36,102 bases of DNA. It comes from a virus. Positions within the stretch are counted from its first letter, which is position 1, and every line of letters begins with the position of its first letter. Below the pieces are notes generated by a model. That model worked only from the letters and a program-made list of their open reading frames with translations. It searched no databases and was not told where the DNA came from. The DNA lies in IMG/VR virus record IMGVR_UViG_3300042988_000215, positions 1 to 36,102 of that record, one strand, 5' to 3'. Shown here piece after piece: positions 1 through 36,102 of this stretch. A program made the translations under genes and the position numbers.

Positions 1-186
1 GTGTTCGTTCAACTTGATCTGGCTGCGGTGAGCGCCGTTGCAGCCGCAGTTGCCCAGCACGTCCAGTCCTGCTTCACACAGGAGAAGACTCTGGCGTCGA
101 TGGTTGACGCATGCACAACGGTTGAAGAGGTGAACTCGGTGGTTGTTCCGGCCCTCGGCTACGCGATCCCGGCGGTGACCCTGTGA
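1..186 (+). CDS. Small hypothetical protein, possibly cut at the 5' end
   Basis: An open frame starts with GTG at the first base of the window and encodes 61 residues, so the true start may lie upstream. The protein is rich in Ala and Val with no recognisable domain. Its stop overlaps the GTG of the next gene (GTGA), the tight coupling typical of phage late operons. I do not recognise its function. Its place before a cupin gene and a tail-fibre gene suggests a minor late protein. Confidence 0.55.
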   Translation: MFVQLDLAAVSAVAAAVAQHVQSCFTQEKTLASMVDACTTVEEVNSVVVPALGYAIPAVTL

Positions 187-539
187 GCGATCCAGTCATT
201 CAGCTAGGTACCGTTGCCAACCTGTGGACAAGGCAGATGCACTTTGTCCGGGCCGGTGACGTTGAGCAGCCACACGACCACCACTTTGACCACCTGACGC
301 TGCTGGCGAAGGGTTCGCTGCGTGTGGCAGTGGAGGGTGTGGAGAAGGTCTTCAAAGCCCCTCAGATGATCTACATCCGCGCCAGAAAGCTGCACACGCT
401 GGTGGCACTTGAGGACGACACGCTGGCGTACTGCATCCACGCCCTGCGCGACCAAGCCGGGGAGCTGCTCGACCCGGACATGATCCCGCTGGGCGGCGAT
501 CCGATGGAGTATTCCCACCCACTGACAGCCAAGGAATAA
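183..539 (+). CDS. Cupin-like small protein
   Basis: This 118-residue protein starts at GTG in a GTGA overlap with the gene before it. The His-rich stretch HDHHFDHLTLLAKGSLRV (about residues 31-48) resembles the first metal-binding cupin motif. A later region around MIYIRARKLHTLVAL supplies a further His, as in the second motif. Cupins are small beta-barrels that often bind a metal through His and Glu. Single-domain cupins occur among phage late genes, where their role is unknown. The fold assignment comes from the motif only, and a catalytic activity cannot be claimed. Confidence 0.7.
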   Translation: MSDPVIQLGTVANLWTRQMHFVRAGDVEQPHDHHFDHLTLLAKGSLRVAVEGVEKVFKAPQMIYIRARKLHTLVALEDDTLAYCIHALRDQAGELLDPDMIPLGGDPMEYSHPLTAKE

Positions 540-541
540 CC

Positions 542-880
542 ATGGAAATTCTGTACACCATCGCCGCCTACTACGTCCTGCTCTGCGTCCTGTGGATGTT
601 CTTCCTTGCCGTCATGAGCCTTGACCGAGCCTACGCAGATGACAAGCTGACTTGGGTTTGCAAGCCGTTCGCCTACTCTGTGTTGATCATCGGGCTGGTC
701 ATCGACATCGCCGCAAACGTGCTGGTGACCCTGCTGTTTCTTGACCTGCCAGCCGAGCTGACCGTATCCGAGCGCCTAACCCGCTACAAGGACCATTACA
801 GCGACTGGCGGCACACGGTAGCAGTCTGGTTCGCCAAGCACTTTCTGGACCCGTTTGACAGGCGCGGCAAGCACATCTGA
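542..880 (+). CDS. Small membrane protein
   Basis: This 112-residue protein starts two bases after the cupin stop. It has an N-terminal hydrophobic segment (about residues 4-27) and a second one (about 41-68), followed by a charged C-terminal tail rich in Arg, Lys, His and Asp. The likely topology is two membrane helices with a cytoplasmic tail. I recognise no family. It sits at the end of a small operon just before a promoter-like gap and the tail fibre. A lysis-related role is possible, but the real holin candidate lies further downstream. Confidence 0.65.
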   Translation: MEILYTIAAYYVLLCVLWMFFLAVMSLDRAYADDKLTWVCKPFAYSVLIIGLVIDIAANVLVTLLFLDLPAELTVSERLTRYKDHYSDWRHTVAVWFAKHFLDPFDRRGKHI

Positions 881-883
881 TCA

Positions 884-917
884 TTGTTGCTTACACGTAA
901 ACGCGGTACACTACCGC
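884..917 (+). promoter_or_regulatory. Candidate late promoter with CTTAC-type element and inverted repeat
   Basis: The gap before the tail-fibre gene holds TTGTTG (884-889), a 17-base spacer and TACACT (907-912), a weak sigma70-like pair. Inside the spacer is TGCTTACACGTAA (888-900), closely related to elements at 6654-6665 and 12620-12631. A perfect inverted repeat, GCGGTA-CAC-TACCGC (903-917), overlaps the presumed -10 and could be an operator or a 5' hairpin. The promoter call is inference from these patterns. Confidence 0.45.
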
Positions 918-936
918 AACTTCCTTGGAGTAGCCA

Positions 937-2292
937 ATGGCTCGCGCACAGCTAACAAACAACGCCGTCACGACCTTGGCGGCAGATATCACCAACGTGG
1001 CCACGTCCATGACTGTGGCTGCCGGTACGGGCAGCAAGTTCCCCTCCAGCGGGTACTTCTACGTCACCCTGCTCGACAGCGGTAATGTCCCCGAAGTGGT
1101 CAAGGTCACCACCCGCGCTGTGGACGTGTTCACCATCGTCCGGGCCCAAGACGGCACGTCAGCTCGCGCGTTCGCCGCCTCTGGCGCTGGCACCCGCGTT
1201 TCCCTTAACCTGACCGCCGCCGTGATCAACGAGCTGGCCCCGCTGGACAGCCCAACCTTCACCGGCCCTGTAACAGCATCGTCCTTCGTCGGTAACGTGA
1301 CGGGTAACGTGACCGGCAACGTGACTGGAAACCTGACGGGAACGGCGTCTTCGGCAACTGCTGCGACCACAGCGACCAACCTCGCTGCCGGGGCCATTGG
1401 GGCGCTTCCGTACCAGTCCGCTGTCGGAACCACAGGCTTCTTGGGCCTTGGCACCGCCGGGCAGATGCTGGCGTCGCAGGGCGTTGATCTACCACCAGTG
1501 TGGACCACAACGACTCAGTACGCCGAAGTCAAGGGGCTTGGCGCAACCGTTGCCGCCAATGCGATGACGGTTACCGCCCCGGCGCTTACGCTTGACTTCC
1601 GCAGCACCACGGCCAACAGCGGCGCTGTCACCACCGTCAAGGGCGCTCCTGCCGATCTGGTTATCCCAAGCGGCGCAACTCTGGGCACCTCCAACGCAGT
1701 CGCATCCCGCCTGTACATCCTTGCGATAAACAACGCCGGGACCATCGAACTGGCTGTCATCAACCAGTACAACTCTGTCAGCACCACCAGCGGCGGCATC
1801 GTACTCGACGAGACTGGCCTGATCAGCACGACAGCCATATCCGCTGCCGCAGACTCCCCCAACGTGGCGTACTCAACCACGGGCCGCTCCAATGTGGCGT
1901 ACCGAGTCATTGGTTTTGTGGACTCCACGCAGACCACGGCTGGCACTTGGGCGGCGGCCCCGTCTGCGGTTCAAGGCGCTGGCGGTCAGGCAACTGCCGC
2001 AATGCTGTCCCTTGGCTATGGGCAGACGTGGTACGCAACTTCCCGTGGCGCCGGTACCACCTACTACAACACCACAGGGCGACCCATCTATGTTGTGGGG
2101 CTCATTGGCAACAACGTGGACTCCGCTGTAACCCTGTCCCTGACCGTGGGCGGTGTGACTGTTTCCGACTGCGGGTATGGGCGCGCGGGGTCTGGCTCCA
2201 ACGGGCGGGGGCACGCATCAGGTGTTGTACCTCCGGGGGCCAGCTACATCTGGTCTGGGACTATGTCCGGTGGGTCAGCGGAACTTCGTTAA
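937..2292 (+). CDS. Tail fibre / receptor-binding-type structural protein
   Basis: This 451-residue protein has the composition of phage tail fibres: Ala, Thr, Gly, Ser and Val rich, with almost no Cys. Residues 100-112 contain LDSPTFTGPVTAS, a signature common in side-tail-fibre proteins. It is followed by four copies of GN(V/L)T, a short beta-repeat usually found in fibre shafts. The Gly-rich C-terminal domain (about 350-451) probably forms the receptor-binding or trimer tip. A good ribosome site (GGAG) precedes ATG 937. No intramolecular chaperone or enzyme motif is visible. The fibre accessory gene follows directly. Confidence 0.8.
   Translation: MARAQLTNNAVTTLAADITNVATSMTVAAGTGSKFPSSGYFYVTLLDSGNVPEVVKVTTRAVDVFTIVRAQDGTSARAFAASGAGTRVSLNLTAAVINELAPLDSPTFTGPVTASSFVGNVTGNVTGNVTGNLTGTASSATAATTATNLAAGAIGALPYQSAVGTTGFLGLGTAGQMLASQGVDLPPVWTTTTQYAEVKGLGATVAANAMTVTAPALTLDFRSTTANSGAVTTVKGAPADLVIPSGATLGTSNAVASRLYILAINNAGTIELAVINQYNSVSTTSGGIVLDETGLISTTAISAAADSPNVAYSTTGRSNVAYRVIGFVDSTQTTAGTWAAAPSAVQGAGGQATAAMLSLGYGQTWYATSRGAGTTYYNTTGRPIYVVGLIGNNVDSAVTLSLTVGGVTVSDCGYGRAGSGSNGRGHASGVVPPGASYIWSGTMSGGSAELR
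1291..1338 (+). repeat. Four 12-base tandem repeats encoding GN(V/L)T
   Basis: Four consecutive 12-base units encode GNVT, GNVT, GNVT and GNLT within the tail-fibre gene. The units differ at synonymous positions, so the repeat is kept at protein level. Such repeats form the shaft of trimeric fibres and can change copy number by slippage. Confidence 0.85.
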
Positions 2293-2301
2293 GGAACCAC
2301 C

Positions 2302-2571
2302 ATGCACTACAAAGCCCCAGACAACACCGTCCATTTTCTGGACGACAGCCGCTTCTCCTACCTCCTGCCGGAAGGCTCGGTGCCGATCACCGACGAGGAA
2401 GTTGAGGCACTCAAGCCCGTGCCGCCTGCGCCCACCTACGCAGACCTGCGCCGCGCCGAATACCCGCCGCTGGTTGACCTGATCGACGGGCTGGTGAAGG
2501 ACGATGCCGCCCAGATTCAGGCATACAAAGACGCCTGCTTGGCTGTCAAGGCCAAGTATCCGAAGCCATGA
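2302..2571 (+). CDS. Tail-fibre accessory protein, XkdW/assembly-like
   Basis: This 89-residue protein follows the fibre gene with a good ribosome site (AAGGA). The N-terminal half (FLDDSRFSYLLPEGSVPIT) resembles small proteins that follow fibre genes. The C-terminal half, with AEYPPLVDLIDGLVKDD and then a short helix ending in KAKYPKP, matches the XkdW-like pattern of small tail proteins. It may help fold or attach the fibre. The assignment rests on motif resemblance and on position. Confidence 0.65.
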   Translation: MHYKAPDNTVHFLDDSRFSYLLPEGSVPITDEEVEALKPVPPAPTYADLRRAEYPPLVDLIDGLVKDDAAQIQAYKDACLAVKAKYPKP

Positions 2572-2981
2572 TCCTGTCGCCCATTGAGCGCAAGGTAGCC
2601 AGCGTCATTCTGGCCGACGTGACCGCAGTGCGGATCATGATGGCTATCGTCGCGTTGCTGCTTTGCGTCGGGTTTGTCACCGCCCACACACAGGGCGGGG
2701 CCTACGACACCATGATCCGGTTTGCCAGCCAAGAGGCGTGGGCCGCTGTGTTTGGTTTCTACGGCGTAGCCAAGCTACTAATTGCGTTCCACCTGCACAA
2801 GGGTGTGCCGAAACCAATTCTGTTTCTTTTCATCCTGTTCGGGCTGTCGCTCTGGCTTTTCACATTCTTCAGCTTCACAGGTAATCAGGTACGCCCCTTC
2901 GGCGCAGCAGACCTCACCGTACTGGCCATGTGTATTGGCGAAGTATGGGTCGGGGCCCACACATTGGCGGATGCGGAATGA
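2568..2981 (+). CDS. Polytopic membrane protein at the start of the lysis cassette
   Basis: This 137-residue protein begins in an ATGA overlap with the fibre accessory gene. It shows about four hydrophobic segments: about residues 20-40, 61-76, 81-103 and 112-131. It has no long soluble domain. It could be a holin, an antiholin or another membrane protein of the lysis cassette. The gene at 4113 matches a known holin family better, so this one is left as a membrane protein. Its stop overlaps the start of the next gene (ATGA). Confidence 0.65.
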   Translation: MILSPIERKVASVILADVTAVRIMMAIVALLLCVGFVTAHTQGGAYDTMIRFASQEAWAAVFGFYGVAKLLIAFHLHKGVPKPILFLFILFGLSLWLFTFFSFTGNQVRPFGAADLTVLAMCIGEVWVGAHTLADAE

Positions 2982-3385
2982 GCTTCGAGCAGCTTGACGT
3001 CGTTGAAAAAGTTGCCGTAGGCACCAGCACTCTTGGGCTGATCGCCGTTGCTGGCATGAAAGCCATCAGCTTCTTTCGGGCGGAGAAGGCCGGGCAGACG
3101 AGTTCTGCTGCCACAGCGGAGCAGTTTGAAGCCTTCCGCCAGTCCATCAAGGCCATGTCGCTGGAGATGGAGCTGCTGCGCGCGGAGTTCCACAAGATGG
3201 ACCGCAAGGTGCACATGCAGCAGCGCACGATCACCAAGCTGGAGATGGCAGTCCACAAGCTGATTGACTTGCTGGCGATGCACGACATCAGCATCCCGGC
3301 GCCGCTGCGCGAAGAGATTGAAGAACTCATCAAGCCAGAGCCAACCACCGGGCGCAGGGCTACAGACAAGCAAGCAGAGCAGTGA
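2978..3385 (+). CDS. Coiled-coil protein with one membrane segment
   Basis: I chose ATG 2978 (135 residues) because it overlaps the preceding stop as ATGA; an upstream in-frame start at 2930 lies inside the previous gene. Residues about 12-30 are hydrophobic, probably one membrane helix. The remainder is a long helical region rich in Glu, Lys, Met and Gln (about 45-105), then a charged tail. This layout resembles spanin-like or Rz-like proteins but lacks their clear features, so no function is assigned. It lies between a membrane protein and the DUF5675 gene. Confidence 0.65.
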   Translation: MSFEQLDVVEKVAVGTSTLGLIAVAGMKAISFFRAEKAGQTSSAATAEQFEAFRQSIKAMSLEMELLRAEFHKMDRKVHMQQRTITKLEMAVHKLIDLLAMHDISIPAPLREEIEELIKPEPTTGRRATDKQAEQ

Positions 3386-3828
3386 GCCGCAACCTAACCA
3401 TATTCAAGGACACCATGCACATCGAAGTCCAACGAGTACCCGGCGGCGTCACATGCACTCTGGGCAAGCTGTACATAGACAGCGTGGAGTATTGCTACAC
3501 GCTGGAAGACATCGTCCGCCCGAACGGAGAGAAGGTTTATGGAGAGACTGCTATCCCTGCCGGTGTATATCGGGTTGTCATTACCCACAGCAATCGTTTT
3601 GGTTGCGATATGCCGCTACTTCTGGAAGTCCCGAATTTCACCGGAGTCCGAATCCACCCCGGAAATTCCGACGCCGATACCCACGGGTGCATTTTGCTCG
3701 GAACACATGTCGGAGCAGACGGAGAAAGCATTACTGAATCACGAGCTGCCTATTACCGGGTATTCACCAAAATTCGGGATGCCATCGACGCGGGTGAAGA
3801 AGTCAAGATTGAGGTGAAGGACGCATGA
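3382..3828 (+). CDS. DUF5675 family protein, candidate cell-wall lysis enzyme
   Basis: This 148-residue protein starts at GTG in a GTGA overlap; ATG 3415 (residue 12) is an alternative start. The core has the DUF5675 pattern: a Gly/Pro-bounded hairpin (AIPAGVYRVVITHS), then VRIHPGN with His92 and DTHGCILLG with His101 and Cys103. A nearby His and Cys in that setting recalls the SHGC motif of L,D-transpeptidases, so a cell-wall activity is plausible. No other lysozyme, amidase or peptidase is visible in this lysis cassette. The family name is a confident match; the enzymatic role is inference. Confidence 0.75.
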   Translation: MSRNLTIFKDTMHIEVQRVPGGVTCTLGKLYIDSVEYCYTLEDIVRPNGEKVYGETAIPAGVYRVVITHSNRFGCDMPLLLEVPNFTGVRIHPGNSDADTHGCILLGTHVGADGESITESRAAYYRVFTKIRDAIDAGEEVKIEVKDA

Positions 3829-3896
3829 ACCTGTTCAACGGATTACTGATCCTGCTGATCTTCATCGTGATCGTCAGCACATCAATGAAGCTATGA
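3825..3896 (+). CDS. 23-residue membrane peptide in the lysis cassette
   Basis: A short frame begins at ATG 3825, overlapping the DUF5675 stop (ATGA), and ends at TGA 3896, overlapping the next start (ATGA). It encodes MNLFNGLLILLIFIVIVSTS followed by MKL. That is a single hydrophobic helix with a short charged end. The two exact overlaps and the membrane-like composition argue that it is translated. It could be a small pinholin-like or regulatory peptide of the lysis cassette. It is too short for most gene finders. Confidence 0.55.
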   Translation: MNLFNGLLILLIFIVIVSTSMKL

Positions 3897-4120
3897 GCCG
3901 ACTGGTCAACTTCGCCGACATCGACTTCAACGACCCACGTATCACACCGCTTATGGAACTGGCTATCCGGCGAATGATGGACATCCGAGAGCGGTACGCA
4001 TACGAAGGCCGGGACCTTGAAGCGCGCGGAGTTGGCGTTGGCATCTGGGTGACATGGAACACGCTTGTTGAGCAGTACGACCCGCGCGACGGGTCATCTT
4101 TTGGAGGTCTAAATGGATGA
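3893..4120 (+). CDS. Small soluble hypothetical protein
   Basis: This 75-residue protein starts in an ATGA overlap with the 23-residue peptide gene. It is charged, with many Arg and Asp, and contains a central helix (PLMELAIRRMMDIRERYAYE). No family is recognised. Its last codons contain the GGAGG ribosome site of the holin gene, so translation of the two is probably coupled. Confidence 0.6.
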   Translation: MSRLVNFADIDFNDPRITPLMELAIRRMMDIRERYAYEGRDLEARGVGVGIWVTWNTLVEQYDPRDGSSFGGLNG

Positions 4121-4634
4121 TTGGAAAAAGTTGCTCGGAACTGTTGCTCCTTTGCTTGGGACTGCTTTCGGTGGCCCTCTTGGTGGCGTTGCTGCTTCCT
4201 TTGTCGCTGATAAACTGGGCCTATCTGAAAAGACAGTCGCGGCAGTCACAGACGCGATTCAGGGCGGGCGGCTCACGCCTGAACAACTGGAACAGGTGAA
4301 GCTGGCAGAGATCGACTTCCAGAAGTTCTTGAAGAAGAACGATATCGATCTGGAAGCAGTGCACGCGGCGGACCGCAACAGCGCCCGCGATCTACTCAAG
4401 GCCACCGGCAGCTACGTACCGGCCACGCTCACGTTCGGCATCACCATCGGCTACTTCCTGACTCTGTTCGGCATGATGACCAAGATGTTCTCGGTGGCCG
4501 ACAGTCAGGTCATGCTGATGATGTTGGGCCAGCTGGGCACGGCGTGGGGTGTTTGCATCGCCTTCTGGTTCGGCACCACCCGCAACAGCCAAGAGAAGAC
4601 GAATCTTCTGGCTAACTCGGCACCGGCAAAATGA
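4113..4634 (+). CDS. Holin, 3TM (GTA-type) family
   Basis: This 173-residue protein matches the layout of the three-transmembrane holins first named from gene transfer agents. It has a Gly/Ala-rich amphipathic N-terminus (about residues 8-35, including TAFGGPLGGVAAS), a charged helical middle with AADRNSARDLLKATGSYVPA, and two membrane helices (about 97-119 and 133-153). The ending WFGTTRNSQEKTNLL is typical of the family. Holins form the inner-membrane lesion that times lysis. GGAGG lies just upstream of ATG 4113. The gene overlaps those on both sides. Confidence 0.85.
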   Translation: MDDWKKLLGTVAPLLGTAFGGPLGGVAASFVADKLGLSEKTVAAVTDAIQGGRLTPEQLEQVKLAEIDFQKFLKKNDIDLEAVHAADRNSARDLLKATGSYVPATLTFGITIGYFLTLFGMMTKMFSVADSQVMLMMLGQLGTAWGVCIAFWFGTTRNSQEKTNLLANSAPAK

Positions 4635-6442
4635 AAATCAGTATCGGCTCGTTCAAGGGGATGGCCCCCAAGCTGGCCCCGAACCTCATCCCTGATGAGG
4701 CGTCGCAGGTCGCCACGAACGTGCGTGTGACCTCCGGGTCGCTGCGGGCGCTGAACACGCCGTCCAAGGCGTCCACCACCATCACCCCAAGCGCGGCGTC
4801 GATCTACTCACTGGGCCCGGCGGGCGGCTCTTACATGCTGTCATGGGCAGTTGACACCGACGTGGCCCGCAGCCCGATCTCCGACTCCGAGTACCGCATC
4901 TACTACACCAACGGCACGGCCCCAAAGAAGACGAACCTGACGATGGCCTCCGGCGCCGGTATCGGCCCGTTCCCCGTGGCGGAGTACAACATGGGCGTCC
5001 CGCGCCCCACCGCCGCCCCAACAGCCGCAGCCATCGCTGGCACCAACCTTGCCGCCCCAACGACTTGGGTTTACTGCTACACCCACGTCACGCAGTTCGG
5101 TAGCACGCTGGTTGAAGAGTCAGCCCCGTCCCCCTCCGTCACCATCACGACCACAGCGGGCGCCAACCAAGACGTTCGCATCAGCGGTATCGCGGACCCG
5201 GTTACGACCACCGGGTACAACTACATCGGCAAGCGCCTGTATCGGTCCTCTGGCACCACGCTGCAGCTGGTGAGCGCCACGCTCATCCCTCTGGGAACCA
5301 CCACTTACGATGACCACTTGGGGGCCTCCGCCATCGCAGGCGACGCGCTACTCACGTCCGGGTGGCTCCCACCGGCGAACGACCTCAAGGGCATTGTCTC
5401 CCTGCCGTCGGGCACGATGGCCGCGTTCCGCGAGAACGAAATCTGGTTCTGCGAGCCGGGGTACCCCCACGCGTGGCCGGTGAAGTACATGCAGGCGCTG
5501 GAGTCGAAGATCGTGGCGATCTGGGCTTTCGGCAACAACTTGGCCGTGGCAACCCAGACCAACCCGTACGTCGGCTCCGGCGTCTACCCGGACTCGTTCA
5601 CCTTCCAGAAGATTCCGCGTCTTGAGCCGTGCGTGTCCAAGCGTTCGATGGCCGGGGACGAGACAGGCGCTATCTACGCCAGTGCAAACGGGCTTGTGTC
5701 CATCGGGCTTGGCGGCGACAGCCTGATAACCGAGTCCGTGCTGACCCGGCAGGAGTTCAACTCCTACTACCCGTACTCCATGACCGGGGCCGTGTTCGAA
5801 GGGCGGTACTACGGGTTCTACGATACCGGCTCCAACAAGCTGGGGTTCGTGTTCTCCCCGCGCGAGCAGAGCGGGATGCGGACCGTGAATATCGGCGTGT
5901 CTGCCGCAACCATCGAGCCGTTGAGCGGGCAGCTTCTGTATATCGACTCGACCAACAACGCCCTGTACTCTCTGGACCCGACCGGCACCGTGCCGATGAC
6001 CTACACATGGAAGTCCAAAGTGTTCCGCGCTCCGCAGCCGGTGAACATGGGCTACGTGCAGGTTCTGGGCCGGGAGGATTCGACCGCCGACGTCCAGTAC
6101 GCCGCCGCCGTCGCGGCATCTAACGCAGCCATTACTGCGGCCAACGCCGTCACATTCGCTACCGGGGCGCTGTACTCCGGCCTGAACGACCACGGGGCGC
6201 TCAACGAGATAGCCCTGAACGACTCCACCCTGCAGGCCCTGACCCCGTCGGTGCTGTCCACGGTGACGCTGTATGTGTACGCTGGCTCCGACCTCCGGTT
6301 CTACAAGGAGCTGGACCTGAACAAGGTGTACACCCTGCCAAGCGGGTTCAAGTCTCTGGGCTGGGAGCTGATGATCGTCGGGCAGCGCGAAGTCATGGGC
6401 ATTGAGATGGCGAACTCTGTCACCGAACTCCGGAGCAGCTGA
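4631..6442 (+). CDS. Large virion structural protein (nozzle/stabilisation-like)
   Basis: This 603-residue protein starts in an ATGA overlap with the holin gene. Its N-terminus (MAPKLAPNLIPDEASQVATN, then VRVTSGSLRAL) matches a widespread class of podovirus virion proteins that begin APKL...AQ.A.N...SG.L. The rest is beta-rich with many Tyr, Gly and Thr. It may be a propeller-like tail nozzle or connector closure protein similar in role to T7 gp12 or P22 gp10. That role is inference from size, start motif and position before the ejection proteins. No enzyme motif is seen. Confidence 0.65.
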   Translation: MKISIGSFKGMAPKLAPNLIPDEASQVATNVRVTSGSLRALNTPSKASTTITPSAASIYSLGPAGGSYMLSWAVDTDVARSPISDSEYRIYYTNGTAPKKTNLTMASGAGIGPFPVAEYNMGVPRPTAAPTAAAIAGTNLAAPTTWVYCYTHVTQFGSTLVEESAPSPSVTITTTAGANQDVRISGIADPVTTTGYNYIGKRLYRSSGTTLQLVSATLIPLGTTTYDDHLGASAIAGDALLTSGWLPPANDLKGIVSLPSGTMAAFRENEIWFCEPGYPHAWPVKYMQALESKIVAIWAFGNNLAVATQTNPYVGSGVYPDSFTFQKIPRLEPCVSKRSMAGDETGAIYASANGLVSIGLGGDSLITESVLTRQEFNSYYPYSMTGAVFEGRYYGFYDTGSNKLGFVFSPREQSGMRTVNIGVSAATIEPLSGQLLYIDSTNNALYSLDPTGTVPMTYTWKSKVFRAPQPVNMGYVQVLGREDSTADVQYAAAVAASNAAITAANAVTFATGALYSGLNDHGALNEIALNDSTLQALTPSVLSTVTLYVYAGSDLRFYKELDLNKVYTLPSGFKSLGWELMIVGQREVMGIEMANSVTELRSS

Positions 6443-6642
6443 TGGCCTCGCGCAAGTTCCAGACCGTCCCGCCGTACAACGGGAACAATGACGCCCAGCT
6501 TCTGCGGGCGCTTCAGGACGTCACCAGCTACATCACAGCGCAGGCACAGCCGGTAATCCAGCCGCTCGCCACCACCGCCACGACAGCCCAGATCATCTCC
6601 AAGGTGAACGAGATCATCGCCCGGCTGCAGGGCACACAATAA
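6442..6642 (+). CDS. Small hypothetical virion-associated protein
   Basis: This 66-residue protein begins at the A of the preceding TGA stop (TGATG), so it is translationally coupled to the large structural gene. It has no Cys and forms a probable amphipathic helix at its C-terminus (AQIISKVNEIIARLQ). I do not recognise it. It may be a small tail or head completion protein given its neighbours. Confidence 0.6.
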   Translation: MASRKFQTVPPYNGNNDAQLLRALQDVTSYITAQAQPVIQPLATTATTAQIISKVNEIIARLQGTQ

Positions 6643-6653
6643 GCTGGCATGTG

Positions 6654-6675
6654 CTTACATGTAAGTGCATAATAT
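6654..6675 (+). promoter_or_regulatory. Palindrome CTTACATGTAAG with -10-like sequence
   Basis: The 58-base gap before ATG 6701 contains the perfect 12-base palindrome CTTACATGTAAG (6654-6665), followed by CATAAT (6668-6673). The wider string TGCTTACATGTAAGTGC is nearly identical to the element at 888-904. No good -35 hexamer is seen at the usual distance, so the palindrome may bind an activator or repressor. A ribosome site (AGGAG) lies before the next start. Confidence 0.5.
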
Positions 6676-6700
6676 CGACATCATCTTCTAGGAGCTATTC

Positions 6701-6928
6701 ATGGATATCGACAAACTTCTGGCCCTCGGTTTCGACGTTGTTGCGGGTCAGATCGACCGTGAAGGCGCGAACTACGGTTTCCTGACCGCTGACGGCGCCG
6801 TGCTGACCCCGGCTGGCGAAGAACTGGTGAAGTCTCTGACCAAGAAACCGCGCAAGGGCGCAGCAGTTGTTGAAGAACCGGCGGCTGAACCTGCTCCCGA
6901 AGCTGCACCGGACGCACCGGCTGCCTGA
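6701..6928 (+). CDS. Small protein with Ala/Pro/Glu-rich tail
   Basis: This 75-residue protein follows the palindrome-containing gap and has a clear AGGAG ribosome site. The first 45 residues form a compact, probably folded part (ALGFDVVAGQIDREGANYGF). The tail (about 52-75) consists mostly of Ala, Pro and Glu and is likely disordered. I recognise no family. Being first after a probable promoter, it may be made in quantity, perhaps as a structural or decoration protein. Its stop overlaps the next start (TGATG). Confidence 0.65.
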   Translation: MDIDKLLALGFDVVAGQIDREGANYGFLTADGAVLTPAGEELVKSLTKKPRKGAAVVEEPAAEPAPEAAPDAPAA

Positions 6929-7344
6929 TGGCAGCAGTCCTTGTCTACGACTTCGAGCGCGTGCACGAGTTTGTGCGCGCCAAGACACCCATCAACATGG
7001 TGTCCGGGTCGCAGGCGATAGGGCTGGAGCGCGATGGTGAGCTGGTCGCCGGAGTGGTCTACGAAGGGTACAACGGGCACAACGTATGGATGCACGTAGC
7101 AGCGGAACCAAGCAAACGGTGGATGACCAAGGAGTACCTTCGGGCGTGCTTCTTGTACCCGTTTCTGCAGCTCAAGTGCAGCCGTGTCAGTGGGTTTGTG
7201 GAAGCGTGGAACATGGACGCGCGCAAGTTTGATGAGCACTTGGGCTTCAAGCAGGAAGCCACTCTCAAGGGGGCTGCCTCCGACGGCGGCGATGTGATTT
7301 TGTACGTCATGCGACGCGAGGAATGCAGGTATGTTAATCCCTAA
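6928..7344 (+). CDS. GNAT-like acetyltransferase-fold phage protein
   Basis: This 138-residue protein has the size and order of a GNAT fold. A central strand (LVAGVVYEGYNGHNVWMHV) is followed by a helix (MTKEYLRACFLYPF), a second strand (CSRVSGFVEAWN), and then MDARKFDEHLGFKQEATLKG, which resembles the C-terminal GNAT pattern in which a residue 'fades' into a strand ending in LGF. Such proteins sit among structural genes in many podoviruses. Substrate and activity are unknown, and it may serve virion assembly rather than acetyl transfer. Confidence 0.7.
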   Translation: MAAVLVYDFERVHEFVRAKTPINMVSGSQAIGLERDGELVAGVVYEGYNGHNVWMHVAAEPSKRWMTKEYLRACFLYPFLQLKCSRVSGFVEAWNMDARKFDEHLGFKQEATLKGAASDGGDVILYVMRREECRYVNP

Positions 7345-8239
7345 CAAACACAGCGGTTACCAGTCAGGCATTCGCCTGTACCCCGGCGGTGGCAAGGGCG
7401 GCAGCTCCGCACCTCCGCCAGACCCGCGTCTGGTCCAAGCTCAGATCGACTCGATGGGCGTCCAGAACGACGCGATCAAAGAGATCATGTCCAACACCCG
7501 CGACATGGCCCCGATCCAGAAGCAGCAGATGCAGTTCGGTCTGGACACCTCCCGCACCGCGTGGGACCAATCGCAGGCGGACCGCGAATACGCGCTGGAG
7601 CGCCGTGGGCAGCTTACCGGCCTGCAGGACCGCGCCATTAAGGACGCGGCGGACTACAACGCTGAAGGCTACCAAGAGCAGCTGGCCCAGAAAGCTGGCG
7701 AAGACGTATCCGCCGGTATGGCGCAAGCCCGTGGGCAGAGTGCCCGTGCTATGGCCGGGCGCGGCATCAGCGCGAACTCCGGCGCGGCTCTGGCGCTGGA
7801 CGCCGATCTGTCTTTGGGCGGCGCGATGCAGTCCGCAGCCGCTACCAACATGTCCCGTCAGGCAGCCAAGGAGATGGGCTGGAAACTGAGCGACCGCGCG
7901 AGCAACATGCTGGCCGGTTACCCCAACATGGGAATGAGCGCCACCGGCGCGGGCGCTGGCTTCGGCGGCCTTGGCCTTGGGTACGCAAACACCGGGCTCT
8001 CCGGTATGAACTCTGGCTGGAACTCCGCAGGCGGGATGGGCGGGTCTATGGGCTCTAACGCAACTGGCATGTACAACGCGCAGTCGCAGTACAGCCTAGG
8101 AAACGCAAAGCTGGCGCAGTCTGACTCTGATCCGTTCGGGGCCATGCTCGGTATGGCGGCTGGTGCAGCAGGCACGGCCTTCGGCGGCCCGCTCGGCGGC
8201 ATGGCCGCCTCTGCCATGTTCGGCGCACCTAAAAAGTAG
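7331..8239 (+). CDS. Internal virion (ejection) protein, T7 gp14-like position
   Basis: This 302-residue protein overlaps the GNAT-like gene by 14 bases. After a Gly/Pro-rich start it has a long helical region rich in Gln, Ala, Asp and Arg (about 30-185), then a Gly/Met/Asn-rich segment (about 195-260) and a hydrophobic Gly-rich C-terminus containing TAFGGPLGGMAAS. This layout fits the smallest ejection protein of podoviruses, which enters the outer membrane during DNA delivery. Two larger ejection-type proteins follow, as in T7. Function is assigned by layout and gene order. Confidence 0.7.
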   Translation: MLIPNKHSGYQSGIRLYPGGGKGGSSAPPPDPRLVQAQIDSMGVQNDAIKEIMSNTRDMAPIQKQQMQFGLDTSRTAWDQSQADREYALERRGQLTGLQDRAIKDAADYNAEGYQEQLAQKAGEDVSAGMAQARGQSARAMAGRGISANSGAALALDADLSLGGAMQSAAATNMSRQAAKEMGWKLSDRASNMLAGYPNMGMSATGAGAGFGGLGLGYANTGLSGMNSGWNSAGGMGGSMGSNATGMYNAQSQYSLGNAKLAQSDSDPFGAMLGMAAGAAGTAFGGPLGGMAASAMFGAPKK

Positions 8240-8248
8240 GAACCAACC

Positions 8249-9778
8249 ATGAGCTTCAATAACAGTTTCGTGTCCGCCCTCCCGATGGGGGCCAAGGCGT
8301 ACCAAGACTACCTAGCGAACCAGCGCGCCGACGAAGAACTTGGGTTGCGCAAAGCCGCCGCCGCGCGGGACGCGGAGCGCTGGGACCAAGAGAAGTCCGA
8401 CCGCGATAGCGTGGACGCAGCCTTCCGGGGATACGCTGGCTTGGAGTCCAACGGCGTTGTGGCAAACAACAATACCGGTATCTCCGACCAAGGGCTGGCG
8501 GCGCTGAACCGCTCTGGCGGCAAGGGCATGGTGACCGAGGCCATGCGTATCGCCAACGAAGAGAACGCTGGCATGGGGCTCGCCCCCCAGTACCAGATGC
8601 CCGCCGAAGGCGCGGCGCCGCAATACACGACCCGTACTGCTACCGGGCTGGAGCGCAACGCCGCTATGAGCAAGATTGCCGCCGCGAAGCGGGACGCTGG
8701 CATGATGCGCGACCTCGGCAAGGAACGAGTCGGCCTTGAGTTCGACGAAGGCTACCGCACGCACATTAAGGCGTTCAACGATATGAAGCCGGAAGCTCGC
8801 GCTGCGATCATGGAGAAGGCCACAGCGGACCACGGGTTCCCGCTAAACATGGTCCCTTCCTCCGGCAAAGACAAAAACGGCAAACCTACGTACACAACGT
8901 GGATCGAGGGCAAGCCGCGTTTCCAGCTCGGCGAAGCCGAAGTAGCGGACATCTACGCAGCGCAGCAAATGATGGCTACCCACCCCGATCTGGCCCGCGC
9001 CCGCTTGGAGAACAGCACGAAGAATGTGCGTGAACTGTTCAAGCAGTACGTTGAGCTGACGGATAAGCAGCTGGATACGAACAACCAAGCTACGCGCTAC
9101 GGTCACTTGGACGCCAACGACGCAGCCCGCCTCGGGCTGGAGGGCCAACGCGTTAAGCTGGACAAGGCCCGCGCAGAGCGCGAGAAGTGGTCCATCGTCG
9201 GCGCCACGGACGACAACAAGGGGCTGCTGTACTTTGACCAGTCCACGGGTAAGACGGAGATCAAACCGCTCCCGCCCGGCACCGACGCGAAGGGCTTGTT
9301 CGCCAAGATAACGGGCGCGAGCAGCAAGCCATCGCCGGAGTTCGAGAAACTGCCGGAGGACGGCGTCAATGTGAAGGACGCCAGAGGCAACGTGTACACG
9401 TATCGTGAGGGCGTTCCCCTCCTGCAGGGCGGCGTCCCGCCGAGCCAGCAGTCGTCGTTCTACACCAAGAACGGGTTCCCGGCGCAAGCCGAGTCGATGG
9501 TACGGTGGCTGCCGGGCGGCAGGCATGTGCAGGTCCCCGGTCTGGATGGCGCCTACGATATGGCTAACCCGTCCGATGTTGCCGCCGTCCGCGAGGCTAT
9601 TACAGCCACCGGCGCGCGTCTAGTGGAAGGGCAGGAGGCAGAAGCCCGTGGGCGTGGCGTGCTGGACCCGCGCGACGCGCGCGTTGCTGCGCAACCTGAT
9701 CCGCTGGCGCCGTACCGAGCCAACGCTATGGGGCTCCGCCGTTCTGCGCAGCAGCGCGGCCAAAACGTAGGGAACTAA
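8249..9778 (+). CDS. Internal virion (ejection) protein, T7 gp15-like position
   Basis: This 509-residue protein has a clear ribosome site (AGGA) and follows the first ejection protein by nine bases. It is mostly helical and hydrophilic, rich in Ala, Arg, Glu, Lys and Asn (about residues 1-310), with a less helical second half. It has no membrane segment, no signal peptide and no catalytic motif that I recognise. Size and position match the middle protein of the podovirus ejectosome, which builds the periplasmic tunnel. The assignment is by gene order. Confidence 0.65.
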   Translation: MSFNNSFVSALPMGAKAYQDYLANQRADEELGLRKAAAARDAERWDQEKSDRDSVDAAFRGYAGLESNGVVANNNTGISDQGLAALNRSGGKGMVTEAMRIANEENAGMGLAPQYQMPAEGAAPQYTTRTATGLERNAAMSKIAAAKRDAGMMRDLGKERVGLEFDEGYRTHIKAFNDMKPEARAAIMEKATADHGFPLNMVPSSGKDKNGKPTYTTWIEGKPRFQLGEAEVADIYAAQQMMATHPDLARARLENSTKNVRELFKQYVELTDKQLDTNNQATRYGHLDANDAARLGLEGQRVKLDKARAEREKWSIVGATDDNKGLLYFDQSTGKTEIKPLPPGTDAKGLFAKITGASSKPSPEFEKLPEDGVNVKDARGNVYTYREGVPLLQGGVPPSQQSSFYTKNGFPAQAESMVRWLPGGRHVQVPGLDGAYDMANPSDVAAVREAITATGARLVEGQEAEARGRGVLDPRDARVAAQPDPLAPYRANAMGLRRSAQQRGQNVGN

Positions 9779-9780
9779 AC

Positions 9781-12615
9781 ATGCCCATCAGCCTTGACGA
9801 GTACGAAGCCCAGTTCGGCGGGGCAGCGCGTTCCCCAGTCCCTCAAGGTCAGCAACGAGCGTACGGCTGGGGGGATCGCCTTGGCGCGTCGGTTGACTCC
9901 GCGCAGGCCGGGCTTCTTGGCGTCGGCGAGGCAATGGGGATCGACAGCTGGGCCGACGCCCGTCGTCGTAACCAGTTCGAGGGGGACTACGTCCGGCAAG
10001 CCTCTATCCGCGACACCGGCGCCCCTACAAGTTTCGGCGACACGTTCTCCAGCCCAAGTAACTTCGCCAAGGGCGTAGCCGGGCTCGCCATCGATTCTGC
10101 TCCGCAGCTGGCCACGTCCTTGGCAGCTGGTGTTGTTGGTGGGTCGGTGGCAGGGTTTGGCACCCTTGGCCGTCTGGGGCTTGCCGCCGCCGCAGGCGCT
10201 CCGTTCAACATGGGCGACATCCTGCAGAACCAGCGTTCGGAAGCCGGTACGACAGACCTGTTGTCCGCTGCGGCGCTGACGGTGCCGTACACAGCCGCCG
10301 ACATGCTTGGCCTTGACGCTGCGCTGGCGCGCGGCAGCCTGATGAAGTCAGGCATCCGGTATCTGGACGACATGAAGGGGCCCAAGGGGTATCTCGCGCG
10401 CGGCGGCGTCAACACCGGTATCAACTCGTTGGCCGAAGGTACGGGCGAAACGCTGCAGGAGTTCGCTAACCAAGCAGGTCGCATCGCAGTTAACCCCGAC
10501 CAGACGATGTTCAACCCGGAAGCCAACGACCGGTACCTTGAGTCGTTTGGTGGTGGCGCTCTGCTCGGCGGCGGGTTGGCCGCGCCTTTCAGTATGGGGC
10601 GCAGCGCAGGCTACATCCAGAAGCCCGGCGAGCAGACCCCGGCGGCGGCCTCACCTGTGGTGGACATGCTGGCGCCCAATGCACCCCCGGCGGCGCCAGC
10701 CGCGCCGAACTACGGTGACCCGGTCCCGTACGCACCGCTGACCGAAGCAGAGCTTGCCATGCTGAAGGCCGAAAACCTTCCGGGCCAACTCGGGGAAGGC
10801 GCCCCCAACCGCGCCAACGCGTACGGCAACGCCATCGACTTCGAACCCGGAGTGGGGGAGAACGCCGGTCTGTTTGCCGATCCAGCTCCTACAACCGGCG
10901 CACGGCGCGGGCTTGTCACCGAGATGTCCCCGCTCCAGCAGCGCATTGACCAGAACCTCGGCATCGGCGGTCCGCGCGTAGCGCAGGGTGATTACGTCAA
11001 GCAGTTCACTTCTGCCGCCAATGAGCCTACAGGTGTCATGCGCACCGGAACCGGCGACAACAGCGGCAACGAAGTCATGGACACCGCCCTAGAGGCTACG
11101 CAGCGAAGCGCCGGTATCCTTGATCAGGAGCGCATTCTGGCGGAGCAGGCGAAGGCCGACGCCGCGCGCAAGGTAGCCAGCAAGACCCGCGCCAAAGACC
11201 TGACGGGCCGCGCCACCGACAAAGCCGCCGAGACTGTAGAGATGCTCGACAAGGCGATGGCCGACCGCAAGATCAGCACACAGGAACACACCGACGCGGT
11301 GAACGGCATCGCCATCGCCAAGTCGCCAAAGCAAGTTCAGGACGCGTACAAAGCAGCCCGCGCCCTCGTTGAAGGGAAACAGAGTGCCGCCCCCGCCGCC
11401 CCGTCTAACCAAGCAGCAGCGCCTGCTGGCCAAGCACCTGCAACTGCCGCCGCGCCAACTGGTGTATCTGCAGCTACTGGACAACCAGCCCCGGCAGTTC
11501 AACCTGCAGCTGCATCTAGCACTCCAGCCGCGCCTGCCGCAGTAGCCCCCACACCGCCCGCCGGTGCCAAGGGCACGAAAGCTGGTGCGTCCGTCGTCAA
11601 CAAGCTGACCGGCAAGACCGCCGTCATCGGCGGGTCCATCGACTTCTCTATGCTGAAGATGGCGCTTGAGCAGCTGGACCCACGCCTGCACCACGCCGTT
11701 CGGCTGACGCTCGGCATCGACAAAGACGGCAACAAGCTGGACAAACCCCTGTCCGCGAAGGCAGCTGCCGCGCAAGCCGGTATGGGCGAGAACAATGGCG
11801 CTCTGGTCAGCCGCGCATCCAACGCGCTTGGCATCGACAAAGCTGCGCGCGACCGCTTCACAGCATCCGACGCGATGGCCAACGAGTCCGCCGAAGGCGA
11901 CATCGGAGATGGTTCCGAAGCACCAGTGAAGCGTCTGGCTGAAGAAACGGTTGACCGCACCGAAGCCGACGACAAAGACCTCACGTTCAACCAAGCCGGT
12001 ATGGGTGTAGTTGGCAACGTAGGCCAATCGCAGGGCAAAGTGGAGTCTGCCGGTAAAGGGCTGATCACTGCGCAGCCGTGGTACAAGATCGTTCGTGAGA
12101 AGGGGTTGGACGGGCTGAAACCAGTTGAGTTAGGAGCGGTTGCTCACGAAGCAACACGGTACGCCGACAACCCGAACCCCGAGAACAAGGCGGCGCTTTC
12201 CGCTATCATGGACGCAATCCGCGCTGTACAGCGTGACCCTGAAAAACGCAAGGAGTGGCAACGTGGCTGGGACAAAGCAGAAAACGGTGGCACCGTGGAC
12301 CGGAAATCCGATGGAGGGTCTGAGGAAGGGGCCTCGGGGAGCGGTCCTGATGGCGGACTTTCCGACGCTGATGGAGAGGATAACGGGGAAGCCAGCGCCG
12401 GACGAACTGAAGAAGCTGGCAGCCGAACACCAGTCGTCACTGTCAAGCCCCGCCGGGTCATCCAAAAATCCAAAGCCGCCGACGGGCCAATCGCAGTAAG
12501 CGTCAAGACCACGAACGGCACGCTTGAGATCAAGGACGCCCAGAAGGCAGTTGATAAGCTGCAGGACACCATCGAGCGGTTCCGCAATCTTATTGCCTGC
12601 TTGGGCAGGGCCTGA
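9781..12615 (+). CDS. Large internal virion (ejection) protein, T7 gp16-like position
   Basis: This 944-residue protein has an AGGGA ribosome site two bases after the previous stop. Residues about 95-185 and 255-285 are Gly/Ala-rich and hydrophobic, likely to insert in the inner membrane. The middle (about 440-600) is helical, then very rich in Ala, Pro and Thr (about 535-600), a flexible linker. The C-terminal part carries a folded segment (around WYKIVREKGLDGL) and an acidic Ser/Gly-rich stretch (about 840-870). No lytic transglycosylase is visible. It is smaller than many gp16-type proteins, and the enzymatic domains may be in the gene at 17452. Confidence 0.7.
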   Translation: MPISLDEYEAQFGGAARSPVPQGQQRAYGWGDRLGASVDSAQAGLLGVGEAMGIDSWADARRRNQFEGDYVRQASIRDTGAPTSFGDTFSSPSNFAKGVAGLAIDSAPQLATSLAAGVVGGSVAGFGTLGRLGLAAAAGAPFNMGDILQNQRSEAGTTDLLSAAALTVPYTAADMLGLDAALARGSLMKSGIRYLDDMKGPKGYLARGGVNTGINSLAEGTGETLQEFANQAGRIAVNPDQTMFNPEANDRYLESFGGGALLGGGLAAPFSMGRSAGYIQKPGEQTPAAASPVVDMLAPNAPPAAPAAPNYGDPVPYAPLTEAELAMLKAENLPGQLGEGAPNRANAYGNAIDFEPGVGENAGLFADPAPTTGARRGLVTEMSPLQQRIDQNLGIGGPRVAQGDYVKQFTSAANEPTGVMRTGTGDNSGNEVMDTALEATQRSAGILDQERILAEQAKADAARKVASKTRAKDLTGRATDKAAETVEMLDKAMADRKISTQEHTDAVNGIAIAKSPKQVQDAYKAARALVEGKQSAAPAAPSNQAAAPAGQAPATAAAPTGVSAATGQPAPAVQPAAASSTPAAPAAVAPTPPAGAKGTKAGASVVNKLTGKTAVIGGSIDFSMLKMALEQLDPRLHHAVRLTLGIDKDGNKLDKPLSAKAAAAQAGMGENNGALVSRASNALGIDKAARDRFTASDAMANESAEGDIGDGSEAPVKRLAEETVDRTEADDKDLTFNQAGMGVVGNVGQSQGKVESAGKGLITAQPWYKIVREKGLDGLKPVELGAVAHEATRYADNPNPENKAALSAIMDAIRAVQRDPEKRKEWQRGWDKAENGGTVDRKSDGGSEEGASGSGPDGGLSDADGEDNGEASAGRTEEAGSRTPVVTVKPRRVIQKSKAADGPIAVSVKTTNGTLEIKDAQKAVDKLQDTIERFRNLIACLGRA

Positions 12616-12619
12616 TAAA

Positions 12620-12631
12620 CTTACCTGTAAG
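12620..12631 (+). promoter_or_regulatory. CTTACCTGTAAG inverted repeat before gene 12636
   Basis: The 20-base gap between two genes consists largely of CTTAC-CT-GTAAG, placed four bases before ATG 12636 where a ribosome site would be expected. Read on the - strand it is TGCTTACAGGTAAG, the same core as the elements at 888-900 and 6654-6665. It may be an operator that also affects translation of the next gene. Confidence 0.45.
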
Positions 12632-12635
12632 CATC

Positions 12636-13004
12636 ATGGCCACAACACCCCTGCGCGTCTCCAGTATCGAAGACCTAGCCCTTGAGCTGGGTGCTTCTGT
12701 CAAGCGCGACGACGGCAGCGTGTTCAACTCGTCTGGCCGCAGCGGTGTAGTCCGCCTTCCCAAGCCGGTGGCCGCGCCCGAACCGGCGCCAGCTCCTGTC
12801 CAAGACACCGGGCACGAAAAGCTGACCGCCGCTCTGGCAGAGATGATGAGCAAGCTGCATGTGCAGCAGCCGTCCGCCCCGGTGGTCCATGTTCCGCCAG
12901 CGCAGGTAGTAGTTCAACCCCAGCAGCGTGTCCTTGACTGGACGTTCACGTTTGAGCGCAACGCTGATGGAACGATTAAATCAATCCGGGCCAAGGCCAA
13001 CTAA
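12636..13004 (+). CDS. Hypothetical phage protein with Pro-rich middle
   Basis: This 122-residue protein starts just after an inverted repeat and lacks a clear ribosome site. It has a short folded start, a Pro/Ala/Val-rich central stretch (about 43-95), and a C-terminal beta-strand pair (LDWTFTFERNADGTIKSIRAK) found at the end of many small phage proteins. No function is known to me. It opens the block of structural and modification genes between the ejection proteins. Confidence 0.65.
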   Translation: MATTPLRVSSIEDLALELGASVKRDDGSVFNSSGRSGVVRLPKPVAAPEPAPAPVQDTGHEKLTAALAEMMSKLHVQQPSAPVVHVPPAQVVVQPQQRVLDWTFTFERNADGTIKSIRAKAN

Positions 13005-13014
13005 GGAGTAACCA

Positions 13015-13443
13015 ATGGCTTCAGTTAACTTCACCAACCTCACGCGCAATCTGGCGCAGGCACGACACAACTTCAGCAGCGACACACTCAAGGTTTTGCT
13101 GGTGTCCAGCGTACCGTCGGAGGCGAACATCGACGCATGGGTTTCCCGCGCTGACGTGACCAACGAGATTACTGGCACAGGCTACACCGCTGGCGGCATC
13201 GCGCAGGCGTACACATTCGACGCCATCGACACGACAAACAACCGCCAGCCGATCACGCTGACCAACATCACCAACGGGTGGACCACAGCATCGTTCTCGG
13301 CGCTGGGCGCGATCATCTACAAGAACAGCGGTACGTCCAGCACGGACTACCTGATCTCGTTCGTGGACTTCGCAGGCACGATCACCTGCACGGCTGGCAA
13401 CTTCTCGATCACCTACAGCACACCGCTGTACATCACTCGATAA
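13015..13443 (+). CDS. Minor virion protein with beta-sandwich layout
   Basis: This 142-residue protein has a strong ribosome site (AAGGAG). It matches a common class of phage structural proteins: an N-terminal helix, then HNFSSDTLKVLLVSS, a GTGYTAGGIA turn, and a series of strands ending in a region about ions or colour (SFVDFAGTITCTAGNFSITYS). These are usually found with tail fibre or capsid decoration genes. It is Thr, Asn and Ser rich with no enzyme motif. Its exact place in the virion is unknown. Confidence 0.7.
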   Translation: MASVNFTNLTRNLAQARHNFSSDTLKVLLVSSVPSEANIDAWVSRADVTNEITGTGYTAGGIAQAYTFDAIDTTNNRQPITLTNITNGWTTASFSALGAIIYKNSGTSSTDYLISFVDFAGTITCTAGNFSITYSTPLYITR

Positions 13444-13447
13444 GACG

Positions 13448-14380
13448 ATGTCCATCAAGCACTTCTACTCGCAGACGGTTGCGGACGGGACGGCAACGTC
13501 CGTCGTTCGCCCAAGCGATTGGAATAGCAACCACCAGATGGTCTACAACCTGTCGGGCAACACGCTCGGCAGTTCGCAGATCAGCGGCGCTGATGTTATC
13601 TTCGAGGGTGGCAACAACGTCACCCTGAGTGCGGATACTGCGAATAGCAAGCTCATCTTCAGCGGTGCTGCGGGTGGCGGTGGCGGCGCTGCAACGGTGG
13701 GTGGGGCGGAGTTGTTCCCGTTGGGTGCGAACACGGCGTTCTCCACGATGGGCCAAAACTCCCTCTACTTGCAGCGGTTCATCTGCCAGAGCAACGTCAG
13801 CTTCAACAACATTGAGCGCCGGGCGTCAATATCAACAGTGTCGAGTACCAACTCGCAAGTTGCGGCGCACACCTATGACTACGGGCTGTACAGCCGAGGC
13901 ACGGGGACAAACAACACGCGGTACGAATTGGTGGCGTCGTCTCGCCTGTACCTGCAAGCGAGCTTCAACAGCAACACCGCTGCGGGGTACACCATCAGCC
14001 AAGGTGCGGCGAGTTTCACGACAACTTCTGGCGGGACGGCGGTCATGTCCGCGCTGTCTGGCTTCAAGCACTTCTACTTCCCGTTCACATCCACCTTGAC
14101 TATGGGCGGAGAGTACGCGCTTGCTATGCGCATGAGTTCAGCCACAACGGTCGGAACTTCTCCGCTGCGTATCGGGATGAAGGAACTCTCGCAGTACACC
14201 AACTTGTCAGTCGGCAAGCTGTACGCCACCACTGCACTGGTGAGCAACGCATCGTTTGTTGGCGACTTCGCGCAGGGCGTGTACTCGGCAACGTCGAGCA
14301 ACCTGCCTGCAAACATCGCCATGAGCGGCTTGACCAACGCGGTGTCTCAGAACCGCATGTACATCCAATTTGAAGTTTAA
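13448..14380 (+). CDS. Fibre-like structural protein
   Basis: This 310-residue protein begins with a motif common to many phage fibre or decoration proteins (TSVVRPSDWNSNHQMVYNLSG, shown here only in part as RPSDWNS). It continues with GNNVTLSADTANSKLIF, a Gly-rich hinge (GAAGGGGGAA, about 74-83), then a Ser/Thr/Asn-rich beta domain to the end. The hinge separates an attachment part from a distal domain. The ribosome site is weak and only four bases separate it from the previous stop, so the two are likely co-translated. It is a second candidate for receptor contact. Confidence 0.7.
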   Translation: MSIKHFYSQTVADGTATSVVRPSDWNSNHQMVYNLSGNTLGSSQISGADVIFEGGNNVTLSADTANSKLIFSGAAGGGGGAATVGGAELFPLGANTAFSTMGQNSLYLQRFICQSNVSFNNIERRASISTVSSTNSQVAAHTYDYGLYSRGTGTNNTRYELVASSRLYLQASFNSNTAAGYTISQGAASFTTTSGGTAVMSALSGFKHFYFPFTSTLTMGGEYALAMRMSSATTVGTSPLRIGMKELSQYTNLSVGKLYATTALVSNASFVGDFAQGVYSATSSNLPANIAMSGLTNAVSQNRMYIQFEV

Positions 14381-14389
14381 GGAGTAGAC

Positions 14390-14641
14390 ATGGCACGGTA
14401 TTTCATCACGGGCATTGCCGGCGGCACTGGTGGCGTATTTGAAGTGTTGGGGCATTTGCTCGACAGTGAGTCTGGACAAGATATCACCATGTCTGTGGTG
14501 TGCCCGCCCATCAGCCAGAACCTTGCAACCTCTGCCCGCCAGCAGGTGCAGGAGCAACTTGTGCCGTCCGTGAACGCACAGATCGCAGCTATGGGCATCC
14601 CACTGGTGCTGATTGCCTCCGACATCGAGTGGGTCTGCTAA
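14390..14641 (+). CDS. Small hypothetical structural-block protein
   Basis: This 83-residue protein has a strong ribosome site (AAGGAG). Its N-terminus (GIAGGTGGVFEVLGHLLDS) is Gly-rich and hydrophobic; the second half is helical and ends in a short strand with a terminal Cys. I do not recognise the family. It lies between a fibre-like protein and a short reading frame leading into the glycosyltransferase. Confidence 0.6.
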   Translation: MARYFITGIAGGTGGVFEVLGHLLDSESGQDITMSVVCPPISQNLATSARQQVQEQLVPSVNAQIAAMGIPLVLIASDIEWVC

Positions 14642-14794
14642 ATGGAAACCCGCGACGGACTGATTGAGTTCAGGCTGACCGAAGTGGAAGTGCCCCACCG
14701 TGGGCGCGTGCGCGTGAAGATGATCCTCCAGTACCGCCAATGCTTCAAGGGAATGTGGACACCTTGGACAGAAGTGCCAAACCACACAGACTGA
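14642..14794 (+). CDS. 50-residue hypothetical protein before the glycosyltransferase
   Basis: A short frame starts at ATG 14642, directly after the previous stop, and ends at TGA 14794, whose last base is the first base of the glycosyltransferase ATG (TGATG). It encodes a charged beta-like peptide starting METRDGLIEFRLTEVEV and containing two Trp near WTPWTEV. The exact junctions at both ends suggest a real gene. The function is unknown; a small adaptor of the glycosyltransferase is possible. Confidence 0.6.
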   Translation: METRDGLIEFRLTEVEVPHRGRVRVKMILQYRQCFKGMWTPWTEVPNHTD

Positions 14795-15528
14795 TGCAGC
14801 CACAACTCGTTCAATTCGACGGCACAGGGTTCCACAACCGCGATATCGCCATGACGGTCAAGCGGCTGGAGCAGGCCGCTGCGTACAAAGACCTGTCCAC
14901 CATCGTCGTGATCCCGGCGCTTGGAATGATGCCCACCAAGGTGGCCGCGTCCTTCATGAACCTGTTCTCTCCGCCCAACCAGAAGCGCGTGACGCTGTGG
15001 GCGCTGGGGCAGGAAGTGGGAGAGGCGTACACGAACACCATCAAGATGATTCTGGAGCACCCGGAATTGTCGAAGTTCAAGTACATCCTGACGATGGAGC
15101 ACGACAACATGCCTCCGCCTGACGGCCATGTGCGACTGCTTGAGCGCATGGAAGCCCACCCCGAGTACGCCTGCATCGGCGGCCTGTACTACACCAAGGG
15201 CTATGGCGGGCAGCCGCAAATCTGGGGCAACCCCAAGGAGCCGATGAACTTCAAGCCTCTGCCGCCTGATCCCAATGGTGGGCTGGTCGAGTGCGTCGGC
15301 ACAGGCATGGGTTTCAACCTGTGGCGCATGGAGATGTTCAAGGACAAGAAGCTGCGCCAGCCTTGGTTCAAGACATCGGCCAGCAGCACTGAAGGCGTGG
15401 CGACACAGGACCTTTTCTTTTGGAACGACGCATTCAAGCACGGCTACCGCGCAGCGATTGACTGCTCGGTGAAGGTGGGCCACTACGATTACGAGGGCAA
15501 GTTTGGGCCCGCAGACATGGTTTGGTGA
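14794..15528 (+). CDS. GT-A-like glycosyltransferase
   Basis: I chose ATG 14794 (244 residues) because of its TGATG overlap; an earlier in-frame start at 14740 would run through the small gene before it. The protein shows the pattern of phage GT-A family enzymes: a starting strand (DLSTIVVIPA), a loop and helix, then the strand YILTMEHDNMPP where EHD (102-104) corresponds to the metal-binding DxD motif. GGLYYTKGYGG and VGTGMGFNLWRM follow, with DLFFWNDA near residue 206 and a His at 230. It would transfer a sugar from a nucleotide sugar, perhaps to a virion protein. The target is unknown. Confidence 0.75.
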   Translation: MQPQLVQFDGTGFHNRDIAMTVKRLEQAAAYKDLSTIVVIPALGMMPTKVAASFMNLFSPPNQKRVTLWALGQEVGEAYTNTIKMILEHPELSKFKYILTMEHDNMPPPDGHVRLLERMEAHPEYACIGGLYYTKGYGGQPQIWGNPKEPMNFKPLPPDPNGGLVECVGTGMGFNLWRMEMFKDKKLRQPWFKTSASSTEGVATQDLFFWNDAFKHGYRAAIDCSVKVGHYDYEGKFGPADMVW

Positions 15529-15529
15529 T

Positions 15530-16066
15530 ATGGCAACAAAAGCAAAACCCGTGAAACTTGATCTGGCCTGCGGCGACAACAAAGCCGATGGCTTCATTGG
15601 CGTGGACAAGTGGAAGACACCCAGCGTGGACAAGGTGGTGGACTTGCAGAAGTTCCCTTGGCCGTTCAAGGACAACTCGGTGGACGAGGTGCGCTGCTCG
15701 CACTACTTCGAGCACATCCCCGGCCTCGACCGCCCCAAGTTCATGGACGAACTGCACCGCATTCTGAAGAAGGGCGCGACCGCCACGATTCTGGTGCCAT
15801 ACGCTGGACACAACCGCGCCATTCAGGATTTCACCCACGCATGGCCACCGGTCTGCGCGGAGTCGTTCCTGTACTTCAACAAGAAGTGGCGCACCGACAA
15901 CAAGCTCACGCACGGCCTGTACGACATGAAGTGCGACTTCGACTTCGGCTACGGCTTCGCTCTGGACGGCGACTGGATTCCGCGCGCGCAAGAGGCCCAA
16001 CAGTTTGCGGTGAAGCACTACCACAACGCCGTGACTGACATTCAGGTCACGCTCACCAAGAGGTAG
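15530..16066 (+). CDS. Class I SAM-dependent methyltransferase
   Basis: ATG 15530 gives 178 residues and lies one base after the glycosyltransferase stop. Motif I is LDLACGD (about 10-16), with Asp26 in VDKW as the likely acidic residue binding the ribose of SAM. The DNSVDEVRCSHYFEHIP segment (48-64) matches motif IV of the Methyltransf_11-like group, and LHRILKKGATATILVP is the following helix and strand. Substrate is unknown. Adjacent glycosyltransferase and methyltransferase genes often act together on sugars, for example by capping a glycan. Confidence 0.8.
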   Translation: MATKAKPVKLDLACGDNKADGFIGVDKWKTPSVDKVVDLQKFPWPFKDNSVDEVRCSHYFEHIPGLDRPKFMDELHRILKKGATATILVPYAGHNRAIQDFTHAWPPVCAESFLYFNKKWRTDNKLTHGLYDMKCDFDFGYGFALDGDWIPRAQEAQQFAVKHYHNAVTDIQVTLTKR

Positions 16067-16068
16067 GA

Positions 16069-17160
16069 ATGACCACGGCCTTTCAATCAGGAGCGTGGCA
16101 AGAAGATGCGTTCCAGATTGACGCAGGCGGCAGCGTAGACGGCAACGCCAGTGGCTCCCTTGCTGGTGTAACCCTCGCCGCGCCCACAGGCGCGGCCTCG
16201 GGCACTGCGCTTGGTGGCGGGTCGCTCGCTGGCGTAACCCTCACCGCGATCACTGGTTCTGCGACGGGCACATCTGGCGGGGTTGACGGCAACGCGACTG
16301 GCTCCATCGCTGGGGTCACTCTCACCACACCATCCGGTGCAGCGTCTGGCACGGCACTGGGCACCGGGTCGATCCCCGGCGTCACGCTTACCACCCCTGC
16401 TGGCGCTGCATCTGGAACTGCACGGGGCACAGGCACCATCGCTGGTGTCACGCTCACCACGCCATCGGGCTCGGCCACGGGCACGGCTCTCGGTACAGTC
16501 ACCATCCCCGGTGTAACCCTCACGGCAGTTACTGGTACGGCCAGCGGGACCTCTGGCGGCGCGGATGGCTTCGCCACTGGCTCCATTGCCGGGGTCACGC
16601 TCACCACTCCGTCAGGCGCAGCCTCGGGCACCGCGTCGGCCATCGGCTCCATCCCCGGTGTAACACTCACCACTCCGTCTGGTACAGGGTCTGGCTCCGG
16701 TGCGGTTACGGTATCAATCCCCGGCGTCACGCTCACACCTCCGTCTGGCTCGGCCACCGGCTCCGCTCTGGCGACTGGCTCGCTACCCGGCGTCACGCTG
16801 GCTGCAATCTCTGGCTCCGCGTCGGGCACTGGCGGCACGATCACTATCAGCCAAGCACGGGCGAACCTGATCTACGAAATCGCGCTGCTGCACGGGCTGG
16901 TTCCGGGTAACCCCCTGACTGTCTCGGCGACACAGCGTGCGGCGGGTAACGTGGTGCAGACCATCTCTGGCACCGGGCCGGTAACGGTCACGACGGTATC
17001 GAGCGACATCCTGTCTGGCAGCGTGGACACATGGATCGACGCACTGGCCGCAGTGCACGGGCTGACCTCGCCTCTGGTGGTGACCGCCACATCGCGCGAC
17101 GCAGGCTCGGTGCACCAGACTATCAGCAGCGACGGTACAACAACGACGGTGACATCGTGA
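16069..17160 (+). CDS. Ser/Thr/Gly-rich repeat protein, probable virion surface protein
   Basis: This 363-residue protein has a short start (FQSGAWQEDAFQIDAGG) common in phage structural proteins. It then has about ten copies of a 22-residue unit, (S/T)(I/L)(A/P)GVTLTTPSGAASGTA followed by a few variable residues, two of them longer by about five residues. The C-terminus has two related segments of about 40 residues, each with LxHGL...L.VTAT.R.AG.V.QTIS. The high Ser and Thr content and regular beta-repeats suggest an extended fibre or coat, possibly a glycosylation target. The gene comes directly after the glycosyltransferase and methyltransferase. Confidence 0.75.
   Translation: MTTAFQSGAWQEDAFQIDAGGSVDGNASGSLAGVTLAAPTGAASGTALGGGSLAGVTLTAITGSATGTSGGVDGNATGSIAGVTLTTPSGAASGTALGTGSIPGVTLTTPAGAASGTARGTGTIAGVTLTTPSGSATGTALGTVTIPGVTLTAVTGTASGTSGGADGFATGSIAGVTLTTPSGAASGTASAIGSIPGVTLTTPSGTGSGSGAVTVSIPGVTLTPPSGSATGSALATGSLPGVTLAAISGSASGTGGTITISQARANLIYEIALLHGLVPGNPLTVSATQRAAGNVVQTISGTGPVTVTTVSSDILSGSVDTWIDALAAVHGLTSPLVVTATSRDAGSVHQTISSDGTTTTVTS
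16156..16830 (+). repeat. About ten imperfect 66-base tandem repeats
   Basis: The region encodes roughly ten units built on (I/L)(A/P)GVTL, most of them 22 residues (66 bases) and two of about 27 residues. Units differ by many synonymous changes, which suggests that the protein repeat is old and selected. Repeat number may vary between related phages. Confidence 0.85.
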
Positions 17161-17459
17161 GCCTTGATGCACTCCGCATAGCGTTACAGGGCGCGGGGTT
17201 CCCGCTCTCGCCGATCCAGCTTGCCGTCCAAGGTCTGCTGGAGGAGCTGCGCTCCGGGGCGTATCAGGCGATGCTCGACGCTGGCCGGGCTGGCAAACAC
17301 CCGCAGCGGGACTACCTGTCCGAGAACCTCAAGCGCCAGCAAGAAGCCCGTGACCGCAGGGCGCAGGCCGAATACAATCTAACACGCTTACATCAAGACG
17401 ATCAGGACGCCGTGGAGTTCATCATGGCCCTGCTAAATACGGAGCTGCTCGATGGCTAA
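17157..17459 (+). CDS. Small helical hypothetical protein
   Basis: GTG 17157 overlaps the preceding stop (GTGA) and gives 100 residues; an in-frame ATG at 17031 lies inside the previous gene and is unlikely. The protein is helical and charged: a helix around PIQLAVQGLLEELR, then a long Arg/Gln/Glu-rich helix (about 45-75). No family is recognised. It ends eight bases inside the large polyvalent gene and contains that gene's ribosome site (GGAG). Confidence 0.6.
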   Translation: MSLDALRIALQGAGFPLSPIQLAVQGLLEELRSGAYQAMLDAGRAGKHPQRDYLSENLKRQQEARDRRAQAEYNLTRLHQDDQDAVEFIMALLNTELLDG

Positions 17460-20400
17460 ACGCTCGAACTCGCCATGCTTTGCCAAAGCTGACCTCAAAC
17501 CCAAGGACATTGAGCGCTTGGAGCTGCTGGCCGAAAAGTACAACTCGACGAACCCCAACGCGGACTACGCCGCTGCCGCGCAGGACATGATCGCCGAGGC
17601 CAAGCAGTTGCGCGACGCCATCTACAAGGCGATGGTCGAGAAGGCCAAGACAGCCAGCGCCGCTCCTACCGCATTCGACCCCGCAAAAGGGGCCCAGCAA
17701 GTGGTCGGAGGGGATGGTGTGGCCCGTGAATTTGACGCTCAAGGTTTCGACTCGACTGGAAAAAGCTGGCTGGCGTACGCCCCCAAAGACCAGAAGAAGG
17801 TCGCTGCCGGTGCCACCATCGGAGCGTTCTACGAAACAACCCAAGGACAAGAGTCCCGCAGCGAATCCGCTGGCCCCTCCGGCAACACGGTCGAGGCAGT
17901 CAAGAAGGCCGTCTTCAAGTTCCTGCCGATCAAGTCCGACTTGCTGCAAGTTCTGGCTAACCCCAGTGAGCTGCCTGCCGATGTGCGCAAGCAGTACGAA
18001 GCCGAACGCAAGGGCAAGAAGGGCAACGCGCAGGGTCTGGTGTGGGGCGGCAAGGCTTACCTGTTCTCGGACTTCATCAAGCCCGGCGAAGAGCGTGCCA
18101 TCTTCATGCACGAGGTTGGCTCACACGTCGGCCTTGAAGGCGACCTGACTGACGAAGAGCACCGGGCTCTGGCGTTCAAGATCGTGGAGTGGGCGCAGGA
18201 GACCAGCGGGACGCAGGAAAACAAGATCGCCCAAGCCGCCATGCGCCGGGTCAGCAACGCCAGCGTTGCGCCGGGCCAGCAGCAGTCCGAGCTGGTTGCG
18301 TACTTTATTGAAGAAGCCGTCCGCGCCGGGGTGAACCCGGAAGCGGAGATGAAGAAGAACACCAAGCTGGGCAACTGGTTCGCCAAGGTCATGGACTTTG
18401 CCAAGAAGGCCATCGCCCGCTTCGTTGGTGACATCGACACGATCACCGCACAGGACTTGGTCAACATGGCCTACGGTCGCGCCGCACAGGCGATGATCGA
18501 CAACCGCTCGGCTGGAGACAAGGAGCGCAACCCGCGTGACGCGGTGCCCAAGTTCTCAGAGCTGGGCCTGCCCCCAACATCTGTCCCGGCCAAGCAGAAC
18601 CAGAGCGTGGCGCAGTGGGCCAAGCTCGCCAAGGAAAACCGCAACGCGCCAGCGATGGCCGGTATCGCGCAGGTGACCCCGCCCGTGATGCGGATGCTGG
18701 GTTTTTACAGCCCGGTGGTGATGGACTACGGCAACGTGCGCCACATCTTCAACAAGCACCCCGAGATCACGGTCAGTGACATCGGTGCTCTGGGCGACCT
18801 CCTCACCCGACCCCGCGCAGTGATCCAGACAAACAACAGCGTCGTGATGATTCTGGACTCGCGGGACAAGGCGGGGAACCCGCTGTTCATGGCGATGACC
18901 AAGGGCAAGACCGGGGAGTTCAAGATCACTGAGGTCAAGACTCTGTTCGGCGGGGAAGAGTCTGCTCAAGTGGTGGCGACTGCGCTGCGCGATGGGCGAG
19001 TGCTCTACATGCGTAAGGCGGACATGGGTCGGCTACACGATTTACAGAGTACGGCGTCAATTGCCATCAACCCCGGTGACGGGGCCCCTAACGTGCAGAC
19101 CCCCACGTCCAAGGGCATTCTATCAGATCGTGCTCTGGAAGCGTTCAAGAAGGACAGCAAGGGCAACTGGGCTACGCTCACCGAGACCATGCCCACGGCA
19201 TCCAAGGCTCAGATCGACGCGATGCGCCCGATGCAGTTCTCCATCTCTGCGCCTGTGAGCGATGCCGCCCGGCGTGTCGGCGGTGCAAGCTCGGCCATCC
19301 TAGCTGAGAGTGCTTCGCATTTCGTGAAGAAGCTGGGCCTGTCCATGCTCGGCCTGCACGACATCGTTGACCGGTACAAGAACACCGTGCCCGCCATCGG
19401 CGAGTGGTACAAGTCCGTGCAGGACGTCGTGGCGCAGCGCACCCGCTACGAGCGCGAAGCCGAGGAGATCGCCCACATGGCAGACAAGCTGCCCGGCGGA
19501 ACCCAGAAGATCAACGACTTCATCTCGCGCTCGACGTACGAGCAGAAGTGGGGCTACACGCCGACGTTCAAGACAGACGTCACGGTGGACCCGGTGCTCA
19601 AGAGCATGTACGACCAACTGACGGACAAAGAGCAAGCAGTGGTCCGCGAGGTGTTTGCCCACGGCGAGAAGATGCGCAAGGTGCGCGACGCCCTACTCAA
19701 GAAGTTGGGGGCCGACAAGATTTTCTCGGGGTACGCCAAGATCGACGGGCCCTACGCCCCGCTCAAGCGTTTCGGTGACTACGTCGCAGTGCTCAAGTCC
19801 AAGGAGCTGCGCGACGCCGAAGAAGCGAAAGACGACAAGCTCGTCGAGAAACTCAAGGCCGACCCGACGCACTACGTGATGTCCAAGTTCGACACCAAGG
19901 GTCAGGCTCGGCAGTTCGCGTGGGCAAACAACAAGGCCAACGGTGGCCGGTTCGACTTCACCGACGACTTCGAGGGCTCGGCCCGCATCAAGGAAGACCA
20001 GCCCGTGCCGTACAAGGTGGTGCAGGACATCCTCGCAGCCATGAAGATCAACCCTGACATGGAGTCCTCCGAGCGCAGCGCCGCTGTCAAGATGATCAAC
20101 GACATGATGCTGCAATATGTAGACGAGCACAACGCCCGGATGTCAGGCCTGCGCCGCTTGAACCGCGCCGGTTACGACACTGACATGATGCGCTCGTTCC
20201 TCGCGCACTCCCGTGCAGAGAGCAGCTTCCTTGCCAACGTGGAGCATGGAGCCACGATCAGCGAAGCGTTCCAGAAGATGCAGGGGCAAGCCCGCAACTC
20301 GTTGGGCGAGCGTGAGCATCAGGACGCAGTGAACACCGTAGCCGAGCACTACGCTGACATGCTGCACTACAAAGAGACGCCGATCCAAGACCGGCTGATG

Positions 20401-21894
20401 GCTGGCACCAGCGCATGGCAGCTCGCTACCAGCGTCGGCTACCACGTTACCAACTTCACGCAGGGCATCATGGTGTCGCTGCCCAAGCTGGCAGCAGACT
20501 TCGGCGACTACTCCGGCGCATGGCGGCACCTGATCGACGGCTACCGCATGGTTGGCCGCGCTGGCATCGGCAACAAGTTCGACATCAACAAGATTCAGAG
20601 CCCCGGCCTGAAGAAGGCGCTGCAACTGGCGATGGACATGGGCGTGCTGGACGTCGGTATGAACGAAGACATGTCGCACTTCGAGGCTACCCGCACCGGC
20701 ATCGGCGGCATCGACAAGTCCACCAAGCTAGCTCGCAGTGCGCTGCACAAGCTCAACCAAGTGGCGCGGGGCGTTGAAATCGTGAACCGTGTGTCGTCGG
20801 CAACCGCTGCGTACAACATGGCAATCGCCAAGGGCAGGTCAGAGGAGCAAGCACAGCAGTACGCACTGCGCATGCTGCAATCCACTCAGGGTGACTTCTC
20901 CCGCGTGGGCTCCCCGCTCCTGCTCAAGAAGCTGCCCAAGATCGTGACACAGTACAAGAAGTACCAGTTCATGATGGCCGCTCTGTACGCCAAGGCGTTC
21001 CAGCAAGCGTTCCGCAGTTCAGACCCCAAGGAGCGTGCCATCGGTCGGCGCATGCTGGCATACAAGATGGCGCACACCGGCATCGCCGCTGGCGCTCTGG
21101 GCCTGCCGCTCATGAACCTCGTGTCCATGATCTTCGGCGCTCTGGGTGGTGACGAGGAACCGCCAGATTTGGAGCGCAGCTTGCGCGAGCTGATCGGCGA
21201 CGAGACGATGGCAAACATGCTGCTGCACGGGCCGCTCTCTGCTGCCGGTCTGGACATGTCGGCCAAGCTGGGCGACGACAAGATTTTCAGCATCCTGCCG
21301 TACGGCGAGTGGGACTTCTCAAGCGCATCGGGTCTTGCAAAGACTGGCATGAGTCTGGCCGGGCCTGCCGCTGGTCTGGGTGGCAAGTTCGCCGACGGCG
21401 TGGGAATGCTCCAGCGGGGCGAATACTACAAGGGCGTTGAGAAGTTCATGCCCAAGGGCGCGGCTGATGCCATGAAGGCGTTTCGGATTGCCAACGAAGG
21501 CTTCACGCTCAAGAACGGCGACCTCATGTTCAAGCCCGAAGACGTCAACGGGTTCGCTCTGGCGCTGGACGCACTCGGCATGCCGAGTTCAGAGATGAAG
21601 CGCATGGACTGGCTGCGCAGCCAGCAGTACGAGATCGGGCAGTTCTACCAAGACCGCACGAAGGAAATCCAGCGTGACTACGCCCGTGCAGTTGAGGACA
21701 AAGACCAAGACAGCCTGACCCAGCTACGTCAGGATTGGATGGACTTGCAGTCAGGCAAGAACCGACTGCGCTACCTGTTCAACGACAGCACCGACGCCCT
21801 CAAGGTACAACCCCTGTCCACGCTGCTCAAGTATCCTCAGACTCAAGCCAAGCGCGAACAGAAGTTGCAGAAGGCCGCAGGTGTTACTGGTTGA
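17452..21894 (+). CDS. Large polyvalent ejection protein with zincin-like motif and nuclease-like domain
   Basis: This 1480-residue protein is probably carried in the virion and injected. The N-terminal 150 residues are helical and linker-like. A metallopeptidase-like segment follows, with IFMHEVGSHVGLEG around His220, Glu221 and His225, an HExxxH-type variant seen in phage polyvalent proteins. Around residues 420-550 is a segment with VMDYGNVRHIFNKHPE, resembling the MuF C-terminal / Barnase-EndoU-ColicinE5-RelE-like nuclease group. The larger remainder (about 600-1480) is helical; NFTQGIMVSLPKL near 1000 and later LPKIVTQYKKYQF resemble the LPD38-type large polyvalent domain. Both enzyme calls rest on motifs only. 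Confidence 0.75.
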   Translation: MAKRSNSPCFAKADLKPKDIERLELLAEKYNSTNPNADYAAAAQDMIAEAKQLRDAIYKAMVEKAKTASAAPTAFDPAKGAQQVVGGDGVAREFDAQGFDSTGKSWLAYAPKDQKKVAAGATIGAFYETTQGQESRSESAGPSGNTVEAVKKAVFKFLPIKSDLLQVLANPSELPADVRKQYEAERKGKKGNAQGLVWGGKAYLFSDFIKPGEERAIFMHEVGSHVGLEGDLTDEEHRALAFKIVEWAQETSGTQENKIAQAAMRRVSNASVAPGQQQSELVAYFIEEAVRAGVNPEAEMKKNTKLGNWFAKVMDFAKKAIARFVGDIDTITAQDLVNMAYGRAAQAMIDNRSAGDKERNPRDAVPKFSELGLPPTSVPAKQNQSVAQWAKLAKENRNAPAMAGIAQVTPPVMRMLGFYSPVVMDYGNVRHIFNKHPEITVSDIGALGDLLTRPRAVIQTNNSVVMILDSRDKAGNPLFMAMTKGKTGEFKITEVKTLFGGEESAQVVATALRDGRVLYMRKADMGRLHDLQSTASIAINPGDGAPNVQTPTSKGILSDRALEAFKKDSKGNWATLTETMPTASKAQIDAMRPMQFSISAPVSDAARRVGGASSAILAESASHFVKKLGLSMLGLHDIVDRYKNTVPAIGEWYKSVQDVVAQRTRYEREAEEIAHMADKLPGGTQKINDFISRSTYEQKWGYTPTFKTDVTVDPVLKSMYDQLTDKEQAVVREVFAHGEKMRKVRDALLKKLGADKIFSGYAKIDGPYAPLKRFGDYVAVLKSKELRDAEEAKDDKLVEKLKADPTHYVMSKFDTKGQARQFAWANNKANGGRFDFTDDFEGSARIKEDQPVPYKVVQDILAAMKINPDMESSERSAAVKMINDMMLQYVDEHNARMSGLRRLNRAGYDTDMMRSFLAHSRAESSFLANVEHGATISEAFQKMQGQARNSLGEREHQDAVNTVAEHYADMLHYKETPIQDRLMAGTSAWQLATSVGYHVTNFTQGIMVSLPKLAADFGDYSGAWRHLIDGYRMVGRAGIGNKFDINKIQSPGLKKALQLAMDMGVLDVGMNEDMSHFEATRTGIGGIDKSTKLARSALHKLNQVARGVEIVNRVSSATAAYNMAIAKGRSEEQAQQYALRMLQSTQGDFSRVGSPLLLKKLPKIVTQYKKYQFMMAALYAKAFQQAFRSSDPKERAIGRRMLAYKMAHTGIAAGALGLPLMNLVSMIFGALGGDEEPPDLERSLRELIGDETMANMLLHGPLSAAGLDMSAKLGDDKIFSILPYGEWDFSSASGLAKTGMSLAGPAAGLGGKFADGVGMLQRGEYYKGVEKFMPKGAADAMKAFRIANEGFTLKNGDLMFKPEDVNGFALALDALGMPSSEMKRMDWLRSQQYEIGQFYQDRTKEIQRDYARAVEDKDQDSLTQLRQDWMDLQSGKNRLRYLFNDSTDALKVQPLSTLLKYPQTQAKREQKLQKAAGVTG

Positions 21895-24800
21895 CGGCAG
21901 CATCGCCTCCCTCGGGGGGCTGCTGCGGCTCCGGCTGGTTCAGGTGCACCACGTTGTCAGTGGGCACGCCATCGTATTCAACCGTCTCGCCGGTCACCTG
22001 TGCCAGCTTGAGCACGTTGACGCAGTAGCAGGTCACCATCGCCTCAGTGCTGCCGCGCATTCCCTTGAGCAGGTTGAACGAAGCAGACGGCACCTTGCGA
22101 CCGGGGTAGACCGGGTTGAGTACGCCAGAGTGGCGTGCGTCGTGCATCATCTTGCTGAACGATACCTTGTGCTTCTGGCACCAGTCGCGCAGTGCGTCGC
22201 TGGAAACGTAGGTCACCCGGTGGCTCACCACATGGCGGGCATGCACAACGTGCGGCACCGGAACCAGAGGCTCATCGTATGCAGTCACATAGCGTGAGCG
22301 GCGTGTCTCGTTCAGTGTCACCGCAGTGTTGGCCGTCAGGTCGTGCAGCGCCATGCTCAGCAGGTGGGTGCCCTCGGTCGGCATGGTGTTCTCCACCACG
22401 TATGCCAGCCCCAGTGCGTTGGCCTGACGGAACGCCTCGATCAGCGCGTTGACATCGAACATCACAAGGTTCAGCGACTTGAGGATCGCGTTGAGCGCCA
22501 GCAGCGCACCAAGCCCACGGTACTGGAACCGCTCTGCCTGCTTGGCATCGGTCAGCTCGCTTGCCCGGTTGACGTAGGTTGTCACCAGCTTATTCACATC
22601 CGCTGCACTGTATTTGCACAGGGTGCGCTCGATGACAGCACCGAAGGCTCCAGCGCAAGACTGCACATCTGCCCAGTCTGCGGAGTATTGCTTCTTGAGG
22701 TCGTTGTCGAACTCTTGGATGTCGTCCACGTTCAGCTCGAACAGGCGGAGCTGGATGGCGTTGCTCACGTTGGAGGACTCGGTCACCAGTTCACGGGCGC
22801 TCTTGTTGGTAGCCATGAGAGCCACGAGCGCGAAGCGCACACCCTCACGCAGGCCACCTTCCTTGGTGCCGCGTCCACGGCTCTGGCCGTTGGCAATGGC
22901 GCTGACCAGCGCAGCGATGTCGTTGGCAGGAGTGCTGCCCATCTCGTCGAAGAACGCCGGATAGTTGCCCATCTGGCCCAGCTTCACCAAGCGATACACG
23001 TTGGTCGCCGTGTCTGCATTACCGTCACCAGACAGCGCGGAGGGCTTGCCGTACGCCAGCGCAACAGCCTTCATCACATGCGACTTACCCTTGCCGGAAT
23101 CCTGCGAGTACAGGGACACCGACAGGCCGCATGGGGGCAGGGTCTCACCGCTCACGTATTCACCGGTCACGAAGGGCATCAGGGGCGAGGCCAGACCAAG
23201 CATGGCGGCAAGCTGGAACTTCACCAGCCGCTCGTCGCCGTAATACTTCTTCATGAACTCCACATACCGCTGCGCCTTGGGGTACAGGTCTGCGTCCCAG
23301 ACGTCCGCGTCGTACTTCGCTTCGGTCGTGGTCGGCAGGTTGATCTCCAGTGCCTTGGCGGTCTCACGCAGGTCGTGCGAGAGGATGGCCTTGTGAATCT
23401 CACCCGAATGGGTGATGACGTTGTCGCCGTGCGCGGCGCTGATGCGCCCATTGCTGTCGATGAACATGCCGAAGCGGCGGTTGATCTTGGGCATGTCGCG
23501 CAGAGCCTTGACGGATGCGATCTGCATTTTTGCGTACTCCTCAAGCGCCTTGGGGGCGTGTTTGTGGGATGTGGTGTGGATGGACTTGCCAGCGAGAAAC
23601 TCGCGGAACTTTTGCTGATTCGCCAGTAGGGTCTGATCCAGCGTGTAGGTCTGCACTTCCCGCTTGTTCCACTTGTGCAGGAACACCTGCGCAGAGTCGT
23701 CAGTGTGGGCGGCGTCCGACCAGCTACCGAACCAGAAGATGTCGTGTGTGAACGGCACCTTGACGTAGATCGTGATCGCCTCGCCGTCTTCGTCCTTGGA
23801 CTCCACGGGCATGTTGTAGATCAGGGTGTGCGTGTCGCCGCTGCTCTTTACAGAGAAGCCAGCAGGTATGGACTCGTCCCACGGTGCGCCGGTTGGGGCA
23901 GGGGGCTTGGCCGCCTCTGGTTTCTTTTCTTCTGGAAGTGCCTCAACTTCGCGGTTGTTCATAACCCCGAGTGATATAGGCGACTTGATCTTGCCTTTGT
24001 GCTCGCACCCGGCGCAGTGGCTGCAACGCTTGGCGAACTCAGCGCATGTGGTTGGGCCGGTCTTCCAGTTGTCCAGCTTGAACTGCGTGTCGCGCTTGCT
24101 GTAGTCGGGGTGGCCGCTGCTCAGAAAGTGGGCCCACTCGTCACCCTCGACGGTGTACTTGACCACGCCCAGCATGGCACGCCAGTACGGCTCTTCCACG
24201 TTGCCCTTGACCCGCGCAGCTTCCTTCATTGCGGCGCACTGCGGGATGATCTTCTTGAGTGACTTGGGTGGGCCTTCGACGACCACGTCGCTGTTGATGG
24301 ACGTGTCGTACTTCTTTGTCGGCGCATCGAAAACATCTTCGTCTTCATCAACTAACAGGTTAGTCACCAAGCTGGAAAACGTGTCAAAATCGTACAGCCT
24401 GCCGCGATTCAGGAGAGGCTTAACTTCGCTTCCGTTTTCGTGCACTGTGCCAATCGGGCGAAGAATGCGGGCGCTATCGGACGTGACCGCCGGGTCTTCC
24501 TTCAGACCGTGCTGGCGGAACACCTTGGACAGGCGACGTGCTATGGGGGTCCACAGGTGCGGCTCGATGGCTTCTTCCAGTGCCCAGTACAGGTGCAGGC
24601 CTTCGCCGCTGGAGATCAGGTAGGTCGGAGCCAGACCGGTTGTCTTGATGAACTCCACCGCGCCACGGATGGCGTCCTTCTGCGTCTCGTAGACCTTCTC
24701 TGCGCCATGTTTTGCGAACTTCTTTTCGCCTGCGTCCAAGTCCAGATAGAAGCACTTTTTCGCTGTGACGTTGGCCTGTGTACGGGCGTCCTTGTTGCCG

Positions 24801-24991
24801 TTGATTGCGGCCTGTTCTGCGAACCCGGCGGTGGCGAAATACATGCCCTGAACCTGCCCGTCGATGGCGGCTTGGGTGTGTTGCAGCAGCTCGTCTTGTG
24901 AGCCGAACCACTGGTGTTGCTTTGTTGTTTTGTCCCACAGAGCAAAGAAGCCTGTGGCGGGGAGCACGTCCCCGAAGAATGTATCTAGCAT
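21884..24991 (-). CDS. Fused AEP primase and DUF927-type helicase
   Basis: This 1035-residue protein makes primers and probably unwinds DNA at the replication fork. The N-terminal part has archaeo-eukaryotic primase motifs: YLDLDAG (Asp84, Asp86), SSGEGLHLYW (His133) and DPAVTSDSARILRPIGT (Asp166, Asp172, Arg175). A Cys cluster near 318-332 (CAEFAKRCSHCAGC) followed by HKGKIKSPI is a probable zinc site. The C-terminal part resembles DUF927 helicases, with a P-loop-like SQDSGKGKS near 634 and FFDEMG as Walker B. GGGGGA precedes the start. The gene converges with the late operon, overlapping its last 11 bases. Confidence 0.85.
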   Translation of the reverse strand: MLDTFFGDVLPATGFFALWDKTTKQHQWFGSQDELLQHTQAAIDGQVQGMYFATAGFAEQAAINGNKDARTQANVTAKKCFYLDLDAGEKKFAKHGAEKVYETQKDAIRGAVEFIKTTGLAPTYLISSGEGLHLYWALEEAIEPHLWTPIARRLSKVFRQHGLKEDPAVTSDSARILRPIGTVHENGSEVKPLLNRGRLYDFDTFSSLVTNLLVDEDEDVFDAPTKKYDTSINSDVVVEGPPKSLKKIIPQCAAMKEAARVKGNVEEPYWRAMLGVVKYTVEGDEWAHFLSSGHPDYSKRDTQFKLDNWKTGPTTCAEFAKRCSHCAGCEHKGKIKSPISLGVMNNREVEALPEEKKPEAAKPPAPTGAPWDESIPAGFSVKSSGDTHTLIYNMPVESKDEDGEAITIYVKVPFTHDIFWFGSWSDAAHTDDSAQVFLHKWNKREVQTYTLDQTLLANQQKFREFLAGKSIHTTSHKHAPKALEEYAKMQIASVKALRDMPKINRRFGMFIDSNGRISAAHGDNVITHSGEIHKAILSHDLRETAKALEINLPTTTEAKYDADVWDADLYPKAQRYVEFMKKYYGDERLVKFQLAAMLGLASPLMPFVTGEYVSGETLPPCGLSVSLYSQDSGKGKSHVMKAVALAYGKPSALSGDGNADTATNVYRLVKLGQMGNYPAFFDEMGSTPANDIAALVSAIANGQSRGRGTKEGGLREGVRFALVALMATNKSARELVTESSNVSNAIQLRLFELNVDDIQEFDNDLKKQYSADWADVQSCAGAFGAVIERTLCKYSAADVNKLVTTYVNRASELTDAKQAERFQYRGLGALLALNAILKSLNLVMFDVNALIEAFRQANALGLAYVVENTMPTEGTHLLSMALHDLTANTAVTLNETRRSRYVTAYDEPLVPVPHVVHARHVVSHRVTYVSSDALRDWCQKHKVSFSKMMHDARHSGVLNPVYPGRKVPSASFNLLKGMRGSTEAMVTCYCVNVLKLAQVTGETVEYDGVPTDNVVHLNQPEPQQPPEGGDAAVNQ

Positions 24992-25012
24992 CTGTCCCCC
25001 GACAAGAAAAAA

Positions 25013-25297
25013 TTACGCTTCAGTCAACAGCTCGCCCAGTGGGCGGATGTTCGCCTTCTCCACAGCGACCGCTATGGCAGCATCACGCGAGCCACGTCGC
25101 GGTTTCGGGGGGATCAGATTGAGGTTGATGGCACGCATGACCAGCTCCATGCGGCTCTCGATGTCCTTGGCGTGCAGCCGGTGCGGTTTCATCTTGCCGT
25201 GCAGCCACATATTGAGCGTCACTCGGCTAACACCTAACACCTTGGCTAGTTCGGTTTGTGTGAGCCCGGCTTTAATGGGCACCGAAAAGTCGATCAT
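25013..25297 (-). CDS. Cro/CI-type helix-turn-helix regulator
   Basis: This 94-residue protein has a clear XRE-type helix-turn-helix (LTQTELAKVLGVSRVTLNMW, about residues 12-31). The rest is a short helical region and a basic tail (PPKPRRGSRD). Size fits Cro-like repressors. AGGAG lies before the start, and a tandem hairpin separates it from the preceding gene, suggesting separate control. It is the best candidate for the protein that binds the palindromic elements seen elsewhere in the window. It may control the switch between lysogeny and lytic growth, or only replication gene expression. Confidence 0.8.
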   Translation of the reverse strand: MIDFSVPIKAGLTQTELAKVLGVSRVTLNMWLHGKMKPHRLHAKDIESRMELVMRAINLNLIPPKPRRGSRDAAIAVAVEKANIRPLGELLTEA

Positions 25298-25315
25298 CTG
25301 GAAACTCCTGAGTGG

Positions 25316-25355
25316 GAAAAAGCCGGTTACGGTTCCGGCTCCAGCTTGCGCTGGA
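25316..25355 (-). terminator. Tandem hairpins, the second an intrinsic terminator
   Basis: On the - strand RNA, UCCAGC-GCAA-GCUGGA (25355-25340) forms a six-pair hairpin with a GNRA tetraloop. It is followed at once by AGCCGG-AACCGUAA-CCGGCU (25340-25321) and a run of five U (25321-25317). The second hairpin is a usable intrinsic terminator after the ssDNA-binding gene. It would reduce transcription into the regulator and primase genes. Confidence 0.65.
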
Positions 25356-25366
25356 CGTATCGGGGG

Positions 25367-26317
25367 TCAGTCGTCCTTGTTGCCCAGCAGCGCGTCCAGT
25401 TCGGACATCAGGCCTGCGGGGGCTTTAGGCTCAGCCTTGGGCTTCTCGGCCTTCTTGGGCTTCTCAACCACGTCGTCGAGGTCCGCTGCGGAAACCTCGG
25501 GTGCCTTGGGCGTGGTGGCCTTGGCGGATTTCACTGCTGCCTTGGCGGCAATCGCTGCGTCCAGCTCGGACGTGTCTACCTCGGGGGCAGCCAGCGCGGG
25601 GGCGGCTTCGTGCACACCGACGATACCCTTGGTCAGGTCGTCTTCGTACAGGGCGCTCACCTTCTCGTAGGTCGCGTCGTCCAGCAGGCCTGCGATCTTG
25701 AACACCAGCTTGGGAGCCGGGGCTTCCTTGTCGAAGGACATACGCAGGACCATCGCGTTGTACGGGATGTTGCGAGCTGCCGCTGCCTTGCACACTTCGG
25801 CGTAGCCAGCACGGGATGCTGCCGGGACGCGCAGCAGGAACGGCTCACCCATGTTGTTGGGGTCAACCATAGCCAGTCGGGTGTTGACCGAGCATGCGGT
25901 GCCCTTGCCGTCCTTGACGCCCCAGACGTTCTGTGGGCAACCTTGGCAGGTCTTGCACTGCTTGTCCGAAGCAGAGGGGTCGGGTGCAACGCCGTCGTGG
26001 CTGAAGCAGGTGGGCTTGGAGCCATCGCTCTCGCCCTCGGTGTAGGCCTTGGCGTAGAACACGCGGCTCTTGGTGTTGGCCCGCACCACGGTCACTTGCA
26101 GCGACTGCACTGCTTCTTCCTCACCGTCGATCTCGCGGGTCAGGACTTTCTTCTCGCTGCCGCGAACCAGCGTGAACACCTTGCCCTTGATGGAGAGCAC
26201 GGTAAACGCGGGGCCAGCGCCCACCACGTCGCGGTTGATTTCGGCGAGCAGGGGGTTGGGCTTGGAGAGGTAGGCGGGCAGCTTGGCGGAGCCGTCGAAG
26301 GGGATGATTGCGCTCAT
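25367..26317 (-). CDS. Candidate single-stranded DNA-binding protein with Cys cluster
   Basis: This 316-residue protein starts in an ATGA overlap with the gene upstream. The first 250 residues look like an OB-fold-type domain with a Cys group at 104, 121, 124, 127 and 142 (QCKTCQGCPQNVWG), probably zinc-binding. A low-complexity Ala/Lys/Pro tail follows, ending in an acidic tip (LMSELDALLGNKDD) as in SSB proteins, where the tip binds partner enzymes. The gene lies next to primase, helicase and nuclease genes. The SSB role is inferred from this layout. Confidence 0.65.
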   Translation of the reverse strand: MSAIIPFDGSAKLPAYLSKPNPLLAEINRDVVGAGPAFTVLSIKGKVFTLVRGSEKKVLTREIDGEEEAVQSLQVTVVRANTKSRVFYAKAYTEGESDGSKPTCFSHDGVAPDPSASDKQCKTCQGCPQNVWGVKDGKGTACSVNTRLAMVDPNNMGEPFLLRVPAASRAGYAEVCKAAAARNIPYNAMVLRMSFDKEAPAPKLVFKIAGLLDDATYEKVSALYEDDLTKGIVGVHEAAPALAAPEVDTSELDAAIAAKAAVKSAKATTPKAPEVSAADLDDVVEKPKKAEKPKAEPKAPAGLMSELDALLGNKDD

Positions 26318-26568
26318 TTTGGTTCCTTGTTAACGAGGTCTTGGAGTTCGATCAGAAAAGTTTTCAGGACTGCTTTGCGGTTGGGTAGCCGGTTAGCTAT
26401 TGTGGTGATGGCCCCGGCGTATGCCTCCAGAACCATCTGTTGCGACATGGTGTCGCGGGGGTCGTCGAAGTAGCCCTTCATTACATCTTCAGTCCAGAGG
26501 ACGCAGGCGCGTGTCAGGTGGTCTAACAGCTCCCGCCTTGCCTCCGGGGTCATGGGAGGATTGGGCAT
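26314..26568 (-). CDS. Small helical hypothetical protein
   Basis: This 84-residue protein is predicted to be fully helical (EARRELLDHLTRACVLWTED and a second long helix). No family is recognised. It overlaps the start of the ssDNA-binding gene (ATGA) and follows the Gam-like gene by 28 bases, so it belongs to the replication operon. Confidence 0.6.
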   Translation of the reverse strand: MPNPPMTPEARRELLDHLTRACVLWTEDVMKGYFDDPRDTMSQQMVLEAYAGAITTIANRLPNRKAVLKTFLIELQDLVNKEPK

Positions 26569-26596
26569 TTGGTTTCCTTTAGTTGGGGCGATGATG

Positions 26597-26974
26597 TTAA
26601 CTCCTTTTTACGTTGACAACAATGGATTCGTTCCAGTTGATGCCGGGGGGCATCTCGTCGTTAGCCGCCTTGTACTCTTCCACGGCTGACTTGCTAACAC
26701 GTTTCTCCAGCATCGTCCACGCTTCGTTCTGGCGGATGAACCCCAGCAGGGAGTCCCAGTCGGCCACGGTGGCGGCGGTGCGGTGTTGGATGTAGGCGGT
26801 TCCGGCAGCAGTGGGCATTGACTTCAGGCCCTGCTCCTGCATCTTCTCCAGCAGGTGGCGCTCGATGCGATCCAGCGCTTGCTCGATCTCGGCGACCTTG
26901 GCTTCGTACTCTGCCTTGAACTGCGCTTTCTGGTCGCGCAGTGCGATGTATTTTTCAACGATCTGGTCGATCAT
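26597..26974 (-). CDS. Coiled-coil protein, weakly Gam-like
   Basis: This 125-residue protein has a long charged coiled coil (about residues 8-50), then a small folded part (TAYIQHRTAATVADWDSLLGFI) and an ending EEYKAANDEMPPGINW. This order, a helix followed by a compact beta part, is similar to phage Gam host-nuclease inhibitors, which bind DNA ends, though the similarity is general. Proteins of this kind are common in phage replication modules without known function. It is the first gene after the promoter at 27003-27030, and AAGGAG precedes its start. Confidence 0.6.
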   Translation of the reverse strand: MIDQIVEKYIALRDQKAQFKAEYEAKVAEIEQALDRIERHLLEKMQEQGLKSMPTAAGTAYIQHRTAATVADWDSLLGFIRQNEAWTMLEKRVSKSAVEEYKAANDEMPPGINWNESIVVNVKRS

Positions 26975-27002
26975 GGTTGGTTTCTCCTTGGTTGGGATAT
27001 GT

Positions 27003-27030
27003 AGTATATCATAACTAACAGACTAACTTC
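27003..27030 (-). promoter_or_regulatory. Extended -10 promoter for the ssDNA-binding operon
   Basis: On the - strand, TATACT (27008-27003) is preceded by TGA, giving an extended -10 of the TGnTATACT type. Upstream, GTTAGT occurs twice (27019-27014 and 27027-27022) as a direct repeat, but there is no good -35 hexamer. The promoter lies in the 96-base gap between the helicase and the coiled-coil gene. The repeats may be binding sites for a regulator. Confidence 0.5.
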
Positions 27031-27070
27031 GCTGCGGCGGAAATAAATTTTCGATTTAGGGTGACAACTT

Positions 27071-28621
27071 TCACTCACTTTCTCCTTTCAGAAGTTCCAG
27101 CAGCAGTCCCTGCATCTTGCCCTTGTGCTGGAGCCGGGCGTACATCTTGCGCTCCAAGTCGGAGCCTTCGATGTTGACGATCAGGGTGTTCATTTTCTGG
27201 CCGGGGCGCACGATGCGGGCGTTGGCCTGCTCGTAAATCTCCAGCGAGTTGATGGGTGCGAACCATACTATCGTGTTAGCCGCCGTGAGTGTCAGCCCGT
27301 GGCTCATGGCCGCAGCGTTGGCGACTAACACCCTCGGCTCCTTGGTCTTCTGGAACGCTCCGAAGATGCGGTCACGCTCGGTCTTGCTAACACCGCCGTG
27401 GATCAGCTCCACGCTGAAGTCCTTGGCGATCTCCTCGGCCACCGCGTTGAGCGCCCCGGTGAAGGGAACGAACACGATGACCTTGGCCCCGGCTTCTTCG
27501 ATGATCTCCTTGACCAGATTGATGCGGTGCTGGCTGGGGATGCTCACCTCGCCGTCCTGTGTGTACGCCGTACCGCAGACAATCTGTAAGAGTTTGGTCA
27601 GCTTCGCCGCTTCGTTCACAGCAGTCACCTGCCCGTCAGCGAAGTCCACCTTCATCTTGGTCAGCATCTGGTAGTACGCAGTGCGCTGCTCTGGCGTCAG
27701 CTCCGTCTGCCGGGTCATGAGCGTTGTCGGCGGCAAGTCGATGCACTCCTCACGGGAGAACCGCACCGACGGCTGCATGGCCTGCCGTACCACTTCCAGC
27801 GATCCCTCGCGGGGGGTCCACTTGAACTTGGATAGCGGGCGCATGACCTGCTCGCGGAACACGCCGAAATACTTGGGCACTCGGGTCGGGGAGATCAGCC
27901 TGACTTGCGCCCATGCGTCGGTTGGTGCGTTGGGGGTCGGCGTGCCGGTAAGGCCCCAGACCCAGTCCTTGTCCTTGCAGATGGCCCACAGCGACTTCCA
28001 GCGGTCGGTCGATGCGTTGCGGAAACTCGCCACCTCGTCCACGCAGATCACGTCGAGTCCTTCGCGCTCGCGCAGCAACTGCACCGTCTCCTTGGACTTG
28101 ATGCCGTCGTGGTTGATGATGTAGATGTCGAAGTCGTTAGCCAGCAGCTTGTGCCGCTTCTCGCGTGTCCCGTGCAGCACGGTGAATGTCAGCTCGGGGA
28201 AGTGCTTGAATATCTCGTCGCCCCATGTGCGCTCCAGTGTGGACAGCGGGCCCAGCACCAGCATGCGGTTGACCATCCCGAGTTTCTTCAGGTAGTCGAA
28301 CGCCCAGAGCACGCTCATGGTCTTGCCGCTGCCCATGCCGTTGAGGCAGAACGACTTGGGGTTCATGGTCAGAAACTCCGCCGTCACCTTCTGATGGATG
28401 AACGGCTTGTACATGCCCGGCCAGTCGTAGTAGCTGCCCATCGGAGCCGGGGCGTCGAACCCCATGTTGCGCAGCACGCGCACCTCCTCCATGCGGTGGG
28501 GAACCGACACCAGTGTGTGCCCCTTGACCTCGACCGCCTTGGCTGTGGGGATGACGGTGGTCACCCTGTCCGGGTCGTTGAGGTTGAGCAGCAGCTTCTT
28601 GTGTTCCTTGATGACTAGCAT
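27071..28621 (-). CDS. SNF2-type superfamily 2 DNA helicase
   Basis: I chose ATG 28621, which overlaps the integrase stop (TAATG) and has GGAGGG upstream; an in-frame ATG at 28639 lacks a ribosome site. The 516-residue protein has Walker A NGMGSGKT (94-101), a Walker B variant CVDEVASFRN (193-202), LTGTPTPNAP (motif III) and C-terminal motifs IV to VI ending in QANARIVRPGQ. SNF2-like helicases without a chromatin domain are common in phage replication modules and probably move or remodel DNA at forks. The window supplies no other full-length helicase except the primase fusion. Confidence 0.85.
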   Translation of the reverse strand: MLVIKEHKKLLLNLNDPDRVTTVIPTAKAVEVKGHTLVSVPHRMEEVRVLRNMGFDAPAPMGSYYDWPGMYKPFIHQKVTAEFLTMNPKSFCLNGMGSGKTMSVLWAFDYLKKLGMVNRMLVLGPLSTLERTWGDEIFKHFPELTFTVLHGTREKRHKLLANDFDIYIINHDGIKSKETVQLLREREGLDVICVDEVASFRNASTDRWKSLWAICKDKDWVWGLTGTPTPNAPTDAWAQVRLISPTRVPKYFGVFREQVMRPLSKFKWTPREGSLEVVRQAMQPSVRFSREECIDLPPTTLMTRQTELTPEQRTAYYQMLTKMKVDFADGQVTAVNEAAKLTKLLQIVCGTAYTQDGEVSIPSQHRINLVKEIIEEAGAKVIVFVPFTGALNAVAEEIAKDFSVELIHGGVSKTERDRIFGAFQKTKEPRVLVANAAAMSHGLTLTAANTIVWFAPINSLEIYEQANARIVRPGQKMNTLIVNIEGSDLERKMYARLQHKGKMQGLLLELLKGESE

Positions 28622-29679
28622 TAGAGGGTGTCCCTCCATTCGTTGAGCCGCGACGTGCCGCGCAGCTTATCAGCTATGGCCTTGGGGGCAAGGTGCGTGT
28701 AACGCTTGAGCATGCCCCAGCTCTTGTGCCCGGAGATCATGGAGACTTCCTGAATGCTCAGCCCCGCGTCGAACAGCCGGGTGATGCCTTCGTGGCGCAG
28801 ATCATGAAACCGCAAGTCCTCGATGCTCAGCCGCTTGCATGCCCGCTCGAACGACGCGCTCACCGACTCCGGGTTGTACGGCAGCATGCGCTCGTCGATC
28901 TTGGGCAGTGACTCAAAAATTGAGGCAGCGTCTTCAGGCACTGGTACTGTCTCCGTGCGCGGGGCCACCGGGTGCTTGGTGTCTCGCAGGATGATCTGGT
29001 CGCCAGTGAAGTCCTCCCAGCGCATGTCCATCAGCTCGCCCAGCCTGCGCGGAAACGCGATAGCCACTTTGAGAATCGTTGCCATCGGGATGCGGGTGCT
29101 GGGGTGGGATGATATGCGCTCGAACTCTCGGTGTAGGGCCAGCAGTTCTTCGCTTGTTGGGCGTCTTTCGCGGCTCTTACTTCGAGCGGCTGCTCCAACG
29201 CGTTGTAGAGCTGCAATTGCAGCTTCTGCGCTCTCTGCATTAACAGCGATTCCGAACATTGGTTTTGCTGCGCCGAGGCACGCTCGTACTGTTGCGAGGT
29301 CGTGGAGGACTGTGGCTCCTGCGGCTCCGGCTTGGGCTCGCTTGACCCCGAAGTTGACCAGTCGCTTGGAAGATATGGATGTGAGTTTGTCATCTTTGAA
29401 CTCCTCTGCAAGGCGGTTGATTTCCCATGACATCTGACGGCGCACCGGCTTGACTGCGTTGAGCGCTTCGAGGTACATCAAGAGCAAGCTGCCCAGTGTG
29501 GTGTTACCCTTCACGCGTTGCGCAACGCCATTGACCTTGAGGTCAGCTTCCAGTCGGCTGGCCCAGTCCTTGGCGAGTCGCTCCGTGCGGAACGTGCGGG
29601 CTTCCTTGTACAGGTGGCCGTCCACTTTGACCCGGACGATGGCCTGATAGTTGCCTGCTCTTTCTCGTATTACTGCCAT
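28621..29679 (-). CDS. int: Tyrosine recombinase (integrase)
   Basis: This 352-residue protein has an N-terminal arm-binding part (about 1-55), a SAM-like core-binding helical domain (about 60-165) and a catalytic domain with a full set of residues: Arg212 (FPRRLGEL), Lys235 (DTKHP), His292 and Arg295 (FHDLRH), His318 (SGHKS) and Tyr327 (KRYTHL). It would integrate the phage at a host site. A good ribosome site (AGGAG) precedes ATG 29679. It sits inside the leftward early operon, coupled to the helicase, and next to the repeat-rich gap 29680-29908 that may hold the attachment site. Confidence 0.9.
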   Translation of the reverse strand: MAVIRERAGNYQAIVRVKVDGHLYKEARTFRTERLAKDWASRLEADLKVNGVAQRVKGNTTLGSLLLMYLEALNAVKPVRRQMSWEINRLAEEFKDDKLTSISSKRLVNFGVKRAQAGAAGATVLHDLATVRACLGAAKPMFGIAVNAESAEAAIAALQRVGAAARSKSRERRPTSEELLALHREFERISSHPSTRIPMATILKVAIAFPRRLGELMDMRWEDFTGDQIILRDTKHPVAPRTETVPVPEDAASIFESLPKIDERMLPYNPESVSASFERACKRLSIEDLRFHDLRHEGITRLFDAGLSIQEVSMISGHKSWGMLKRYTHLAPKAIADKLRGTSRLNEWRDTL

Positions 29680-29908
29680 GTGGTTCTCCTGTGTGACAAG
29701 CGGTGTGACAAGTTGGGATCGTCACAATTACCGTCACAAAGTATAGCGCAATATACCGGATTAAAACTAACAATGTGTAAGCCAACTGACCGTGGAACAC
29801 CTCGTGAAACATCCATTTCAGACTTACATCGTGTAAGTGTTGCCCCGATGATGGATTGGACGGATTGTTAAGTTTAATGCGGGCTAGCGCCGTGTTGGCG
29901 CACTGGTG
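29680..29908. other. Repeat-rich intergenic region, candidate attP or control region
   Basis: This is the longest gap in the window, upstream of integrase. It contains two direct copies of GTGTGACAAG (29691-29700 and 29703-29712), two inverted partners GTCACAA (29721-29727 and 29733-29739), an inverted repeat GTATA-GCGCAA-TATAC (29741-29756) and CTTAC-ATCGT-GTAAG (29823-29837). A weak hairpin GCGCC-GTGTT-GGCGC lies at 29887-29901. Repeats of this kind fit arm sites for an integrase or operators. I cannot identify the attP core. Confidence 0.5.
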
Positions 29909-30166
29909 TCACACCTGCGAAGTTTCCCAGTCCTGCTTTGCAGTGGCTGCACTGGCGTCGATGAACCGCGCCAAGTCCTCGATGTGCACCATGCGCGGGG
30001 CCTTGCGCGACACCCCAATGCGGAACGTCGGGATGCCCAGCATGTTCATGGCCGCACGCTCGTTGGCGTGCCTCGGTGTCATGTTCAGGTACTTCTCGCA
30101 GATGTCATCAAGCCGCACGGCGGGCATGCGGTACACCGCCAGCAGCGCGATCTCGGTCTTGGTCAT
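29909..30166 (-). CDS. PrtN-like (pyocin activator) family protein
   Basis: This 85-residue protein matches the PrtN family in length and motif order: a start near KTEIALLAVYRMPAVRLDDIC, a Pro-containing turn, a helix with HANERAAMNMLGIPTFRIG, and the signature SRKAPRMVHIEDLARFID. In pyocin systems PrtN activates late genes. Phage homologues next to integrases may act as transcription factors or as excision factors. It overlaps the HNH-like gene (ATGA) and has AAGGAA upstream. DNA binding is expected from the family; the target here is unknown. Confidence 0.75.
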   Translation of the reverse strand: MTKTEIALLAVYRMPAVRLDDICEKYLNMTPRHANERAAMNMLGIPTFRIGVSRKAPRMVHIEDLARFIDASAATAKQDWETSQV

Positions 30167-30456
30167 TTGCGTTCCTTCTTGGACGTCTCAGACTTCATGG
30201 AGCCGTCCTTGTTGCGAGCGAAGCTGCGGTTGGCAGCAGCACTCTGAACCTGCAAGTTGCTGTCGGAGTTGGTTCCTCCGCGCTTCACAGCGGTCAGGTG
30301 GCCTACGTCTTTGCCGTCGTTGGGCTTGACCTTGCCTTCCTTCTCCAGCTTGTAGCGAGCGCGGTGGCGCATCGCGTTGTCAGTGTCCTCGCCGCGCTTC
30401 TTGGCGGAAGACCATTCCTGTTTGTAGTCTCGTTTGTAACCCGGTGACGATGGCAT
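30163..30456 (-). CDS. HNH-endonuclease-like protein
   Basis: This 97-residue basic protein has the phage HNH-like pattern: KDVGHLTAVKRGGTNSDSNLQVQ, then AANRSFARNKDGSMK. It keeps His65 in the position of the general base and the NL and NR residues of the second half. A Gly stands where an Asp or His metal ligand normally precedes that His (DVGH rather than DVDH), so activity is uncertain. Such genes are common next to DUF3310 and VRR-NUC genes in phages. The rest is Lys/Arg/Glu rich and likely binds DNA. Confidence 0.65.
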   Translation of the reverse strand: MPSSPGYKRDYKQEWSSAKKRGEDTDNAMRHRARYKLEKEGKVKPNDGKDVGHLTAVKRGGTNSDSNLQVQSAAANRSFARNKDGSMKSETSKKERK

Positions 30457-30471
30457 GGCAGCTCCTAGTAG

Positions 30472-30690
30472 TTAGCCTAAAATTTCCAGCAGCTTCTCGA
30501 TGTAGTGCTGGGCCTTCTTCACATCCTCGACGCCGCCCTTGTCTTTGCAGCGTGCGAGGTACTTGATCGCGTTGCCGCGCAGGAAGCCCGCGAACTCTTC
30601 GTTGGACATCCACTGCTCCATTGCATCCCACGGCTGGATGCTGTGCTTGGCGTAGTGAGCGCCGCCGACCTGTCTTGATCTTGCTGTCAT
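30472..30690 (-). CDS. DUF3310 protein
   Basis: This 72-residue protein carries the DUF3310 signature: an N-terminal GGAHYAKHSIQPWDAME, then LRGNAIKYLARCKDKGGVED followed by a helix (KAQHYIEKLL). DUF3310 occurs alone or fused to phage nucleotide-metabolism proteins and may relate to MazG-like nucleotide hydrolases. Function here is unknown. AGAGGAA lies upstream, and the start overlaps the VRR-NUC stop (ATGA). Confidence 0.8.
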   Translation of the reverse strand: MTARSRQVGGAHYAKHSIQPWDAMEQWMSNEEFAGFLRGNAIKYLARCKDKGGVEDVKKAQHYIEKLLEILG

Positions 30691-30968
30691 ACGATTCCTC
30701 TGAGTTGTTCAACGTCGTCAATGACGACTGCGATGCCGCCTGCCAAGTGGATGCTGTCGATCTGTTGGCGTTGCAACACCGACGTGTTGCCGCGCTTGCC
30801 CGGTGCCTTGGTCTCGATGGCGATAAAGAGACCGTTCTTGCAGCACAGGAAGTCAGGCACCCCGGACGAGCCGAAGCCCGTGCCCATCGGCATGCAGTAC
30901 CAGACTGCACGCTCCTTGAGGTACTTCTTGACTGCGGCCTTGACCTTGCCTTCTGGTGTCATGCCCAT
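30687..30968 (-). CDS. VRR-NUC domain nuclease
   Basis: This 93-residue protein is nearly all VRR-NUC domain. The catalytic core appears as SGVPDFLCC (Asp39) and FIAIETKAPG (Glu52, Lys54), the D...ExK pattern of PD-(D/E)XK nucleases, followed by a Gln-rich helix (LQRQQID). Stand-alone phage VRR-NUC proteins may resolve branched DNA. Starts at 30968 or 30962 are both possible. Confidence 0.85.
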   Translation of the reverse strand: MGMTPEGKVKAAVKKYLKERAVWYCMPMGTGFGSSGVPDFLCCKNGLFIAIETKAPGKRGNTSVLQRQQIDSIHLAGGIAVVIDDVEQLRGIV

Positions 30969-30970
30969 GA

Positions 30971-31144
30971 TCAGCAGCTCAGCAACAAGTCAGACTGATC
31001 GCGCACCTGCTTGGACAGGGCTTCGACCTCATCCATCGCCATGATCAGGCGATCCAGCAGCGTGGCTTCGGCATCGGTCATGTTGCCGCGTGTCTGCAAA
31101 AACAAAATCAGCTCCTCGTGTGTCATGGATGCTAGTGGAAACAT
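30971..31144 (-). CDS. 57-residue helical protein between the two nucleases
   Basis: This short frame starts at ATG 31144, which overlaps the TGA of the Cas4-like gene (TGATG), and has a strong ribosome site (AGGAAGG). It ends at TGA 30971, two bases before the VRR-NUC start. A second in-frame start lies at 31126. The protein is mostly helical and acidic (THEELILFLQTRG, then a helix to the end) with a final Cys. Function is unknown. Confidence 0.65.
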   Translation of the reverse strand: MFPLASMTHEELILFLQTRGNMTDAEATLLDRLIMAMDEVEALSKQVRDQSDLLLSC

Positions 31145-31818
31145 CACTTAATCCTTCCTGAAAACTCACATTGATCTTTGGTCACCGGGCACCACTTGGT
31201 GCACAGCCCCGATGGCTTCGGCGGGAAGTTGTCCTTCTCTGCTGCCTTAGTCAGTCTCGTCACTCTGGGCAGGAACTCCTGCCAGATTCCAGCGACGTCG
31301 TCCTTGGTAAATTCTTTCGAGTCGATCTTGTTGTGCGCCAGCCAGACGTAGCCTGTCTTCACCGTCTCAACGAACGGGTGAGTGGCGAACGCAGTAGCTG
31401 CGAACAACTTGAGCTGGTCGTGGTCGTCCTTGGGCTTGCCCGTCTTCCAGTCCAGCACGATGGCGTGCGTCGGCTGCACCACACCAACGTCGATCACTCC
31501 GCGCACCCAAGCATCCTTTGCGAAGAACGTGGTGGGCTTGAACGACTGCGTTAGTGCGAACTTGTACTCGACTAACCGCTTGCCGGGCGTGGCTTTAACG
31601 CGCTCCACCAGAGGCAGATAGTCCGCGTACTTGTCTGGCAGGTGCTTGTCACCGTTGAGGTGGTTCTCCAGTGCCTTGTGCACTTCGTTGCCATGCAGTG
31701 TGGCCTCAGTCTGCGCCTCCACCACTTCTTTGGTGATGCGGGTTAGCTTGAAGCGTCGTGGGCATGTCTCGAAGGCAGTCAAGCTGCTGTAAGACCACGG
31801 TAGGATTCCTTTTGTCAT
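31144..31818 (-). CDS. Cas4/RecB-like PD-(D/E)XK nuclease with Fe-S cysteines
   Basis: This 224-residue protein has the RecB/Cas4 nuclease order: YSSLTAFETCPRRF (Cys19), GNEVHKAL (His47), GVIDVGV (Asp110), VLDWKTGKP (Asp123, Lys125) and Gln135. Three further Cys lie near the end (206, 210, 217), so four Cys could hold an Fe-S cluster as in Cas4 and AddB. It has no CRISPR neighbours, so a phage recombination or end-processing role is more likely. No ribosome site is seen before ATG 31818, so the message may be leaderless. Confidence 0.85.
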   Translation of the reverse strand: MTKGILPWSYSSLTAFETCPRRFKLTRITKEVVEAQTEATLHGNEVHKALENHLNGDKHLPDKYADYLPLVERVKATPGKRLVEYKFALTQSFKPTTFFAKDAWVRGVIDVGVVQPTHAIVLDWKTGKPKDDHDQLKLFAATAFATHPFVETVKTGYVWLAHNKIDSKEFTKDDVAGIWQEFLPRVTRLTKAAEKDNFPPKPSGLCTKWCPVTKDQCEFSGRIK

Positions 31819-31856
31819 GGGGTTATTGTGCCATATCGCACGGTATTTCGTTAACG

Positions 31857-31886
31857 TGTTAGCACCGACCCGAGGTGTGATAGACT
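31857..31886 (+). promoter_or_regulatory. Extended -10 promoter for a + strand small RNA
   Basis: TTAGCA (31859-31864), a 16-base spacer and TAGACT (31881-31886) preceded by TGA form a plausible sigma70 promoter with extended -10. The -35 overlaps TGTTAG (31857-31862), and the palindrome CGTTAACG lies just upstream (31849-31856). A divergent - strand promoter for the Cas4-like gene could share this region. Confidence 0.5.
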
Positions 31887-31892
31887 ATTCGT

Positions 31893-31971
31893 GATCGGTT
31901 GTTTGGTTTCTCCCGGTCATCCTTTGTTAGTTGGGATTCGCCTCGCCTTAACCGGCGGGGCGTTTTTTTTT
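31893..31971 (+). ncRNA. Candidate small RNA of about 79 bases
   Basis: Downstream of the promoter, GUGAUCGG (31891-31898) can pair fully with CCGGUCAU (31913-31920), counting two G-U pairs, to give a 5' stem-loop. A single-stranded linker with UGUUAG follows. GCCUCGCC-UUAACC-GGCGGGGC (31940-31961) plus nine U forms a strong intrinsic terminator. No open frame is present. The RNA would be antisense to any read-through from gene 31970. It is the only apparent rightward transcript in the leftward early arm. Confidence 0.55.
31940..31971 (+). terminator. Strong + strand intrinsic terminator
   Basis: An eight-pair stem, GCCTCGCC (31940-31947) with GGCGGGGC (31954-31961), is closed by a six-base loop and followed by nine T (31963-31971). 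The T run lies on the + strand only, so it ends rightward transcription. There is no + strand protein gene upstream, which points to the small RNA. Confidence 0.8.
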
Positions 31972-32620
31972 ATTTGTAAGGATCGTGGCGCAGAACTGCT
32001 TCGAGTTCCGCCAGCGATGCAGCACCTCTGCTGCCGCTGTGTCTACCACTACGGGCTGCGTCTTCCAGTGCGTCGAGCCGCTCGTCAACCTTCTTCCAGA
32101 ACGTCTCCAGTACCAGCGCGATGTCGTCCTTCTTCAGTCGCCTCGGTGCCGCAGCTTCTCGGGCTCGTTGTAGGAACGCGTCTCGCTCTGTCTTCCAGAG
32201 AGCTGACTGTCGCTGCATGAAGTCGAGTCGGGCCCGGCCCACCAGTTTGTCCCGGTCAGCACGCTGTAAGTTCTCGACGTCCGCCGCCCTGCGCTGGCGC
32301 AGTCGCTTCTGCTCCATGAACAGTTGCATGTAGGCTGACTTGTCGAACTTGTCGTCCTGTGCCGTCTCCAGTGGTTCGTACCCGGCCTCGGCTCGCTTGC
32401 GCTCCACCAGCTCGATGACCCCGTCGTACACATCGGGTTGAGCTACCTTGAGTAGCGCCAGCGGATTGAGCGCCGCAGCATCCCCGGTCAGGCGCAACTC
32501 CTTGTGCCGGGCCATCAGTGGTGCTGTGTCCAGCATGGTCTGAAATAGACTGTGCGCGTTAGGTGCTTTGATCAGCAGGTTGGCTGCTGTTATCAGGTCT
32601 GCTTTGGTTTGTTCATCCAT
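31970..32620 (-). CDS. Helical charged hypothetical protein
   Basis: This 216-residue protein is rich in Arg, Lys, Ala, Glu and Asp and predicted to be helical throughout, with coiled-coil potential at about residues 90-150 (KRLRQRRAADVENLQRADRD). No domain is recognised. A GGAG site precedes ATG 32620. It lies between DNA polymerase and the Cas4-like nuclease and may be a scaffolding or DNA-binding accessory protein. Its stop abuts the small-RNA terminator. Confidence 0.65.
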   Translation of the reverse strand: MDEQTKADLITAANLLIKAPNAHSLFQTMLDTAPLMARHKELRLTGDAAALNPLALLKVAQPDVYDGVIELVERKRAEAGYEPLETAQDDKFDKSAYMQLFMEQKRLRQRRAADVENLQRADRDKLVGRARLDFMQRQSALWKTERDAFLQRAREAAAPRRLKKDDIALVLETFWKKVDERLDALEDAARSGRHSGSRGAASLAELEAVLRHDPYK

Positions 32621-32724
32621 TGACTACTCCGTTAGCTCGTATATTACTTTACACCTTTATCCTTCACTTTCCAGTGGGAATGTACGAATGAGGGCACATC
32701 TTTACAAAGCGTGCGGATCAGAGG

Positions 32725-34632
32725 TCACTTGGCCGCACCATAACTGGGCGCGATGTCACCTTCCGACCACGTCACCAGCTCGGGCCACCACTTGAGCGGG
32801 GTACGCATGATCTTCTGCAAGGTGTCCAGCCCGTCTTGCGCCTTGGAGTCCCGCAGCACGCCGACCCACTCGTCATGAACCAGCAGGGCAGGGCGGTAGC
32901 CAGTCTCCATGAAGAACTGAAGCGTGTAGTCCGCCATCGCGTCCCGCGCCAGTGCCTGAACCATGTTTTCTGTAACCTTCCCGGCATAAATGCGTGCTCG
33001 GTGACGCCCCTCGCCGTACCACCACTCGTTGTTGCCCTTGGTATCGGACTCCATGTGCAGCTTGGGGTAGCGGATGATGCGCCCGCTTGGTAGGCGGATG
33101 CCGTGCTCACAGGTTATGCACAGACCCCACGGGTCGATAGCCCGCTCGTTGCCTTCGTAGATGTCCATGAGCGAGTCGTGGCAGGTGCGCCAGCCTCGGG
33201 CGATCTCAACGTGCGCGTCGCGGTACTTGAACACCACGTCCTTGGCCTCGTCGAGCGTCATGTCCACGCCGCCCATCATCTTGGCAACCTTCTGGAACGT
33301 AGCACCGCCAGCACCGAAGCCCAGTCCAAGGTGAGCGACCTTGCCCACCTGACGCTGAACCTTACTGACTTCTGACTCCTCGATGTTGTACAGGTCGTGC
33401 GCTGCGAAGTAGCGGTACAGGTCAGCTTTGTCGGGCGGCGCCTTGAACAGCTCCATCGCATACGGGACTTTCCACAGAAACATATTGACCCGCAACTCGA
33501 TGCCAGAAAGGTCAGCCACAACAACGTCGTGCCCGGCGGGGGCCACCATGCAGTTGCGCAGTGCGTCAGACAGCTTGCCACTAACACGCGGCAGGTTCTG
33601 GGGGTTGTATGCCCAGCCGCTCCAGCGCCCGGTGGTCGTGGCTCCGCAGTAGTTGAGCGTCACAGGCAGTCGCCCCTGAGTTGCTGCACTGGCTTCGAGG
33701 AACGCTTCGATGCGCGTCTCCAGCAGTGTGGACTTCACAGCAAGGCGGGCTCGGGCGGCAGCAGCTACCACGGTGTCGTCGCTCTCCTGCAAGTCGAGGA
33801 ACTCTTGGTCGGTCTTCGCAAGCGCGGGCACCTCCTTGTCAGGGTTGGTGGGGCTGGGCTTCATCGGGATGGGCACGTTGCGCTGGGTCAATATGTCGCT
33901 GAACTTGGCAGCAGACAGGAGTTGCACGCGCACCTCGTCTTCGACCTTGCTGGTGTCGCCGTCGATGTCCATGTCCAGCAGCTCTGCCAGTTGCAGTAGT
34001 GCGGTCGTCTTGCGGTTGCGCTCCTTGACCAGTGCGTCTCGCAGCAGCTCGGTGTCCACGTTGAACGCAGGCTCGGTCAGCATGCGGATGGTCGCGTCGA
34101 TCTGCCACATCTCGGCAGCGGTGTAGTGGGGCTTCAGCTTCTTGAACAGGGCATAGCACTGATCGGTGTCGGCCTTGTTGTAGCGGGCCATGTCGCGCAG
34201 CTCGTCGGTCGTGAAGTCCTTCAAGTGCTTGCCCTTGGTGTTGAGCAGCGCGGCGTTGTCCTTCACACCCAGCGCGTAGTGCTGCACCAGCTTAGCCAGC
34301 GAGTTGCCCACGGTGATCGCGTGAATGGGCCGGGCCATTGCCAGTGTGCAGCCCCACATCTTGGGGCGGATGCCGAAGCGCCACGCCAGAATCATTGCGT
34401 CGAAGGCCGACATGTTGTGGCCCAGTGCCATAGCGTCAGACCAGTCGATCTGTTCCAGTGCGCTCCGCACTCGCGCCTCGCCGAAATAAACGTCCGTGTC
34501 GGCGTCGTCCATCTTGATGGAGCAGGAGATGATTTCCGTCTCGGGGTGCATGACGTAAGACAGCGGCAGCATCTTGGTCAGGCTGTGGTCTTGACTCCAG
34601 AATGTCTCGAAGTCCAGTGTTGCGATTTTCAT
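32725..34632 (-). CDS. Family A DNA polymerase with 3'-5' exonuclease
   Basis: This 635-residue protein copies phage DNA. The exonuclease domain has DFET (Asp7, Glu9), GHNMSAFD (Asp78) and YNKAD (Tyr151, Asp155). The polymerase domain has motif A ADLSGIELR (Asp374), motif B with Arg427, Lys431 and Leu435, and motif C LLVHDEW (His586, Asp587, Glu588). Leu435 aligns with Phe762 of E. coli Pol I, and Phe439 with Tyr766. There is no 5'-3' exonuclease domain, as in T7-type enzymes. It starts in an ATGA overlap with the small gene upstream. Confidence 0.93.
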   Translation of the reverse strand: MKIATLDFETFWSQDHSLTKMLPLSYVMHPETEIISCSIKMDDADTDVYFGEARVRSALEQIDWSDAMALGHNMSAFDAMILAWRFGIRPKMWGCTLAMARPIHAITVGNSLAKLVQHYALGVKDNAALLNTKGKHLKDFTTDELRDMARYNKADTDQCYALFKKLKPHYTAAEMWQIDATIRMLTEPAFNVDTELLRDALVKERNRKTTALLQLAELLDMDIDGDTSKVEDEVRVQLLSAAKFSDILTQRNVPIPMKPSPTNPDKEVPALAKTDQEFLDLQESDDTVVAAAARARLAVKSTLLETRIEAFLEASAATQGRLPVTLNYCGATTTGRWSGWAYNPQNLPRVSGKLSDALRNCMVAPAGHDVVVADLSGIELRVNMFLWKVPYAMELFKAPPDKADLYRYFAAHDLYNIEESEVSKVQRQVGKVAHLGLGFGAGGATFQKVAKMMGGVDMTLDEAKDVVFKYRDAHVEIARGWRTCHDSLMDIYEGNERAIDPWGLCITCEHGIRLPSGRIIRYPKLHMESDTKGNNEWWYGEGRHRARIYAGKVTENMVQALARDAMADYTLQFFMETGYRPALLVHDEWVGVLRDSKAQDGLDTLQKIMRTPLKWWPELVTWSEGDIAPSYGAAK

Positions 34633-34817
34633 TTCCAGTCGTCCTTGTTAAATTGCTGGCGCACCAGCTTCATCGCGTCCTTGAGGTCAAGGCGTATCTG
34701 TTCAAGCGCGAACTCCTGCTCTTGCAGTCTGTCGTACGCGTCACTGGCGAAGTTCGCTAGGTTGGTGTGACTCCACGCGGCGAAGTTTGGTTTGTCTTTC
34801 TTTGGCGGGTTGCTCAT
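34629..34817 (-). CDS. Small hypothetical protein overlapping the zinc-ribbon gene
   Basis: This 62-residue protein has a helical body (ASDAYDRLQEQEFALEQIRL) and ends in an ATGA overlap with the polymerase gene. Its first 77 bases lie inside the zinc-ribbon gene in another frame, and no clear ribosome site is seen at ATG 34817. The overlap with polymerase favours its being real. Function is unknown. Confidence 0.5.
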   Translation of the reverse strand: MSNPPKKDKPNFAAWSHTNLANFASDAYDRLQEQEFALEQIRLDLKDAMKLVRQQFNKDDWK

Positions 34818-34929
34818 AGGTAGTAAACCTGTGGTAGTTGAAACATTCGTACCGACGCCGGGTTCGTCCGTTGGGTGAGTCCCGTGTCTCTAACACGTTA
34901 GCTGGCGCGTTGCACTCGGGGCACCTCAT
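34741..34929 (-). CDS. NrdR/Ogr-like zinc-ribbon protein
   Basis: This 62-residue protein starts MRCPECNAPANVLETRD and continues with RTRRRYECFNYHRFTTYE, close to the NrdR-type zinc ribbon but without the ATP-cone. Ligands would be Cys3, Cys6, Cys29 and His33, with His in place of the last Cys. Such small proteins in phages are likely DNA-binding regulators. The C-terminal 25 residues share DNA with the gene at 34629-34817. Its start overlaps the previous stop (ATGA). Confidence 0.7.
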   Translation of the reverse strand: MRCPECNAPANVLETRDSPNGRTRRRYECFNYHRFTTYEQPAKERQTKLRRVESHQPSELRQ

Positions 34930-35243
34930 GCGGTCACCATTGAGTTGACGACGGCCATCAGTTTCTTGCGCTCTTTGTACCGGCGCGATGTCTCAGCGCG
35001 TGAGATAGTCGCCCGCTTGGCGTCCTTGCCCGGCCCCCACATATAAATCTTGATCTGCGGGCGTCCGTAGTCGTTCATTTCCCACAGGGCGATGTGGACA
35101 AGGCCTTGGCGGTGCATCTCTTTGGTGTACTGGTACACGGTCAGCACATGCAGCCCCGTCTCGTCGGCCAGCTCCTTGCAGGAGCGCGTGCCCTCGTGCA
35201 GCAGCTTGATCAGCTTGCAGAAGATCATGCAGTTGACTTTCAT
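34926..35243 (-). CDS. Winged-helix DNA-binding protein
   Basis: This 105-residue protein has a winged helix-turn-helix in its first half (KLIKLLHEGTRSCKELADET, then GLHVLTVYQYTKEMHRQGLV and a wing to about residue 70). A basic tail follows (KDAKRATISRAETSRRYKER). It is probably an early transcription regulator. It overlaps its neighbours on both sides (ATGA), so all are translated together. Confidence 0.75.
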   Translation of the reverse strand: MKVNCMIFCKLIKLLHEGTRSCKELADETGLHVLTVYQYTKEMHRQGLVHIALWEMNDYGRPQIKIYMWGPGKDAKRATISRAETSRRYKERKKLMAVVNSMVTA

Positions 35244-35422
35244 GTCAGCACCATCCCAACCACAGGAACAGTCATAGCGATAGACACCAGCATGGAGTAC
35301 ACCAAGTACCCCTGCAACGCTCCGCCACGTTCAAAGTCATTACCACCGGCCCAGTAGATCAGTGTGCAGAACGCCCACGACAGGATGAACACAAGCGGCG
35401 GGAAAAAGTATTTGAGTTTCAT
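35240..35422 (-). CDS. Small membrane protein with two helices
   Basis: This 60-residue protein has hydrophobic segments at about residues 5-25 and 40-58 with a short charged loop (GGNDFERGG) between. It starts and ends in ATGA overlaps. It could be an early inner-membrane protein, for example for superinfection exclusion, but nothing in the sequence shows that directly. Confidence 0.6.
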   Translation of the reverse strand: MKLKYFFPPLVFILSWAFCTLIYWAGGNDFERGGALQGYLVYSMLVSIAMTVPVVGMVLT

Positions 35423-36102
35423 TTCAGTTGCTCCTTGATAGCGGCGATGGTTGGGTCGTACCGTGCTTCCATGTACTGTGGCGCACTTCGTTCGTCCACA
35501 CAGTCCCTGTTGTCCTCAAGCACGTCAAGCGCCATCCGCAGCACAGCGTCCTGTTCCGCGATTCGGTTGGCTTGTCTTAGGTTTGCTGCGTGTAGCGTGC
35601 CTTGCCCTTCCGCTGTGTGCGATGCGAATGAACCTTTGGCTGTTAGTGCTGGGTGGGTGTAGAGAGCGCGAAGTTCATAGTTGTACCCATCAGCTATGTA
35701 CCGACGCATTTCAGCTACGCGGCCTTCTATTGTTTCCAATGGATTGCGCGGAACAAGACGCTCCCACTCGCCCCACTCACCATAGTTCGCGGTGTACTTG
35801 TTCGATTCTTTGTATCTGAATTCCCACGCCACAAGCTCCACCTTGGTCACCGGCACACAGCAGTTTCCATCACATCCGGAGCCACCGCAGCGGTGTTCGT
35901 CATCTTCTTCCTTGCCGAACCCTTTTTTCCTGCGTGTAAATCCAGCGGCGGTCAACTTTTGGCTGCGTGTCTGCTCCACCGGCTCCACCTTGGTCACTGG
36001 TGCTGCATATAGCGGCATGGGATCAACCTTCACGGTCACAGGCACAGGGCCGTGGACAACATTGTTTGCCCAGTAGAACCCGCGCTCTTGGAAGTCGTAG
36101 TA
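35419..36102 (-). CDS. Hypothetical early protein, probably cut by the window edge
   Basis: The frame stays open to the right edge, so the gene probably begins outside; GTG 36045 is a possible internal start giving 208 residues. The protein has two copies of VTKVE(P/L)V and a Cys-rich part (CGGSGCDGNCC). The segment YNYELRALYTHP is a motif found near the C-terminus of many enterophage early proteins. A helical tail follows (about 160-208). No function is assigned. Confidence 0.6.
   Translation of the reverse strand, partial: YYDFQERGFYWANNVVHGPVPVTVKVDPMPLYAAPVTKVEPVEQTRSQKLTAAGFTRRKKGFGKEEDDEHRCGGSGCDGNCCVPVTKVELVAWEFRYKESNKYTANYGEWGEWERLVPRNPLETIEGRVAEMRRYIADGYNYELRALYTHPALTAKGSFASHTAEGQGTLHAANLRQANRIAEQDAVLRMALDVLEDNRDCVDERSAPQYMEARYDPTIAAIKEQLK

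Follow-up and report, generated by a model that had tools for sequence, protein, structure and literature searches.

Paired GTWAG half-sites at predicted promoters: probable dispersed operators on both arms of a putative temperate podovirus and its relatives

The 36-kb virus record analysed here, referred to below as the window, has its late arm on the plus strand and its early arm on the minus strand, and it carries a family of short elements, each made of two GTWAG half-sites, which are likely to be the dispersed operators of one phage-encoded regulator, most likely a repressor that silences both arms. Our computations resolve this element together with its spacing rules and show that it is enriched between genes, conserved at syntenic gaps and coincident with −10-like hexamers. 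The case for the element itself is strong and that for repression is moderate; we infer that a single protein, encoded by the phage, acts as the repressor. In the proposed mechanism, each operator would be a pair of half-sites, either inverted with 2 bp between them or direct with 3 bp between them, placed on a sigma70-like promoter, where it would either occupy the spacer between −35 and −10 or cover the start site directly beyond the −10. With a repressor bound there, host RNA polymerase would be blocked at many promoters of the early and the late genes alike and the prophage would stay silent; loss of the repressor would open both arms. Judged from sequence, we regard these elements as real, conserved and functional-looking operators of the dispersed kind.

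Regarding the phage itself, the internal virion protein gene (4631–6442) shows about 30% identity to Bcep22-like, PEp14-like and related podoviruses, and since these genomes are mostly 57–63 kb long, the window probably covers only part of a genome. An integrase and an excisionase-like gene are present, for which reason the phage is probably temperate, and we take it to be a temperate member of the Bcep22/PEp14 structural lineage of podoviruses. By the internal virion protein, the closest relatives are the contigs G001 (42 kb) and G002 (68 kb), both 85% identical, followed by G006c41 (locus L129), a 62.7-kb contig within a Geobacteraceae metagenome-assembled genome (MAG), at 59%, and by the 26.8-kb viral contig G007 (L051), at 44%. 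A further contig, G008 (53.8 kb), was recovered by a blind palindrome scan described below. Window positions 9781–12615 have no close relatives among viral contigs or phages, and positions 500–13000 have no near DNA match among phages.

Some features of these genomes merit mention in their own right. G002 (L011, L012, L043, L044) is a mosaic, with an early arm 100% identical to window 16751–36102 and a late arm of the G001 type; one block matches window 12802–17249 at 99.5%, and the match elsewhere is 76–90%. This composition suggests recent recombination or a mixed assembly, and if G002 is not an assembly chimera, one early-gene set lives with both element subtypes. The DarB-like gene of the window (17452–21894, 1480 aa) is strongly shortened relative to those of its relatives, which span about 14 kb in BcepIL02, JC1 and PEp14 and encode 2821 aa in G006c41. 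The early arm of G001 includes a Pfam Amidoligase_2 match (L009, 8319–10415, minus strand), an unusual phage cargo. In addition, G001 has several TTGACAGTTG-like repeats at about 11950–12360 of L009, in mostly non-coding DNA near the divergent centre of the genome, which are possible origin iterons or stacked promoters.

The original prediction had located three elements in short gaps just before genes, and both the positions, at 888–900 (plus), 6652–6664 (plus) and 12633–12621 (minus), and the setting are borne out, with gene starts at 937, 6701 and 12636 following the three elements (gaps 1, 2 and 3 below). Their palindromic nature also stands, and for that very reason the assignment of the third to the other strand carries no meaning. 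Exact TGCTTACANGTAA occurs three times in the window and not once in 100 dinucleotide shuffles, exact CTWACNNGTWAG occurs four times against a shuffle mean of 0.01, and CTWACNNGTWAG with at most one mismatch occurs seven times against 1.06 expected; the shuffle counts for TGCTTACANGTAA and CTWACNNGTWAG rule out a chance origin. There are seven intergenic copies distributed over both arms, four of them (17379, 27015, 31850 and 34890) beyond the three first described (Table 1). A role in late transcription only, as had been supposed, and hence a regulon restricted to the late arm, is contradicted by the early-arm (minus) copies at 27015, 31850 and 34890 and by the presence of copies on both arms of the relatives.

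Table 1. Elements, associated sequence features and candidate regulators in the window.
Feature	Position	Strand	Remarks
Element 1, TGCTTACACGTAAACG	888–903 (core 890–901)		inside 17-bp spacer TTGTTG/TACACT, before tail-fibre-like gene 937–2292
Sigma70-like promoter TTGTTG-17-TACACT around element 1	884–912	+	−35 at 884–889, −10 at 907–912; predicted from sequence
Element 2, TGCTTACATGTAAGTG	6652–6667 (core 6654–6665)		2 bp 5' of CATAAT (6668–6673), ahead of gene 6701–6928
Element 3, core CTTACCTGTAAG	12618–12633 (core 12620–12631)		just 5' of ATG 12636
Direct repeat CTAAC-ACG-CTTAC	17379–17391		immediately 3' of TACAAT, ahead of DarB-like gene 17452–21894
Perfect palindrome CTAACAGGTTAG	24352–24363		within gene 21884–24991; family membership uncertain
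Small XRE/HTH_3 (Cro-like) protein, candidate regulator	25013–25297	−	Pfam HTH_3; AlphaFold pLDDT 79.6
Direct repeat GTTAG-TCT-GTTAG	27015–27027	−	heads early operon 26974→21884 with HTH gene 25013
Two N5-spaced inverted repeats	29767–29781, 29823–29837		integrase–xis gap; held apart from the family
PrtN/Xis-like protein	29909–30166	−	phrog_1300 excisionase; Pfam PyocinActivator
Element GTTAACGTGTTAG	31850–31862		before exonuclease-like gene 31144–31818 (minus)
Perfect palindrome CTAACACGTTAG	34890–34901		upstream of 34629–34817 and DNA polymerase 32725–34632 (minus)
Winged-helix-like protein, weak candidate	34926–35243	−	sub-threshold Pfam hits

The CTTAC-N5-GTAAG sequence at 29823, which had been proposed as a relative of these elements, is indeed present, but the kinship was not upheld: with its N5 instead of N2 spacing and its place, along with the partner at 29767, in the integrase/xis-like gap, it was rejected as a member and is probably unrelated to the family. 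Adjoining these two repeats and upstream of the integrase, TGTGACAA-type repeats (two direct and two inverted) occupy window 29690–29745; they may serve as arm sites for integrase/Xis or as an operator of the integrase gene.

The unit of the family is the GTWAG half-site, which is arranged either as a palindrome, CTWAC-N2-GTWAG, or as a direct repeat, GTWAG-N3-GTWAG, the best palindromic form being TGCTTAC-N2-GTAAGCA. Both spacings are sharply preferred: across five phages there are 22 inverted pairs at gap length 2 and at most 3 at any other length from 0 to 8, and 12 direct pairs at length 3 and at most 5 at any other, these counts including G008, which was picked because blind-scan matches led to it. 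Because the half-site consensus was built from the window and G001, a more independent test is provided by G006c41, G007 and G008. An unbiased search of all 4-mer dyads in the 39 intergenic regions of the window and G001 returned ribosome-binding and start patterns and then the element, with CGTGTTAG and GTTA-N4-GTTA found in 8 regions each, against 4–5 regions for the top dyad of each of 20 shuffles.

The search for further copies, which the original prediction had called for, revealed intergenic enrichment in both the window and its relatives. In four phages, with 12.7 kb of intergenic and 155 kb of coding DNA as delimited by a home-made codon-usage gene caller that is poor on foreign contigs, inverted pairs with at most one mismatch number 23 between genes and 23 within them (p=2e-14), and direct pairs number 11 and 1 (p=5e-12). 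Three scrambled half-site controls gave no intergenic enrichment in the same four phages; of the spacing controls, CTWAC-N1-GTWAG was mildly enriched (4 intergenic, 3 coding, p=1e-3) and CTWAC-N4-GTWAG marginally so (3 and 6, p=0.03). Dyad discovery in the DNA-polymerase relatives (about 58% identical) and in Atu_ph08 and PBC5 yielded nothing clearly above shuffles. Different proteins might bind the direct and the inverted form.

The placement of the elements relative to promoters is what favours repression. For this comparison, 32 palindromic elements from five phages were oriented by their downstream gene; the set takes in palindromes with at most one mismatch in the core and at most three in the 16-mer that lie mostly outside genes and have a gene start within 200 bp. 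At fixed offsets, a −10-like hexamer matching at least 5/6 positions accompanies 11 of the 32 elements, where 1000 shuffles gave 2.4 on average and 8 at most, and one matching at least 4/6 accompanies 19 (null mean 12.2, P=0.007); the other 13 have no hexamer of at least 4/6 at the expected offsets. Two settings recur. In the first, the element fills the spacer and the −10 comes after it, as in TTGACA-CACGCTTACAGGTAAGCA-TATAAG of G008 (18-bp spacer) and TTGTTG-CTAACGCGTAAGCAACA-TATAAT of G007 (17-bp spacer; outside the 32-element set); in the second, the −10 precedes and the element covers the start site, as in GTATAATG-TGCTTACACGTAAGCA of G008. The clearest predicted promoters are TTGACA-18-TATAAG (G008), TTGTTG-17-TATAAT (G007) and TTGACG-17-TATATA (G001), and in the window element 3 overlaps the end of the promoter-like TTGCCT(12593–12598)-17-TAAACT(12616–12621). 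Overlap with predicted sigma70-like promoters occurs either within the spacer or at +1. The use of host RNA polymerase, also part of the original prediction, is consistent with these predicted sigma70-type promoters; none of the window proteins scanned was recognised as a phage RNA polymerase.

A repressor is preferred because both promoter settings would block RNA polymerase and because the copies lie on both arms of a putatively temperate phage. An unlikely alternative is that the elements are activator sites at which an early phage protein recruits or remodels host RNA polymerase for the late genes, as could be supposed from the three sites first described, all on the late arm ahead of structural or late genes, and from the poor −35 boxes of several promoters. 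However, the early arm has copies too, the elements stand at varying distances from the −10 and in some cases downstream of it, and several promoters, such as TTGACA-18-TATAAG in G008, come close to consensus. Activation of the MerR type takes place at promoters with spacers of 19–20 bp, which the readable spacers of 17–18 bp do not fit. It is quite improbable that some or all copies are stoperators, at which a bound repressor would stop elongating polymerase within operons; the copies are dispersed, they occupy short gaps within co-directional operons, and two exact inverted copies lie inside genes (window 24352 and G008 30733), yet the elements have the palindromic symmetry that stoperators lack, and −10-like sequences coincide with 11 of the 32.

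Turning to conservation, four related phages retain an element at the syntenic gaps, with half-sites that drift between CTTAC and CTAAC and with changes in their arrangement. The exact window motif is absent from the nearest relatives G001 and G002 because their gaps have diverged and yet keep elements built from the same half-sites: in the alignment of G001/G002-type gaps, the flanking genes align well, the gaps diverge, and each holds a related element (GTAAG-CGT-GTTAG in gap 1, CTAAC-GT-GTTAG in gap 2 and CTAAC-GCA-CTAAC in gap 3). At gap 1, the syntenic copies of element 1 are at 29581 in G001 and 55622 in G006c41, and the window and these two contigs share a promoter-like TTG(T/A)TG-17-TA(C/A)ACT with the element in the spacer, the match being TTGATG-17-TAAACT in both G006c41 and G001. 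At gap 2, element and −10 are nearly identical in the window (tgCTTACATGTAAGtgcataat) and G006c41 (ttgCTTACATGTAAGtgcataat), and the gap 3 relatives are direct-repeat versions (G001 42002 and G007 24130). Elements stand in many gaps of G006c41 and G007, and in G001, G006c41 and G007 they are also found around the gene preceding the major head gene, the latter assigned by phrog_267, and after the major head gene.

Over the wider lineage, gap 2 could be read in 101 loci, of which 9 have an element there and 92 do not. The positives comprise every locus with at least 44% identity (the window, L004, L005, L129, L051 and L165, of which L004 and L005 share the gap 2 stretch and L051 and L165 are the same contig), G008, and L080 and L147, whose elements look like chance; the elements across relatives use different half-sites. 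When the A1 loci of 15 kb or more were screened for palindromes alone, L126, L129, L140 and L149 stood out, and only L129 has the window motif. Another lineage member, L126, repeats a palindrome of its own, CTTACCT-N4-AGGTAAG, which is present in 4 of 10 intergenic regions.

These exchanges of form bear on a reading to which we give the slightest credence, namely that the elements are structural signals in RNA or DNA, such as a terminator, a translation signal or a partition site. They are palindromes of 12–16 bp, and some lie near start codons (window 12620, G008 49603 and 51554). However, gaps that hold a palindrome in one phage hold a direct repeat in another, a change that a hairpin would not tolerate, and a hairpin or terminator was rejected on this ground; in addition, the two-base centre would be too tight for a good hairpin, no T-run follows the listed sites, and a partition site would not need promoters.

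The motif also finds its own lineage. A scan of the viral contig collection with TGCTTAC-NN-GTAAGCA gave 79 stretches, 18 of which carry homologs of core head genes, against none of 80 stretches found with the reversed pattern (this control matched 99 stretches, and its figures are from the 80 listed). Any homolog of a window, G001, G006c41 or G007 protein (E≤1e-15) was present in 19 of the 79 and in 3 of the 80. Extra copies with at most one mismatch occur at 0.160/kb in the lineage stretches, at 0.006/kb in the other matches, and at 0.001/kb for the control motif in the control stretches. In G008, sites are spread throughout both arms, including gap 2, the position before the major head gene, and 29754, the syntenic counterpart of window 27015. 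The intergenic fractions of blind matches (20/21 in the lineage, 51/60 in the others) carry little weight because the gene caller is poor on foreign contigs, with control sites also intergenic in 37 of 80 cases.

As to the protein involved, and in agreement with the original proposal, one regulator very probably binds the sites, which lie at predicted sigma70-type promoters. Host factors can bind short palindromes within promoters, and the phage could be exploiting the sites of a host regulator; we see only a slim chance of this, as the half-sites drift along the phage lineage and the 3.7-Mb MAG of G006c41 has, outside the phage contig, 5 pattern matches versus 6 of the backwards control. A host regulon (SOS/LexA or other) was therefore rejected for this one MAG, and the lack of excess makes a phage-encoded binding protein likely.

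Among the candidates of the original prediction, the PrtN-like protein at 29909 has lost its place as the regulator: its phrog_1300 match and its position beside the integrase make it a poor candidate, and it is probably an excisionase, whereas activators of the PrtN type act on promoters through P-boxes. The Cro-like protein at 25013 is a possible regulator of the elements; its AlphaFold model has a 434/P22-repressor-like fold with a weak E, and its gene lies in the operon headed by the element at 27015. Of the two element-bearing contigs compared for this gene, G008 encodes a syntenic homolog, and in G006c41 no homolog was found. For the weak winged-helix-like candidate at 34926, blastp (E≤1e-3) gave no match to G001, G006c41, G007 or G008. 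A winged-helix pair, G001 5763 and G006c41 23176, shares a common neighbourhood and a C-terminal motif, has a poor structure model, and was not found in G008. Among the proteins scanned, which included some of those of the relatives, no CI-type repressor was seen. Operators of the lambda CI/Cro type would cluster between divergent repressor and cro-like genes; G006c41 has one site (9356) in its divergent gap. In addition, G006c41 (L161) has a ribbon-helix-helix (CopG-like) gene at 11212–11547 with the element-like TGTTTACCTGTAACCA shortly upstream; it is a possible regulator with autoregulation, an idea that draws on the 8-bp spacing of the direct repeats and on this one genome.

The family has parallels among known systems. 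A report on P1 describes 22 dispersed C1 operators (PMC8546580). Like these, the window family has many motif copies genome-wide on both arms, and it shares the overlap with promoters (11 of 32 elements with a −10 of at least 5/6, predicted); P1 has one prophage repressor and 17-bp asymmetric operators, whereas the window family consists of GTWAG pairs, inverted or direct, and its repressor is putative. For the Cluster A mycobacteriophages (L5), many stoperators genome-wide and a motif that drifts between relatives have been described (PMC6550527). Many sites and motif drift are likewise traits of the window family, but stoperators lack symmetry and mostly face the same way relative to transcription, whereas the elements here are palindromic and associated with promoters. 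KorA and KorB operators at promoters are reported for the IncP plasmid RK2 (PMC11790492), where short KorA operators at core promoters and a small global repressor resemble our proposal; RK2 differs in being a plasmid system with the co-repressor KorB, and no KorA or KorB family hit was found among the proteins scanned.

Closer in virion lineage, the Burkholderia phages JC1 and BcepIL02 and the Erwinia phage PEp14 also have repeated intergenic palindromes, which differ in sequence from those of the window (ATGGTTCGATAATCGAACCAT-like; GTTG-N10-AACA-like), with one palindrome in JC1 and BcepIL02 and another in PEp14; in these phages a cI-like or XRE gene is annotated next to the switch. Palindromes lie beside the cI-like gene in JC1 (L049; 5717 and 5772) and BcepIL02 (L046; 6790), before the major head gene in JC1 (28585), BcepIL02 (30217) and PEp14 (L047; 8152), and, in PEp14, at the gap that matches window gap 2 (23102). 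In JC1, 9 of 10 copies of GGTT-N10-ACCA are intergenic under the deposited annotation. In BcepIL02, GGTT-N10-ACCA or GGTT-N9-AACC occurs at 10 places, 8 of them between genes, and in PEp14 GTTG-N10-AACA or TGTT-N9-ACAA occurs at 7, with 5 between genes. These palindromes are leads, since for JC1 and PEp14 the data that were tested had also served to choose the motifs, and the BcepIL02 motif alone is not above shuffles. In the JC1 paper (PMC9144972), a term search showed the words operator and palindrom- to be absent, and none of the papers searched for the motif letters contains them.

If the reading as repressor operators is true, these phages would practise a distributed form of prophage silencing, in which the repressor directly gates each late operon and there is no single switch to mutate. 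We extend this only tentatively to the lineage as a whole, where temperate podoviruses may be silenced, late virion operons included, by dispersed operators in place of one switch region; in the clade of the window, one non-classical repressor may read GTWAG pairs in both the inverted N2 and the direct N3 form, and the operator set may drift together at fixed gaps so that relatives are immune to different repressors. Under the repressor reading, the elements would provide a readable operator set for following changes of immunity specificity between relatives, in the manner of the work on mycobacteriophage stoperators, in podoviruses of Gram-negative bacteria. Moreover, the motif finds further members of the lineage in metagenomes, as the 18 of 79 blind matches illustrate, and it offers a clear route to the putative repressor.
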